From Bradyrhizobium sp. CCGUVB1N3 (GTDB lineage: Bacteria; Pseudomonadota; Alphaproteobacteria; Rhizobiales; Xanthobacteraceae), in assembly GCF_024199925.1 (NCBI RefSeq), contig NZ_JANADR010000001.1, positions 5,087,501 through 5,151,500 on the forward strand: DNA of 64,000 nucleotides, written 5' to 3'. The position numbers and the translations under genes are program-made. Each line of letters opens with the position of its first letter. Within the stretch, counting starts at the first letter, position 1. Shown in pieces: positions 1 to 64,000 of the stretch. The notes below the pieces were generated by a model, which saw only the letters and a program-made list of their open reading frames with translations, was not told the DNA's origin and did no database searches.

Positions 1-1013
1 GTTTCGGCTTCCTTACTCGCGAAGCGGGTTTGCCTATTGCCGAACACTTGATCGCTTACACGCCGGCAGACAGCTATTTCCGCGCGCTTCTCGTAGGGAC
101 TCTGAATACGCTATCGGTTGCGTTCTGGAGCATCATTCTTGCGACCATTCTCGGCACCGCAATCGGCGTCGCGCGCACTTCGAAGAACTGGCTGCTCGCC
201 AAGCTTTCTTCCATTTACGTCGATCTGTTCCGGGACGTCCCGCTCCTGCTCCAGCTCTTTCTTTGGTACACCATCCTTCAGAAACTTCCGCCCGTGCGGC
301 AAGCTCTAAATCCCGTCGCCGGCGTTTTTCTATCGAATCGTGGATTGAGCTTCCCCGTTCTCGATTGGCAAACCGCGCATGGTTGGACGCTGCTCGCCTT
401 TGTGCTCGGCCTACTGGCGACGACGCTGTACGCGAAGCGAGCGTCGCGCAAGCAACTGGAGGAAGGACGCGCAAAATCGTTCTGGCCGGTAGCCATCACC
501 CTTTTGGTCATCATCCCGCTCGTCGTCGGGTTCTCGCTCGGCGCATCGACTAACCTTGATATGCCTCAGCCAAAGGGTTTCAACATTCGCGGCGGCGTCA
601 CCGTTTCTCCGGAATTCTTCGCGCTTCTCGTAGGTCTAGTCATCTACAATGCTGCGTTCATCGCCGAAATCGTCCGATCGGGGCTCGAATCGGTGGGCCG
701 AGGGCAGCACGAAGCGGCTCGCGCCCTCGGGCTCCATCCGCAAAACATTCTGACTTGGATCGTATTTCCGCAGGCCCTGCGCGTCATTGTTCCTCCGTTG
801 ACGAGCCAGTATCTGAATGTGACCAAAGGCTCCTCGCTCGCCGTCGCGATCGGCTACCAGGACATTGTGTCCGTCGCGACCACCTCGATGAATCAAACGG
901 GTCAGTCCATCGAGCTCGTGGGCGTCATCATGGGCGTCTATTTAACGATCAGTCTTTCTATCAGTCTTCTGATGAACATCTACAACGCCCGCGTGGCGCT
1001 GGTGGAGCGCTGA
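1..1013 (+). CDS. aapQ: Aap-type amino-acid ABC transporter permease, 5'-truncated by window edge
   Basis: Inner-membrane permease of a polar/general L-amino-acid ABC importer. The reading frame is open to the left edge: codons from base 3 read FGFLTREAG and continue into the TTG at 30, so the N-terminus (roughly 60 residues against a usual length near 400) lies outside the window. Visible are several hydrophobic helices, the permease core starting RALLVGTLNTL, and near the C-terminus the EAA loop (EAARALGL, then FPQALRVIVPP) that contacts the ATPase. The stop is 2 bases before the aapM start, so the genes are translationally close. The Q/M/P order identifies the Aap family; the exact amino acids carried are unknown. 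Confidence 0.88.
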   Translation, partial: FGFLTREAGLPIAEHLIAYTPADSYFRALLVGTLNTLSVAFWSIILATILGTAIGVARTSKNWLLAKLSSIYVDLFRDVPLLLQLFLWYTILQKLPPVRQALNPVAGVFLSNRGLSFPVLDWQTAHGWTLLAFVLGLLATTLYAKRASRKQLEEGRAKSFWPVAITLLVIIPLVVGFSLGASTNLDMPQPKGFNIRGGVTVSPEFFALLVGLVIYNAAFIAEIVRSGLESVGRGQHEAARALGLHPQNILTWIVFPQALRVIVPPLTSQYLNVTKGSSLAVAIGYQDIVSVATTSMNQTGQSIELVGVIMGVYLTISLSISLLMNIYNARVALVER

Positions 1014-1015
1014 CC

Positions 1016-2155
1016 ATGACCGCTTTGGTTGAACACATCGTCAATCCGACACCCGTTGAAGCGCGCGAACGCCCGGAATTGATCGGTGGCGGCTTCTTCG
1101 CTTGGGCGCGGGAGAAACTCTTCTACTCTTGGCTTTCCTCGCTCACGACATTGGTCTTGCTGGCGGTCATAACGAAGGCCGGAATCTCGCTGTTTCATTG
1201 GGCTTTTTTGGACGCCGTGTGGAGTGTTCCAGCCGGCCCACAGGGCCCCATAACCGATAGCTGTAGAGCGATAGGAAGGGGAGCTTGCTGGGCAGTCATC
1301 AGGGAGAAGTACCGCTTCATCCTGTTCGGCATATATCCCTTCGAGCAGCAATGGCGACCGGCGATCGTCATCGCCCTTTTCGTCGGATTGTTCGTCGTGT
1401 CTGCGATGAAGCGGTTCTGGCGCATCGAATTGGCAGCACTGTGGGTGCTTACGCTCCTCCTGATCGGACTGCTCATGTGGGGCGGCGTATTCGGACTCAC
1501 ATTCGTTTCCCAGGCAAGCTGGGGCGGCCTGCCACTTACGCTTATCATTGCGACTATCGGGGTCGCGCTCGCGTTTCCGTTGTCAGTCTTCGTAGCCCTT
1601 GGCCGACGCTCGGACCTTCCATTCATCAAATGGCTCTGCGTGGCCTATGTCGAAGTTATTCGCGGCGTCCCTCTGATCACCCTCCTTTTCATGGCGAGTG
1701 TCATGTTTCCGCTGCTGATGCCCGAAGGTGTCAATCTTGACAAACTTCTTCGGGCACAGATCGCTATTATCCTGTTCTTCGCTGCGTATCTCGCGGAGGT
1801 CGTGCGTGGCGGCCTGCAAGCGCTTCCAAAGGGGCAGTATGAGGCCGCCTACGTCTTGGGGCTTTCCTATTGGCAGACTTCGAGACGGATTGTACTTCCT
1901 CAGGCCCTGCGAACGGTCATTCCACCGCTTGTCAACAACTTCATCGGCTTCCTCAAGGACACCTCTCTGGTCCTGATCATCGGTCTATACGACCTCCTGC
2001 ATTCGGCACAGGTCGCCGTCGCCGAGCCAGCCTGGCAGGGATTCGGAGTGGAGACCTACATCGTCGCCGGCCTGATCTACTTCGTCTTCTGCTTCGCGAT
2101 GTCGAGATACAGCCAATGGCTGGAATTCGGCCTCAACATGCATAGACACCGTTAA
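1016..2155 (+). CDS. aapM: Aap-type amino-acid ABC transporter permease
   Basis: Second permease subunit of the Aap-type importer, 379 residues, close to the usual length near 384. The ATG at 1016 follows the aapQ stop by 2 bases; the same frame is open further upstream inside aapQ, but that part is antisense-like shadow. Several membrane helices are visible (for example around residues 40-60 and 115-160), followed by the HisM/HisQ-type core ([20 protein letters not shown]) and the EAA loop [12 protein letters not shown] with [11 protein letters not shown]. It would heterodimerise with AapQ and be energised by AapP encoded 53 bases downstream. Confidence 0.9.
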
Positions 2156-2208
2156 CCATTGACCACTCGGGCGACAACTTGAGCCGCTCCTTCCGCGAGA
2201 GACAGCAG

Positions 2209-3009
2209 ATGAATCAAGAGGAACTTAAAGTGGTCGAGCCAGCGATCGCCGAGACTAATTCGCCAACAAAGGCGATCGCGGTTTCGATACAAAAGGTCAA
2301 CAAATGGTACGGCAACATGCACGTACTTCGCGACGTCGACCTGGACGTTGCAGCCGGCGAACGGGTCGTGGTCTGCGGGCCTTCAGGCTCGGGCAAGTCC
2401 ACGCTTATTCGCTGCATCAACAATCTTGAGGAACATCAGCAGGGCAAGATCTTTGTGGACGGCATACAGGTCGACCACAACATCGCCCATCTGGATGCCA
2501 TTCGCCGGGAAGTCGGAATGGTATTCCAAAGTTTCAATTTGTTCCCGCATCTGACGGTGCTCGAAAACTGTACGCTCGCACCAATGCTTGTGCGCGGCGT
2601 CGCTCGCGCAGACGCCGAAGCTCAGGCGAGAGCCTACCTGGAGCGTGTCCGTATTCCTGATCAAGCCAACAAGTTCCCCGGCCAGCTTTCGGGCGGACAG
2701 CAGCAGCGCGTTGCCATCGCCCGCGCCCTATGCATGAAGCCTAAGATCATGCTGTTCGACGAACCAACGTCGGCTCTCGATCCGGAGATGGTCAAAGAGG
2801 TGCTCGATACGATGGTTTCGCTCGCGAGGGATGGCATGACGATGATTTGCGTCACCCATGAGATGGGATTTGCCCGCGAAGTAGCCGATCGCGTCGTGTT
2901 CATGGACCACGGCCAAATCGTCGAATCCGGAAGTCCGCAGGCGGTGTTTGGCCAACCAAAGACCGATCGGCTCAAGCTATTCTTAGGTCAAGTTCTTAGA
3001 CAGCACTGA
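2209..3009 (+). CDS. aapP: Aap-type amino-acid ABC transporter ATP-binding protein
   Basis: Cytoplasmic ATPase of the amino-acid importer, 266 residues. Motifs in order: Walker [10 protein letters not shown]-loop [11 protein letters not shown] signature LSGGQQQR, Walker [14 protein letters not shown], and the H-loop VTHEM, typical of the GlnQ/HisP/AapP class. An in-frame TTG lies at 2179, but the ATG at 2209, preceded by a GAGAGACAG stretch, gives the better start and removes an Arg-rich unaligned head. It follows aapM by 53 bases in the same operon. Substrate specificity is set by the binding protein and permeases, not by this subunit. Confidence 0.92.
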
Positions 3010-3257
3010 TCTTCCGATGTGCCAACTCGGGAAATACCGAGCCGATGGATTGATTGACACAACAGGAGGCCGCGGCTCGCCGAGGCGAGTCCCGGAAGCG
3101 GCTCTATGGATGGATGGCAATGTCCCTTGCGATTGACGCGACTCGTCCGAACGAAACACGTCTCGCCGCCTAGCCAGCGCAGATCCCGTCTTGAGACGAA
3201 GAGGCCGCGAAAAGATCAACGCGAACAACCACACTGCCTTTGGAGGAGGACTACAAC

Positions 3258-4355
3258 ATGAGACATTTGGATTTGCGCTGTTCGACGCCCGCGAAGCGCC
3301 ATGACGTGTTGCGCCGAGCCTTGCGTACGACGATCTGCGCAGCAGCGTTAGCGATCGCGCCGTTGGTCACTCAAGCTCAGGCACAGAACTCACCCGCAGC
3401 AGCCGGTACGGTAGACACGCTCGGTGCCATCAAAGCCCGCGGATATCTGATCTGTGGCATCTCGGGGGACAAACCCGGCTTTAGTTTCCCCGACAGCAAG
3501 GGCGTCATGCAGGGGCTCGATGTTGACCTCTGCCGTTCCGTCGCAGCCGCAATCTTCGGCGATCCCGCGAAGGCGCGCCTCACTTCTTTGACTAGTCTTA
3601 CGCGCTTTCCCGCACTGCAGTCTGGCGAAGTCGACCTCGTTGCGCGATATACGACCTGGACTCTCACCCGTGAGGCCAGTCTTGGTCTGGAGGTCGCTGT
3701 AGTTTACTTCTATGATGGCCAAGGTTTTCTCGTAAAGAAAAGCACTGGTGCAAAAAGTGCGCTGGATCTCAACGGCGCATCCGTCTGTGTGGAGCCTGGT
3801 TCGACCGGCGAGGTGAATCTCGTCGACTATTTTCGAGCCAATAAGCTTGAACTAAAACCTGTTGTCATTGAGAAGCTAGAACAGATCCGCGACGCGCTGA
3901 TGAGCGACCGCTGCGACGCCTACACGAATGACAGTGCGCAACTGGGTTCGTTCAAGGCGACGCTGGGTCCCGCAGGCGACAACTATGTCGTGCTACCCGA
4001 AATCATATCGAAAGAGCCTCTCGGAATTTTCGTCCGCAAAGGTGACCAACGCTTTTTCGACATCGTCCGCTGGACGCATGTCGCGCTGCTCACCGCCGAG
4101 GAGTTCGGGATCACCCAATCAAATATAGAAACGTTCCGTAAGAGCGCTGATCCCCAAATTCAACGTTTCATGGGCGAGACGAACAATCTCGGCGCGGCTT
4201 TGGGCCTGGACACCCAGTGGGCTGTGAACGCAGTTAAGGCGGTCGGCAACTTCGCCGAGATCTGGAATCGCAATATTGTACCGCTGGGCATTCCCCGCGG
4301 CATCAACCGCCTCGTGAAGGATGGCGGCGCGCACTACGCCCCGCCGATGCGTTGA
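3258..4355 (+). CDS. polar amino-acid ABC transporter substrate-binding protein (AapJ-like)
   Basis: Periplasmic binding protein of about 365 residues. A signal peptide with a long n-region and an Ala-rich core (AAALAIAPLVTQAQAQ) ends near residue 42; the mature part begins TLGAIKARGYLICGISGDKPGFS, the typical opening of AapJ-like family-3 binding proteins. The ATG at 3258 is preceded by a strong GGAGGAGGA site, which is preferred over the TTG at 3240. In the classical aap operon aapJ precedes aapQMP; here the gene lies after aapP, separated by 248 bases, so it may be a second or substituted binding protein. The ligand is not known. Confidence 0.85.
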   Translation: MRHLDLRCSTPAKRHDVLRRALRTTICAAALAIAPLVTQAQAQNSPAAAGTVDTLGAIKARGYLICGISGDKPGFSFPDSKGVMQGLDVDLCRSVAAAIFGDPAKARLTSLTSLTRFPALQSGEVDLVARYTTWTLTREASLGLEVAVVYFYDGQGFLVKKSTGAKSALDLNGASVCVEPGSTGEVNLVDYFRANKLELKPVVIEKLEQIRDALMSDRCDAYTNDSAQLGSFKATLGPAGDNYVVLPEIISKEPLGIFVRKGDQRFFDIVRWTHVALLTAEEFGITQSNIETFRKSADPQIQRFMGETNNLGAALGLDTQWAVNAVKAVGNFAEIWNRNIVPLGIPRGINRLVKDGGAHYAPPMR

Positions 4356-4392
4356 TCGCAGCGAGATACGCACTTTCCAAGGAGACATGCCA

Positions 4393-5550
4393 ATGATCGA
4401 CTTTGCGACGCTGGACCGTGAGATGACTGAATGGAGACGCGATCTCCATCGGCATCCAGAATTCGGGTTCGAGGAGCGCCGCACTGCAGCCTTCGTGGCA
4501 GCAAAGCTCCGCGAATTTGGTTTAGACGACGTTGCCGAGGGGGTTGGCGGTACGGGAGTGGTTGGGACGCTGAGGCGCGGAACAGGCAATCGCTGCATCG
4601 CGCTGCGCGCCGACATGGACGCACTACGCATCTCTGAGCAAGGAGAGATTGGCCATCGGTCACTCAATCCCGGTGTTATGCATGCGTGCGGGCACGATGG
4701 TCATACCGCGATGCTTCTTGGGGCCGCCAAGCTTCTATCCGAAGAAGGAGGGTTCGATGGCACAGTGCGTTTTGTCTTCCAACCCGCCGAGGAATGGGGC
4801 CGAGGGGCACTCGCGATGCTCGACAACGGTTTGATGGAACGGTTTCCGTTTGAGGAAATTTATGGCCTCCATAACATGCCAGGTCTTGCGGTCGGGCACG
4901 TGCAAACCCGTGTTGGGCCTATTATGTCGGCAGAGGACAACTTCGAAATTGTGCTGAAGGGCATCGGCGGCCACGCCGCCCGTCCTCATCATGGCAAGGA
5001 GACCCTTGTGGCCGCCTGCGCAACCGTCATGAATATTCAGTCGATAGTGTCCCGGCGGTTGAGCCCGACCGATATCGGTGTCGTCTCGGTGACCGAGCTC
5101 ATTACCGACGGTACCCGGAACGCACTACCAGGACTGGCACGGATCCTGGGCGATGCACGCAGCTTCTGCCCCGAAGTCAGCGCGGAGATCGAGGCCCAGA
5201 TGCGTGTTATTGCTGAAGGAACCGCCCGCACCTACAATCTTGCCGTCGAGGTTACATATACGCGCGAGTTTGTGCCGCTCCTGAATGACCCTGCCCTCGT
5301 CGAGGAGGCGTTTGCGGCCGCACACACCGTCGCTCCGCCGGAGAATGTCGCGACCGCACGTGAACCTATGACTGGATCGGAAGACTTCGCACGGTTTCTG
5401 GCGCACGTGCCGGGCTGCTTTCTATTCGTAGGCAATGGTACGAACTCTGCTCCCTTGCACAACCCAAGCTACGACTTCAACGACGAGGGGCTTCTCACCG
5501 GCACCAAGCTCCATGTCGCAATCACGCGGCGTCGACTACCGGCGGCATAA
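4393..5550 (+). CDS. M20-family amidohydrolase (hippurate / N-acyl-amino-acid hydrolase type)
   Basis: Probable cytosolic metal-dependent amidase that removes an acyl group from an N-acylated amino acid, 385 residues. The M20D pattern is present: DLHRHPEFGFEE near the N-terminus, metal and active-site segment HACGHDGHTAMLLGAA, PAEEWGRGA with the Glu pair, YGLHNMPG, the lid-domain GGHAARPHHG, and APLHNPSYDFND with the C-terminal metal His. An AAGGAGA site at 4379-4385 lies 7 bases before the ATG at 4393, favoured over ATG 4387. The last residues (TRRRLPAA) differ from the usual helix end, but nothing essential is missing. Placed after an amino-acid importer, it likely deacylates the imported compound. 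Confidence 0.85.
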   Translation: MIDFATLDREMTEWRRDLHRHPEFGFEERRTAAFVAAKLREFGLDDVAEGVGGTGVVGTLRRGTGNRCIALRADMDALRISEQGEIGHRSLNPGVMHACGHDGHTAMLLGAAKLLSEEGGFDGTVRFVFQPAEEWGRGALAMLDNGLMERFPFEEIYGLHNMPGLAVGHVQTRVGPIMSAEDNFEIVLKGIGGHAARPHHGKETLVAACATVMNIQSIVSRRLSPTDIGVVSVTELITDGTRNALPGLARILGDARSFCPEVSAEIEAQMRVIAEGTARTYNLAVEVTYTREFVPLLNDPALVEEAFAAAHTVAPPENVATAREPMTGSEDFARFLAHVPGCFLFVGNGTNSAPLHNPSYDFNDEGLLTGTKLHVAITRRRLPAA

Positions 5551-5607
5551 CGCTGGGCACAGCGACTGAAGAGCCCAGCCGGGGGCGACCTACAAGGATG
5601 GATGGCA

Positions 5608-6828
5608 ATGATTCTTGCGATTGACGCAGCTCGCCTGATCGAGCGTATCAAAGAACTTGGGGCAACCGGCCGCGACGAAACCGGACGCCTTTGCCGTGTC
5701 GCGGCTACCGACGCCGATCGCGAGGGGCGAGACCTTCTTTGTGGTTGGCTGAAGCAAGCGGACTTGCGCATCGAAATCGATCGCATCGGCAACATCTATG
5801 GCGTCTGGGAGCCGGAAGGCTCTTCAGGCGGGCCGGTAGTGATGGGATCCCATATAGACACCGTAATTGATGCCGGCATCTACGATGGCTGCTTTGGTGT
5901 TCTGGCCGGTTTGGCGGTAATCGAAGCAATGCAGCAAGCGAACCTGCGACCGGTTCGGCCTCTTGCCGTCGTCGCCTACACCAATGAAGAGGGTGTGCGC
6001 TACGCTCCTGACATGATGGGCAGTCTCGTCGCAGCGGGAGGATTGGCTACCGACGACGCTCTTGCAGTCGTCGGGACCGACGGAACGACGCTTGGGGCTG
6101 AGCTTGCTCGTATCGGCTATGCGGGGTCCCGAGAGCCGGGATTCCTGCGCCCCCACGCTTACGTCGAACTCCACATAGAACAAGGTCCTGTTTTGGAAGC
6201 CGAAGGCCTGCCTATCGGTGCGGTCGAAAACCTCCAGGGCATTTCGTGGCAAAGAGTAACAATAGGCGGCACAGCAAACCATGCAGGAACGACGCCGATG
6301 GTGATGCGTCGCGATGCCGGTGTCGCAGCGGGACGAGTTATCGCCTTCCTTGATGACCTCGCGCGAAGAACGCAGAACGCAGTGGCGACTGTCGGCACCA
6401 TCCGGTTCGAACCGAATGCGATCAACGTGATTCCGTCAGCCGCGGTCTTCACTGTCGACTTGAGGAATCCGGACGAGGATCGGCTGAGATCTCAGGAGGC
6501 TGCTCTCCAGCGCTTCTTAGATGACCTTCGCGATGAAGGTTATGAGGTAACGACCGAGCGTTTGGCTCGCTTCGAACCCGTGACGTTCGCGCCCGAAATC
6601 GTGGCTGCCGTTGAGCAGTCCGCGGCCGAGCGGCAATTATCTTGCCGACGAATGACGTCAGGCGCGGGTCACGACGCGCAAATGATTGCACGCGTTGCGC
6701 CGGCGGCAATGATATTCGTGCCCTCGAGGGGTGGGATCAGTCACAACCCAGCAGAGTTCACCGCCGACAGTGAGCTGATCGCGGGCGCAAACGTCCTTCT
6801 CGATGTCGCGAGGAAGCTGAGCCAATGA
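5608..6828 (+). CDS. Zn-dependent hydrolase, N-carbamoyl-L-amino-acid / allantoate amidohydrolase family
   Basis: M20-type amidase of the AmaB/HyuC/AllC family, 406 residues, expected to cleave N-carbamoyl or N-acyl amino acids. Metal-site motifs are clear: GSHIDTVIDAGIYDG (His/Asp), TNEEGVRYAPDMMGS (Glu pair), ELHIEQGPVLE, the dimer-domain GTANHAGTTPM, and the C-terminal SGAGHDAQMI and GGISHNPAEF. AAGGA at 5594-5598 sits 9 bases before ATG 5608; ATG 5602 in the same frame is also possible. It lies 57 bases after the other amidohydrolase, suggesting one operon with the transporter. Which N-substituent it removes cannot be told. Confidence 0.87.
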   Translation: MILAIDAARLIERIKELGATGRDETGRLCRVAATDADREGRDLLCGWLKQADLRIEIDRIGNIYGVWEPEGSSGGPVVMGSHIDTVIDAGIYDGCFGVLAGLAVIEAMQQANLRPVRPLAVVAYTNEEGVRYAPDMMGSLVAAGGLATDDALAVVGTDGTTLGAELARIGYAGSREPGFLRPHAYVELHIEQGPVLEAEGLPIGAVENLQGISWQRVTIGGTANHAGTTPMVMRRDAGVAAGRVIAFLDDLARRTQNAVATVGTIRFEPNAINVIPSAAVFTVDLRNPDEDRLRSQEAALQRFLDDLRDEGYEVTTERLARFEPVTFAPEIVAAVEQSAAERQLSCRRMTSGAGHDAQMIARVAPAAMIFVPSRGGISHNPAEFTADSELIAGANVLLDVARKLSQ

Positions 6829-7040
6829 ATAAAAAGACTGATGCTTGGGCCACATTAACCGCGTCGGCTTTTCCGGAGGATGTAAATCCAGAGAGGATGG
6901 AGCCAAGACAAGCAAGCGCTTTGTCGGTTGCACGGCTCCAGACTGTCCAGGCGAGCGAGCCAAGGCGCGAATTCACAATTGAGAGCTCGACGCTGGCTTC
7001 ACCGGATGGACGCAAACAGAGCTAGAAGGGTACCAATCCA
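6829..7040. other. intergenic stretch with no convincing gene
   Basis: A 66-codon frame from 6825 overlaps the preceding stop by ATGA but has no recognisable domain and ends just before the repeat at 7041. It is not called as a gene. No hairpin or clear promoter was noticed here. Confidence 0.4.
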
Positions 7041-7280
7041 GGCTGGCAGGTTCTCCCGAACGCGAAACTCTCATTTGCGAGGGTGAGCGAGAGGGAAATC
7101 TTCGATATCGGGGTGAAGATGTAGCGCAGTGATCGCGTTGAGGGCGATATCTATGATGGGCTTGGACAACGGACTGCCTTCCTAACCAACACCGAAGGCG
7201 CGACTGATCCAGTTCTCTATGAGGCTCTCGTGGGCATTCGCCCCGAGAACGTGACGGCACAAAAGCTGAGTAAGACTTGA
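7041..7280 (+). pseudogene. internally deleted remnant of a diaminopropionate ammonia-lyase gene (leader plus C-terminus)
   Basis: Two pieces of a dpaL locus are joined here. Bases about 7045-7165 match, at roughly four of five positions by eye, the leader at about 11297-11420 that precedes the intact dpaL (shared blocks include GGTGAGCGAGAGGGAAATCT and TAGCGCAGTGATC). Bases 7179-7280 encode 33 residues, FLTNTEGATDPVLY through VGIRPENVTAQKLSKT and a stop, matching the intact C-terminus FLINTEGATDPVLY through VGIRPEDVTARVLSKH. The roughly 1.1 kb in between is missing. It is a non-functional duplicate lying between the amidohydrolase genes and the malonate genes. Confidence 0.85.
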
Positions 7281-7399
7281 GGGACGCTGCGGCAAGCTCC
7301 ACGGCTTGTAGCTATCGCACGTCTTGATACGGAATCCTTACGTACGCGCACGCCGTTGCGATTGGCATAGCCTTTCCCGATGATCGCGGAGACAAGACC

Positions 7400-8809
7400 G
7401 TGCTGAACGACACCCGATCTGGACGCATTACAACGCCCGAATTCCTACAGGGACTGATCGACACGCTGACGCAGCGCGGCCGCGCGGTGCTGGGCATGAA
7501 ACAGGAGCGCGGGCACGATGAGGATCGCGACCTCGAATTTTTGGGCGAGGCGCTGCTCTCCCGGCGCGGCGAAGCCTCGGGGGTGGCGATCGCACAATCG
7601 CTGCTGGCGGCCTTCGAGCGGGCCGACGAGCCGCAGCGGCTCAAATTCCTGGCCTCGCTCGCCGACCGGTTCGGACCTGACCGTCGCGCGATCGAACTTG
7701 CGATTGCCGACTATCAGCGCAAGGAAGGCGGCGACGGAACCAGACTGGAAGCGCTACATGCGGCGGCCGAGCCGCGCCGGCAGGAACTGGTCCGGCGCCT
7801 CAACCTGTCGCCGGGGGGAACGGCCTCGCTGGTGCGCATGCGCGCCGTGCTGCTCTCCCTATTGGCCAAACACCCCGAGTTGCAGCCGGTCGACGACGAT
7901 TTCGTTCATCTGTTCTCATCGTGGTTCAACCGGGGATTTCTCGTGCTGCGGCCGATCGACTGGAATACGTCGGCGAGCATTTTGGAGAAGATCATCCGCT
8001 ATGAGGCGGTCCATGCCATCCAGGACTGGGACGATCTGCGCAACCGCCTCGAGCCGCCGGACCGCCGCTGCTACGCCTTCTTCCACCCCCAGCTCGTCGA
8101 CGAACCGCTGATCTTCGTCGAGGTGGCGCTGACCAGGGAGATTCCCGGCGCAATCCGACCGCTGCTCGACAAATCGCGTCAGGCGATCGAGGCGCATGAG
8201 GCAACGACGGCCGTGTTCTACTCGATCTCCAACACGCAGAAGGGACTCGGCGGCGTCTCGTTCGGAAACTTCCTGATCAAGCAAGTGGTGCAGGACCTCG
8301 CCCGCGAACTGCCGAACCTGAAAACCTTCGTCACGCTGTCACCGGTGCCAGGCTTTGCCGGCTGGGTGCGACGAGAACTCAAGAACGAGGCTTCCAGTGC
8401 CATCGATGACGATACCCGACGCGTGCTGGATGGACTCGAAGGTGGCGGCGATATCGCACCGGCAAAGGACGCCATCAGCGCGCTCGCCGCTTACTATTTC
8501 CTGAAGGCAAAACTTCCTTCCGGAAAGCCGGTCGATCCCGTCGCGCGCTTTCATCTCGGCAACGGCGCTCGCCTCGAGCGGCTGAATTTCTCGGGCGATC
8601 CTTCCGCCAAGGGCATCAAGCAATCCTACGGCATGATGGTCAATTACCTCTACGACCTCGACCACATCGAAGCCAACCACGAAGCGTTTGCCGAGCACGG
8701 AACCGTCGTCGCCTCTGACAAGGTGAAGAAAGCGCTGCGCGCAAAATTGTCGTCCCGCGACCTCGTTCCGGCCGCCCCAACCACCCCTCAACGGAAGAAG
8801 CCGTCATGA
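7400..8809 (+). CDS. mcd: malonyl-CoA decarboxylase
   Basis: Converts malonyl-CoA to acetyl-CoA and CO2; 469 residues, the usual size of the MatA/MCD family. An N-terminal helical domain is followed by the acetyltransferase-fold catalytic domain. Family blocks seen are SSWFNRGFLVLRPIDWNTS, HPQLVDEPLIFVEVAL with the His region, TAVFYSISNTQKGLGGVSFG (the Ser region), and the C-terminal ARFHLGNGARLERLNF and GIKQSYGMMVNYLYDL. The GTG start has GGAG 8 bases upstream; the frame is open another 72 bases upstream but has no ATG or GTG there. Its stop overlaps the matB start (ATGA), so the two are translationally coupled. Here it probably detoxifies or uses malonate together with MatB. Confidence 0.92.
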   Translation: MLNDTRSGRITTPEFLQGLIDTLTQRGRAVLGMKQERGHDEDRDLEFLGEALLSRRGEASGVAIAQSLLAAFERADEPQRLKFLASLADRFGPDRRAIELAIADYQRKEGGDGTRLEALHAAAEPRRQELVRRLNLSPGGTASLVRMRAVLLSLLAKHPELQPVDDDFVHLFSSWFNRGFLVLRPIDWNTSASILEKIIRYEAVHAIQDWDDLRNRLEPPDRRCYAFFHPQLVDEPLIFVEVALTREIPGAIRPLLDKSRQAIEAHEATTAVFYSISNTQKGLGGVSFGNFLIKQVVQDLARELPNLKTFVTLSPVPGFAGWVRRELKNEASSAIDDDTRRVLDGLEGGGDIAPAKDAISALAAYYFLKAKLPSGKPVDPVARFHLGNGARLERLNFSGDPSAKGIKQSYGMMVNYLYDLDHIEANHEAFAEHGTVVASDKVKKALRAKLSSRDLVPAAPTTPQRKKPS

Positions 8810-10329
8810 CCTGGAATCTGTACGACCGCTTGCTCGCCTCCGCCGGGTCCGATCAATCGATCAGCATCGAACGGGAAAGCGGCGCCACGCTGACCTACGC
8901 CGACCTCTCCGCGATCAGCGGCAGGCTGGCAGGATTCCTTGCCAGCATCGGCGTTGGTCCCGATCATCGCGTTGCCGCCAAGGTCGAAAAATCCGTCGAG
9001 GCGATCGCGCTCTATCTGGCGACCCTTCGCGCCGGCGCAACGTATCTGCCGCTCAATACTGCCTATACGGCCGCAGAGACCGAATATTTCGTCCGCGATG
9101 CCCAACCGACCTTGATCGTGTGCGACCCGAGGGAAGCGGCCGATCTGCGCGCCATTGCCGCAAAGGCCGGCGGGCGCGTCGAGACACTCGATCAGTACGG
9201 CAAGGGCTCGCTCGTCGACGCGGCCGCGGGCCGTCCCACCAATTTCGACACCGTGCCGCGCAACAAGGATGATCTTGCCGCCATCCTCTACACGTCGGGC
9301 ACCACGGGTCGTTCCAAGGGAGCGATGCTGACGCACGGCAATCTGGTCTCCAATGCCCTGACGCTGGTCGAGCAATGGCGCTACTCCCGCAACGATGTCC
9401 TCATCCATGCACTGCCGATCTATCACATCCACGGTCTGTTTGTGGCCTGCAATGTGACCCTCGCCGCGCGCTCACGAATCCTGTTCATGCCAAAATTCGA
9501 TGCCGAACAAATTCTGGCCGCGATGGCGCGTTCGACCGTGCTGATGGGCGTGCCGACCTTCTATGTCCGCCTGCTGCAAAGCCCGAGTTTGAATGCGCGC
9601 ACGACAGCCCACATGCGATTGTTCGTTGCCGGCTCGGCGCCGCTGCTGGCGGATACACATCGCGCCTGGAAGGAGAAGACCGGTCACGAGATCCTCGAAC
9701 GCTACGGCATGACCGAGACCGGCATGATCGCCTCCAACCCCTATGAGGGCGCGCGCATCCCCGGCTCCGTCGGCCGCCCGCTGCCCGCCGTCGAGGTTCG
9801 CATCACCGATCCAGAAACCGGCAACAAACTATCCACCGATGAGGTGGGCATGATCGAAGTGAAGGGACCGAACGTGTTTTCCGGCTACTGGAACATGCCG
9901 GAGAAGACCGCGGCCGAATTCCGCGCCGACGGCTTCTTCATCACCGGCGATCTCGGCAAGCTCGATCGGAGCAGCTATCTCTACATCGTCGGCCGCGGCA
10001 AGGATTTGATCATCACCGGCGGCTTCAACGTGTACCCAAAGGAAATCGAAGCGGAGATCGACGCGATCCCGGGTGTTTCCGAAAGTGCCGTCGTCGGCGT
10101 TCCGCATGCCGATTTCGGTGAAGGCGTCACCGCTGCAGTGGTGCGAACGCCGGGCGCTACCGTCGATGAACGCGCCATTCTCGACGCGTTGTCCGGACGA
10201 CTGGCAAAGTTCAAGCAGCCGAAGCGCGTCATCTTCGTCGACACTTTGCCGCGCAATGCTATGGGTAAGGTGCAGAAGAACCTGCTGCGTGAACGGTTTG
10301 GCAATCTTTATTCGATCAAGGTCGGGTGA
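8806..10329 (+). CDS. matB: malonyl-CoA synthetase
   Basis: ATP-dependent ligase making malonyl-CoA from malonate and CoA, 507 residues, ANL superfamily. Motifs: P-loop YTSGTTGRSKGAMLTHGN, the A5 motif ERYGMTETGM, TGDLGKLD, and the hinge/C-terminal GRGKDLIITGGFNVYPKEIE with the catalytic Lys in PRNAMGKVQKN. The arrangement mcd-matB with a 4-base overlap is the classical malonate-utilisation pair (matA-matB); the usual matC malonate carrier and matR regulator are not in the window. The ligand-pocket residues were not checked, so methylmalonate activity is also possible. Confidence 0.92.
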   Translation: MTWNLYDRLLASAGSDQSISIERESGATLTYADLSAISGRLAGFLASIGVGPDHRVAAKVEKSVEAIALYLATLRAGATYLPLNTAYTAAETEYFVRDAQPTLIVCDPREAADLRAIAAKAGGRVETLDQYGKGSLVDAAAGRPTNFDTVPRNKDDLAAILYTSGTTGRSKGAMLTHGNLVSNALTLVEQWRYSRNDVLIHALPIYHIHGLFVACNVTLAARSRILFMPKFDAEQILAAMARSTVLMGVPTFYVRLLQSPSLNARTTAHMRLFVAGSAPLLADTHRAWKEKTGHEILERYGMTETGMIASNPYEGARIPGSVGRPLPAVEVRITDPETGNKLSTDEVGMIEVKGPNVFSGYWNMPEKTAAEFRADGFFITGDLGKLDRSSYLYIVGRGKDLIITGGFNVYPKEIEAEIDAIPGVSESAVVGVPHADFGEGVTAAVVRTPGATVDERAILDALSGRLAKFKQPKRVIFVDTLPRNAMGKVQKNLLRERFGNLYSIKVG

Positions 10330-10358
10330 ACGCCGCGCTATACGGGCGAACGTGGGCC

Positions 10359-11222
10359 TCACACGATGGGCGCAAGGGCTGGATCGAAGGTCCCCTCATA
10401 TTCGAAGCTCGCCGTACCCGTCATCAGCACGTGGTCGTCGCTCTCGCGCCATTCGATATTGAGCTTGCCGCCGGGCAGCGTGACCTCGACGCTGCGGTTA
10501 GCGCGCTTCAGCCGCGCCGCAGCAACCGCCGTCGCGCAGGCCCCCGAGCCGCAAGCCTTGGTCATGCCGACACCGCGTTCCCAGGTGCGGGTCGTGATGT
10601 GGTTGCGATCAACTATATGAGCGAGCGTGATGTTGGCGAGCTCGGGAAAAATCGGATGATTTTCGAGCAGCGGACCAAAACGTCCGAGATCATAGCCGTT
10701 GACGTTGTCGACCCAGAAGATCGCGTGCGGATTGCCCATGCTCACGACTGCGGGCGAATGGAGGATCGGATTATCGATCGGCCCAACTTGCAAGTCGATG
10801 TTGCGCGTGTCGCTAAACTCATGCGCAAGCGGAATATCCCGCCAACCGAACTTGGGAGCGCCCATGTCGACGGTATAGAGATCGGGCACCGGCCCCTGCC
10901 AGCAATAGAGCAGGCCGGCGCGCGTCTCCAACGTCGCCACGGTCTGCCCGGTCTTTTCGAAGATCCGGCGGACCACGCAGCGCATGCCGTTGCCGCAAGC
11001 GCCGGCTTCCGAACCGTCATTGTTGTAGATGCTGACGAAGGCTTCGGTACCCGCCGACCGTGGCCTGTGAAGTACCATCAGTTGATCGTAGGTAACGGCG
11101 CCCGCCATCACGAGCACATCGTTCGACGTAACGGGAGCATCGGAGTTACGCATGTCGACGACGACGATCTCGTTGCCGATGCCGTTCATCTTGGCAAATG
11201 CGCGATTGGCGAGCGGGCTCAT
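10359..11222 (-). CDS. dapF: diaminopimelate epimerase
   Basis: Interconverts LL- and meso-diaminopimelate for lysine and peptidoglycan synthesis; 287 residues, normal length. The two catalytic cysteines are in GACGNGMRC (about residue 80) and [10 protein letters not shown] (about residue 225), and the opening [15 protein letters not shown] is the standard family start. It converges on matB with 29 bases between the stops. Its position beside dpaL, which acts on another diamino acid, is notable. It may be the housekeeping gene, or a second copy with a different substrate; the sequence alone does not decide. Confidence 0.9.
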
Positions 11223-11296
11223 GGCAGCACCCTTTTCTCACTGGCCACAAAGACCCCCCTAAAACGTTGACCGCGCTTTCACCGGCTGATCCTAGT

Positions 11297-11420
11297 TAGC
11301 AGGTTCTTCCGACGTAAAATGCTCATTTGCGCGGGTGAGCGAGAGGGAAATCTGCGATATCTAGGTGAAATTGTAGCGCAGTGATCACGTCAGGGGCGGT
11401 ATCTATGATGGACCTGGTCA
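11297..11420 (+). repeat. dpaL leader, second copy of the repeat at about 7045-7165
   Basis: About 120 bases in front of dpaL are repeated at about 7045-7165 upstream of the deleted dpaL remnant, in the same orientation. Shared blocks include CTCATTTGCG, GGTGAGCGAGAGGGAAATCT and ATCTATGATGG. The two copies flank the mcd-matB-dapF block, so this is a direct repeat of about 4.25 kb period. It probably contains the dpaL promoter, but no clear -35/-10 pair was identified. Confidence 0.8.
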
Positions 11421-11435
11421 GCAGAAGATGACGCC

Positions 11436-12641
11436 ATGTTGCTCCGCAATACCCTTAGTGACTATCGTTCAGCACTCGACCCTTCCGATGCCGACGCTCT
11501 CGGCATCGAGGCTGCTCAAGCCGTAGAGCGCTTTCTCCAACATCGAGAGGGGGCGATCCCGACCCCCCTGGTTTCACTTCCCGCCCTTGCGCGTCGTCTG
11601 GGTATCCAATCCATTTACCTCAAGGACGAGGGACACCGCCTTGGTCTCGGCAGCTTCAAAGCGCTCGGAGGAGCTTATGCCGTCATCCAGCTTGTTCTCG
11701 AGTTGGCGTCGAAACAACTCGGCCGTCCGGTCGACGTTTCCGAGTGGCGCTCACCTGAGGTGGCCGCAGTCGCCGCGGGACTAACGGTGACCTGTGCTAC
11801 CGACGGCAACCACGGCCGGTCGGTGGCACAAGGCGCCCAACTGGTTGGCGCAAACTGCGTCATCTTTGTCCATGCGGGCGTTAGTGACGAGCGATGCCGA
11901 GCGATCGCCCGCTATGGTGCTCGCATCGAGCATGTTGAAGGCAACTACGATGATTCCGTTGCGACGGCATCGAGTGTCGCCAGCGAGCGGGGCTGGATCG
12001 TGGTCTCCGACACATCGTGGCCTGGTTACGAACGCATCCCACACCTTGTCATGCAGGGCTATACCGCGCTACTGCGTGAGGCGCTTGCCGCACTACCAAA
12101 ACCTCCGACCCATGTGTTTGTCCAGGCAGGCGTCGGCGGCATCGCCGCAGCAGTTGCGGCCCATTTTGCGCTTGTGTTCGGAAATGACAGACCCTTCCTG
12201 ACCGTGGTGGACCCGGCCCGAGCCGCCTGCCTTCTCGAGAGCGCCAAGGCTGGCCATATTGTGAAGGTGCCGCACGACAGACCGACGGTTATGGCAATGC
12301 TCGAATGCTACGAGCCATCACTTGTTGCCTGGCGCATTCTCTCCCGCGTTGCAGATGCCTTCATGACCGTCGAGGACGACGCGGCGATCGCGACGATGAA
12401 GGATCTCGCGTATCCCGTCGATGGCGATCCGGCGATCGTCGCCGGCGAAAGCGGTGGTGTCGGTCTCGCTGGATTGGCAAGGGTGGCGCGTGATCCGGCG
12501 CTGCGCGCGGAGATCGGGCTCGGCCCAGATTCATCCGTCTTCCTGATCAATACCGAGGGGGCGACTGATCCGGTGCTCTATCGGAAGCTTGTGGGCATTC
12601 GTCCCGAGGACGTGACGGCAAGAGTGCTCAGCAAGCATTGA
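11436..12641 (+). CDS. dpaL: diaminopropionate ammonia-lyase
   Basis: PLP enzyme that splits 2,3-diaminopropionate to pyruvate and ammonia; 401 residues, the family length. The PLP lysine lies in GLGSFKALGGAYAV (about residue 78), the substrate/phosphate segment is CATDGNHGRSVA, and the C-terminal GESGGVGLAGL and FLINTEGATDPVLY blocks are those of YgeX/DpaL. In E. coli the homologue ygeX sits beside an M20 hydrolase (ygeY); here two M20 hydrolases are encoded 5-7 kb upstream, and a deleted dpaL copy lies right next to them. It may therefore end a route for degrading an N-substituted diaminopropionate, which is inference. Confidence 0.9.
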   Translation: MLLRNTLSDYRSALDPSDADALGIEAAQAVERFLQHREGAIPTPLVSLPALARRLGIQSIYLKDEGHRLGLGSFKALGGAYAVIQLVLELASKQLGRPVDVSEWRSPEVAAVAAGLTVTCATDGNHGRSVAQGAQLVGANCVIFVHAGVSDERCRAIARYGARIEHVEGNYDDSVATASSVASERGWIVVSDTSWPGYERIPHLVMQGYTALLREALAALPKPPTHVFVQAGVGGIAAAVAAHFALVFGNDRPFLTVVDPARAACLLESAKAGHIVKVPHDRPTVMAMLECYEPSLVAWRILSRVADAFMTVEDDAAIATMKDLAYPVDGDPAIVAGESGGVGLAGLARVARDPALRAEIGLGPDSSVFLINTEGATDPVLYRKLVGIRPEDVTARVLSKH

Positions 12642-12858
12642 ACTGCAAAGAGCTCAATTCACTGGGGAGCATATCGCGAAGGAAACGGAGGCACCCTCGG
12701 TACGTGCAACAGCCACGACGTCAGACGTCGCTTCGGGCGTCGAGGAGTTCGGCCGCCTGCATGCCTGCAAACGAAAGTCCTGGACCACACCGTAAGGCCG
12801 GTCCCCGCGGCCTGTATCGACGGCGGCGCGTCGCAACGTCCCAGCTCGCTGATCCGTC

Positions 12859-13347
12859 CTAAAGCGGCAGCATCCGGTTCAACAGCTCGAGCAGCGTGCG
12901 CTGCTCGGCCTCGGTGAGCGGCGCCAGCATCTTCCGATTATAGGAGTCCGTCAGCCGCGCCCCCTCTTCAATGAGCTTTGTGCCCTTCGGCGTCAGCATG
13001 AGCTCGATCGCGCGGCGATCAGACTTCGAGCGATTGCGCCTGATGAAGCCGGACGATTCCAGCTCGTTCAAGATCTTGATCAGGTTCGGCAGGCGCAGCC
13101 GCAGCAGGCTCGCGAGGTTGCTCGGCGGCACGCCGGGATTGTCGCGGATGATGGCGAAGATCGCGTAGGTCGCGGGTGTCAGACCGAGTGCGGCGAATTC
13201 CTCGTAGAAGCCTTCGAAGAACTTCAGCTGCGCGAGGCGCAGCATGAAGCCAGGCGTTCGTTGCAGCGCGCGCAGGTCCAGCGAGCTTTCCGGCGGTGAT
13301 GCGGACTTCGTTCCGGTTCTTACGCGTCTTGGGCTCATCATCTTCAT
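12859..13347 (-). CDS. MarR-family transcriptional regulator
   Basis: Dimeric winged-helix DNA-binding regulator of about 162 residues. The core reads LTPATYAIFAIIRDNPGVPPSNLASLL then the recognition-helix/wing segment RLPNLIKILNELESSGFIRRNRSKSDRRAIELMLTPKG in MarR order, with helical dimerisation ends. The first codons are uncertain: ATGs at 13347, 13341 and 13338 are all possible. It is divergent from the binding-protein/P450 genes, with an AT-rich palindrome (13388-13410) between them, so it most likely represses that pair and is relieved by a small aromatic or acid ligand. Confidence 0.87.
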   Translation of the reverse strand: MKMMSPRRVRTGTKSASPPESSLDLRALQRTPGFMLRLAQLKFFEGFYEEFAALGLTPATYAIFAIIRDNPGVPPSNLASLLRLRLPNLIKILNELESSGFIRRNRSKSDRRAIELMLTPKGTKLIEEGARLTDSYNRKMLAPLTEAEQRTLLELLNRMLPL

Positions 13348-13387
13348 CCGCAGGGCGGCCGAAATCGGCCGAATTGACACTCTCAAA

Positions 13388-13410
13388 AATAGCTATAAAA
13401 TATAACTATT
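13388..13410. promoter_or_regulatory. AT-rich palindrome, likely MarR operator
   Basis: The half-sites AATAGCTATA (13388-13397) and TATAACTATT (13401-13410) are inverted with one mismatch around a 3-base centre. The element stands out in a GC-rich region and lies in the 100-base gap between the divergent marR-like gene and the binding-protein gene, where a MarR dimer would bind. Confidence 0.6.
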
Positions 13411-13447
13411 ATTCAGCGGCACCAAGACCGCCCATGGGAGGGACACA

Positions 13448-14656
13448 ATGAACAGCAAATTCCTGCATAAATTATGCATTCTGGCCGCGACGCTGGCTGC
13501 AGCGCCGGCATTCGCCCAGGACGTGGTGAAGATCGGCATCCTCAACGACCAGTCCGGCCCGTTCGCGAGCTATCAGGGCATCGGTTCAGTGGTCGCCGCC
13601 AAGATGGCGGTCGAGGATTACGGCGGGAAGGCCGCCGGCAAGCCGGTCGAGGTCGTCGCGGCCGACCACCAGAACAAGACCGACATCGGGATTGGCATCG
13701 CCCGGCGCTGGTACGAGAACGAGAGCGTCGATGCGATCTTCGACATTCCGAACTCGTCGATCGCGCTCGCAGTGGCCGGCATGAGCGCCGAGAAGAACAA
13801 GGTCTTCGTCGGATCTGGCGCCGGCACGGTGCTCCTGACCGGCGAGAAGTGCACGCCGAACACCGTGCACTGGACCTACGACACCTATGCCTATGGTCGC
13901 GGTCTCGGCAAGGCGATCGTCCAGCAGGGCGGCAAGAAGTGGTTCTTCATCACCGCCGACTACGCCTTCGGTCATGACCTGGAGAAGCAGGCTGCGGAGG
14001 CCGTGAAAGCCTCGGGCGGCGAGGTGCTCGGCAGCGTGCGGCATCCGCTGGGAACGGCCGACTACGCCTCCTTCCTGCTCCAGGCCCAGGCGTCCGGCGC
14101 GAACGTCGTCGGCTTCGCCAACGCCGGTGACGATACCATCACGTCGATGAAGCAGGCCGCTGAGTTCGGGCTGACCAAGGATCACAAGCTGGTCGGATTG
14201 ATCCTCGGCATGAACGGCCTGCCCGCGCTCGGGCTAAAGTTTGCGCAAGGCGCGCAGATCATGAATCCGTTCTACTGGGATCTGAACGACGGCACGCGCG
14301 CGTTCGCAAAGCGCTTCGCCGAGCGGATTCCGTCGAAAGCCTATCCGAACGACATGCAGGCCGGTGTCTATGCCTCGGTCATTCACTACCTCAAGGCGGT
14401 CGACAAGGCCGGCGGCGCCAAGGACGGCAAGGCCGTCGTCACCGCGATGAAGGAGATGCCGACCGACGATGTGCTGTTCGGCAAGGGCTATATCCGCAAG
14501 GACGGCCGCAAAATCCATCCGCTGTACCTGCTGCAGGTCAAGGTGCCCGAGGAATCGACGTCGGCATGGGATCTCTTGAAGGTCGTCGCCACGATCAAAG
14601 GCGAGGATGCGTTCCGCCCCGAGAGCGAAGGCCAGTGCCCGCTCAGCAAGCAATAG
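13448..14656 (+). CDS. HAAT-family ABC transporter substrate-binding protein
   Basis: Periplasmic binding protein of the branched-chain amino acid (type I, LivJ-like) class, 402 residues. A signal peptide MNSKFLHKLCILAATLAAAPAFA-Q is followed by VKIGILNDQSGPFASYQGIG, the typical start of HAAT receptors; the second lobe contains WFFITADYAFGHDLEKQA. Many Bradyrhizobium-type members bind aromatic or short acids rather than amino acids. No permease or ATPase gene accompanies it, so it must borrow them from elsewhere. It is 16 bases upstream of the P450 gene, suggesting that the ligand is the P450 substrate. Confidence 0.86.
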   Translation: MNSKFLHKLCILAATLAAAPAFAQDVVKIGILNDQSGPFASYQGIGSVVAAKMAVEDYGGKAAGKPVEVVAADHQNKTDIGIGIARRWYENESVDAIFDIPNSSIALAVAGMSAEKNKVFVGSGAGTVLLTGEKCTPNTVHWTYDTYAYGRGLGKAIVQQGGKKWFFITADYAFGHDLEKQAAEAVKASGGEVLGSVRHPLGTADYASFLLQAQASGANVVGFANAGDDTITSMKQAAEFGLTKDHKLVGLILGMNGLPALGLKFAQGAQIMNPFYWDLNDGTRAFAKRFAERIPSKAYPNDMQAGVYASVIHYLKAVDKAGGAKDGKAVVTAMKEMPTDDVLFGKGYIRKDGRKIHPLYLLQVKVPEESTSAWDLLKVVATIKGEDAFRPESEGQCPLSKQ

Positions 14657-14672
14657 CGGATCGGAGCTGACC

Positions 14673-15851
14673 ATGAGCGGCATTGCATCCAGTCCGGTCG
14701 ATCCGTTTGCACCTGACTTCCTGATAGAGCCCTATCTCGCCTATGAGAAGTTGCGCGCGCTCGGGCCTGCGTTCGAATTGGAGCGCTACGGCGTGTGGGC
14801 GATGGCCGGCTATGCCGAGGTCGAGCCGGCCCTGAAAGACTGGAAGACGTTCATCAGCGGCGAGGGTGTCGGGCTCCACGGGATGAACCCGACGCTGCCA
14901 AAACCGCTGACCCTTCAGATCGATCCTCCCGACCACGATAAGGGCCGCCGGGTGCTCGGCCGCACGCTGTCTCCGGGCGTCGCAAGGAAGCTGCGCGAGA
15001 CGTTCCAGCGCGAGGCGGAGAAGAAGGTCGCGGAGCTGATCGACAAAAGCATGTTCGATGCCGTGACCGATCTTGCCGAAGCCTTTCCGATGAAGGTGTT
15101 TCCCGATGCGATCGGCATCCGGCCAGACGGCCGCGAAAAGCTCTTGGCCTGGAGCACGTTCGTGTTCAACAGCTTCGGGCCGGAGAACGAGATAGCGGCG
15201 GCATCACGGCAGGAAGGTCTCGCCGCGCAGAGCTGGATCATGGAATGTTGCGCGCGGGATGCGCTACGGCCGGACAGCCTCGGCATGATGATCTACCAGG
15301 CGGCCGACGAGGGCGAGATCACCGAGCACGAGGCGACGCACCTGGTGCGGCCGTTCCTCACGGCGGGAATCGACACCACCGTCAACGGCATCGGCAACAC
15401 CCTGCTCGCGCTCGCCACCCATCCGGGCGAATACCGCAAGCTGCATCACAAGCCGGAGCTGGCGCGCAACGCTTTCGAGGAAGGCCTGCGTTACGATTCG
15501 CCGGTGCAGACGTTCTTCCGCACCACCTCGCGCGAGGTCGAGATCGGCGGCGGCGTGATTCCGGCGCATCGCAAGGTGCTGCTCTTCATGGCCTCCGCCA
15601 ACCGCGATCCTGCGCGATGGGACAGGCCCGATCAGTTCGACGTCGAGCGGGTTGCGACCGGACATGTCGGCTTCGGCGCCGGCATTCACGCCTGCGTCGG
15701 CCAGATGATCGCGCGCCTGGAGGGCGAATTGATCTTCGGCGAGCTTGCAAGGCGCGTGAAGACCATCGAGCTCACGGCAGAGCCGAAGCGCAGGCTCAAC
15801 AATTCCCTGCGCGGGCTGGAGAGCATGCCGGTTCGCGTGACGGCGGCATGA
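14673..15851 (+). CDS. cytochrome P450 (class I, CYP199-like)
   Basis: Heme monooxygenase of 392 residues. Landmarks: I-helix oxygen motif FLTAGIDTTVNGI (about residue 235), K-helix ExxR in EEGLRYDSPVQTFFR, and heme-binding FGAGIHACVGQMIARLE with the Cys ligand about 45 residues from the end. The N-terminal DPFAPDFLIEPYLAYEKLR and ERYGVWAMAGYAEV resemble the CYP199 group known for O-demethylation of para-substituted benzoates, but the substrate is not proven. The ATG at 14673 is 16 bases after the binding-protein stop. No ferredoxin or ferredoxin reductase lies nearby, so electrons must come from partners encoded elsewhere. Confidence 0.88.
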   Translation: MSGIASSPVDPFAPDFLIEPYLAYEKLRALGPAFELERYGVWAMAGYAEVEPALKDWKTFISGEGVGLHGMNPTLPKPLTLQIDPPDHDKGRRVLGRTLSPGVARKLRETFQREAEKKVAELIDKSMFDAVTDLAEAFPMKVFPDAIGIRPDGREKLLAWSTFVFNSFGPENEIAAASRQEGLAAQSWIMECCARDALRPDSLGMMIYQAADEGEITEHEATHLVRPFLTAGIDTTVNGIGNTLLALATHPGEYRKLHHKPELARNAFEEGLRYDSPVQTFFRTTSREVEIGGGVIPAHRKVLLFMASANRDPARWDRPDQFDVERVATGHVGFGAGIHACVGQMIARLEGELIFGELARRVKTIELTAEPKRRLNNSLRGLESMPVRVTAA

Positions 15852-15942
15852 GCTGTATCACGCGCGCGGTCGGCCCGCTTTAAGGTCAAGTTGTCGCGAC
15901 GACCTCTGGCCAATTGCGAGACCTCTGGATCAAGGAAAAAGT

Positions 15943-15978
15943 GCCGGGCTGTTGCAACCTGAGCTGCAACAGCCCGGC
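15943..15978 (-). terminator. perfect 14-bp stem hairpin, probable terminator of the minus-strand array
   Basis: The arms 15943-15956 and 15965-15978 are perfectly complementary (GCCGGGCTGTTGCA) around an 8-base loop. On the minus strand the hairpin is followed by ACTTTTTCC, i.e. a U-run, so it fits intrinsic termination of the transcript from the crotonase gene ending at 16105. It may also limit plus-strand read-through from the P450 gene. Confidence 0.72.
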
Positions 15979-16104
15979 AAGTCTTGGGAGGAGCAACACC
16001 GGACATCGGCGACTATTTCGGGCGTCGTGTGAACGAGCTATGATCACGGTTGAGGCTAGGAAAACGGCAAACCCTTTAAGCCACTAGTCCACTGTGAAGT
16101 AGGC

Positions 16105-16881
16105 TCAGTGCCCCTTCCAATTCGGCTTGCGTTTCTCCGCAAAAGCCTGCGGTCCCTCCACCGCATCCGCAGAAGCGAGCATCACCTTCATAGCCGGGTA
16201 TTCCCACTCCTCTGAAATTCCCTCGGAAATGGAGCGTGACAGCCCTCGGAGAACCGCTTCCTTAGTGGCCCGGACCGACATGGGACTGCAGGCAAGGATC
16301 TCGTCGGCCCAGCGTCTGGCGGCATCCAGAACGTTCCCGCTGACTACCTCGTTGACGAGACCTAACGATAACGCTTCCTCCGCACTGACCCGACGTCCCG
16401 TCAGCATCATGCCCATCGCTCGCTTGAGGCCGATCTCCCGAGGGAGTCGCTGAATTCCCCCAGCGAGCGCCGCCAGGCCGACGCGCGGCTCCGGCAGCGC
16501 GAACATCGCGTTCGTCGAGGCAACCACGATATCGCATGCCAGTGCGATCTCAAATCCGCCGCCCATCGCGACTCCATTGACCGCCGCGATCACCGGTTTT
16601 GCCAGATCAAAGCGCTTTGTCAGACCAGCGAAGCCCTTGGCTGGGGTCGTCAGCCCTCCGCCAGCCGCCTGCTGCTTGAGATCGTGACCTGCACAGAACG
16701 CTTTCGGTCCGGCCCCCGTGATGATCGCCACCCACTGCTCGTCGTCGGAAGCAAATTTGTCGAAGACGTCCTCAAGCTCGGCGTGGCAATCAGCATTCAA
16801 GGCGTTACGTGCCTCAGGCCGATCAATCGTAACGATTGTGCATCTGCCCTCACGGGCGACCTTGACATGTTCGTACGTCAT
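16105..16881 (-). CDS. enoyl-CoA hydratase/isomerase family protein
   Basis: Crotonase-fold CoA enzyme, 258 residues, expected to hydrate a 2-enoyl-CoA or act as a relative. Oxyanion-hole segments are AFCAGHDLKQQAAG (about residue 62) and AMGGGFEIALACDIVVA; the later ALPEPRVGLAALAGGIQRLPREIG carries the Glu position of hydratases. The ATG at 16881 is the start of the crotonase homology (MTYEHVKVAREGRCTIVTIDRPEARNAL in two steps); the longer upstream frame has no homology. It is the last gene of the minus-strand array, 124 bases after the nitroreductase gene and 127 bases before the terminator hairpin. Confidence 0.88.
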   Translation of the reverse strand: MTYEHVKVAREGRCTIVTIDRPEARNALNADCHAELEDVFDKFASDDEQWVAIITGAGPKAFCAGHDLKQQAAGGGLTTPAKGFAGLTKRFDLAKPVIAAVNGVAMGGGFEIALACDIVVASTNAMFALPEPRVGLAALAGGIQRLPREIGLKRAMGMMLTGRRVSAEEALSLGLVNEVVSGNVLDAARRWADEILACSPMSVRATKEAVLRGLSRSISEGISEEWEYPAMKVMLASADAVEGPQAFAEKRKPNWKGH

Positions 16882-17005
16882 TGCGGCTTTAGCCTTTCGA
16901 AGTGGAATATGCCGATGGCACAGCTGTTGTCTGAGACGATCAGTTTGCAAACAATCGAGGTTCGGCAAATCGATTATCAGTGCAGAGTTTCTTGGCTTCT
17001 CGCGA

Positions 17006-17677
17006 TCAAAACCCGCCGACAGTGGCGAATTCCGACAAGTCGGCGCGATCCGCGCGCAGACTGTTGATAGGATGTGCTGGATCTTTGTAACCCAGAGCCA
17101 TGCCACAAAAGAGCATGAGATGGGGAGGCAAGCCGATGAACTCCGCAACGGTCTCGTGCCAGAGCGCCCAAGCTTCCTGCGGGCAAGTGCTCAACCCCTT
17201 CTCCAGCGCGAGCAGCATAACGGATTGCATGTACATGCCGAGATCTGCCCATTGCCCAGGTTCCATTTGGCGATCGATGGCGAAAAACAGGCCGACTGGC
17301 GCACCGAAGAAGCTGAAGTTCTTAGCAAGCTGATTGAGACGCGCAGCTTTGTCTTCGCGCGGAATCCCGATCGTGCGATAGAGATCCTCGCCGTTCTTGA
17401 AGCGTCGGCTTCTATACGGCTCCTTCAGTTCTGGTGGATAGATATTGTATTCCGGCTTCTCGCCCTTCGGATTGATCTTGATTCGCTCGGCCATTAGCGC
17501 CTTGAATCGAGCGAGTTCTTGACCTCCTAGAGCCCAGACATGCCAAGGCTGTAGATTGCCGCCGGAAGGTGAACGGCTGGCCGCAAGCAGGATGTCTTCG
17601 ACGACCTCGCCGGGGACGGGAACGTCCAAGAATGCCCGCACGGAGGTGCGCGAGTTCAACGCGTCAGAAACTCTCAT
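17006..17677 (-). CDS. nitroreductase-family flavoprotein
   Basis: FMN-dependent oxidoreductase of 223 residues. The N-terminus [35 protein letters not shown] is the standard nitroreductase opening with the FMN-phosphate Arg and the [10 protein letters not shown] loop; the C-terminal half has [14 protein letters not shown] and [13 protein letters not shown], also typical. Such enzymes reduce nitro groups, quinones or conjugated enones using NAD(P)H; within a CoA-degradation array a role on an unsaturated or quinone-like intermediate is possible. It is followed by 33 bases from the preceding quinone reductase gene, on the same strand. Confidence 0.86.
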   Translation of the reverse strand: [223 protein letters not shown]

Positions 17678-17711
17678 GAAACTTTCTCCAAAGACTTATC
17701 GAGAAAACTCG

Positions 17712-18689
17712 TCATCCGATCCGGACGACCATCTTTCCTAGAGCCGAGCGCGTCGTCATCGCTTTGAACGCTTCGTGGAATTCCTCAAACGCAAAGACCC
17801 GTCCCACCACAGGAGCAAGCGTCTTCTCGCTCAACCAAGTGAACAGCTGGGCGATGACGAGGTCTCTCACATCCGGCTCGCGACGACCAATCTGTGCCAG
17901 GTCGACACCCAGCAGCGCGCCCCCCTTCAGAAGGGGCAGATTGAACCGCAGCGCCGGAATCGTCCCTGAAGCAAAGCCGATCACCAGGTGCCGTCCGTTC
18001 CAGGCGATCGAACGGAAGGCCTGCAGGCTCAGATCTCCGCCAATGGGATCATAGATCACGTCCGCCCCGTGACCGCCGGTGAGTTCCTTAAGTTCGTCGC
18101 GCCACCCTTCACGCGTATAGTCCAGGCCCGCATCTGCACCATGACTGATCGCAAATTGTCGTTTCTCCTCAGTCGAAGCTGCCGCAATGACGCGGGCTCC
18201 CAGCAACTTTCCAACCTGGACAGCGGCTATTCCGACCCCACCCGCGGCTCCCAAAACCAGAAGTGTCTCGCCTCTTTGTAGCTTTCCCCGAGCGCTGAGC
18301 GCGTACAGTGCTGTCAGGTAGTTAGCGAAGAACGAGGCGCCGACCTCCGGCTCTATGCCCTTCGGCGTGAAAAAAAGGTCTTCGGCTGGCACGCAAATAT
18401 ACTCGGCAAGGCCGCCATTTCTGACCATCCCGATGACCGGTTTACCGGGTGCGAAGCCCTTAGCATCTTCCGCCGCCTCGTCGACGACGCCCGCAAACTC
18501 CGACCCCGGCGTAAATGGCAGAGGATCCTTGGTCTGATACAGCCCCTGCACCTTCAAGCCGTCCACGAAACCGACGGCGGCTGCTTGAATTCGAACGCGG
18601 ACCATTCCCGGCGACAATTCAGGTTTGGCCACTTCCTTGATGGCGATATTTTCGATGCGATCGTAGTTTTCGACCAGGACTGCTTTCAT
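17712..18689 (-). CDS. NADPH:quinone oxidoreductase / zinc-free MDR-family reductase
   Basis: Medium-chain reductase of 325 residues, NADPH:quinone oxidoreductase (QOR) subgroup. A GroES-like N-terminal domain is followed by the nucleotide-binding motif VLGAAGGVGIAAVQVGKLLGA (two pieces, about residue 145) and DPIGGDLSLQAFRSIAWNGR. The catalytic-zinc cysteines of alcohol dehydrogenases are absent. The ATG at 18689 has AGAGGA upstream. It probably reduces a quinone or an activated double bond such as a 2-enoyl-CoA; it is in the array with the acyl-CoA dehydrogenase 74 bases upstream. Confidence 0.87.
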   Translation of the reverse strand: MKAVLVENYDRIENIAIKEVAKPELSPGMVRVRIQAAAVGFVDGLKVQGLYQTKDPLPFTPGSEFAGVVDEAAEDAKGFAPGKPVIGMVRNGGLAEYICVPAEDLFFTPKGIEPEVGASFFANYLTALYALSARGKLQRGETLLVLGAAGGVGIAAVQVGKLLGARVIAAASTEEKRQFAISHGADAGLDYTREGWRDELKELTGGHGADVIYDPIGGDLSLQAFRSIAWNGRHLVIGFASGTIPALRFNLPLLKGGALLGVDLAQIGRREPDVRDLVIAQLFTWLSEKTLAPVVGRVFAFEEFHEAFKAMTTRSALGKMVVRIG

Positions 18690-18763
18690 GACATCCTCTT
18701 GAGCGAGCGCCGATCCGGATCGGCCGTCGAGCTCGCGCGATTAGGTTCAGAGATCTCCAAACT

Positions 18764-19909
18764 CTAAAGCGCTCGAGAGATCACTTCCTTCATCATTTCA
18801 CTCGTTCCACCGTAGATGCGCTGCACGCGTGCGTCGGCATACATTCGTGCAATAAGGTACTCGTTCATGAAGCCGTATCCGCCGTGCAACTGCAAACATT
18901 CGTCGACAACCTTACCCTGCTGCTCCGATGCCCAGAGTTTGGCCATCGAGGCTGTTGCCGCATCGAGCGTGCCGGAAACCAACGCCTCGACGCATTCATC
19001 AACAAAGCTGCGCGTGACCTTCGTGATCGTCGCCAACTCGGCCAGTCTGTATTTTGTATTTTGGAATTCGGCGATCGACTTTCCGAAGGCCTTGCGCTCG
19101 CGGACAAAATCGAGCGTGGCCTCGAGAGCGCCTTCCATTGCTGCCACTGCCATGACGCCGATAATCGTGCGCTCATAGGGCAGGTCGGACATCAATTGAT
19201 AGAAGCCGCGACCTTCCACTCCTCCGAGTAGATTCGAGGCTGGCACGACAACCTCGTCGAAGAACAGTTCGGAAGTGTCCTGAGCCTTCAGTCCGAGCTT
19301 GTCGAGCAAGCGGCCGACCTTAAAGCCGGGAGCTTTTGCCGTCTCGACCAGGATGATCGACATTCCGCTCGCCCGCTCGGACGGATCGGTCTTCGCAACG
19401 ACGAGCACCAGGCCAGCAAGGAGGCCGTTCGAAATAAAGGTCTTTGAGCCGTTGATCACATAGCTCCCGTCGCGCTTTTCAGCGCGGGTCCGTATAGATT
19501 GGAGATCCGATCCGGCACCCGGTTCGGTCATCGCGACCGCGCCGACCAGCTCTCCACTCGCCAAACGCGGCAAGTATTCGCGCTTTTGCTCCTCCGTTCC
19601 GTGATTCAGCAGATAGTGCGCCACGATCGTGTGGACCGACGGGTTCATTCCCGTCAGGCCGCGTCGCGCCATGGCGTCGTAGAAGATCGCTTCGTGCCGA
19701 AAGTCGCCACCGCCGCCGCCATATTCTGTCGGAATGTCCGAACAGAGAAGTCCAAGCGCGCCGGCCTTAAGCCAGAGTTCGTGCCCGACATTCCCTCGCT
19801 CGCGTGCCTCTTCGTCAAATGGCGCCATTTCCTTGTCGACGAAGCGGGCGACCGTTTCGCGATACATCTCGAGGTCGGAATCGAGCCAGGAGGGTCGATA
19901 GTCAATCAT
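18764..19909 (-). CDS. acyl-CoA dehydrogenase
   Basis: FAD enzyme introducing the 2,3 double bond into an acyl-CoA, 381 residues. Characteristic blocks: VAMTEPGAGSDLQSIRTRA, NGSKTFISNG, the FAD/CoA segment ERTIIGVMAVAAMEGALEA, RKAFGKSIAEFQNTKYRLAE, LHGGYGFMNEY, and the C-terminal QRIYGGTSEMMKEVISRAL. At the position of the usual catalytic Glu of YEGT the motif here reads YGGT, as in several long- or branched-chain and isovaleryl-type members that carry the Glu on another helix. The start at 19909 (MIDYRPSW) is preferred over 19942. It is one of three acyl-CoA dehydrogenases in the array. Confidence 0.89.
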   Translation of the reverse strand: MIDYRPSWLDSDLEMYRETVARFVDKEMAPFDEEARERGNVGHELWLKAGALGLLCSDIPTEYGGGGGDFRHEAIFYDAMARRGLTGMNPSVHTIVAHYLLNHGTEEQKREYLPRLASGELVGAVAMTEPGAGSDLQSIRTRAEKRDGSYVINGSKTFISNGLLAGLVLVVAKTDPSERASGMSIILVETAKAPGFKVGRLLDKLGLKAQDTSELFFDEVVVPASNLLGGVEGRGFYQLMSDLPYERTIIGVMAVAAMEGALEATLDFVRERKAFGKSIAEFQNTKYRLAELATITKVTRSFVDECVEALVSGTLDAATASMAKLWASEQQGKVVDECLQLHGGYGFMNEYLIARMYADARVQRIYGGTSEMMKEVISRAL

Positions 19910-20073
19910 GCGCCTACTCGTCGTTCCTATGAAAGCAACCATCGCTTTCGTTTCCGGCTGGCTTCCGCATTTTCATCCAAACGTGATCGATTGAACCCGT
20001 CGCGCACGACTTCGACAAAGCTTCGATTTCATCTGCTGTCGAAAGCATGCGCGGCGGTTCTCTGCGTGGGGGT

Positions 20074-21282
20074 CTATTCCGTGTCCCCGTTGATCACGTC
20101 TCCGAAGAGCTCCCACTTTTCGCCGCTAAAGCGCATCAACCGAAGTTGGCTGATCGGAGCAAAGTCGGTCGGCGAGGTGTTCAGGTAGATTCCCGGCAAG
20201 AGCGCCTCGGTCCGCCAATCCTTCAGGTTCGCAGCCTGCTTCATGACGTTCTCGCGGGTGAGGTCGTCGCCGCATTGCTCCAACGTCTGGGCCAGCGTCT
20301 CCGCAAGCGCGTAGCCGGTGATCAGCAAGATGTCGCGCTTGTTGCCTTCGGGATAATACTTGCTCAGAAAGCCCTGAAACTCCTTCATGCCGGGATCATT
20401 CTCCCACTGCGGATCCGCCGGGTCCTTCAAGTAGGTGGCGGAGATGATGCCCTGTGCGTTCTCAAAGCCAGCAGGTTTGATCACGCTGCCGACCGACGCC
20501 GAGACGTTGCTCAGGATGTGCAGCGGCTTCCAGTCAACTTCGGCAATCTTCTTGATTGCCTGAGCCGCAAATTTGGGTGAGCTGATATCGACCAGGGTAT
20601 CGGCCCCTGTCGCCTTGAGCTTGACGATGTGACTGTCGATCGTCGGCTCTGATGTTTCGTAGCTTTCCTCGGCGATGATCTGAGCACCGAGCTTGTCCTT
20701 GAGACCCTTCAGGTAGTCCTTTCCGAGATCGTCGTTCTGATAGAAAACGGCGACTTTGGCGTTTGGCTTTTCCCTGAGGATGTACTTCGCGTAGGCGCGA
20801 GCCTCGCTCTGGTAGGAGGGTTGCCAGCCCGTAGTCCAGGGGAAGTTCTTGGGATCGTTGAACTTGGTGGCGCCCGCCGCCACGAAAAGCTGTGGGATCT
20901 TCTTGGAGTTCAGATACTTCTGGATAGCTGTGTTGTTGGCCGTGCCCAGCGGATCGAACATGAGCAGAACTTCGTCGCTCTCCACCAGCTTGCGCGTCTG
21001 CTCGACGGCCTTGGGCGGTGAGTACGCGTCGTCATAGCTGATGAAGTTGACTTTGCGGCCGTTGATCCCGCCCTTGTCGTTGATCATCTTGAAGTATGCG
21101 GCCTCCACCTGGCCGATGACGCCGTAGGCAGATCCCGGACCGCTGTACGGCATGAGATTACCGACCTTGATCTCGGTGTCGTTGGCCCCCGTATCATACT
21201 TCTTCTGGGCGAGCGCCGCGCCCGACGCGAGCGCGATCACTGCTGTTGCCAGAGCGGTCGTCCCTATAATCCTAGCAAGCAT
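20074..21282 (-). CDS. HAAT-family ABC transporter substrate-binding protein (Liv-type)
   Basis: Periplasmic receptor of 402 residues for the Liv-type transporter encoded just upstream on the same strand. Signal peptide MLARIIGTTALATAVIALA ends at ALA-Q near residue 25; the mature start NDTEIKVGNLMPYSGPGSAY is typical of the family. ATG 21282 has GGAG 7 bases upstream. A clear paralogue lies at 50032-51246, sharing segments such as NFISYDDAYSPPKAVEQ and LVESDEVL, so two receptors may feed one permease. The gene follows livM by 20 bases. The ligand is unknown; the neighbouring CoA genes suggest an organic acid rather than an amino acid. Confidence 0.89.
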   Translation of the reverse strand: MLARIIGTTALATAVIALASGAALAQKKYDTGANDTEIKVGNLMPYSGPGSAYGVIGQVEAAYFKMINDKGGINGRKVNFISYDDAYSPPKAVEQTRKLVESDEVLLMFDPLGTANNTAIQKYLNSKKIPQLFVAAGATKFNDPKNFPWTTGWQPSYQSEARAYAKYILREKPNAKVAVFYQNDDLGKDYLKGLKDKLGAQIIAEESYETSEPTIDSHIVKLKATGADTLVDISSPKFAAQAIKKIAEVDWKPLHILSNVSASVGSVIKPAGFENAQGIISATYLKDPADPQWENDPGMKEFQGFLSKYYPEGNKRDILLITGYALAETLAQTLEQCGDDLTRENVMKQAANLKDWRTEALLPGIYLNTSPTDFAPISQLRLMRFSGEKWELFGDVINGDTE

Positions 21283-21302
21283 ATGAAGTCTCCTTGTGAG
21301 TT

Positions 21303-22322
21303 TCACTTCTGTTTTAGTTTGGCGACCCAGCCTTGGCTTAGGATCGCGACCTGCCTTGCGCCATGTGGCACAAGATAGATGACGAGAAACAAGAGGACGC
21401 CGAACACGGCGCCGGAGAGGCCCTTGGAGATGCCCTCCGCGATGTTCGGCACGAAGATGATGAAGGCCGCACCGACGATCGAGCCCGGCAGCCAGCCGAC
21501 GCCACCAACGACCATTCCGAGGAACAGCTGGATCGCGAGCGTGATGGTGAAGCTGTCGGGCGCCACGAACTGCACCGCTATGGCGCTTAGACCGCCGGCC
21601 ACGCCGGTGATGCCTGCGGACACGCCGAAGGCCAGCGTCTTGTACAGCGCGACGTTGACGCCCATGGCGGAGGCCGCGATCTCGTTGTCGCGGATCGCCA
21701 TGAAGGCGCGGCCCGAGCGCGAGCGCAGCAGATTGACCGCGAAGATGTAGATCGCGAGCACGACGACGAGGGTGAAGTAATACAGCCACATGTCCTGCGA
21801 CATCTTCAGGCCGAACGGCGCATCGGGCTTGGTGACGACGAGGCCCTGCACGCCGCCGGTCCAGTGCTCGAGGAAGTTCAGCTTCAGAAGCTGCGGCATG
21901 GCGGTGGCGAGCGCGAAGGTCGCAAGCGCAAGATAGACGCCGGAGAGCCGCAGCGCCGGCTGGCCGAACAGGAAGCCCGCGCCGAAGCAGAGCACGGCCG
22001 CGACCGGCAAGCAGAGGAAGTACGGGATGTTGAACTGCTCCATCATGACAGCGGTGACGTAGGCGCCGATGGCGTAGAACGCGCTCTGGCCGAGCGAGAA
22101 CTGTCCGGAACCGCCGGTCAGGATGTTCAGCGCCAGCACGGCAAGGCCCAGATACAGCAGCTGGGTCAACTGGAAGATCACGAAGTTCTTCGCGAACAGG
22201 GGAACGGCGACGAGAAGCAGCAGCACCACCAGCGAGGTGCCGGTGCCCAGCGTCATGGCCCGCTTCGGAACGGCTTCGACCGCCTCGTTGCCTTCGGCAA
22301 CGACTTCTTCTGCTGCGCTCAT
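21303..22322 (-). CDS. livM: branched-chain-type ABC transporter permease LivM
   Basis: Inner-membrane permease of 339 residues with about nine hydrophobic helices. The LivM signature GGSGQFSLGQSAFYAIGAYV is at about residue 70, followed by ALRLSGVYLALATFALA and, in the loop contacting the ATPases, RSRSGRAFMAIRDNEIAASAMGVN. The ATG at 22322 overlaps nothing but lies 2 bases from the livH stop (22325), so translation is coupled. G/C-ending codons are strikingly dominant here compared with the flanking beta-oxidation genes. Confidence 0.92.
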   Translation of the reverse strand: MSAAEEVVAEGNEAVEAVPKRAMTLGTGTSLVVLLLLVAVPLFAKNFVIFQLTQLLYLGLAVLALNILTGGSGQFSLGQSAFYAIGAYVTAVMMEQFNIPYFLCLPVAAVLCFGAGFLFGQPALRLSGVYLALATFALATAMPQLLKLNFLEHWTGGVQGLVVTKPDAPFGLKMSQDMWLYYFTLVVVLAIYIFAVNLLRSRSGRAFMAIRDNEIAASAMGVNVALYKTLAFGVSAGITGVAGGLSAIAVQFVAPDSFTITLAIQLFLGMVVGGVGWLPGSIVGAAFIIFVPNIAEGISKGLSGAVFGVLLFLVIYLVPHGARQVAILSQGWVAKLKQK

Positions 22323-22324
22323 GA

Positions 22325-23203
22325 TCAAACTCGCTTGACGATGTGCCGGCCGAACAGGCCAGCGGGTTTGACGACCAGGACGGAGATGATCAGCGCGAGC
22401 GCGATCGGGAGTTTCAGCTCATTGCCGACGCCGGGGATGTAGGTGCCGGCGAGGTTCTCGAAGATGCCGACCAGGAAGCCGCCGACCACGGCGCCGAACG
22501 GGCTGGTGAGACCGCCGAGCACGGCTGCGGCAAAGCCGTAGATCAGCACGCCGCCCATCATGTTGGGCTCGAGGAACACCACCGGCGCAATCAGCATGCC
22601 CGCGATCGCGCCGATCGCAGTCGCCATGCCCCAGCCCAGTGCAATCATCCAGCTGGTGTTGATGCCGACGAGGCGTGCCGATTCAGGCACCGACGCGCCC
22701 GCACGCATCGCAAGGCCGATCCTTGTGTACTGGAAGAAGAAGTAGAGGCCGAGCAGCAGCAGCACGGTGACGCCGATCATGCCGACCTGGTGGGTCGAGA
22801 TCAGCTGGCTGCCGAGGAACGGCGCCGAGCCGAACGGGGTCGGATATTGCTTGATGGTGAAGTCCCAGATCAGGCCGGCCGACGAGTTGATGATCGCAAA
22901 CAGCGCGATGAAGCCGGCGACGTTGGTCAGGACCGGCGCCTTCGCAAGCGGCTTGAACAGGATGCGCTCGATCGCGATGCCCGCGACGAAGGAGAATGCC
23001 AGCGTGATCAGGAAGGCGGCCCAATAGGGCACCCCCCACTGCATCAACTGCCAGGAGATGAAGGTCGAGAACATCGCCATCTCGCCTTGCGCGAAGTTGA
23101 GATGGTCGATGGCCTGGTAGATCATGACCACGGCGAGCGCCATGCAGGCGTAGATCGCGCCCGTGGCAATGCCGGCCAGGACCTGGTTCGTGAACAGCTC
23201 CAT
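22325..23203 (-). CDS. livH: branched-chain-type ABC transporter permease LivH
   Basis: Second membrane permease, 292 residues. The N-terminal LAGIATGAIYACMALAVVMIYQAIDHLNFAQGEMAMFSTF (in pieces) is the LivH hallmark, followed by about eight helices and the cytoplasmic loop RIGLAMRAGASVPESARLVGIN that docks the ATPases; the end VKPAGLFGR is also standard. ATG 23203 is chosen because an upstream 23 residues of open frame carry no homology. It sits 13 bases downstream of livF in the operon. Confidence 0.92.
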   Translation of the reverse strand: MELFTNQVLAGIATGAIYACMALAVVMIYQAIDHLNFAQGEMAMFSTFISWQLMQWGVPYWAAFLITLAFSFVAGIAIERILFKPLAKAPVLTNVAGFIALFAIINSSAGLIWDFTIKQYPTPFGSAPFLGSQLISTHQVGMIGVTVLLLLGLYFFFQYTRIGLAMRAGASVPESARLVGINTSWMIALGWGMATAIGAIAGMLIAPVVFLEPNMMGGVLIYGFAAAVLGGLTSPFGAVVGGFLVGIFENLAGTYIPGVGNELKLPIALALIISVLVVKPAGLFGRHIVKRV

Positions 23204-23216
23204 TGTCCCGGCTCCC

Positions 23217-23926
<710 letters not shown>

Positions 23927-23930
<4 letters not shown>

Positions 23931-24706
23931 TGGTCCTTGCTCCCGAGATAGGCCTTGATGACGTCGGGGTCTGCCTGCACCTGGGCGGGCGTGCCTTCCG
24001 CGAGCTTCTTGCCGAAATTGAGTGCGACGACGTGGTCGGCGATCGACATCACGAGGCCCATGTGGTGCTCGACCAGCAGCACGGTCATGTGACGCTCGTC
24101 GCGGATGCGGCGAATGAGGTCGCCGAGCACATAGACTTCCTCGTGGTTGAGGCCACCGGCGGGCTCGTCGAGCAGCAGGATCTTCGGATCGGCCGCCAGC
24201 GCGCGCGCCAGCTCGACGCGCTTCTGCGTGCCGAAGGGCAGGCCCGACACGGTGGTGTGGGCGACGTCCTCGAGGTCGAGATAAGCGAGGATCTCGTGCA
24301 CCTTCTTGTTGACGTCGCTCTCGCTGCGGCGGATCCAGGCGAGGCGAAGCGAGTCGCTGATGATGTCGCTGGAGGTGCGCGCATGCGTGCCGACGCGGAC
24401 GTTGTCCATCACCGAGAGGTTCGGAAACAGCGCCACGTTCTGGAAGGTGCGGCCGATGCCGATCTCGGCGATCCGGTGCGGCGGGCGCGTCAGGATGCTC
24501 GCGCCTTCCATCAGGATGTCGCCGGACGACGGCTGGTAGAGCCGGGACAGGCAGTTGAAGAACGTGGTCTTGCCGGCGCCGTTGGGGCCGATCAAGCCGA
24601 GGATCTGGCCCTTGTGCATGTCAAAGGACACGCCGTTGAGCGCGGTGATGCCGCCGAAAGCGACCGTCACGCCACGAACCGAGAGCAGAACCCCTTGATC
24701 CTTCAT
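23927..24706 (-). CDS. livG: branched-chain-type ABC transporter ATP-binding protein LivG
   Basis: Partner ATPase of LivF, 259 residues. Walker A GPNGAGKTTFFNC, the LivG-specific GIGRTFQNVALFPNLSVMDNV, signature VSGLPFGTQKRVELARALA (a relaxed LSGG), Walker B ILLLDEPAGGLNHEE, and H-loop LVEHHM. ATG 24706 with GAGG 4 bases upstream is preferred over ATG 24724. It is the first gene of the transporter block, 54 bases after the nitronate-monooxygenase-like gene of the same strand. Confidence 0.92.
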
Positions 24707-24760
24707 TTGCCTCACTTGAACCATGCTCTACCCCAAAACGCCGGAGCACCGGCACTCTCT

Positions 24761-26916
<2,156 letters not shown>

Positions 26917-26929
26917 GGAACAATTCCTT

Positions 26930-27706
26930 TCATCCGTTTGAATTTCGACGAGCGACGAAGGCCGCTACGCGACGACGTGATTCTTCCGAGTTACCCAGCG
27001 CGGCAATGCTCCGCATCTCGCGCTCGAGTTGCGTCTCCAGCGTGCTATCGTAACTTTCGAGCAGGAGACGCCGGACCGCACCGAGCGCTGCCACCGGCTC
27101 GGCCGCGAGCTTCGCAGCGAGTTCGGCGCCGGAGGCAAGCAACTGCTCGCCATCGACGATGCGCGTGACGATACCAATTCGCTCTGCCTCGTCGCTCGAC
27201 ACGCGACGGTTGGACAGGATGATCTCCTGAGCTCGCCTGAGGCCAACCACCCGCGGCAGCAGCCAGCTCATTCCTCCGTCCGGGCTGAGGCCCAAGGCGG
27301 TGTAGGCCGGGCTGAAGTGAGCCGAGCGGGTTGCCAGCGCGACGTCGCCGATCATCGCGAGGCTCATGCCGGCTCCGGCTGCGGGGCCGTTCACGAGCGT
27401 GATCAGCGGCTTTCTCATACGCATAAGGCGCATGATTGCCGCGTGCAGCGTTTCCGCCAGATCCTCCAGGAAGGCCGAGACGTCGGCGCCGGCTGCGGCG
27501 AAAGCGCTGACGTCCCCGCCCCCGCAAAAAAGCTTGCCGCGCCCGGTCAGAACAACGCACCGGATGTCATCGTCCTCGTCGCAACGTTTGGCGGCCTCCA
27601 GAAGAGCTCGAGCCAGAGCGGGATCGATCGTGTTACCGTGGTCCGGGCGCGACAGGGTCACGGTCGCGATCTGCTCGGTGCAGGAGAACTCGATAGGGGC
27701 GCTCAT
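26930..27706 (-). CDS. enoyl-CoA hydratase/isomerase family protein
   Basis: Crotonase-fold enzyme of 258 residues. The first oxyanion segment is KLFCGGGDVSAFAAAG; the second is GPAAGAGMSLAMIGDVALATRSA, followed by SPAYTALGLSPDGGMSWLLPRVVG. In this second block the positions of the classical hydratase glutamates read as Ser/Ala and Asp-type residues (GLSPDGG), as in PaaG-like isomerases, so a 2,3/3,4-isomerase or a related role is as likely as hydration. ATG 27706 overlaps the stop of the upstream kinase gene by 4 bases. Confidence 0.87.
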   Translation of the reverse strand: MSAPIEFSCTEQIATVTLSRPDHGNTIDPALARALLEAAKRCDEDDDIRCVVLTGRGKLFCGGGDVSAFAAAGADVSAFLEDLAETLHAAIMRLMRMRKPLITLVNGPAAGAGMSLAMIGDVALATRSAHFSPAYTALGLSPDGGMSWLLPRVVGLRRAQEIILSNRRVSSDEAERIGIVTRIVDGEQLLASGAELAAKLAAEPVAALGAVRRLLLESYDSTLETQLEREMRSIAALGNSEESRRRVAAFVARRNSNG

Positions 27707-28770
27707 GGGAGGTTCTCCAGCGCGCGAACAGCCAACGCAGCCAGTTCTGGAAAGGTCTTGCCGCGCTCGATAGCCTGCGTCGAGGAGGCCGTGCCGCGCA
27801 GCGCGCGACCAGCAATGCCATGCATGATCGCCGCGAGCCGGAAGAAATTGAAAGCAACGTAGAAGTGCCAGTCCGGAATCGTTTCGCGTCCGGTCGCTCG
27901 GCAATACCTCTTGATATATTCCGCTTCGCTCGGAATGTTGAGGGCCGCCAGATCGGCTCCGCCAAGACCGGCGACGATATGAGGAGGCATCCGATACATC
28001 ATCGCGTGATAGGCGAAGTCCGCCAGCGGATGTCCGATGGTCGAAAGCTCCCAATCGAGTACGGCGATAATTCGCGGCTCTCGGGGATGAAAGATGAGAT
28101 TGTCGCAGCGAAAGTCGCCATGGACGATTGCGACCTCCTCACCTTGGGGAATGCGTTCCGGGAGCGCTTTGACGAGGCGGTCCATGTTGGCGTCGCGCCC
28201 GGCCTCAGGATCTTCCTGATACTGCCGTGACCAGCGACCCAGCTGCCGCGCGAAGTAGCTGCCCGGCCTTCCGTAGTCGCCCAGACCAATCGAAACCGGC
28301 TTAATGGAGTGCAGCTGCGCGATGACGTCGCACATGGCATAGAAGTAGGAAGGACGATCTTCGCGGCTCACCTCGGGAAAAGTTGCATCCCAGAAGATGC
28401 GGCCTTCGACGAGCTGCATCACATAGAATTCGCTCCCGATGACAGACTTGTCGGCGCAATATCCGTAAATGCGCGCCACCGGAAACCCAACTTGCGACAG
28501 CGCGCTTTGTACGCGAGCCTCGCGATCGACTGCGTGCGCGCCGGATACCAGCAAACCCGGCGGTTTCCGCCGCAGGACGTAGACACCGTCCGCTGACTGA
28601 AGACGGTAGGTCGGGTTCGACTGACCTCCCCTGAATTTCGAGGCGTTGAGAGGTCCTCTAAATCCATCGACGTTGGCCGTCATCCATCGCGACAAGGCGT
28701 CCTCGTCGAGACGATAACCCTCGGAGGGCTCAGTCAGTCCGGAATTCGCCGCTTCGTCGAGAGCGCTCAC
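27703..28770 (-). CDS. aminoglycoside-phosphotransferase-fold kinase, LvaA / ACAD10-11 kinase-domain type
   Basis: Phosphotransferase-fold protein of 355 residues from a GTG at 28770 that overlaps the acyl-CoA dehydrogenase stop (GTGA). Kinase motifs: FRGGQSNPTYRL (nucleotide loop), VLRRKPPG with the Lys, catalytic loop VHGDFRCDNLIFHP (about residue 215) and the metal motif VLDWELSTIGHPLADFAY. This is the pattern of the kinase domain fused to acyl-CoA dehydrogenase in animal ACAD10/ACAD11, and of LvaA, which phosphorylates 4-hydroxyacyl-CoA in Pseudomonas levulinate catabolism. Encoding it immediately after the matching dehydrogenase supports a joint 4-hydroxyacyl-CoA role, which is inference. 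Confidence 0.85.
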   Translation of the reverse strand: MSALDEAANSGLTEPSEGYRLDEDALSRWMTANVDGFRGPLNASKFRGGQSNPTYRLQSADGVYVLRRKPPGLLVSGAHAVDREARVQSALSQVGFPVARIYGYCADKSVIGSEFYVMQLVEGRIFWDATFPEVSREDRPSYFYAMCDVIAQLHSIKPVSIGLGDYGRPGSYFARQLGRWSRQYQEDPEAGRDANMDRLVKALPERIPQGEEVAIVHGDFRCDNLIFHPREPRIIAVLDWELSTIGHPLADFAYHAMMYRMPPHIVAGLGGADLAALNIPSEAEYIKRYCRATGRETIPDWHFYVAFNFFRLAAIMHGIAGRALRGTASSTQAIERGKTFPELAALAVRALENLP

Positions 28771-29942
28771 GGGTTTGCCTTCTGCCAGTCGCGCTTGATC
28801 TTCTTTGCAAGCGACCATTTGTGCACCTCGGTGGGGCCGTCATAGATTCGAAATGCGCGAACCTCACGGAAGACCTGCTCGACGATGGTTTCGTTGGTGA
28901 CGCCAGATCCACCCATCACCTGCACGCAGCGATCGGCCACCCGCATGAGCGCCTCGCTGACCGCGACTTTCGCCATCGAGCTCTCGTTCGTACCGAGCGA
29001 TCCCATATCGAGAACGCTCGCACACCAGGCGATCATCAACTCGGCCTGTTTGAGATCGATGAGGTTGTCGGCAAGCATGAAGCCAACTCCCTCGTGATCA
29101 ATCAGCGTCTTCCCGAAGGCTTGTCGGCGGTTCGCGTATCTTGTCGCGATTTCGTTGGCGCGAATGCAAGCGCCCAGCCAGCGCATGCAGTGCGACAACC
29201 TGGCCGGCGACAGGCGGATCTGTGCATACTTAAAGCCCTCGCCCGGGTGTCCGAGCATCTGATCGGCGGGGACGCGCAAATTTCGGATGGTCACGACAGC
29301 ATGGCCACCCGGCATCGAGCTGTCGATCGTGTTCGGTACATGATCGATGGTGATCGCCGGATCGGGCAGATCGACGAGGAACATGCATGCGCCCTCCTCG
29401 GCCTTTGCCATCACGATGCCGACCTTGGCTCCGCGTGCCCCCGTGATGAAGGCCTTGCGTCCATTCACGACCCACTGGTTGCCGTCCGGACGACAGGTCG
29501 TCGTCATCATGGATGGGTCTGATCCCGCTCCCCCCTCCTCAGCTGGCTCGGTCATGAAGAATGCAGACCGCGCGCGCCCCTCGACGAGCGGTTTTAGAAA
29601 CCGCTCCTTGATCTCGGGCGAGCCGATTTTGCCCAGAAGGTACATATTGCCTTCATCGGGGGCCGCCGTGTTGCATGCGAGCGGTCCAAGCGGCGATAGG
29701 CCTGTCTTGGCCAGGACTATCGCCGTCTCGCTCTGCGAGAGATGTGAACCGTCGGGCAGTATGTGCGGCGTCAATACGCCTGCCGCCCGCGCCAGTTCAC
29801 GCAACTCCGTGACCAGTTCGTCCTTTGGGCAATCATGATGATCACGGCGAGGATCGCGCTCGTACGGAACCACGATATCCCGAACGAAGCGCTCGACGCG
29901 ATCGGCGATCTCCTGAGTACGCTGCGCGCCGATCCCGCTCAT
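28767..29942 (-). CDS. acyl-CoA dehydrogenase, ACAD10/11 (LvaC-like) type
   Basis: Acyl-CoA dehydrogenase-fold flavoprotein of 391 residues. Blocks include SAFFMTEPAEEGGAGSDPSMM, NGRKAFITGA, DSSMPGGHAVVTIRNLRVP, RLSHCMRWLGACIRANEIA, QVMGGSGVTNETIVEQVFREVRAFRIYDGPTEVHKWSLAKKI. The end reading YDGPTEVH, rather than YEGT, and the RLSHCMRWLG segment are typical of the ACAD10/ACAD11 group. In LvaC-type enzymes this fold, with the partner kinase, turns a phosphorylated 4-hydroxyacyl-CoA into a 3-hydroxyacyl-CoA through an enoyl intermediate. The gene is overlapped on both sides, with the kinase (28770) and the dehydrogenase upstream (29939). Confidence 0.88.
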   Translation of the reverse strand: MSGIGAQRTQEIADRVERFVRDIVVPYERDPRRDHHDCPKDELVTELRELARAAGVLTPHILPDGSHLSQSETAIVLAKTGLSPLGPLACNTAAPDEGNMYLLGKIGSPEIKERFLKPLVEGRARSAFFMTEPAEEGGAGSDPSMMTTTCRPDGNQWVVNGRKAFITGARGAKVGIVMAKAEEGACMFLVDLPDPAITIDHVPNTIDSSMPGGHAVVTIRNLRVPADQMLGHPGEGFKYAQIRLSPARLSHCMRWLGACIRANEIATRYANRRQAFGKTLIDHEGVGFMLADNLIDLKQAELMIAWCASVLDMGSLGTNESSMAKVAVSEALMRVADRCVQVMGGSGVTNETIVEQVFREVRAFRIYDGPTEVHKWSLAKKIKRDWQKANP

Positions 29943-30700
29943 TTCGGTGCCATCCGGATTGCGCCGTCGAGGCGGATCGTTTCGCCGTTGAGCATTGGAT
30001 TGGCGATGATGGACTCGACCATTTGAGCAAATTCGGAGGGATGACCGAGCCGGCTCGGAAATGGAACCTGCTTGCCGAGCGACTTCTGCGCCTCTTCAGG
30101 CAGCGACATCAGCAGCGGGGTCAGGAAGATGCCGGGCGCGATCGTCATGACCCGGATGCCGTAGCGCGCGAATTCACGCGCAAGAGGCAGGGTCATGCCG
30201 ACGATGCCGCCCTTGGATGCCGAATAGGCGGCTTGGCCGATCTGGCCATCGAATGCGGCAACGCTGGCGGTGTTGATGATGACGCCTCGTTCCTCGTCGG
30301 CAAGCTCAGCCGCATGAAGACGCGCGGCGAACTTCGACAGGACATTGAAGCTGCCGATCAGATTGATGTTGATCGTTCTGGCGAAGTCACGCAGCGGCAG
30401 CGCCTTGCCGTCTCGGCCGATAGCCTTGCCGGGCGGGCCGAGGCCGGCGCAGTTGACCAGGATGCGCGCTTTGCCGTCCAAGCGCTCCGCGGATTCGAGC
30501 GCCTGCTCGACGCCATCCTCATCGGTCACGTCGACTTTAACGAAGTGCCCACCGATAGCCTTGGCGTGCGCCTCTCCCAACTCGGAGTTGAGATCCAAGA
30601 TCGTCACTTTGGCGCCGGCCGCCGCTAAACGCTCGGCCGCGGCGCCCCCGAGACCGGATGCGCCGCCGGTGACGATCGCGGCTGTTCCCTTGATGTGCAT
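29939..30700 (-). CDS. short-chain dehydrogenase, type II 3-hydroxyacyl-CoA dehydrogenase-like
   Basis: NAD-dependent SDR of 253 residues. Cofactor motif VTGGASGLGGAAAERLAAAG, acidic NAD determinant LDLN, NCAG at about residue 87, Ser of NTASVAAFDG and the YSASKGG triad motif. The close match to the HSD17B10/FadB2-like pattern (GIFLTPLLMSLPEEAQKSL, PFPSRLGHPSEFA, ending RLDGAIRMAPK) points to oxidation of 3-hydroxyacyl-CoA, the third step of beta-oxidation. This supplies the dehydrogenase activity that the FadJ-like protein at 36501 has probably lost. Confidence 0.89.
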   Translation of the reverse strand: MHIKGTAAIVTGGASGLGGAAAERLAAAGAKVTILDLNSELGEAHAKAIGGHFVKVDVTDEDGVEQALESAERLDGKARILVNCAGLGPPGKAIGRDGKALPLRDFARTININLIGSFNVLSKFAARLHAAELADEERGVIINTASVAAFDGQIGQAAYSASKGGIVGMTLPLAREFARYGIRVMTIAPGIFLTPLLMSLPEEAQKSLGKQVPFPSRLGHPSEFAQMVESIIANPMLNGETIRLDGAIRMAPK

Positions 30701-30724
30701 GCTTATCTTTCCTGTCTTCGAGGT

Positions 30725-31900
30725 TCAAACTTCGATTGCCATCGCGGTCGCTTCGCCGCCGCCGATGCAAAGGCTGGCCACGCCTCGCTTGAGACCGCGC
30801 GCCTTGAGCGCAGCGAGCAAGGTGACAATGATGCGCGCGCCGCTCGCGCCGATGGGATGGCCGAGGGCGGTCGCACCGCCATTGACGTTGAGTTTCTCAG
30901 CCGGAATATCGAGTTCGCGTGCGGCGATCATCGCTACCACGGCAAACGCCTCATTGATCTCGTAGAGATCGACGTCGGCGGCCGACCACCCGGCCTTGGC
31001 GAGCACCTTCTGGATTGCGGGCACCGGGGCGGTCGTGAACAGAGCCGGCGCGTGGGCGTGAGCAGCGTGCCCCCGGATCGTCGCGGCGATCGGGAGCCCC
31101 AATCTCTCGGCGATGCTTCGGCGGGTCATTACCAGGGCGGCAGCTCCATCGGAAATGGACGACGCGTTGGCAGGAGTGATCGTGCCGTCAGGAGCAAACG
31201 CCGGCTTCAGGAAAGGAATCTTCTCCGGCTTCGCCTTTCCGGGCTGCTCGTCGGTATCAGCGACCGATCCAGTTTTGGCTGCCGCCGGCAGGGCCACTAT
31301 CTCATCAGCGAATGCTCCGCCTGAAATTGCGGCCTTGGCCCGGTCCAGGGACCGGAGCGCATATTCGTCCTGCGCAACGCGACTGAACTGAAACTCGCGC
31401 GCAGCATCTTCCGCGAAGACGCCCATGGCCTTGCCTGGAGTGTACGCATCCTCCAGTCCGTCCATCATCATCGTGTCGATGATACGGTCATGCCCGATGC
31501 GCGCGCCGCCGCGATGCTTGGGTAGCGCATACGGCGCGTTCGTCATGCTCTCCATGCCGCCCGCGACGACAACGTTCGCGGAGCCCACCGCAATCGCGTC
31601 GTGAGCCAGGATCGCGGCTTGCATCCCGGAACCGCACATTTTGTTGACGGTCGTTGCCTGAGCGCTGAGAGGCAACCCCGCCCCGAGCGCAACTTGTCGA
31701 GCGGGAGCCTGACCAAGAGCGGCCGGCAATACGCAGCCCATGACCACTTGGTCTACGTTTTCCGTCGCGACGACGGCCCGTTCGACCGCCGCCTTCACTG
31801 CTGCAGCACCCAGCTCGGTGGCCTTGAAGCGAGCGAGCGACCCCTGGAACGACCCGATGGGCGTACGTGCGTAGCTCGCGATGACAACTGGATCGGACAT
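30725..31900 (-). CDS. acetyl-CoA C-acetyltransferase (thiolase)
   Basis: Thiolase of 391 residues resembling PhbA/AtoB. Nucleophile Cys in VNKMCGSGMQAAILAHDAI (about residue 90), NEAFAVV, His in GHPIGASGARIIVTLL and second Cys in SLCIGGGEATAMAIE are present. ATG 31900 with GAGGAGCG upstream replaces a longer frame opening at 32011 that overlaps the next gene. It is 24 bases upstream of the SDR gene and 29 bases downstream of the acyl-CoA dehydrogenase gene in the transcription direction. It probably performs the final C4 cleavage to two acetyl-CoA. Confidence 0.91.
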   Translation of the reverse strand: MSDPVVIASYARTPIGSFQGSLARFKATELGAAAVKAAVERAVVATENVDQVVMGCVLPAALGQAPARQVALGAGLPLSAQATTVNKMCGSGMQAAILAHDAIAVGSANVVVAGGMESMTNAPYALPKHRGGARIGHDRIIDTMMMDGLEDAYTPGKAMGVFAEDAAREFQFSRVAQDEYALRSLDRAKAAISGGAFADEIVALPAAAKTGSVADTDEQPGKAKPEKIPFLKPAFAPDGTITPANASSISDGAAALVMTRRSIAERLGLPIAATIRGHAAHAHAPALFTTAPVPAIQKVLAKAGWSAADVDLYEINEAFAVVAMIAARELDIPAEKLNVNGGATALGHPIGASGARIIVTLLAALKARGLKRGVASLCIGGGEATAMAIEV

Positions 31901-31929
31901 AGACGCTCCTCGATGCATTTCGTTGCCGG

Positions 31930-33078
31930 TCACGTTGCTGCCGCGGTTTTCGCAAGATCGCGCGCAATGACCATTCGCTGAATGTCTGATGTGCCTTCGT
32001 AGATCTGGCAAACGCGCACATCGCGGTAGATCTTGGCGACCGCATAATCTTCCAGATAGCCGTAGCCGCCGAATGTCTGTAGCGCGCCGGAAACCACCTC
32101 CTCGGCTGTTTCGGAGGCTACGAGCTTGGCCATCGACGCTTCCTTGAGACAGGGTAGAGCGGCGTCCTTCATCGCGGCCGCATGCAGCACGAGCTGATGA
32201 GCGGCCTCAAGTCTTGCGGCAAGGTCCGCAAGACGAAATCCGACGGCCTGATGCGAGATGATTGGGGCTCCAAAACTCTTGCGCTCGCCCGAGTACCTCA
32301 CCGCCGCGTCAAGAGCGGCGCGCGCCATTCCCACACATTGAGCCGCAATGCCGATGCGGCCGACTTCAAGATTGGAGAGCGCTATGGAGTAGCCCGCGCC
32401 CTCCGGCCCGAGCCGCAACCCTTCTTCGACGAAAACGTCATCGAACCGAAGGGCACAAGTGTCGGACGCCGCCTGCCCCAACTTGCGTTCGACCCTCTCG
32501 ACGCTGTACCCGGGACTATCAGTAGGGACCAGAAAGGCCGAGATCCCGCGTTTGCCCGCTGCAGGATTGGTTACAGCGAATACGATCGCGAGGCCGGCAG
32601 TTCGTCCCGACGAAATGAACTGCTTCGCTCCGTTTAGCTTGTAGCCATCGCCCGCGCGAACGGCGCGCGTCCTCAACGCGGAAGCATCCGAGCCCGCCTC
32701 CGCCTCTGTTAGTGCGAATGCGCCGATCATTCGCCCAGAGATCAGCAAGGGTAGAAATTTCGCTTGCTGCGTCGGCGTACCGTCCTTCAACAAGCCTGAT
32801 ACGATCAGACTGTTCTGAATGCTCAATATCGTAGACAGCGCGCCATCAGCCGCTGCGATCTCGATGAGTGAGGCCGCATAGGCCACGTAGTCCGCACCAG
32901 CTCCGCCGACAGCATCGGGAGCCGTCATTCCCATCAGACCAAGACTCGCGAGCTCTTCAAATAGCTCCGGCGGGTACCCATTGGCTTCTTCGTACTCGCG
33001 GGCGCGGGGAGCAATCCGCTCCTGAGCAAACTTGCGCACCTCGTCGCGGATGGCGGCTTGAGTTTCGTTCAGGATCAT
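31930..33078 (-). CDS. acyl-CoA dehydrogenase (short/branched-chain type)
   Basis: First gene of the minus-strand array; 382 residues. Motifs: FALTEAEAGSDASALRTRA, NGAKQFISSGRTA, NLEVGRIGIAAQCVGMARAALD, RKSFGAPIISHQAVGFRLAD, QTFGGYGYLEDYAVAKIYRD, and the catalytic Glu in VCQIYEGTSDIQRMVIAR. The YEGTS motif places it with classical short-chain/butyryl-type dehydrogenases. A TGA-Y-A-Y-TGACGTCA motif lies 172 bases upstream of its start, shared with the TetR gene promoter, so the whole array is likely TetR-controlled. Confidence 0.91.
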   Translation of the reverse strand: MILNETQAAIRDEVRKFAQERIAPRAREYEEANGYPPELFEELASLGLMGMTAPDAVGGAGADYVAYAASLIEIAAADGALSTILSIQNSLIVSGLLKDGTPTQQAKFLPLLISGRMIGAFALTEAEAGSDASALRTRAVRAGDGYKLNGAKQFISSGRTAGLAIVFAVTNPAAGKRGISAFLVPTDSPGYSVERVERKLGQAASDTCALRFDDVFVEEGLRLGPEGAGYSIALSNLEVGRIGIAAQCVGMARAALDAAVRYSGERKSFGAPIISHQAVGFRLADLAARLEAAHQLVLHAAAMKDAALPCLKEASMAKLVASETAEEVVSGALQTFGGYGYLEDYAVAKIYRDVRVCQIYEGTSDIQRMVIARDLAKTAAAT

Positions 33079-33601
33079 GACGAAGCTCCCGCCGAATATC
33101 CGCCAATGACGGGTAGACGGCGAACGAGTGCGACCGCGCCATGAACGAGGGAGCGAAGCAACGAAATAGCTGATTTCATTGAGTTTTGCGCCGATTTAAT
33201 CGGCTCCTCCCCTGTCGAAATCCCGCGCTTCTGCATCGGCGGATAAAAGTGATATTGACGTCATATTACCGATCATCCGTCCCGTCAAGGCTTCGCGCGG
33301 ATGCTGCGAGCCAAACGCGTGGCACTTTGGGATGATGACCGCTCGATCGCGCGCTTATGGCCCTGGGCGGCATTCACGACGATGCGCAACGCACCTGCTT
33401 GGCCGCCGCACGCAGTCGCATCGATGGCCGATCGCGGCCCAACCGAATAGTCGATGCGGCAATTTAAGACGGCATGATGCTAGAGCGAGCAAGCAAGACA
33501 GACCAATTGAACCCACGCACAGCAGCGAGCTGGCGACTGGATCAATCGATGGCGATAGGCTGCCGGCTGCGGATACAATCCGAAATTTCGGTGAGGCCGC
33601 C
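33079..33601. other. long leader/promoter region without a convincing gene
   Basis: This 523-base stretch holds the probable promoter of the minus-strand beta-oxidation array and the operator-like motif at 33250-33263. Frames here lack homology. It ends at the zinc-ribbon gene, which reads in the same (minus) direction. Confidence 0.5.
33250..33263. promoter_or_regulatory. putative TetR operator, site 1
   Basis: TGATATTGACGTCA at 33250-33263, 172 bases upstream of the first acyl-CoA dehydrogenase gene of the minus-strand array. Read on the other strand it is TGACGTCAATATCA; the same element with two substitutions is found at 34628 and with two at 49844. It has inverted TGA/TCA ends. Confidence 0.6.
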
Positions 33602-33793
33602 TCAATCGCGCATGGCTCTCGTGCACGGTTCGATTGTCAGGCGGTAGGCAACTAACTTGCTACCGTCGAAAACTTCCAGGGAGGAATCGCAGACCGGACA
33701 GCGGTACTCGCCTATTTCGCCCGGCCGTGACGATAATTCGAGACGTCGAAAACCAGCGCCGCACTCAGGACAAACGACGTCGCTCTTTTTCAT
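33602..33793 (-). CDS. small zinc-ribbon protein
   Basis: A 63-residue protein with two CxxC knuckles, VVCPECGAGFRR (residues 8-11) and YRCPVCDSSLEVF (residues 32-35), enough to bind one zinc ion. The remainder (GSKLVAYRLTIEP) is beta-like. Small proteins of this design are common and largely uncharacterised in Bradyrhizobium-type genomes. It lies between the array promoter and the TetR gene, on the same strand as tetR and separated from it by 107 bases. No function is assigned. Confidence 0.68.
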   Translation of the reverse strand: MKKSDVVCPECGAGFRRLELSSRPGEIGEYRCPVCDSSLEVFDGSKLVAYRLTIEPCTRAMRD

Positions 33794-33900
33794 GTCACAC
33801 CGGCCTCATGCTGCGAGATGATATTTCTCTAACCGCCGATGCAGCCAAGCGGAGCGACTTCCGCCTTGCTACCGGAAACCAGCGTTCGTGGACGCACGCC

Positions 33901-34575
33901 CTAGTTTGGAGCAGGCGAATCTTCTTTGACCGCGCCAAACACACCTCGGTACCAGATCTTCGCGCAGTGCGATCCTATGTGCTCGACCTCGGCGTCACTT
34001 GGATCTTCCGAGGCGAGATCAAGCTTCATATAGGAAACCTGCTCCATCGTAGCGCCGAGCACTTCGGCAGCCATTTCAGGATCGAGTTCGCGACCTAGTT
34101 CGCCTAGCCCTTGAAGCCGTGTCAGCCAGGTGGAGGTACGCCTAACGAAGCGGCTACGTTCCGTGACATAGAGAGACAGAAATGTCGCCTTCTCGCCGCG
34201 AGCGGCCGCCTCCCGCATGACACGCAATAACTTACGATGCCGGGCATAGATCTTGAGATAAGCGATGGTATTCTCAACGAACTCTGCTTCGGTTGCCTTC
34301 AACGAGCGGCCAATCCTGCGTTTGCTTGCGACGTAGATCTCGTCGACCAGCGGCTTCAACACGGCCAGCAGAATTTCGTCCTTGTTTCGAAAGTGCCGAT
34401 AGAAGTTGCCGTAAGACGTGCGGGCAATCTTGACAATGTCCTCGACCCGGGTGGCCTCATACCCCTTGCGCGCGAATACACGCGCCGAGGCGTTGAGCAG
34501 CCGCTCACGCATCGCGGCCCCCTTCGCTGTCGCGGGGGCCAGCGGCTCTAAAGCAGAATCATCGGTCTCCAGCAT
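33901..34575 (-). CDS. TetR-family transcriptional regulator
   Basis: About 224 residues from ATG 34575; a GTG at 34608 is an alternative. The N-terminal helix-turn-helix is canonical: RERLLNASARVFARKGYEATRVEDIVKIARTSYGNFYRHFRNKDEILLAVL (in pieces), with SYGNFYRHF as recognition helix. The helical ligand domain follows (TIAYLKIYARHRKLLRVMREAA). It is divergent from an acyl-CoA ligase gene and shares a promoter motif with that gene, the beta-oxidation array and the 50-kb cassette. By analogy with FadR/LiuR-like TetR proteins an acyl-CoA inducer is likely. Confidence 0.89.
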   Translation of the reverse strand: MLETDDSALEPLAPATAKGAAMRERLLNASARVFARKGYEATRVEDIVKIARTSYGNFYRHFRNKDEILLAVLKPLVDEIYVASKRRIGRSLKATEAEFVENTIAYLKIYARHRKLLRVMREAAARGEKATFLSLYVTERSRFVRRTSTWLTRLQGLGELGRELDPEMAAEVLGATMEQVSYMKLDLASEDPSDAEVEHIGSHCAKIWYRGVFGAVKEDSPAPN

Positions 34576-34627
34576 TTGCCATCCATAGCATCGCGATCCC
34601 TTGACCACTAGCCCGCAATCAGTAATG

Positions 34628-34641
34628 TGACATCAATATCA
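34628..34641. promoter_or_regulatory. putative TetR operator, site 2
   Basis: TGACATCAATATCA at 34628-34641, in the 264-base gap between the divergent tetR gene and the acyl-CoA ligase gene, 20 to 53 bases from the tetR start. It matches the elements at 33250 and 49844 and suits autoregulation plus control of the ligase operon. Confidence 0.62.
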
Positions 34642-34839
34642 GTTCTTGTTCAAGCTCAAACTTCAAGCAAATCAAGGGTAGGAAGAGCAAAAGGCGCTGC
34701 CTGACTTGCCGCCGTAGCCAGTGAAACGCCTTGCAAGCGCAGGCCGACCATAGGCGGTCAGCATCACGAACCCGCCAGCAAATTCCGCTCGATATCAACT
34801 CCGCGTCTTCCTCGGAAGGGCGGCATCCAGGGAGTGATC

Positions 34840-36381
34840 ATGTATCCGGGGACCCATGCACTTACAAATCCGGACCGCCCTGCCCTCATCATGACAGCGA
34901 CCGGTGAGGTCGTGACCTATGCCGAATTGGAGAACCGGTCACGGCGAGTTGCAAATTGGCTCTTCGACGCGGGCCTGCGGCCTGGCGATGTGGTCGGCGT
35001 ACTCTCCGACAATAGCTCTTGGATTTTCGACATCTATTGGGCCACTCAGCGTTCGGGTCTGTATCTGATGCCGATAAACTATCGGTTGAGCTCTGATGAA
35101 GTCGACTACATGCTCGCCAACTCCGGCGCTGCCGCGTTGTTCGTGGGTCGCGGTGGTGTCGAGACGGCCTCAAGACTTGGTACGCACAGCCAGCTCAAGC
35201 GTCGCATCAGTCTCGAAGGGGATCTGCCTGGTTACGAGCCATACCAGCATCTACTGAAAACCGCGCGCGCCACCATGCCATCCTTCCAACCTCGTGGCGC
35301 CGACATGCTGTATTCCTCCGGCACAACCGGCAGACCCAAAGGCGTAAAGCATGCGCTGCCGGAGCGGCAGGTTTCCGATCCAGGCGATACGATGGTGCAG
35401 ATGTTCTCGTCGAACTTCGGTTTCGACGAGAGGACCATCTACTTGTCTCCTGCGCCGCTCTATCATGCCGCGCCGCTGCGAACCTGCGCGACCGTCCAAG
35501 CGCTCGGGGGCACTGCGTTGGTCATGGACAAGTTCGACGCCGAAGCGGCTTTGGCCATCATCCAACGCTACAAGGTGACCCACAGTCAGTGGGTCCCGAC
35601 CATGTTCGTCAGGATGCTCAAACTGCCCGAGTCAGTGCGGGGTCGGTATGACATCAGCAGTTTGCAGGTTGCCATTCACGCCGCCGCTCCGTGTCCCGTT
35701 GAAGTCAAGCGAGAGATGATGACGTGGTGGGGTCCGGTATTGTGGGAGTACTACTCCGCCACCGAAATGAACGGGATGACCGTGATTGGGCCCGAGGAGT
35801 GGCTCAGAAAGCCCGGCTCCGTCGGTCGCGCCGTACTGGGGAAAATTCATATCTGCGACGAGGAAGGCAACGAAGTCCCAATGGGTCAGACGGGTGCCAT
35901 CTATTTCGAACGCGACGGGATGCCGTTTGTCTACCACGACGAGCCCGAGAAGACACAAGCCGCGCAACATCCTGCACATCCGTATTGGACGACGGTCGGC
36001 GATATCGGACACGTCGATGCCGACGGCTATCTGTTCTTGACCGACCGCAAGGCATTCATGATCATCTCCGGTGGGGTCAACATCTACCCTCAAGAGATCG
36101 AGAACGTCCTCGTCATTCATCCTGCGATCGCGGACGTAGCCGTTATCGGTATTCCCGATCCTGAAATGGGCGAACAGGTCAAAGCAATAGTGCAACTCAT
36201 GCCCGGCATCGAAGGCAACGACGACTTGGCGCAAGAAGTCATCGCCTTCGTGAAGGCACGGGTTGCCAGCTACAAGGCGCCCAAGAGCGTCGACTTCGTG
36301 CCCGAAGTCCCGCGATCGCAGACGGGCAAGCTCATGAAGCAGGAGCTGCGCAAGAGGTATTGGCCCGAGAAATCCGCCTAG
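34840..36381 (+). CDS. acyl-CoA synthetase (AMP-forming)
   Basis: ANL-superfamily ligase of 513 residues that activates a carboxylic acid to its CoA thioester. Motifs: P-loop [16 protein letters not shown] (about residue 150), APLYHAAPL, the A5 motif [27 protein letters not shown] and the hinge/C-terminal [15 protein letters not shown] with the catalytic Lys in [11 protein letters not shown]. The ATG at 34840 has AGGGAG 5 bases upstream and is preferred to GTG 34834. It begins the plus-strand unit with the FadJ-like gene and is probably TetR-regulated. The pattern is closest to medium/long-chain and cyclic-acid ligases. Confidence 0.91.
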
Positions 36382-36500
36382 CGACCGCAGTCAAACAATA
36401 AGAATGACGATGTCTAAGCGGGAGCCGAGCGTCAGAGTCGTAAGCGGCACGCGACAGCCGACAGACAATTCAGACGCATCAATTCATAGGCAGCACCGAT

Positions 36501-38045
36501 ATGATCAGCGAGTACATGCAAGATGGCATCCTGATAGCGACCATCGACATGCCTGGTCGCTCGATGAATGTCTCCTCGAACGCGTTGATGTATGAATTCG
36601 AGGTCGTAATCGACCGGGCGAATAGGGATCGCGACGTCCGGGGACTTATAGTGACGTCCGGCAAGAGTTCCTTCCTCGCTGGTGCCGATCTGGAGATGGC
36701 TCGCGCGTACACGAAATTGGGCCTCACCGCGGATCGTGACGAGCTTCAGGCCGTTTGCGGCCGGTTGGGCCGACTATTTCTGCGCCTAGAGACTTTGCCT
36801 AAACCCACGATCGCCGCTCTGAATGGCCTCGCTCTCGGTGGTGGCCTTGAGGTTGCAATGGCCTGCCGTTGGCGGATCGTAGCCGACGACCCCCGGGTGC
36901 AACTTGGGCTGCCGGAAATAAAGTTGGGCTTGATGCCGGGCGGAGGCGGAACGCAACGCCTCCCCCGCCTAATCGGTATCGAACGTGGTTTAGAGTTGCT
37001 CTTGAATGGAAGCTCCGTCGGGCCTGACGAGGCAAAGCTGTTAGGGCTGGTCGATCAAATCGTCGCCAAGGATAATCTGATCGATATCGCCGTCGCTTTC
37101 ACAGAACAAGCGTCTCGACGGCAGCTGCCATCCAAGTTTGCTCCGAGACTGCAGCCCGGACCGTTCAATCTGGAGGATGCTGATATCGTTCGCCAAATCA
37201 CGCGGCATTACGGCCACGGCGACGACGTCACTGCAGACTATCCAGCCTATGACGCTATTGTGCGGAGTGTTGTGGAGGCGCGCGATCTGACGGTGGAAGA
37301 AGGAACGCGCGTCGAATTGAGCCATGTTGTCGAACTCATCCAAGACCCAGTGGCCGGCAACATGGTCTCGACCTTGTTTCTGTCACGTCAACGTGCGAGC
37401 AAATTGCTGGCAGGTGCTGCGACGATCACCCGCTTCGCCGTCGAGGGGACTGACGCCGGTGCGCAAGCGCTTTGCGCGGATCTTCGCGCCTCGGGAGCCT
37501 CCGTTGTCGACCTTTGTCAATCTCAGCCGTCAGACGTACGCATCGTGTCTGGCTCCTATCGCACGGAGAACGAGGCCGATCTCAAAATCCTGAACGCAGC
37601 GCAAGATCGGCGCGAACATTTCATTGGCGTCCACTCCGCGAGTTCGTCCGAGTACGGGCGCGCCCTTGAGATCATAGCAACGCCCGGAGATGATCGCATC
37701 GGCAAGGCGCTTGCTCTGGCTAAACAATTGCGAGCGACGCCCTATATCCATGACGGCGAGCGCTCGCTGTTGGCGATCCTCGCCCTGATAAAGGATCGGG
37801 GCATCACGGAAAACTTCCCGCGCTTACTCATCCTAGCTGCGCAGGCGCTTGCAGCGAACCGACGAGAGGCGCGCAACGAGGTCGGGGATGCCTCTTTGGC
37901 AGATGTTGCCTGTGTGGTGGGCGGCGTGTTCCCCGCCTATTCCGGAGGGCCATTGACTTGGTGGTCGTCGGAGGGGCCTCTTGCTCCAGATATCTTGCGT
38001 TCAGTGGATGGGTTCTTGAGCGGCGGATGGCTCCCTGAAGAGTGA
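36501..38045 (+). CDS. FadJ-like protein with intact crotonase half and degenerate 3-hydroxyacyl-CoA dehydrogenase half
   Basis: 514 residues, against about 700 for FadB/FadJ. The N-terminal crotonase domain (1-190) looks active: GKSSFLAGADLEMA, LGGGLEVAMACRWR and LGLPEIKLGLMPGGGGTQRLPRLIG keep both glutamates of enoyl-CoA hydratase. After a linker, the Rossmann GxGxxG motif expected near residue 300 is missing (the region reads ITRFAVEGTDAGAQAL), and the FFNP block is replaced in FIGVHSASSSEYGRALEII, while the C-terminal ACVVGGVFPAYSGGPLTWW is kept. It probably retains only hydratase/isomerase activity. The 119-base gap after the ligase gene and same strand suggest one operon. Confidence 0.82.
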   Translation: MISEYMQDGILIATIDMPGRSMNVSSNALMYEFEVVIDRANRDRDVRGLIVTSGKSSFLAGADLEMARAYTKLGLTADRDELQAVCGRLGRLFLRLETLPKPTIAALNGLALGGGLEVAMACRWRIVADDPRVQLGLPEIKLGLMPGGGGTQRLPRLIGIERGLELLLNGSSVGPDEAKLLGLVDQIVAKDNLIDIAVAFTEQASRRQLPSKFAPRLQPGPFNLEDADIVRQITRHYGHGDDVTADYPAYDAIVRSVVEARDLTVEEGTRVELSHVVELIQDPVAGNMVSTLFLSRQRASKLLAGAATITRFAVEGTDAGAQALCADLRASGASVVDLCQSQPSDVRIVSGSYRTENEADLKILNAAQDRREHFIGVHSASSSEYGRALEIIATPGDDRIGKALALAKQLRATPYIHDGERSLLAILALIKDRGITENFPRLLILAAQALAANRREARNEVGDASLADVACVVGGVFPAYSGGPLTWWSSEGPLAPDILRSVDGFLSGGWLPEE

Positions 38046-38215
38046 ACGGCTCCTCAGCTCCTGATCTAGTGGCCTGTCGTCGTATAGCGTCGCCCCCCGT
38101 CGTCGGGCATCTAGGCCCTAGCTGCTATGATCGACGTCTCGCTCGCTCAGATGCTCGACGTACGGGCGGCAGGTCGCGCGTTCCGTGGCTTGGCATGCGA
38201 TCGGCCTCGTCCGTC

Positions 38216-38446
38216 TCAGTATCTTCGGTGGCCGACTCTGCCCTTCGCAGGATTAGGTCTGGCTTTTGCCAACGCGTTGCGTTGGAGACACAATTCTTCG
38301 ATTTTCGTCAGCATTCTTTCCACAATTGCCTCCGCCGCGTCGACGCGTATCCCAGCGAGTCGGAGACGGGCGATCTCTCTGCGATGACGCCCAACCTGAA
38401 GGCGCGTGCGATCTATCTCGTGACGTATCGATTCAAGAGTCGGCAT
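38216..38446 (-). CDS. small helical protein, function unknown
   Basis: 76 residues, rich in Arg, Glu, Ala and Leu with heptad-like spacing (IRHEIDRTRLQVGRHRREIARL and AEAIVERMLTKIEELCLQRNAL), predicting a two-helix coiled coil without signal or membrane segment. Similar short coiled-coil proteins are frequent in Bradyrhizobium-type genomes. It lies alone between the FadJ-like gene (convergent) and the mutase gene. The call rests on composition and pattern, so it is tentative. Confidence 0.5.
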   Translation of the reverse strand: MPTLESIRHEIDRTRLQVGRHRREIARLRLAGIRVDAAEAIVERMLTKIEELCLQRNALAKARPNPAKGRVGHRRY

Positions 38447-38522
38447 GATGAGTATTTCTTATGCTCAGAACCAATAGATCGAAGCGCAACCTCAATGTAG
38501 TGGCGGTTTTGGAGCCAGGCCG

Positions 38523-40676
<2,154 letters not shown>

Positions 40677-40723
40677 CGTTTCGTCCATATCGCCGTTGAG
40701 CGCACGAGGCGCAGAATCTTGCC

Positions 40724-42589
40724 TTATACCTGTTCTGTCCGCTGATAGACGCCCTGCAGTGTTGCGAGCGCATCAGTGCCGGCAAAGATGAAGCCGGCGA
40801 CGCCGGCCGCACGCAGTGCCGTCTCCGCTTCGGCTGGGCGGCCTGCCAGATAGGTGTGTCGGCTGCCGGCCACTTGTAACGCCTTAGCTGCGGCTTCCGC
40901 CTGGTCGGCATAGACCTTGTCACTGGAACAGAGGCAGGCAATCGTGGCGCCCGACACCTTGAACGCAGCCGCAAGCTCAGCCGGATCGGTAAAGCCGTTA
41001 CTGTCGACAGCCATAATGCCGCCGGCCTCGAAGAAGCTCTTGGCAAAGGTGGCGCGCGCCGTGAAATCGGCGGGCGTGCCGAGATTGGCGAGGAACACGC
41101 TCGGCCGTGCGCCGTGCGCTTTGAGGGCCGCATCCGATTTGTCGCGCAGCGCCTCAAACGGTTGCGCGAGCCGGATCGGCGGCAGTGCATCGAACTTGTA
41201 TTTCTGCTCGCCGTAAGGCGGAAGCGCGACCGGCGTTGCCTTCAGCACCGCCGTTTCGCTCTCATGCAGGTTCGGAAACTCGCTGGCGCCGGTCAGCACG
41301 TCACGACGCTTGGCGATGTTGGCGTCGCGCGCCTTTCGCGCAGCCGCCACCTTGCTCTGGAACAGGCCCTGCTGAAGCGCGGCGAAGGCGCCGCCGGCTT
41401 TCTCGCTCTCCTGGAACAGCGCCCAGGCTGCGTCGCAGAGCTGCGCCGTCAGTGTCTCGATGCCGCCTGCGCCGGCCGCGGGATCGCTGACCCTGGCGAG
41501 ATTGCTTTCTTCCAGCAGCAGGAGTTGCGTGTTACGCGCCACGCGCCGCGCGAACGGATCGGGCAGGCCGAGCGCCAGCGTATGCGGCAGCACGGTGATC
41601 GCGTTGGCACCGGCAAGTCCCGCCGCGAAGGTCGCGATGGTCGCGCGCAGCATGTTCACGTAAGGGTCGCGCTGCGTCAGCATACGCCAGGCCGTATCGG
41701 CGGCGATGAACAGCGGCTTCGGCGTCAGCCCGCACGCCGTTTCGATGCGCGCCCAGAGCAGCCGCAGTGCGCGGAATTTCGCCATGGTCAGGAATTGGTC
41801 GGCGTCGGCGGAAAGCCGCGCATAGACCATGCCCTGCGCAGCTTCCAGCGGAACGCCGGAGCTTTCGATCGCGCGCAGATAAGCGACGCCGCAGGCCAGC
41901 ACGAAGGCAAGCTCCTGCACCTCGGAGCCGCCGGCATCGTGGATCACGCGTCCGTCGGCGGATGCGAACGGCCCCTTGAAGCCGAGCGCCGCGAGGCCCT
42001 TGATGGCGCCAGTGACGGCGGGAACGATCTCGTCCCATGTGAAGGGGCTGTGGCCCCACACGGCACCGGCCGCGAGCGGATCGAGCCCGAAGCGGATGTT
42101 GCAGGCCGCAGGTGAGAGGCCGTTGCTCTTCACATATTCCGCGACATGGGTCGCGGCCATCCGCGATTGCGGTCCGATCTGAAGTTCGATGCCGATGCCA
42201 GCATCGAGATGGACGTCCTTCAAGACCTTGGCAACGGCTTCAGCCGAAGGTTCCAGACCAAAGCCGTGGGCACCGGCGCCGCCGGCGAACACCAGCGCGA
42301 GCCCCGTCGCGCCGTTCTCCAGATCCTGCAAGGCCTGCGCATTTGCGGCCGCCGCGTCGGGATGGTCGATCCGTTGCATGATCTGCCACGGCGCCGCCGC
42401 GGCCCGTCCGACCACGGGCGAAACGCCCTTGGCGCGCGGATAAAGCGGTTCGATCTTGAGGCCGTCATAGGTCTTGCCGACCAGCTTCTCGAACGGCGCG
42501 CCCTTCAGCACGCCGTCGACCAGCTTGCGCCAGTCCTCGACGGTCGCCTTGGGAAAATCCGCCGCCAGCGGCAGGTCATCCGGCGTCAC
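40724..42589 (-). CDS. mutA: methylmalonyl-CoA mutase, small subunit
   Basis: 621-residue non-catalytic partner of the large subunit. It follows the same fold, with [36 protein letters not shown] and [23 protein letters not shown], but the cobalamin-binding DxHxxG is absent from the C-terminal domain, as in the beta subunit of heterodimeric mutases. It is 80 bases downstream of the AMACR-like gene and 47 bases upstream of the large-subunit gene. The large subunit normally works in heterodimer with it in this lineage. Confidence 0.92.
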
Positions 42590-42669
42590 GGTCTGGGCCC
42601 CCTTTCACATCGGCGCAAAATTCCGGCTCGGGTCTGCACGGCATAGACAATCCCCCTACGAAAATTGAC

Positions 42670-43779
42670 CTACTGGCAATTCTTCCAGGAGCCCATGATC
42701 GCCGCGAGCGACAGTTCTTCTGGGTCGCGGGCCATTGAGGGTGTCCTCGAGAACCGCGGCGCCGGAGCAGGCTGTAGAATTCCATGGCGCAAAAGAAAGA
42801 CCTCCCGCGAAACCATGTGCTCGTGGCGCGAGGCTTCCGTCATCGTCAAGACCGGAGCGAAGCAAATGTCGGTCCCTTCCATGATCTTGCACCACTCCTC
42901 GCGCGTCTTGCTCTTGAAAACTGCCGCAAGTCTTTGCTTCAGCTTTGGCCAGGCTGCGGCATCCATCTGAGCATCGAAGTCAGGATCAAGCAGGCCTGCA
43001 TGCTGTCGCAACAGCGCGTAGAATTGCGGCTCGATGGATCCAATCGAAACAAAATTGCCGCAAGCGCATTCGAAGACACCATAGAAATGCGCCCCTCCGT
43101 CCAGCATGTTTTGCTCGCGGCCTTCCACCCAGTCCCCAGTAGCGCTCATGTCGAAGAACATGGTCATCAACGAGGCTGCTCCGTCGCACATTGCGGCGTC
43201 CACGACTTGTCCCCGCCCCGACGTCTTCGCTTCCATCAGCGCCGCAAGAACTCCGACGATGAGATAGAGGGCACCTCCGCCGAAATCACCGACCAGATTG
43301 AGTGGCGGGATCGGCCTTTCGCGTGTACCGATTGCGGCGAGCGCGCCCGTGATCGAAATGTAGTTGATGTCGTGACCCGCTGCGTTCGCGAGGGGACCAT
43401 GTTGACCCCAACCGGTCATCCGCCCGTACACAATTCGAGGATTGCGGTTGAGAATAACGTCGGGACCTAGCCCGAGGCGCTCCATCACGCCCGGACGGAA
43501 GCCCTCGATCAGGACGTCCGCCGTACCGAGAAGCTCGATGACATCGCCTTTGCTCTTGTCATCCTTCAGGTCGACATCGACCCACTTGCGACCACGCGCC
43601 GCAATTCCCTTCAAATTCCTGGCAGCACCGACACGGTCAAGGGTCACAACCTCGGCGCCCATGTCTGCCAGCATCATGCAAGCGAAGGGGCCGGGACCGA
43701 TGCCGGCGAATTCTACGATACGAACGCCGGCAAGAGGGCCGTTTGCTCCGACCGTCTGCGAGCCCGAAGCAGCTACCAT
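42670..43779 (-). CDS. CaiB/BaiF-family CoA enzyme, alpha-methylacyl-CoA racemase-like
   Basis: 369 residues of the family III CoA-transferase fold. The pattern VRIVEFAGIGPGPFACMMLADMGAEV, FRPGVMERLGLGPD, TGWGQHGPLANAAGHDINYISITGAL and LVGDFGGGALYLIVGVLAAL follows AMACR (2-methylacyl-CoA racemase), including the GHDINY segment containing the His-Asp pair around the active site. It sits between pccA and the mutase small-subunit gene in the same orientation. An AMACR would convert 2R- to 2S-methylacyl-CoA so that a stereospecific acyl-CoA dehydrogenase can act, releasing propionyl-CoA; a CoA transferase function remains possible. Confidence 0.84.
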   Translation of the reverse strand: MVAASGSQTVGANGPLAGVRIVEFAGIGPGPFACMMLADMGAEVVTLDRVGAARNLKGIAARGRKWVDVDLKDDKSKGDVIELLGTADVLIEGFRPGVMERLGLGPDVILNRNPRIVYGRMTGWGQHGPLANAAGHDINYISITGALAAIGTRERPIPPLNLVGDFGGGALYLIVGVLAALMEAKTSGRGQVVDAAMCDGAASLMTMFFDMSATGDWVEGREQNMLDGGAHFYGVFECACGNFVSIGSIEPQFYALLRQHAGLLDPDFDAQMDAAAWPKLKQRLAAVFKSKTREEWCKIMEGTDICFAPVLTMTEASRHEHMVSREVFLLRHGILQPAPAPRFSRTPSMARDPEELSLAAIMGSWKNCQ

Positions 43780-43833
43780 GTGGGATCTCCCATCTGATTT
43801 TCTTGATCGTCGGTTGCTCGTTTAGAGAATGCG

Positions 43834-45849
<2,016 letters not shown>

Positions 45850-45856
45850 AGCTATC

Positions 45857-47389
45857 TCACAACGGCAGATTGTCGTGCTTCTTCGCAGGCATTTCCGTCT
45901 TCTTGTCCTTCAGCATCGCCAGCGCCCGGGCGATGCGCTTGCGGGTCGAGTGCGGCATGATGACGTCGTCGATGTAGCCGCGCTCGGCCGCGATGAAAGG
46001 CGACAGGAAGCGGTCTTCGTATTCCTTGTTGCGCGCGGCGATCTTGTCGGGGTCGCCGATGTCGCTGCGGAAGATGATCTCGACCGCACCCTTGGCGCCC
46101 ATGACAGCGATCTGGGCGGTCGGCCAGGCGTAGTTCATGTCGGCGCCGATCTCCTTGGAGGCCATGACGTCGAAAGCGCCGCCATAGGCCTTGCGGGTGA
46201 TGATGGTGACCAGCGGCACGGTGCACTGTGAGTAGGCGAACAACAGCTTTGCGCCGTGCTTGATCAGGCCGCCATATTCCTGCGCGGTACCCGGCAGGAA
46301 GCCCGGCACGTCCACGAAGGTGACGATCGGGATGTTGAAGGCGTCGCAGAAGCGGACGAAGCGCGCGGCCTTGCGCGATGCGTCGCTGTCGAGCACGCCG
46401 GCCAGCACCATCGGCTGGTTGGCGACGAAGCCGACGGTGCGGCCGGCGATGCGGCCAAAGCCCGTGACGATGTTCTTGGCGAACATGTCGGCGATCTCGA
46501 AGAAATCGCCCTCGTCCACGACCTTCAGGATCAGCTCCTTCATGTCGTAGGGCTTGTTCGGATTGTCGGGGATCAGCGTGTCCAAGGACATGTCGACGCG
46601 GCCGATGTCGTCGAAGCTCGGCCATTCCGGCACGCCGTCGGTGTTGTTGGACGGCAGGAAGTCGATCAGGCGCCGCATCTGCAGCAGCGTCTCGACGTCG
46701 TTCTCGAAGGCGCCGTCCGCGATCGAGGAGCGCGTGGCGTGCACCGAGGCGCCGCCGAGCTCTTCGGCCGTGACGACCTCGTTGGTGACGGTCTTCACCA
46801 CGTCCGGGCCGGTGACGAACATGTAGCTGGTGTTCTTCACCATGAAGATGAAGTCGGTCATCGCAGGCGAATAGACGTCGCCGCCGGCGCAGGGGCCCAT
46901 GATGACGGAGATCTGCGGGATCACGCCGGAGGCCAGCACGTTGCGGCGGAACACGTAGGAATAACCGGCGAGCGCGGCAACGCCCTCCTGGATGCGGGCG
47001 CCACCCGCGTCATAGAGGCCGATGATGGGCGCCCTCGCCTTCATCGCCATGTCCTGCAGCTTTGTGATCTTCAGCGCATGGGTCTCGGACAGCGAGCCGC
47101 CGAACACGGTGAAGTCCTTGGCAAAGACAAAAGTCTTGCGGCCGTTGACGGTGCCCCAGCCGGTGACGACGCCGTCGCCGGGGATCTTGTTCTTCTCCAT
47201 GCCGAACTCGGTGGAGCGATGCTCGACGAACATGTCGAACTCCTCGAACGATCCCTTGTCGAGCAAGAGCTCGATGCGCTCGCGCGCGGTCAGCTTGCCG
47301 CGGGCGTGCTGGGCCTCGATGCGCTTCTCCCCGCCGCCGAGCTTGGCGCCGGCGCGACGAGCCTCGAGCATTTCGATCACTTCAAGCAT
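45857..47389 (-). CDS. pccB: propionyl-CoA carboxylase, carboxyltransferase subunit
   Basis: Carboxyltransferase beta subunit, 510 residues, normal length. Oxyanion motifs are [23 protein letters not shown] and the later [27 protein letters not shown]; the propionyl-type markers [17 protein letters not shown] and [35 protein letters not shown] are present. Its ATG overlaps the 3' end of the frameshifted bioY by 8 bases. A 33-codon piece of a second pccB-like N-terminus is found at 49662-49760. The gene pair is next to pccR, the expected regulator. Confidence 0.95.
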
Positions 47390-47974
47390 CGGCTTGGCCT
47401 CGCCCGTTGTTCGTCCAACCTCGTGAGAAGTGGAATGCGAGGGCGACTGCAGTCACTTTCAGCAAGTCAGCGATGATGAATGGAAAGAAGCCGAGCCGAA
47501 GCAGTGGTGCATCGAACCCGATGACGATCCCAAGCCATAGGAGACCCGAAACATAAATAGTTGCCAGGAAGACCCCGGCGCTCGCTACGATCGACAGGAA
47601 TGAGCCATTCCGATCACGCTCAGCGAGGTAACCAGCCAACAGCGCTGCCGGGAGACAAGCGAGCAGGTAGCCACCCGTCGGTCCCAGAATGTAGGCGAGA
47701 CCGATGCCCTTTTCGGGAGAGCCGGCAAAGACAGGAAGCCCTGCAATGCCCTCGAAAAGATAGGCGAGTACGGCAAGACTGCCTCGGATCGGACCGAGGT
47801 TAGGCTGATGCCGAAGACCACGAAGGTCTGCATGGTCATTGGCACCGGAAAGAACGGGACCTGAACCTTCGCTGAGACGGCAATGAGCAGCGAAGCGCTT
47901 ACGATCATCGCCAAGTCGAAGCTAATGCGGCGCGGTGCGCTGCGGAGCACGCCAGGATTGTAAATGATCATCAT
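47382..47974 (-). pseudogene. bioY: frameshifted bioY biotin transporter gene
   Basis: Two frames together make one BioY (ECF-transporter S component for biotin). From ATG 47974 the frame reads SASLLIAVSAKVQVPFFPVP, MTMQTFVVFGIS; the continuation is in another frame as LGPIRGSLAVLAYLFEGIAG, LPVFAGSPEKGIGLAYILGP, TGGYLLACLPAALLAGYLAE, then LRLGFFPFIIADLLKV to the stop at 47382. The break lies between about 47795 and 47812. Its position before pccBA is logical, because the carboxylase needs biotin. The shift may be real inactivation or an assembly error. The 3' end overlaps the pccB start. Confidence 0.8.
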
Positions 47975-48062
47975 GAGCTCGATTGGAGAACGGAGCGGTC
48001 TCCGTACGAGGCAAAGCGCCTCCGCGAAAGGCTTGAAGAGGCACAGCTGCACATGATACAAA

Positions 48063-48092
48063 TTTGCAAAACGCAAATTGCGAAGCTGCAAA
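48063..48092. promoter_or_regulatory. TTTGCAAA-type site, likely PccR (ScfR) operator
   Basis: TTTGCAAA at 48063-48070 is followed by GCAAA at 48073, a degenerate ATTGCGAA at 48077-48084 and GCAAA at 48088. Tandem TTTGCAAA sites separated by a few bases are known targets of PccR in Rhodobacter sphaeroides. The cluster abuts the pccR start (48096) in the gap that divides it from the divergent bioY-pccBA operon, fitting autocontrol and control of pcc. Confidence 0.6.
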
Positions 48093-48095
48093 AAA

Positions 48096-49502
48096 ATGTC
48101 GACTGGCAAGCTCTATATCGGACGAAGGGTTCGCGAGGTCCGCGAAGCGGCGAAGCTTACCCAGACAGCGTTCGCGGAAAGATTAGGTATTTCAGTCAGT
48201 TATATAAATCAGATCGAGAACAACCAGCGATCGGTCTCGGCATCGGTTTTGGTTCTTCTGGCCGAGCGATTTGGGATAGACCTGAGTTCCATATCGACGA
48301 ACGACGGCGATCGGCTCATCGCAATACTATCGGAAGCATTGGCCGATCCCGTCTTCTCCCCCCACTCCCCCAGCCTCCAGGAGCTGAAGCTCGTCGTTCA
48401 GAACGCACCTAGCTTTGCGCAGGCGCTGCTCAGTTGCCATCAGGCCTACCGGCGCAATAGCGAACAACTCGCAAGCCTGGATGACCACATCGGCGGCTGG
48501 AGCACCGAACCGACCCCCTATGAGGAGGTTCGCGACTTCTTTCACTTCACCGACAACTATGTTCACGATCTCGACGTCTCAGCCGAGAGTCTGGCGCTTG
48601 AGCTCGACATCGCCAACAGCGACGCAAACGCAGCGCTCGCGAAGCACTTGGAGAACCAACACGGCGTGCTGATCCGGAGAACGGATCCTGGCGATAGCTT
48701 CTTGAGGCGCTTCGACCCTACATCACGAATCCTCTTCTTGAGCCCATATCTGCCTGCCGCGACACGCAGCTTTCAAATGGCGCTTCAGATCGCTGCGCTT
48801 GAGCAGGAAGACCAGATCGAAAAAATTGCGAAACGTGCCGAGTTTCGCACTGCTGACGCGCGCGAGGTGTGCAAGGCTGGCCTGCGGAATTATTATGCGG
48901 GAGCGCTGATCCTGCCGTATCAGCCATTCCTCACAACTGCGAAAGAGTTGCGCCATGACCTTGACCTGATCGCTGCCCGCTTCGGTGCGAGCATGGAGCA
49001 GGTTGCCCACCGGCTCTCCACGCTACAACGGCCGGGTCACAAGGGCGTGCCGGTTTTTTTCGCGCGTGTCGACCGCGCCGGAAATATCACAAAGCGCCAT
49101 AGCGCGGCGAAATTGCAGTTCGCGCGCTACGGCGCAGCGTGCCCACTATGGAATGTGCATCAGGCGTTCGAGTCACCGAGCCGCATCATTCGGCAGCTCG
49201 CCGAAACACCGGACGGCGTGCGCTTTCTCTGCATTGCGACCGAACTCGCTAAGGGCCACGGTGGGTTCGGAACACTGCGGCCGCGCTACGCGATCGCCCT
49301 TGGATGTGAAATCTCCTACGCACGAGATTTCGTGTATGCCGATGGACTCGATCTGACGAGCAAAGGCGCTTACGATCCGATCGGAATCTCTTGCCGCATC
49401 TGCGAACGTGCGGATTGCGCGCAGCGCGCGGTTCCTCCATTGAAAAGCAGGTTGACCGTCCACCGCAATCGGCGAAACGTTTTGCCATATGAGATTTCCT
49501 AG
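48096..49502 (+). CDS. pccR: short-chain acyl-CoA regulator PccR (XRE + IrrE-like)
   Basis: 468-residue regulator. An XRE helix-turn-helix occupies residues 6-65 (REAAKLTQTAFAERLGISVSYINQIENNQR); a middle section contains the IrrE/ImmA-like segment, and the C-terminus has CRICERADCAQRA, a Cys-rich block typical of the ScfR family (PccR, MccR, AceR). In Rhodobacter, PccR senses propionyl-CoA and controls pccB and the mutase. Here it diverges from exactly such an operon. ATG 48096 is chosen because homology begins at MSTGKLYIGRRVRE; a TTG at 48078 is in frame but lies inside the motif cluster. No good ribosome site is visible. Confidence 0.87.
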   Translation: MSTGKLYIGRRVREVREAAKLTQTAFAERLGISVSYINQIENNQRSVSASVLVLLAERFGIDLSSISTNDGDRLIAILSEALADPVFSPHSPSLQELKLVVQNAPSFAQALLSCHQAYRRNSEQLASLDDHIGGWSTEPTPYEEVRDFFHFTDNYVHDLDVSAESLALELDIANSDANAALAKHLENQHGVLIRRTDPGDSFLRRFDPTSRILFLSPYLPAATRSFQMALQIAALEQEDQIEKIAKRAEFRTADAREVCKAGLRNYYAGALILPYQPFLTTAKELRHDLDLIAARFGASMEQVAHRLSTLQRPGHKGVPVFFARVDRAGNITKRHSAAKLQFARYGAACPLWNVHQAFESPSRIIRQLAETPDGVRFLCIATELAKGHGGFGTLRPRYAIALGCEISYARDFVYADGLDLTSKGAYDPIGISCRICERADCAQRAVPPLKSRLTVHRNRRNVLPYEIS

Positions 49503-49540
49503 GTCCCGAGTACCGGCCGCTGACCTCTGCGTGAGACTCG

Positions 49541-49658
49541 AAGCGAGACCTAGAGGCGTCAATTCGGGTTGGCGTTTGACAGGCCTGCGAGAACGTTGGG
49601 AACGGAGCGAACTTTCTCGCGCGTAGGACAATCCTGACCGCCCGGATCACGCCGGACA
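49541..49658. repeat. degenerate direct repeat, copy 1
   Basis: About 118 bases resemble 54181-54302 in the same orientation, roughly four of five positions by eye. Shared blocks include TCAATTCGGGTTGGCG, GCGAGAACGT, and ACTTTCTCGCGCGT. On the minus strand both encode a short tail ending NANPN or GANPN and a stop, which suggests 3' ends of a decayed gene or dispersed element. The two copies bracket the cassette 49.8-53.9 kb. Confidence 0.75.
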
Positions 49659-49661
49659 CAC

Positions 49662-49760
49662 CCGCTTGCCGCGGCCATGCTGGGCCTCGATGCGCTTCTC
49701 GCCGCCGCCGAGCTTGGCTCCGGCGCGCCGAACTTCGAGCTTGTCGATTGCGGCAATCAT
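49662..49760 (-). pseudogene. fragment of a pccB-like gene (N-terminal 33 codons)
   Basis: On the minus strand from ATG 49760: [20 protein letters not shown] then [12 protein letters not shown]. The intact pccB starts [20 protein letters not shown] and continues [12 protein letters not shown], so this is a copied or decayed N-terminus of an acyl-CoA carboxylase beta subunit. It stops abruptly beside repeat copy 1. It starts about 2.2 kb from pccB, on the far side of pccR. Confidence 0.82.
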
Positions 49761-49843
49761 CAGCCGCACCTTCACGTTAGGAGCGAGTTGAGAACACACA
49801 TACGGGGAGCGTGGGCTTGACCAAAAGTCCAACTTTAGTAACA

Positions 49844-49857
49844 TGACGTCAGTGTCA
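49844..49857. promoter_or_regulatory. putative TetR operator, site 3
   Basis: TGACGTCAGTGTCA at 49844-49857, upstream of the binding-protein gene at 50032, matches sites at 33250 (TGACGTCAATATCA on the other strand) and 34628 (TGACATCAATATCA). It lies within an AT-rich stretch likely to be the promoter of the 50-kb cassette. Confidence 0.6.
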
Positions 49858-50031
49858 TAATTTTTACTGCTGTAAAATATCGGCAATTAATTGATATTGC
49901 TTGATAAATTTACAGACAGAAGAAGCTTTGATGCCGAAATCAACGGTGACAATGGCGCCGCTTTGAGAGAGCTGCGGGACGTCTAGGCGTCCAAACGATC
50001 AAGCAAGAACGAGACAGGAGGAACGCTGAAT

Positions 50032-51246
50032 ATGCGTGGTTTGATATTTTTTGCCGTCGCCGCTGGCATCACAATCGGTTCGCAGGAAGCATTGGCCCAG
50101 AAGCAGTACGGCCCGGGCGCGAGCGACACCGAGATCAAGATTGGAAATATCCTGCCCTACAGCGGGCCCGCTTCCGCCTACGCCATCGTGGGAAAGATCG
50201 CTTCTGCCTACGTGACGATGATTAACGAAAAGGGCGGAATCCACGGACGGAAGATCAATTGGATCTCGTATGACGACGCCTACAGCCCGCCGAAAACGGT
50301 CGAGCAGGCCCGCAAGCTGGTTGAAAGCGACGAAGTCCTATTCCTCTACCAGACGCTCGGTGTTCCGCCGAATCTTGCCATCATGAAGTACATGAACCAG
50401 AAGAAGGTGCCGCAGCTCATGCTCGCCACCGGGGGCACGAGGTTCGGCGAGGATCCGAAAGCGTTTCCGTGGACGATGCCCTTCAATGCATCCTATCAAT
50501 CGGAAGGTCGGATCTATGCAAAATGGGTTCTGAAGGAACATCCCGCCGCGAAGGTGGCCGTCCTCGTTGCCAACGACGAGTACGGCAAGGACATTTACAA
50601 AGGCGTCAAGGATGGGCTCGGCGACAAGACCTCGATGATCGTCGCTGAGGCGACCTACGACTTTAGCGACCCCACGATCGATTCGCAGATCGTCAAGCTG
50701 AAGGCGTCAGGAGCAGATTTGCTTCTGAATCTGAGCCAACCCAAGTTTGCCGCGATGGCGATCCGGAAGATGGGCGAGCTGGATTGGAAGCCTGTCCATA
50801 TCCTCAACAACGTTTCGAGCTCAGTAGGAGCGGTGATCAAACCGGCCGGCTTCAGCTACGCGCAAGGCATCATCAGCGCAGGTTATTACAAAGACCCGAC
50901 GGACCCGCGTTGGAAAGGGGACCCTGGCATTCAGGAATGCGAACGCTTCTTGCAGAAGTACGCACCTGATGCAGACCGCAATAGCAGCCTCGTCACCTAC
51001 TCCTATGCAGCTCTTCAAACACTCCAATATATTCTCGAGCAGGCGGGGGACAATCTGACCCGGGAGAACATCATGAAGGTCTCAGAAAGCCTGAATGGTT
51101 TCGCACCCTCGACTTTGCTCCCCGGAATCACTCTCAACACGTCGCCTACCGATCATTTCCCGATCGAACAGATGCAGTTGATGAAATTTGAAGGAGACAA
51201 TTGGGTCACTTTTGGTCCGATCATCGAAGGCAAGTTGTCCAACTAG
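50032..51246 (+). CDS. orphan HAAT-family ABC transporter substrate-binding protein
   Basis: Periplasmic receptor, 404 residues, clearly paralogous to the Liv-linked receptor at 20074-21282 (shared GGIHGRKINWISYDDAYSPP, VEQARKLVESDEVL, VGAVIKPAGFSYAQGIIS and more). A signal peptide ends at ALA-QKQY near residue 23. AGGAGG lies about 10 bases before the ATG. No permease or ATPase genes follow. Because site 3 resembles the operator of the Liv-containing array, the two receptors probably share LivHMFG. Downstream are a flavoprotein and an acyl-CoA ligase on the same strand. Confidence 0.88.
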   Translation: MRGLIFFAVAAGITIGSQEALAQKQYGPGASDTEIKIGNILPYSGPASAYAIVGKIASAYVTMINEKGGIHGRKINWISYDDAYSPPKTVEQARKLVESDEVLFLYQTLGVPPNLAIMKYMNQKKVPQLMLATGGTRFGEDPKAFPWTMPFNASYQSEGRIYAKWVLKEHPAAKVAVLVANDEYGKDIYKGVKDGLGDKTSMIVAEATYDFSDPTIDSQIVKLKASGADLLLNLSQPKFAAMAIRKMGELDWKPVHILNNVSSSVGAVIKPAGFSYAQGIISAGYYKDPTDPRWKGDPGIQECERFLQKYAPDADRNSSLVTYSYAALQTLQYILEQAGDNLTRENIMKVSESLNGFAPSTLLPGITLNTSPTDHFPIEQMQLMKFEGDNWVTFGPIIEGKLSN

Positions 51247-51256
51247 GAGCACCCGA

Positions 51257-51284
51257 GCCGCACGGATTTAGAAGTCCGTGCGGC
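51257..51284 (+). terminator. 10-bp stem hairpin after the binding-protein gene
   Basis: Arms GCCGCACGGA (51257-51266) and TCCGTGCGGC (51275-51284) pair perfectly around an 8-base loop, 10 bases after the stop. A weak T-rich TTCCGTTCT follows. It may be a partial terminator or a processing/stability hairpin that keeps receptor mRNA in excess over the downstream genes. Confidence 0.55.
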
Positions 51285-51327
51285 TTCCGTTCTCAGACGG
51301 CTACAATGTGCGATCGAAGGAGGGAAG

Positions 51328-52299
51328 GTGGACTCGTCGAAGCAACTGGCACGGTTTCAGGATCGCCTAGCCTTACCGTTGATCGCAGCTCCGATGTTTC
51401 TCGTCTCGGGCATCGAACTCGTCGTGGCCGCGAGCCGAAACGGGGTAATAGGATCATTCCCGACGGTGAATTGCCGCAGCGCCGACGAGCTCGATCATTG
51501 GCTAACTACGATCAACGAACGCCTGCACCGCTACGACTCCGAAACCGAGAGACGCCATGCGCCAGTCTGTCCGAACCTGATCGTACACAAATCCAATGCC
51601 CGCCTGTCAGAGGATCTGCAGGTTGTCCTTAAACACAAGGCAGAGATGGTCATCACCTCGGTCGGATCCCCGACCCCCGTGCTTCGACCGCTTCAGGAGT
51701 CCGGCGTCATGGTTCTTGCTGACGTGGCGTCCATTCGGCACGCAGAACGAGCAGTAGAGGCAGGCGTCGACGGTCTCGTGCTGTTGACGGCAGGGGCTGG
51801 CGGCCAGACCGGCTGGCTCAATCCATTCGCGTTCGTCCGTGCGGTCCGCACGTTTTTCGACGGTGTGATCGTGCTCGCTGGCGGCATTAGCGACGGTGTC
51901 GCTCTGCGAGCGGCGCAGGCACTCGGCTGTGATCTCGCTTACATGGGAACGAAGTGCATCGCGACTCGCGAGAGCATGGCTGATCAGAGACACAAGCAGA
52001 TGCTCGTAGAGAGTTCTGCGGACGATGTCCTTCTGACTACCGCGTTCACGGGATTGCAGACCAACATGCTGAGGCCGTCGATCGAGGCAGCGGGCCTCGA
52101 ACCGGACAACCTGCCGCCGCACGGTTCGATCGAAATCGGTCACGACATCGACATCGCCGCGCGGGAAGCTCGACCCAAGAGGTGGCGGGACATCTGGAGC
52201 GGCGGGCATTCAACTTCCGGAGTCAGAAATATCCTGTCCGTTGATGATTTGATCGCGCAGACCATCACGGAATTCCGCAGCGCCGTCCAGGCGCGATGA
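51328..52299 (+). CDS. nitronate monooxygenase-family FMN protein
   Basis: TIM-barrel flavoprotein of 323 residues. It begins LALPLIAAPMFLVSGIELVVAASRNGVIGSFP, the NMO-family opening with an FMN contact, and contains LLTAGAGGQTGWLNPFAFVR and VLAGGISDGVALRAAQALGCDLAYMGTKCIATRES, the flavin-phosphate segments. It differs from the homologue at 24761 mostly outside these blocks. The GTG has AAGGAGGG upstream at a short 3-base spacing, so the start is a bit uncertain. As part of the receptor/ligase cassette it may oxidise or reduce a CoA thioester or detoxify nitronates; the substrate is unknown. Confidence 0.85.
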   Translation: MDSSKQLARFQDRLALPLIAAPMFLVSGIELVVAASRNGVIGSFPTVNCRSADELDHWLTTINERLHRYDSETERRHAPVCPNLIVHKSNARLSEDLQVVLKHKAEMVITSVGSPTPVLRPLQESGVMVLADVASIRHAERAVEAGVDGLVLLTAGAGGQTGWLNPFAFVRAVRTFFDGVIVLAGGISDGVALRAAQALGCDLAYMGTKCIATRESMADQRHKQMLVESSADDVLLTTAFTGLQTNMLRPSIEAAGLEPDNLPPHGSIEIGHDIDIAAREARPKRWRDIWSGGHSTSGVRNILSVDDLIAQTITEFRSAVQAR

Positions 52300-52376
52300 T
52301 CCGCGCCCCTAAGACTTCGCCCAGCTTCCTTGGATGAGCAGGGCCAGAAAAGAAACAACCAAGACGAGGTGGAAAC

Positions 52377-53933
52377 ATGTCACTCCACGCTTTCCCTGCG
52401 GTTTGCGAGCAAACCCTGCGGGCGCTCGCACGCTACCCCTCCCGAACAGCCTTTAGCTGGCCGGAGGGGACCCTAAGCTATCGAGGCGCTTTCGACCTGA
52501 TTGGACGCATGCAGAGCGTCTTTATGCAGATGAATCTGCCTCCAGGATCGCGCGTCGCACTCCTGACCGCCAACCGGGCAGACATGTGGTGCGCGAGCGT
52601 CGCGGCGCAGCTCGCCAGGTTCGGCATCACTTGGCTGCACCCGCTCGGCTCCCTTCAAGATCAACTCTTTCAGCTTGAGGACTCAGAGTCCGCGATGCTG
52701 ATAGTCGACGCGGCTGCGTTCCACGATCGAGGCGGCGAGCTCGCGGCGAGCGCTGCCGGGCTGAAAGCAGTGTTTACCCTAGGTCGCGCTCAATACGGTA
52801 CCGATCTGCTGAAGACCATCGAAGCCGTCGGACACGTAACCCCGCGCAGCTTCGCCGAACCCGACGACATCGCAATTCTCAACTATACGGGCGGGACCAC
52901 AGGGAGATCGAAGGGAGCGCTTCGATACCACCGCCAATATGGCGGATTCGCCGGCGCAATCCTGGCCGACTTCGAGATTCCGGAGGCAGCTCGGTATCTT
53001 GCCGTCGCCCCGATCAGCCATGTCGCAGGAACCAAGGTGCTTCCGACCTTGATGACTGGCGGAACCATTCACATGCTGAAGGGCTTCGATCCGGAAGCGG
53101 TGCTCCACACAATACAGCGCGAGCGCATCAATTTCACACTCTTCGTACCGACAATGATTTACATGCTACTCGATCATCCGTCGCTCTCAAGGACCGACCT
53201 CTCGTCACTCGAACTAGTCTTGTACGGTGCATCGGCGATGTCGACGAGCCGCTTGGTCGAGGGGATCGAGCGAATCGGACAGGTATTCTCTCAGCTCTAC
53301 GGCCAGACAGAGTGCTATCCGGTTTCGGTGCTGCGCAAAGCCGACCACGATCCGAAGACGCCCGAATTGTTCCTTTCTTGCGGCTTCCCGATATCGGTAT
53401 GCGACGTAAAAATTCTCGACGACGACGATCAAGAAGTGGAAACGGGCGAAGCCGGCGAGATCTGCGTTCGTGCACCGCACGTGATGGCGGAATACTGGAA
53501 GCAGCCCGACATCACAGCCGAAACGTTGAAGAACGGCTGGCTGCATACCGGCGACATCGCCCGTAAGGACGAGCGTGGCTACATGTTCATCCTTGATCGC
53601 AAGAAGGACATGATCGTTTCCGGTGGCTTCAACATCTTCCCGCGCGAGATTGAAGACGTTTTGTCGGAGCATTCCGAAGTCGCGATGGTCGCAGTGGTGG
53701 GCATTCCCGACGAAAAGTGGGGAGAGGCCGTCACCGCCATCATCGTTCCGCGCGAAGGCTCGAACCCTAATCCGGACGAGTTGATCAACTTGGTCAAATC
53801 ACGCAAAGGCTCTGCTCATGCGCCGAAACAAGTCCAGTTTGTCCAACACTTGCCGATGACCGGGGTCGGAAAGGTCGACAAGAAGGTTCTACGAGCGAAC
53901 TTCTGGACAGGACACGACCGCATGGTCGGATAG
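52377..53933 (+). CDS. acyl-CoA synthetase (AMP-forming)
   Basis: ANL ligase of 518 residues. P-loop NYTGGTTGRSKGALRYHRQ (about residue 170), substrate block APISHVAGTK, A5 motif YGQTECYPVSVL, TGDIARKDERGYMFILDRKKDM, IVSGGFNIFPREIE, and catalytic Lys in TGVGKVDKKVLR. GAGGTGGA precedes the ATG at 52377. The P-loop reads TGGTTG rather than TSGTTG, as in a set of acetate/benzoate-like and fatty-acid ligases. It is the last gene of the repeat-flanked cassette and would activate the acid captured by the receptor at 50032. Confidence 0.91.
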   Translation: MSLHAFPAVCEQTLRALARYPSRTAFSWPEGTLSYRGAFDLIGRMQSVFMQMNLPPGSRVALLTANRADMWCASVAAQLARFGITWLHPLGSLQDQLFQLEDSESAMLIVDAAAFHDRGGELAASAAGLKAVFTLGRAQYGTDLLKTIEAVGHVTPRSFAEPDDIAILNYTGGTTGRSKGALRYHRQYGGFAGAILADFEIPEAARYLAVAPISHVAGTKVLPTLMTGGTIHMLKGFDPEAVLHTIQRERINFTLFVPTMIYMLLDHPSLSRTDLSSLELVLYGASAMSTSRLVEGIERIGQVFSQLYGQTECYPVSVLRKADHDPKTPELFLSCGFPISVCDVKILDDDDQEVETGEAGEICVRAPHVMAEYWKQPDITAETLKNGWLHTGDIARKDERGYMFILDRKKDMIVSGGFNIFPREIEDVLSEHSEVAMVAVVGIPDEKWGEAVTAIIVPREGSNPNPDELINLVKSRKGSAHAPKQVQFVQHLPMTGVGKVDKKVLRANFWTGHDRMVG

Positions 53934-54180
53934 GTCACCCACAGCATCAGGGCTTCAGCAGTGTACGTTTGACGCGTTGGCCCGCGATCGACTGCTGGGA
54001 GACGCCAGCGACCGATGGTCTCCCTGATCGCGGATAGGACCCCCTTCTCGTCTCCGAAGCCGAGTGGACTGAAGCGGTACGGCGCGCCGGCCACTGCGAA
54101 TTCTGTACCGGTCTCAACGTTGCGCCGCAGGGGAGGAAACTCGCCCCGCGGCTTCAACGCTTCTCCAGAGATATGATTCA

Positions 54181-54302
54181 AAGCCAGACCTAGCTAGAGG
54201 CCTCAATTCGGGTTGGCGCCAGAGGCGTGCGAGAACGTCCGGGGGCGGCGCGGACTTTCTCGCGCGTGGGCCACTCTTGGGCCGTCGGGATCATGCCGGG
54301 TG
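54181..54302. repeat. degenerate direct repeat, copy 2
   Basis: Partner of the repeat at 49541-49658, same orientation, with a 4-base insertion near its start (CTAG tandem) and a small gap near base 40. The copies are 4.6 kb apart and bound the receptor/flavoprotein/ligase cassette on either side. Confidence 0.75.
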
Positions 54303-54399
54303 CGGCGGCACACGACTAAACAGCGGGCGGCTTTTTTTGGACAGATGCTCCGAAGGCTGGCGTCAAGGATGCGATCCTTGCGCTTTTCGGCGAGCAAGA

Positions 54400-54432
54400 A
54401 AAGCCCGACTTCCTTTCGGAGGCCGGGGCTTT
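54400..54432 (+). terminator. imperfect GC-rich hairpin, possible terminator
   Basis: AAAGCCCGACTTCC (54400-54413) can pair with GGAGGCCGGGGCTTT (54418-54432) through a 4-base loop TTTC, using two wobble pairs and one bulge. The shape (AAAGCCCC...GGGGCTTT) resembles terminators frequent in Bradyrhizobium-type genomes. It is about 470 bases after the ligase stop, so the link to that gene is uncertain. Confidence 0.4.
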
Positions 54433-54677
54433 GGATGGCTGGCTATCGCAAGCATCGTTGGTTGCGGGGAGGCGCAACACCCGATTATTGCGATTGATTG
54501 AACAAGAGATTCCGAAGCTTTTTGCATGAGTAGACTCTGACTGCGGCCTCCTATTGAGAACTGCCCGTTATCAATGGCTTACTGGTCGCGCCGGTATTTT
54601 CAGGCCGCAGATGGATAGTCGTAGCACGATCATGGTGCGGAGGCTGAAGAGCAGAGCGTGCGTGGGCACGCGCGACC

Positions 54678-54809
54678 TCAGCCCTCCGGCTGGAGCAGTC
54701 CAAGAGTATCGTGCAGGGTTGGGCCGTCGTACTTGGTGCGGAACAGGCCACGACGTTGCAGTTCCGGCACGAGGCCGTGGACCAGCGGTTTCTGATCATC
54801 CGTCGCCAT
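54678..54809 (-). pseudogene. C-terminal fragment of an NtaA/DszA-type flavin monooxygenase gene
   Basis: From 54809 the minus strand reads MATDDQKPLVHGLVPELQRR then GLFRTKYDGPTLHDTLGLLQ and a stop at 54678. The block VPELQRRGLFRTxYxGxTL is the conserved C-terminus of bacterial luciferase-like monooxygenases of the nitrilotriacetate/dibenzothiophene-sulfone type. All upstream catalytic parts are missing. The adjacent inverted repeat suggests that a rearrangement removed the rest. Confidence 0.8.
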
Positions 54810-54813
54810 CACA

Positions 54814-54841
54814 AGGTGTCCACTTATTTTGGCGGACACCT
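54814..54841. repeat. 8-bp perfect inverted repeat abutting the monooxygenase fragment
   Basis: AGGTGTCC (54814-54821) and GGACACCT (54834-54841) are perfectly inverted around 12 bases. It starts 4 bases beyond the monooxygenase remnant. It could be the scar or end of a mobile element, but no transposase gene is seen here. Confidence 0.5.
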
Positions 54842-55166
54842 CATGCATTAGCTAGAGCACTCAAAAGCAAGGATGCGGAGAAATTCGCGCTTACCCAGCA
54901 AGGACGGTACCGCTCGATCAATCACTGGGCTTGTGCGGACATAAACTGATGCCAAGATGCAGTAGACGAGGAACAACAACATATTCCCGTCGGGAGGCGA
55001 TCTTGCGCTGATAGCCCACGTCTACAAGTGTCGCGACGCAGCGCGGGACGACATACTTCTAGCGCGGTGCCGGCAACCACCTGATAAAAAGAGGTCATCG
55101 CCGGAAGTCTCCAAGACCCGCGGGTCTCGTTCAAGCGTCGTTAGATGTAGGAGGAGCCGCCTTCCG

Positions 55167-56096
55167 TCATTTAGCGAATTTTTCAGGTCGTGGAATCCGT
55201 AGCCAGTTTTCATGTTGCTCCACGGTTGCCAAAACCACCTCGATCGCGGCTTTTACGGAACCCCTATGGTCCTCAAGGCGACATGCTGCCGACGTCCACC
55301 AATGGATTGGATCATTCTGGAGCGAGCGCCACACGAGCTCTTTGGTGCCTCCATCGCCACGGCGCTTTAGGAAGCGTGGCGTCGTAAACGTAACCGCTTG
55401 TTCCGTTCGGAGGAGAGCCGCGGTCATTCTAACGCCATGGAGAATCTTTGACGGAGAGTATCCTCCTTCAGCGCACAGTCTGAGCAACTCATCATAAAGG
55501 CCCGGAGCGTAATGTCGCGCGAACTGCACCAAGGGATATGGGCTAAGATCATCTAGGAAAATCCTTGGCTGGGAACAAAGTGGATGCGTGGCATCCATCA
55601 CAATCCCAAGGGATTGAGCAAGTGGGGGGGATACCCAAAACCCCCTATCATCGAAGGGAAGCCGAAGGACGCCGATGTCGATGTCGCCTGCTCTCAGGAG
55701 GCTCTCCTGATCGGCAGTGCAGGCTTCCACAGGCTCAGCTTCAATCCGGAGTTGCTCAAGTCGGCGAACCAATTCTTCTATCACCACCCGAGACGTTTCT
55801 GGCGGGAGAGCAATTCGCACTCGGTGCCTGCGACTTGGGGATTGAGACCGAGCTGCTCGTACGGCCGCGTCAAACGCCAGAATGGCGTCGCGAGCGTAAG
55901 GAACAAGTGCCTCGCCCGCTTGTGTTAGCTCGACTTTCTTGCTCGTCCGATCAAATAGTTTGACGCCAATTTCCTCCTCCATGTCAGCAATGCGCTTGGA
56001 CAGCGGAGGCTGGCTCATATGCAGTGCTCGTGCAGCCTTTGCGAAGCTCAGCGCCTCGGCCACTGCGAGAAAGTATCTGAAATGCCGGACATCCAT
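55167..56096 (-). CDS. LysR-family transcriptional regulator
   Basis: 309 residues. The winged helix-turn-helix MDVRHFRYFLAVAEALSFAKAARALHMSQPPLSKRIADMEEEIGVKLFDRTSKKVELTQAGE (in pieces) is the textbook LysR start; the effector domain follows from about residue 90 with PETSRVVIEELVRRLEQL and LPFDDRGFWVSPPLAQ. The C-terminal RSLQNDPIHWWTSAACR is of the BenM/CatM-like benzoate/acid-sensing type. It is on the same strand as iclR and 71 bases downstream. It probably regulates the adjacent transporter/CoA genes or a promoter outside the window. Confidence 0.9.
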   Translation of the reverse strand: MDVRHFRYFLAVAEALSFAKAARALHMSQPPLSKRIADMEEEIGVKLFDRTSKKVELTQAGEALVPYARDAILAFDAAVRAARSQSPSRRHRVRIALPPETSRVVIEELVRRLEQLRIEAEPVEACTADQESLLRAGDIDIGVLRLPFDDRGFWVSPPLAQSLGIVMDATHPLCSQPRIFLDDLSPYPLVQFARHYAPGLYDELLRLCAEGGYSPSKILHGVRMTAALLRTEQAVTFTTPRFLKRRGDGGTKELVWRSLQNDPIHWWTSAACRLEDHRGSVKAAIEVVLATVEQHENWLRIPRPEKFAK

Positions 56097-56167
56097 TCCC
56101 TGCGATCCTCAAGCCCTGCGATCGATCGCTTTCGACCATGCCTGAGTATACCAGATCTGGACAGCCG

Positions 56168-56980
56168 TCACTCGCCGCCGTGCCAGCCATTCAATCGAGA
56201 TAGGGCATGCCCGGCGTGAACGATGATAGGGGTGATGCGGGCGCTCGCTTCCTCGATGGACCATCGGGCTGTTGGGCAAGACACAGCCAAAGCGGCACAA
56301 GCGGTGCCATCCACATTAAGGATCGGCGCAGCGATAGACAGCCCACCCAGGAACAGTGGCGGCTCGATAAGCGAAAAGCCACGTACGCGAACTTCTTCCA
56401 GTCTCCTGAGCAGCTCGTCATTGGACGCCCATCGCGAACCGGTGCGCGAACGGATCTTCTCGACAATTTTCAGCTGCGCGATTTCGGGCATGTCTGCCAC
56501 GAGAACCCATCCGGACGCAGACCCCTCGATAGGATACCGTGCACCGACAGGCACGGAGGCGCTAATAACTTGCGAACTCGGGACACTGGAAACGACGACA
56601 ATCTCGGATCGATCCAAACGAGCGAGGGTCACCGTCTCATCGAACCGCTCGGCAATGTCGCGCAAAAACGGCTGAGCGAGTTCAATTAGGTTATCTGCTG
56701 CGATATATCGCGAACCTAAGCTGAGGCTCTTAGGCGCCAGACTCAGTTGCTTGGTCTCCTCTTCACGCTGCAGATAACCGAGCTCACTTAGCGTGTAGAC
56801 AATCCGCTGGATTGCGCTGCGCCCCAACCCTGTTTTGAGGCTCAGCTGCGCTATATTCATCGCGGGGCTGCGCGCCCCGAAGGCCTCGAGGACGATGAAG
56901 CACTTCTCGATAGCTTCGACAAAGAGGCGGTCGTCTCGATAGTCCGTGAAACTACCGCTCGCTGAATTCTGCGAAGCCAT
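56168..56980 (-). CDS. IclR-family transcriptional regulator
   Basis: 270 residues from ATG 56980; ATG 56992 overlapping the ABC gene is an alternative. The N-terminal winged helix EKCFIVLEAFGARSPAMNIAQLSLKTGLGRSAIQRIVYTLSELGYLQREEETKQLSL (in pieces) and the GAF-like effector domain (ETVTLARLDRSEIVVVSSVPSSQV, GARYPIEGSASGWVL, EPPLFLGGLSIAAPILN) are standard IclR. It directly follows the ABC ATPase gene in the same transcription unit, so it probably controls this importer and the downstream-acting CoA genes. Confidence 0.9.
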   Translation of the reverse strand: MASQNSASGSFTDYRDDRLFVEAIEKCFIVLEAFGARSPAMNIAQLSLKTGLGRSAIQRIVYTLSELGYLQREEETKQLSLAPKSLSLGSRYIAADNLIELAQPFLRDIAERFDETVTLARLDRSEIVVVSSVPSSQVISASVPVGARYPIEGSASGWVLVADMPEIAQLKIVEKIRSRTGSRWASNDELLRRLEEVRVRGFSLIEPPLFLGGLSIAAPILNVDGTACAALAVSCPTARWSIEEASARITPIIVHAGHALSRLNGWHGGE

Positions 56981-56984
56981 GGTC

Positions 56985-58103
56985 TCACGCATCGTGGGTG
57001 CGGTCGAGCAAGATCGTATCGGAAGGGCTCCAGGTAACCCAGACGTGGTCTCCTGATGCGAGCGTGGCGAGCGGTTTGTGGCTCGACAACAACTTGACGC
57101 TCAAGGCGATATTACCGGCCGCGCGGAGCCGGACACGACTAACACCACCGATAAACTCAACGCCCTCCACGGTGCAAGCCAGCTTGTTATCGGCTGCGGT
57201 CTGGCCAGGGGTTGCCGCGATTGAGATGCTCTCAGGACGCATCATCGCAAACGCTTGCTCGCCCGGCTTGAGAGTACAAGGCTGAGTGCTCCGAACCGAA
57301 CCTGCTCCTTCGTCGAGTTCAACTTCAATGGTGGAACCTGATGAGGTTACTTTACCCGGAAGAACGTTCGACTCGCCCAGGAATTCCGCAACAAACTTGC
57401 TGGTCGGCTGATAATAGAGTTCGCGAGCTGCTGAAAGCTGGGCAATCGAGCCGTTGTTCATGACGCAGATCCGATCGGAGAGCGCCATAGCTTCGTCCTG
57501 ATCGTGCGTGACATACAGTGCGGTGATGCCAAGCTGCCTATGAAGTCGCTTGATCTCAAACTGCATGGCTTCACGCAAGCCCTTGTCCAGAGCACCAAGC
57601 GGTTCGTCCATCAAAATGACCGGCGGATCATAGACGAGGCAGCGAGCGATCGACACGCGCTGCTGCTGCCCGCCAGACAGTTGACTAGGTTTCCGATCAG
57701 TCAGTTGGTCGAGTCGGACAGTGGCCAGCACGGCCCGCACACGGTCAGCGATCTCATTCTTGGCCACACCCCGCACTTTCAACGGAAAGGCGACATTGTC
57801 GAAAACGGTCATATGCGGGATTAGCGCGTAATGCTGGAAGACCATGCCGAGGTTGCGTTCGCGTGACGGCAGGTGCGTGATGTCACGGCCGTCCAGCAGC
57901 ACTCGCCCTGTTGAAGGCATTGCGGCGCCGGCAACGATGTTGAGGAGCGTGGTCTTACCGGATCCTGAGGGCCCAAGTAGGCTGACAAACTCTCCCTTTC
58001 GGATAACGAGATCGGTAGCCGCTAAGGCAGTCATATCACCATATTGCTTGCTAACTCCATCAACCCGGAGTCGGACAGCTTCGGAATTCGCGGTGGCGTT
58101 CAC
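56985..58103 (-). CDS. Pot-type ABC transporter ATP-binding protein
   Basis: 372-residue ATPase of the spermidine/putrescine-like family. Walker A GPSGSGKTTLLN, Q-loop FQHYALIPHM, signature [15 protein letters not shown], Walker B VILMDEPLGALD, H-loop YVTHDQDEAM, and a C-terminal TOBE domain from about residue 265 (MMRPESISIAATPG). The GTG at 58103, just before VNATANSEAVRL with GGGGCTC upstream, is a better start than ATG 58172, which overlaps the permease gene. It is 10 bases downstream of the permease stop. Confidence 0.89.
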   Translation of the reverse strand: MNATANSEAVRLRVDGVSKQYGDMTALAATDLVIRKGEFVSLLGPSGSGKTTLLNIVAGAAMPSTGRVLLDGRDITHLPSRERNLGMVFQHYALIPHMTVFDNVAFPLKVRGVAKNEIADRVRAVLATVRLDQLTDRKPSQLSGGQQQRVSIARCLVYDPPVILMDEPLGALDKGLREAMQFEIKRLHRQLGITALYVTHDQDEAMALSDRICVMNNGSIAQLSAARELYYQPTSKFVAEFLGESNVLPGKVTSSGSTIEVELDEGAGSVRSTQPCTLKPGEQAFAMMRPESISIAATPGQTAADNKLACTVEGVEFIGGVSRVRLRAAGNIALSVKLLSSHKPLATLASGDHVWVTWSPSDTILLDRTHDA

Positions 58104-58113
58104 GGATGAGCCC

Positions 58114-58911
58114 CTAGTGTGTTGGGTTTCGCTGGAGGAGCGCTGCGCCGAGGCATGCTGCTGCCGATACAATGGTCAGGAGAGTAGCAACCGCAGCCAG
58201 AACCGGTGACACTTCCCAATGAATTGCCGTGAACATCTTGACGGGTAAGGTGGTGGCCGAGGTGCCGCTCAAGAACCACGAGAGCACGACCTCATCGAAG
58301 GACATCAAGAATGCGAACAGAAAACTCACCAAGATGGTTGGCCGAAGTTGCGGAATAACGACATATCGCAGCACTTGCGACCGGTTGGCGCCCAAAACCT
58401 GCACAGCCAGTTCGATCCGCGCATCAAGCGCCTTCAATCCGGAACTAGCTGTTACGACTACGAAAGGCAGGACATAGGCCGTGTGGGCGAGGATGATGCC
58501 TGTCTTCGTTCCCGACAGGCCGGCTCGCCCTAGATAGAGATAGACGCCCAGGGCGAGGACGATACTTGGGACAAGCAGCGGACTCATCAATATCAGCTGC
58601 ACCGCCGAGCGGCCTCTTATCCATGCCCTTGCGAGCCCATATGCTGCGGGCACGCCAACAAGAAGAGCGATCAAGGAGCTGACAAGCGCAACTTCAATGC
58701 TCGTCCAGAGCGATGTCATCCAGATTTCATCAGCGAAGAACCGCCGAAAGAGTCCTAGTGACCAAGTTGCCGGGGGAAACTGTACCTCGGCGCTGTCGCC
58801 GAACGCGATCGGGATAACGATCAGAGTAGGTAGCAGCAGGAAGATGTAGACCGCCCACGCCAGGCAAGAGCCAATTCGGCGCCAAAGGGTCGTAGCCAGA
58901 TCAGAGACCAT
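58114..58911 (-). CDS. Pot-type ABC transporter permease (PotC-like)
   Basis: 265 residues, six hydrophobic helices (for example WAVYIFLLLPTLIVIPIAF near the N-terminus). The ATPase-contacting loop reads IELAVQVLGANRSQVLRYVVIPQLRPTI, matching the AAxxLGA...F..V.LP pattern of PotC. It follows the other permease gene by 10 bases. The pair forms the membrane channel of the importer. Confidence 0.9.
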   Translation of the reverse strand: MVSDLATTLWRRIGSCLAWAVYIFLLLPTLIVIPIAFGDSAEVQFPPATWSLGLFRRFFADEIWMTSLWTSIEVALVSSLIALLVGVPAAYGLARAWIRGRSAVQLILMSPLLVPSIVLALGVYLYLGRAGLSGTKTGIILAHTAYVLPFVVVTASSGLKALDARIELAVQVLGANRSQVLRYVVIPQLRPTILVSFLFAFLMSFDEVVLSWFLSGTSATTLPVKMFTAIHWEVSPVLAAVATLLTIVSAAACLGAALLQRNPTH

Positions 58912-58921
58912 TGTATCCCCC

Positions 58922-59752
58922 TTAGAGAAGACTCTCGCCGCGTTTCGCCCGGAGCAGTGCGGTAATGAGCAAGCCAGAGAGACAGAGCAGGATGATCGAG
59001 ATGGCAGACGCGGTTGGCCAGTCCAGAACTTCCCGGGTGTAAAAATCGATGAGGTTGGCGATCATCATATCCTGTCGCCCCCCCAGCAGGGCAGGGGTTA
59101 CGAAAAAGCCCAGAGACAGCGTCAAGCTCATAAGCGTACCCGCCAGTAGACCAGGTAGGCTGGCGGGCAAGATCGCATTCCAGAAAATTCGAACTGGACC
59201 CGCACCCATGACCGCCATGGCGCGCTCAATGCTCTGATTGCGTCCCAAAAGGCTCGCTAGAACCGGCAAGATGACAAACGGAACAAGGTAGTGGGTAAGG
59301 CCAATCATCACGCCCACTCGGTTGAATAGCATGGTGACGCCCGCCTCACTGCCGAAGATAGCTCGCAGCGTGCGATTGATCACGCCCTGGTCCCCAAGGA
59401 GGACGATAAAGGCGAAGCTCTTCACCAGGATGCTGGTCCAGAACGGAAGCATCACAAGTGCCATTAACAGGGCCCGTCTACGAGGAGGTTGGAGCGCCAG
59501 GTGGAACGCCGCAGGATAGGCAATCAGCACCGTCAAGGCGGTCGCCTGCAGGCTTATCGTAAGAGTGTTGCCTAAGACGCGCTGGAAAAGCGGCTCGCCG
59601 ACAAGTGCGACGTAGTGCTGGGCCGACGGCGGGGTATCTAAGCTAAACGAGAGCGTGAATATCAGCGGAACAAGGAAGACACCCGCGAGAAGCAGCAGCG
59701 CGGGGGCCAAGTAGGCCCAGCCTTCTAGTGGCCGCAATGTGAAAGATGACAT
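58922..59752 (-). CDS. Pot-type ABC transporter permease (PotB-like)
   Basis: 276 residues from ATG 59752 (MSSFTLRPLEGWAYLAP), with about six helices, a first one ALLLLAGVFLVPLIFTLSFSL and the EAA-type loop SIERAMAVMGAGPVRIFWNAILPASLPG. An alternative start at 59797 adds a 15-residue Arg-rich head without homology. It is the first permease after the binding-protein gene, 71 bases downstream. Confidence 0.89.
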   Translation of the reverse strand: MSSFTLRPLEGWAYLAPALLLLAGVFLVPLIFTLSFSLDTPPSAQHYVALVGEPLFQRVLGNTLTISLQATALTVLIAYPAAFHLALQPPRRRALLMALVMLPFWTSILVKSFAFIVLLGDQGVINRTLRAIFGSEAGVTMLFNRVGVMIGLTHYLVPFVILPVLASLLGRNQSIERAMAVMGAGPVRIFWNAILPASLPGLLAGTLMSLTLSLGFFVTPALLGGRQDMMIANLIDFYTREVLDWPTASAISIILLCLSGLLITALLRAKRGESLL

Positions 59753-59823
59753 GCTTTTGAACCGTCTGCCTGGTGAGCGGAGTAATCCGCCCACCAAATT
59801 TCAGTAGGGTGACTTTCAGTTGC

Positions 59824-60885
59824 TCAAATCAAAAGCCACTGCTTGAACCGAGCCTGCAGCTTGTCAAAATTCTCTCCCCACCACTCATCGTTCAGTATTG
59901 CAGAATTCGGGCCTTCCAGATTTGGGACCCACTTGCGGGAAGCTTCGCTCATGAGGGGCACCGCCTTTTGATTGTTTGGCAGGAGACCGAGTTCGTCTGC
60001 AAAAGCCGCCTGTCGATCAGGACGCAAAATGAACGCGATGAACTGCATCGCTTCAGGTTTGTTGGGGCTCGCTTTGGGCACCGTCAGATAACTCACGCCC
60101 AGCAGCACTTGCTGCAGGGCGAAATCGATGGAAGCGCCCGATTCCTGCGCAACTTTGGCCCGATTCGAGTAGGTGTAGGAATAGTCGACCTCGCCGTTCT
60201 GGATCAACGAGATCGTTTGGGGCGTCTGCTCAACCCACTTCGTGACAATCGGCTTGATCGTGTCGAGCTTTCGGAACGCTCGCTCGACATCCAGGGGGTA
60301 GAGATCCTTCGGCGCTACGCCGTCGGCGATCAATGCGATTTCGAGCATCTCGGAAACTCGCGTCCGGAGCGCTCGCTTTCCGGGGAAAGCCTTCGCATCG
60401 AAAAATTCCTTGAAATTCGTGGGGTGCTTGCCTTCCGGGTGTGTTTTCGGGTCGAACGCGATGCCCCCCGCGAAGAAGTACATGCCGACGCGGTGTTCTG
60501 AGGCCGGAAGCTTGAGGTTGTCAGACTTGATGACGTCGCGGTCGAGAGGGGCCCAGAATCCCTGTTTCGTCCCGGCCAATGCTACTGCCCCAGACGCATC
60601 GAACACATCCCATTCAGAGCGGCCCATGATGGATTGGGCCTTGAGCTTCGCTAGGTCCGGGCCATCCGCAACTGCGACATTGATGCCGGTTTCTTTGGTA
60701 AAGGGCGCGATCCAGTGCTTCTTCATCGCCTCAACCAGCGAGCCGCCCCAGCTCACGACCGTGATCGATTTGGATTGAGCCAGGGCACTACCGGTAATGG
60801 CAGGAGCGACTATCCCACCAATGCCGATGGCGCTGGCACCAGCGAGAATTTGTCGTCGATTCATACCGAGCTTGGTCTTAGTCAT
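59824..60885 (-). CDS. Pot-type ABC transporter substrate-binding protein (probable Tat signal)
   Basis: 353-residue periplasmic binding protein of the spermidine/putrescine/PotD-like group. MTKTKLGMNRRQILAGASAI contains twin arginines followed by a hydrophobic stretch and GSALAQ-SKS, a likely Tat or Tat-like signal. Mature start ITVVSWGGSLVEAMKKHWIAPFTKETGI is the PotD-type opening, and AVALAGTKQGFWAPLD and GGIAFDPKTHPEG follow. AGAGGGGAATGCG precedes ATG 60885. Members of this group bind polyamines, opines, phosphonates or aromatic amides; the ligand here is unknown. Confidence 0.88.
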   Translation of the reverse strand: MTKTKLGMNRRQILAGASAIGIGGIVAPAITGSALAQSKSITVVSWGGSLVEAMKKHWIAPFTKETGINVAVADGPDLAKLKAQSIMGRSEWDVFDASGAVALAGTKQGFWAPLDRDVIKSDNLKLPASEHRVGMYFFAGGIAFDPKTHPEGKHPTNFKEFFDAKAFPGKRALRTRVSEMLEIALIADGVAPKDLYPLDVERAFRKLDTIKPIVTKWVEQTPQTISLIQNGEVDYSYTYSNRAKVAQESGASIDFALQQVLLGVSYLTVPKASPNKPEAMQFIAFILRPDRQAAFADELGLLPNNQKAVPLMSEASRKWVPNLEGPNSAILNDEWWGENFDKLQARFKQWLLI

Positions 60886-60929
60886 CGCATTCCCCTCTTC
60901 TTTCTGGTTATGACACAAGTGGTGGGTGA

Positions 60930-61985
60930 CTACCGTAAGCGCGTGGCGCTTCCTTCGATTTTCCAGACTTCGGTACGGCTCTCGCTTGAAGCAGCGCCGT
61001 TCACCGCGACCCTGAAATCGACCTTGTCGGACAGCACCGCGATGATTGCGGGAAAGAGCTCACCGATTGCGTCGTGGATCTCGTCCGGAAATCCGTCCTG
61101 TAACGGCGCAAACTGCCGGCGTTCGATAAAGAACGAGCCATCTTTGCTGCGGCTCTGATGTTCGATGCCCAAGTCGCTCAAGATGTCCGAAAGAAGCCTG
61201 GCCATAGCGGGTGCATCTTTTTCAGCGCAGCCGAACCGGCTGGCGATTTCGCGAGCGTACTGCGTTCCGATGCCCCTTGCAGCTTGCGCTACAAGGTAGG
61301 CGGCATAAGGCACGCCATACGATCGCACCAAGACCCCGACAGGTCCGGCGGTATAACCCTCAGCGTAGCGGCGCCTCGCCTTAGCCAGCCGTTCAAGAGG
61401 CCATTCTGCTTCGTCCAGTCGGGGCGCGATCGCCGGATCGAAACCCGGACTACGGTCCACCGTCTCGAACTTCAGAGCCTCATCGTATGTAATATCGTGA
61501 TCGTATTCGATGAAGTAGCCTTCATCGTAAGGGGCGCCATGCTGGTAAAGCTTGGTGCATACATACCCCAGACGCGGACAACCGAGCCAGGTACCGTTGT
61601 TCTGGTGCCAAGCACGGAACGCCCCAATCTGCGTCGAGGCCGGGATGGCGAGCAGCCCCGAGCCGGGGTACGCCCACGCCGGCGCGAGATAGCGGATCCA
61701 AGCTTTCTTCGGGCCTTCTTCGGCGTACTCCATATCAACCGCGCCGACTGCGCAATTCGACAGGTAGTGATACTTGGCAGCGGCGATCGCGGGCGGATCC
61801 TTGTCGATGCCGAGCTTCTTAAGACCAGCGATGAAGTGCTTGGCACCGTGTGAGCGCATGAAATTGAACTTGAGGTCAGCAACGCCTGACTCGCCCTTTT
61901 CCCTCATGGTGACCAGTTGCAATCCGGCGTACATGCGGGACCAGAGATAGGTGCTAAATTCGACGCTCGACAGTTCGGTAGGCAT
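60930..61985 (-). CDS. protein of unknown function in a transporter/CoA operon
   Basis: 351 residues with no signal or membrane segment that I recognise. Distinctive parts are SNCAVGAVDMEYAEEGPKKA, WIRYLAPAWAYPGSGLLAIP, FRAWHQNNGTWLGCPRLGYV, and FIEYDHDITYDEALKFETVD, rich in Trp, Tyr and Gly, with paired Cys residues (Asn-Cys, Gly-Cys-Pro, Val-Cys). I cannot assign it to a family; a cofactor-free hydrolase or a ligand-binding protein are guesses. It lies 122 bases downstream of the crotonase gene and 44 bases upstream of the binding-protein gene, so it probably acts on the imported compound or its CoA ester. Confidence 0.75.
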   Translation of the reverse strand: MPTELSSVEFSTYLWSRMYAGLQLVTMREKGESGVADLKFNFMRSHGAKHFIAGLKKLGIDKDPPAIAAAKYHYLSNCAVGAVDMEYAEEGPKKAWIRYLAPAWAYPGSGLLAIPASTQIGAFRAWHQNNGTWLGCPRLGYVCTKLYQHGAPYDEGYFIEYDHDITYDEALKFETVDRSPGFDPAIAPRLDEAEWPLERLAKARRRYAEGYTAGPVGVLVRSYGVPYAAYLVAQAARGIGTQYAREIASRFGCAEKDAPAMARLLSDILSDLGIEHQSRSKDGSFFIERRQFAPLQDGFPDEIHDAIGELFPAIIAVLSDKVDFRVAVNGAASSESRTEVWKIEGSATRLR

Positions 61986-62107
61986 GATTGGGTAATCTCC
62001 AATGGGGGACCGTTCGGGCAACGCTTGGAAACGCCGTCCGGGGGAACTTCGCTCGGGGTATTCGTGGCTCGGCGCCTCGCGGCGCGGGTTGTGTCCAGCT
62101 TCAGCTA

Positions 62108-62917
62108 TCAGCCTTCGGCCAATTTCTTTCGGTAACGGCGGCATTCGAAAAAGCGCTCGATCTCCTTTTGCGGCGCACCGACGTTGAACGCCTGCTCATA
62201 GGCTTCCATGGCCATGGCGATCGCCTTTCGATAGCGATCTTCGTCAAGCAAAGTATTGGCGCGTTTTGACAGGCTGTAAGCGACTTGAGGCTGCTTGGAC
62301 AGCCGCTCCGCTGCTCTCAAAGCAGCGCTAAGCACGCCTTCTTGCGGGACTATCTCATGAACGAATCCGAGGCTGCGGGCTTCTTCGGCGTTCATCAAGC
62401 GGCCTTGCAGAGAGAGCTCAATAGCGCGCCGCCCCACTCGCTCCCACATCAGCCACGTCCCGAATATACTCGGCAGGCCGGAATTGATTTCCGTCTGGCC
62501 CATCGTCACGCCGGCGTGCGTAACGACGAAATCGCAGAACTGGGTGACCTGGAAACCGGAACCGGCTGCGACGCCATTCACCGCAGCGATAAATGGCTTT
62601 GGAAATTGTCTGACGGCATCGTAACAGCGGGTCAGGCGTCCAAGCCACGACCCGATTTCCGACCCATCTTTGAATGCTTGTAGCTCCCAAAGATCTTGAC
62701 CTGAACAGAATGCCTTGTCGCCTGCGCCGGTCAGGATCGCCGCCCTGATGCCTGGATCGCCCCCCGCTGCCGTAAGATGGCCTGCCAGTTGATCTCGAAC
62801 GTCAGACGTCCACGCGTTGTATCGATTGAGGCGGTTGATCTTCAGGATCAAGACCCCCTCGCGAACCTCGCTCAAGAGCTCGTCGGAGTTTGGCTGGTTT
62901 TGGGGAGCTTCCAACAT
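62108..62917 (-). CDS. enoyl-CoA hydratase/isomerase family protein
   Basis: 269-residue crotonase-fold protein. The first oxyanion segment is KAFCSGQDLWELQAF and the second NGVAAGSGFQVTQFCDFVVT, followed by GQTEINSGLPSIFGTWLMWERVG and the C-terminal EIERFFECRRYRKK. The FQVTQFCDF variant (instead of the usual GxxLALA) and the SIFGTW block point to a specialised member, perhaps acting on an aromatic or branched CoA ester, rather than a classical hydratase. It is 12 bases downstream of the CoA ligase gene and co-oriented. Confidence 0.86.
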   Translation of the reverse strand: MLEAPQNQPNSDELLSEVREGVLILKINRLNRYNAWTSDVRDQLAGHLTAAGGDPGIRAAILTGAGDKAFCSGQDLWELQAFKDGSEIGSWLGRLTRCYDAVRQFPKPFIAAVNGVAAGSGFQVTQFCDFVVTHAGVTMGQTEINSGLPSIFGTWLMWERVGRRAIELSLQGRLMNAEEARSLGFVHEIVPQEGVLSAALRAAERLSKQPQVAYSLSKRANTLLDEDRYRKAIAMAMEAYEQAFNVGAPQKEIERFFECRRYRKKLAEG

Positions 62918-62929
62918 GACCCGGCTCCC

Positions 62930-64000
62930 TCAGACGTTCCGGACAGGCTTAAACCCGGCCTTCTCGGCGTCCCAAGCCGCGTTCAAATCAACGACGATAT
63001 CGTTCTTTTTTATGCGCTGAGTCGGGCCCCGCGGGAACTCATCGACGATCTGAATGTAGCGGGGAATTTGGTAGTACGCGAGGCGCTCGCTGCAGAACTG
63101 CGCGATAGTCAGCGGGTCCGCCTCAGCCCCGTCCTTGGCCTTCACAACCGCCAAGATATCCTGCTCTCCCATGGGCGATGCTACGCCCAAAACCGCGGAC
63201 TCTTCAACGTTCGGAGCGGCATTGAGCACCCGCTCAACCTCCCATGCCGAGACATTTTCTCCCCGCCGGCGCAAGGCATCCTTCTTACGGCCCTTGAAGT
63301 AGAAATTGCCATCTTGATCGGTGGAGGCTGTGTCACCCGTATAGACGCAGCCATCGGCTCGGAGCACCTCCGCCGTCTTCTCGGGATCGCCAAAATACCC
63401 CAGCATGGTAATACCGGGCATCTTAGGCTTCAGCACGATTTCGCCGACGACGCCTGGCCCAACACGGTCCCCGTGGTCATCAACCAACCAGCTGTCAAAC
63501 TCTTCTACCGGTGTGCCAATGGAGCCGAGGACATCCCGCATGTTGATGTGGGTGAAATTCTGACCTTCGCTAAGGCCATAACCCTCGCGGACGATCAGCC
63601 CGAACCGTTCTTCGAACTGACGCCAGGTGTCTTTCGGGCAAGCGGCGCCCCAAGCAATAGACACGGTGTTGTTACGCTCGCTCTCAGTCACGAGCTGCGA
63701 GAGGAGGATATTGATCAGGCCGCCCAGATAGTGAAATTTTGTAGCCTTTGCATCGGCGATCTGGTCCCAGAGTTTGGAGGCACTTAACCGCTCGACCATA
63801 TAGATGCTCAGACCATGATGAAGAGCCATCATGACGGTCATCCAAGCTGCCACATGGTAGAAGGGCTCCCACAGGAAGAAAACATCATCCCGGTTGGCTT
63901 CGGACAATACGCCTGCGTTTTTTGCGCCGATCCAATAAAATCGGTCCGACAACATTGCGCCTTTGGGCGCACCGGTCGTACCGGAGGTGTAGTTAATCGC
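62930..64000 (-). CDS. acyl-CoA ligase (AMP-forming), truncated by window edge
   Basis: 357 codons of an ANL ligase, open through the right edge: the first residues visible read INYTSGTTGAPKGAM, the P-loop, so about 160 residues of the N-terminus lie beyond 64000. Later motifs: FLWEPFYHVAAWM, EGYGLSEGQNFT, TGDTASTDQDGNFYFKGRKKDALRRRGENVSAWEVE and the end VDEFPRGPTQRIKKND with the catalytic Lys. The phrase GRKKDALRRRGENVS is typical of carnitine/crotonobetaine-CoA ligase CaiC-like enzymes. It is the first visible gene of this minus-strand operon. Confidence 0.9.
   Translation of the reverse strand, partial: AINYTSGTTGAPKGAMLSDRFYWIGAKNAGVLSEANRDDVFFLWEPFYHVAAWMTVMMALHHGLSIYMVERLSASKLWDQIADAKATKFHYLGGLINILLSQLVTESERNNTVSIAWGAACPKDTWRQFEERFGLIVREGYGLSEGQNFTHINMRDVLGSIGTPVEEFDSWLVDDHGDRVGPGVVGEIVLKPKMPGITMLGYFGDPEKTAEVLRADGCVYTGDTASTDQDGNFYFKGRKKDALRRRGENVSAWEVERVLNAAPNVEESAVLGVASPMGEQDILAVVKAKDGAEADPLTIAQFCSERLAYYQIPRYIQIVDEFPRGPTQRIKKNDIVVDLNAAWDAEKAGFKPVRNV

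Follow-up and report, generated by a model that had tools for sequence, protein, structure and literature searches.

A candidate TetR regulon with a 20-base control element at three promoters of a beta-oxidation cluster in Bradyrhizobium sp. CCGUVB1N3

Related systems and the gene cluster

Bacillus FadR, KstR2 and PsrA are TetR-family repressors of acyl-CoA catabolism, and LvaR of Pseudomonas putida is a regulator of the sigma-54 type. The analysed window, a stretch of 64,000 nucleotides from Bradyrhizobium sp. CCGUVB1N3, encodes a predicted TetR repressor that resembles the former three in its TetR_N domain, in the location of its gene beside catabolic genes and in a short putative operator at several pathway promoters. 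The helix-turn-helix domain was present N-terminally, with 55.9 bits for PF00440 against a cut-off of 24. It differs from FadR, KstR2 and PsrA in that it fell well short of all listed NCBIfam equivalog cut-offs; the best model, ScbR, reached 55 bits against 150. PDB matches had E values of 7.2e-10 or weaker and included no close characterised relative. The structure model was poor (pLDDT 44), with a shallow alignment of 12 close sequences, and was uninformative on the ligand. We know of no TetR-family operator that resembles the element GTAAYRTGACRTCARTRTCA, which was common to three promoters of the window. Among the matches listed from the published literature, neither a TetR regulator of an ACAD10/11-type pathway nor such an operator in Bradyrhizobium was found. 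The TetR regulon is regarded as new, solid and of a known kind. Very probably, a single local regulon covers the three promoters, so that the uptake of one acid, its activation and its breakdown would be switched on and off together.

The levulinate (lva) operon of P. putida comprises the LvaA kinase, the ACAD-type lyase LvaC and the ligase LvaE, according to excerpts of two reports (PMC12440821, PMC11342911). Measured against these excerpts, the Bradyrhizobium cluster likewise combines an APH-type kinase and an ACAD10/11-type protein with an acyl-CoA ligase and other beta-oxidation genes, but it is much larger and includes Liv-type uptake. A published abstract names LvaR as the levulinate-responsive regulator of P. 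putida, whereas a TetR gene lies beside the cluster here. Because the adjacent regulator is a TetR, the cluster was not filed as an lva operon. It also holds an SDR and two ligases. Compared with mammalian ACAD10 and ACAD11, both halves match ACAD11 and the diagnostic residues are kept, but kinase and dehydrogenase are separate proteins encoded side by side.

The features are listed in Table 1; annotation covered the window genes from 16 kb upwards, with few of those above 60 kb. Based on Pfam, the enzymes of the leftward array were enoyl-CoA hydratases, a nitroreductase, a zinc-type alcohol/quinone dehydrogenase and three acyl-CoA dehydrogenases. The array further encoded a Liv-type ABC transporter with its binding protein, an NMO-type enzyme, two thiolases, the APH kinase and an SDR. 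The first-pass annotation had suggested that one repressor would govern transport, activation and degradation. This agrees with the sites at three promoters, but it does not extend to the propionyl-CoA block at 38523-47389, which was not preceded by an element in the window. Regulon membership is therefore not shown for everything between 16 and 54 kb.

Table 1. Features of the predicted regulon, in window coordinates
Feature	Position	Strand	Sequence, evidence or context
Operator 1	33250-33269	-	GTAATATGACGTCAATATCA; pattern and matrix matches; start codon of first array gene (acyl-CoA dehydrogenase, 31930-33078) 171 bases downstream
Operator 2	34622-34641	+	GTAATGTGACATCAATATCA; between divergent tetR and acyl-CoA ligase genes
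Operator 3	49838-49857	+	GTAACATGACGTCAGTGTCA; upstream of substrate-binding protein gene
-35 box, operator 1	33283-33288	-	TTGACG (CTTGAC with preceding C); begins 19 bases upstream of operator; kept in alignment
-35 box, operator 2	34601-34606	+	TTGACC (CTTGACC); begins 21 bases upstream of operator; alignment, retained in G214 and cajani
-35 box, operator 3	49817-49822	+	TTGACC; promoter scan and alignment
-10 box, operator 3	49839-49844	+	TAACAT; inside operator
tetR, predicted repressor	33901-34575	-	PF00440, E 3.5e-15
Leftward array	16105-33078	-	Pfam; transcript extent inferred from gene order
APH-type kinase, relative of ACAD11 kinase domain; predicted 4-hydroxyacyl-CoA kinase	27703-28818	-	ACAD11 (8v3v), E 1.8e-77
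Acyl-CoA-dehydrogenase-fold protein, ACAD10/11/LvaC type; predicted phosphate elimination	28767-29942	-	ACAD11, E 3.5e-53
Acyl-CoA ligase (AMP-binding)	34834-36381	+	downstream of operator 2
Crotonase-family protein, 514 aa	36501-38045	+	after first ligase
Periplasmic substrate-binding protein	50032-51246	+	first gene after operator 3
NMO-family enzyme	51328-52299	+	after binding protein
Second acyl-CoA ligase	52377-53933	+	after NMO-family enzyme

The kinase and dehydrogenase pair and the substrate class

In the kinase, HGDFRCDN aligned with HGDFKLDN of ACAD11, and the HGD and DN motif residues were kept, among them the catalytic D220 and N225. In the dehydrogenase-fold protein, RLSPARLSHCMR and the D of RIYDGPTEVH aligned with R626, H634-C-M-R637 and the catalytic aspartate D753 of ACAD11. 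R626, H634, R637 and D753 are the residues reported to be specific for phosphate elimination, and all four were conserved. The two genes directly adjoined each other in the window and in the seven fetched regions holding both. Since the array holds this LvaA/LvaC-type pair, the acid is assigned, with somewhat better than even confidence, to the 4-hydroxy or 4-keto acids, whose breakdown would pass via a 4-hydroxyacyl-CoA. If degradation of the substrate gives propionyl-CoA, the adjacent propionyl-CoA block would be in keeping with it. Several acids may be accepted by beta-oxidation clusters as large as this one. In their active-site motif, two other proteins of the same genome came closer to ACAD10/11 than the array protein did.

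A substantial minority of our confidence goes to a different assignment, by which the substrate of the regulon is an ordinary fatty or branched acid, the pair has drifted to another hydroxyacyl-CoA and the 4-hydroxy-acid class is wrong. The dehydrogenase-fold protein is a distant relative of ACAD11, and its best PDB match was 4hr3, an uncharacterised 'putative acyl-CoA dehydrogenase'. Relatives with 75-81% identity were present in 26 genomes without this tetR; in three of the four inspected, none of 30 other window query proteins lay beside them. A decayed second copy in genome G260 has kept the dehydrogenase gene without the kinase. The conserved phosphate-elimination residues and the constant neighbourhood of the kinase gene speak against an ordinary acid. 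In the remaining inspected genome, G090, kinase, dehydrogenase and Liv genes were present and this tetR was absent.

Control element and promoters

The three 14-base sites of the first-pass annotation, TGATATTGACGTCA at 33250-33263, TGACATCAATATCA at 34628-34641 and TGACGTCAGTGTCA at 49844-49857, were all found. The shared motif is real, but its length had to be corrected: six further upstream bases are shared, which gives an operator of 20 bases that forms part of a promoter cassette. Pairwise, the three 20-mers were identical at 15-18 of 20 positions. Their flanks showed chance identity, with 25-29 of 96 positions upstream and 49-59 of 164 downstream, and recent duplication of one promoter was therefore rejected. 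TetR-family proteins bind palindromic or pseudopalindromic operators; the symmetry of this element was weak (best dyad score 0.56). Positions 5 and 17 were complementary in 10 of 15 distinct 20-mers, a suggestive pairing.

The most likely start of tetR is ATG 34575 and not GTG 34608 of the open reading frame list. In three orthologs, an in-frame TAA stood no more than five codons before the equivalent ATG, and the matched part of two distant orthologs started downstream of it. Operator 2 lies 46 bases before this ATG, a layout repeated in relatives. Likewise, the position of operator 1 before the orthologous acyl-CoA dehydrogenase gene was kept in relatives.

The Sinorhizobium sigma-70 promoter is given as CTTGAC-N17-CTATAT in an excerpt of PMC2873474. 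The predicted promoters here resemble that consensus in CTTGAC followed, after 17 bases, by TAACAT at operator 3 and TAATGT at operator 2. They differ from it in the -10 sequence, which is here part of the operator, and in the spacing at operator 1, where CTTGAC and TAATAT are 15 bases apart (16 in two relatives). The -10 box is less clear at operator 1 because of this distance. At the three operators of the window, TTGAC started 19-21 bases upstream. Of 36 site placements, 35 had TTGAC beginning 19-22 bases ahead of the element; these placements are not independent events because the genomes are related. A simple promoter scan caught the operator 3 promoter alone; a sigma-70 pattern scan of 33050-34900 found no promoter, and those at operators 1 and 2 emerged from the alignment.

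This alignment shows a conserved promoter whose -10 region is overlapped by the element. In each of the three promoters, which would be of sigma-70 type (CTTGAC followed by TAAYRT), the element would begin at the -10 box and cross the presumed transcription start. Because of this span, bound TetR would block RNA polymerase. TetR is expected to bind GTAAYRTGACRTCARTRTCA at the three promoters of its own cluster. Without substrate it would silence its own gene and that of the first ligase, along with the 17-kb array for uptake and beta-oxidation and the cassette of binding protein, NMO-family enzyme and ligase. Acyl-CoA made from the substrate would then release it. That TetR instead acts as an activator or dual regulator at these sites, or that its ligand is the free acid or some unrelated effector, is unlikely. 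Some TetR-family proteins do activate (FasR is labelled an activator), and this one has no close characterised relative to guide the choice, but overlap with the -10 region and extension downstream is a position typical of repression.

Rarity and distribution of the element

The 20-base pattern, with up to three mismatches, matched six places in the genome of 10,444,098 bases: the three operators with no mismatch and three others with three mismatches each. The operators were thus the sole matches with fewer than three mismatches in 10.4 Mb, and the reversed pattern gave no match. The pattern was built from the same three sites that this count recovers; independent testing comes from the cross-genome matrix and from the co-occurrence with tetR. 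The 14-base pattern had exactly three perfect matches in the genome, all in this window, and 311 matches with up to two mismatches, compared with 61 for the reversed control. With up to three mismatches it matched 26 places in the window against a shuffle mean of 16.6, and 3 of 100 shuffles reached 26. As the loose core is only modestly above chance, it is the 20-base extension that makes the case clear.

The cross-genome matrix was trained on 16 tetR-proximal sites (13 distinct 28-mers) from other loci, leaving out the window and its nearest relative, G197. The training set holds orthologs of operator 2 and none of operators 1 and 3. The three operators ranked top in the window with 44.2, 44.0 and 32.5, followed by 15.1; the maximum in 10.4 Mb of synthetic third-order Markov sequence was 20.6. 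The earlier statement that no other gap carries the element holds, the next-best place (25390-25417) being inside a gene. This weak fourth site, within an NMO gene and with three mismatches, recurred solely in G197 among the 16 tetR genomes and was set aside.

Across 265 genomes of the genus, an element with at most one mismatch occurred in 15 of the 16 with this tetR and in none of the 249 without it; its presence is all but confined to genomes that carry the neighbouring repressor gene. In relatives it lay a short way upstream of tetR and also in front of the same structural genes. The gene context was the same in 17 tetR neighbourhoods and two separate operator 3 regions, as far as genes survive. 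Orthologs of the binding protein (92-100% identity) were present in 4 of 265 genomes, the own genome included, each with tetR and with operator 3 before this gene; the next match was 62%, among the matches listed by E-value. At two distant loci, G214 and cajani, TetR was 74% identical. They keep CTTGACC at 7 of 7 positions and the element at 17 and 16 of 20, whereas the spacer agrees at 5 of 15 positions and the downstream sequence at 21-23 of 100. Among 391 genomes sampled across the family (47 genera), tetR was matched at E 1e-20 in six genomes, all of this genus, although remote relatives may be missed because seven first-look candidates per genome were scored.

It is highly improbable that a different regulator recognises the element, such as the ScfR/RamB-type protein (48078-49502), LysR (55167), IclR (56168) or one encoded elsewhere. 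The ScfR gene sits just before operator 3, and its product carries a short-chain fatty acyl-CoA regulator domain, with RamB as best NCBIfam model (453 bits against a cut-off of 700). However, three of the 16 genomes with tetR had a ScfR ortholog (96-100%), and the best match was at most 42% in the other 13, though the element is present. In G260, operator 3 is present, and no ScfR gene separates it from the carboxylase gene. ScfR was rejected on this distribution. LysR was matched in 1 of 19 fetched regions (G197). If the regulator were common to the genus, elements should also occur in the 249 genomes without tetR, where a search with up to one mismatch gave none. A chance resemblance between the three promoter regions, for which the abundance of the loose 14-base core could be cited, was rejected as negligible on the genome scan, the co-occurrence, the matrix and the conservation of the element between chance-level flanks.

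The TetR regulon first proposed from the motif is thus supported by an element that tracks tetR in 265 genomes, precedes the same genes and overlaps a conserved, predicted -10 box. A fuller scenario is put forward tentatively: a dedicated TetR, whose operator is the promoter -10 element, may run a complete route from uptake to oxidation of a 4-hydroxy or 4-keto acid via phosphorylated acyl-CoA and sense a 4-hydroxy(phospho)acyl-CoA. The cluster might then be a rare accessory trait of Bradyrhizobium, with repressor and operators outlasting a decaying pathway. A motif noticed by eye now defines a candidate regulon that lends itself to sharp tests, its operators, promoters and regulator being given exactly. 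With the substrate probably narrowed to acids that pass via 4-hydroxyacyl-CoA, direct trials can be limited to a small number of candidates.

Putative operator element and its co-occurrence with tetR

The first-pass annotation had described a 14-base motif in three promoters, and each of the three sequences was present exactly where it had been placed. Once the sites were co-oriented, six extra left-hand bases were common to them (GTAATA, GTAATG and GTAACA), and the element was therefore extended to the 20 bases GTAAYRTGACRTCARTRTCA. Its three copies are referred to as operators 1, 2 and 3. Pairwise identity of the 20-mers was 15-18/20, with upstream and downstream flanks at chance level. We know of no family in which to place the operator.

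Positions and gene context of the three operators in the window
Feature	Position	Strand	Description	Context
operator 1	33250-33269	-	20-base element	upstream of acyl-CoA dehydrogenase gene 31930-33078, head of the leftward array
operator 2	34622-34641	+	20-base element	between tetR (33901-34575) and ligase gene 34834-36381
operator 3	49838-49857	+	20-base element	upstream of genes 50032-53933 (binding protein, NMO-family enzyme, second ligase)

Searched with up to 3 mismatches, the genome (10,444,098 bases) held six matches to the 20-base pattern, namely the operators with 0 mismatches and three sites with 3. The reversed pattern gave no match in the genome at the same threshold. The 14-base core was less telling. 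It had three perfect matches in the genome, all in the window (C1:5087501-5151500), and 311 with up to 2 mismatches, compared with 61 for its reversed control. At up to 3 mismatches, the window contained 26 matches against a shuffle mean of 16.6, and at least 26 were reached in 3 of 100 shuffles.

As the pattern derives from the three sites that it then finds, it was complemented by two independent tests, a cross-genome matrix and co-occurrence with tetR, the putative repressor gene. For the matrix, the training set was 16 tetR-proximal sites at other loci (13 distinct 28-mers), with neither the window nor G197, its nearest relative, represented. This set included orthologs of operator 2 and no positional counterpart of operators 1 or 3. 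The three top-scoring places in the window were 33244-33271 (44.2), 34620-34647 (44.0) and 49836-49863 (32.5), followed by scores of 15.1 and 5.0. The best score in 10.4 Mb of third-order Markov sequence was 20.6. The fourth-ranked place (15.1) was intragenic, in agreement with the earlier claim that no other gap in the window holds the element.

tetR was carried by 16 of 265 genomes of the genus (E <=1e-30). The element was found with at most 1 mismatch in 15 of these and in none of the 249 genomes without tetR. The match in the 16th carrier, G015, had 2 mismatches; eight of the 249 had one 2-mismatch match each. The reversed control matched in 5 of the 265 genomes. No probability is given for the co-occurrence because related genomes are non-independent samples. 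In a sample of 391 genomes from 47 genera of the family, with seven candidates scored per genome, tetR was found at E <=1e-20 in six, all Bradyrhizobium. The observation of a shared element was right: the sites exist and track tetR across 265 genomes. Its reading as a probable TetR regulon is supported by the matrix ranking and the co-occurrence. The fourth-ranked place of the matrix (25390-25417, -), a weak operator match with 3 mismatches, lies within an NMO gene; among the 16 tetR genomes it recurred only in G197.

Candidate regulators

The tetR product contains a TetR_N domain. Its NCBIfam matches were all far below the cut-offs, and the best PDB match had an E value of 7.2e-10; at the sequence level, the protein is without a close characterised relative. 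Its AlphaFold model was poor. The most likely start of tetR is the ATG at 34575, since three orthologs have an in-frame TAA at most 5 codons upstream; the ligase promoter has its -35 box in the stretch ahead of this ATG.

The element could instead belong to the ScfR/RamB regulator, whose gene (48078-49502) lies just before operator 3. Of the 16 tetR genomes, three carried an ortholog of it (96-100%), and the best match in the remaining 13 was at most 42%. In genome G260, operator 3 is flanked by the binding-protein gene and the divergently oriented carboxylase gene, with no ScfR in between. The LysR gene at 55167, another possible regulator, was matched in one of 19 compared regions (G197). 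The TetR protein remains the preferred candidate. Genome G090 (L182) holds a related kinase-dehydrogenase pair (61%, 81%) and Liv genes without a tetR of the window type. A frame near this pair, which we take to be HxlR-like, suggests a different regulator there.

Promoters and leader

Alignment of the regions revealed CTTGAC upstream of the operators, which was absent from the initial description. Of 36 site placements, 35 had TTGAC starting 19-22 bases 5' of the element. The sole exception was the second of two tetR cluster copies in G260 (L110-L113), which lie about 105 kb apart; the first copy is almost complete, and the second is partly decayed, with 2 mismatches in the operator and an altered -35 box. 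Operator 2 shows CTTGAC-N17-TAATGT and operator 3 CTTGAC-N17-TAACAT, with the -10 hexamer inside the operator. Both resemble CTTGAC-N17-CTATAT, the sigma-70 promoter form given for Sinorhizobium in PMC2873474. The -10 box at operator 1 is uncertain because the spacing from CTTGAC to TAATAT is 15 (16 in two relatives). A simple promoter scan returned one promoter at operator 3 and none in 33050-34900. At the distant G214 and cajani loci, CTTGACC (7/7) and the element (16-17/20) were kept, as against 5/15 in the spacer and 21-23/100 downstream.

The operator was 164-172 bases from the start of the array's first gene at the 13 loci listed. The leader separating operator 1 from the acyl-CoA dehydrogenase gene (33079-33249, -) contains GGGGAGGAG and a small inverted repeat, GCCGAT-TAA-ATCGGC (GCCGAG-CAA-CTCGGC at locus L034). 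Past the repeat, a frame of 33-34 codons starts with ATG and ends in a TGA that shares bases with the following start codon (ATGA/GTGA). This frame with its ATG was present at 9 of the 13 loci listed, with variable peptide sequence. Translational coupling is possible, the hairpin sitting between ribosome site and start.

Gene content and predicted substrate class

The array encodes three acyl-CoA dehydrogenases, two thiolases, an SDR, a kinase, enoyl-CoA hydratases, an NMO-type enzyme and a Liv-type transporter. Mapping of 31 window proteins on 19 other regions (17 tetR neighbourhoods and two separate operator-3 regions) showed that surviving genes retain the window order. The array was almost complete in G238 and the first copy of G260; in G082 and G177 some enzymes were missing, as were the Liv permease and ATPase genes. 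Of all tetR carriers, G214 and cajani were the most distant (tetR 74% identical); they had a reduced cluster with a single operator, upstream of the ortholog of binding protein 20074. Orthologs of binding protein 50032 (92-100%) occurred in 4 of 265 genomes including its own, all with tetR and with an operator in front; the next match among those listed was 62%.

In G030-G035 and G111 (L116, L098-L105, L036, L037), the ligase and/or first dehydrogenase was fragmentary, with tetR and one or two operators retained. Full-length binding protein and dehydrogenase 17712 persisted in G030, G031, G032 and G034. It is as if the repressor outlasts part of the pathway. A 152-aa frame without a Pfam match (38042-38500, +) follows the ligase and crotonase genes; in relatives it was partly conserved in this place, at 55-88% along part of its length.

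The kinase (27703-28818) matched the kinase domain of ACAD11, a mammalian kinase and dehydrogenase-domain protein, at E 1.8e-77, next after 3dxp, and retains the catalytic HGD and DN residues. The adjoining dehydrogenase (28767-29942) matched the ACAD11 dehydrogenase domain at E 3.5e-53, next after 4hr3. It retains the arginine, HCMR motif and aspartate, which PMC12440821 reports as needed for, and particular to, 4-phosphate removal. In the same pattern search, the array's two other acyl-CoA dehydrogenases gave no motif match. Two proteins elsewhere in the genome carry the motif and are nearer ACAD11 there than 28767-29942. Combined with ligase and thiolases, the ACAD11-like pair predicts a degradation route like that of the P. 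putida lva operon, with 4-hydroxyacyl-CoA as an intermediate. The adjacent propionyl-CoA carboxylase and methylmalonyl-CoA mutase genes (38523-47389) would fit a substrate yielding propionyl-CoA; no operator was found upstream of this block in the window. Judged from sequence comparison, the putative TetR regulon is supported as a new example of a well-known kind, and its predicted substrate class is now open to testing.
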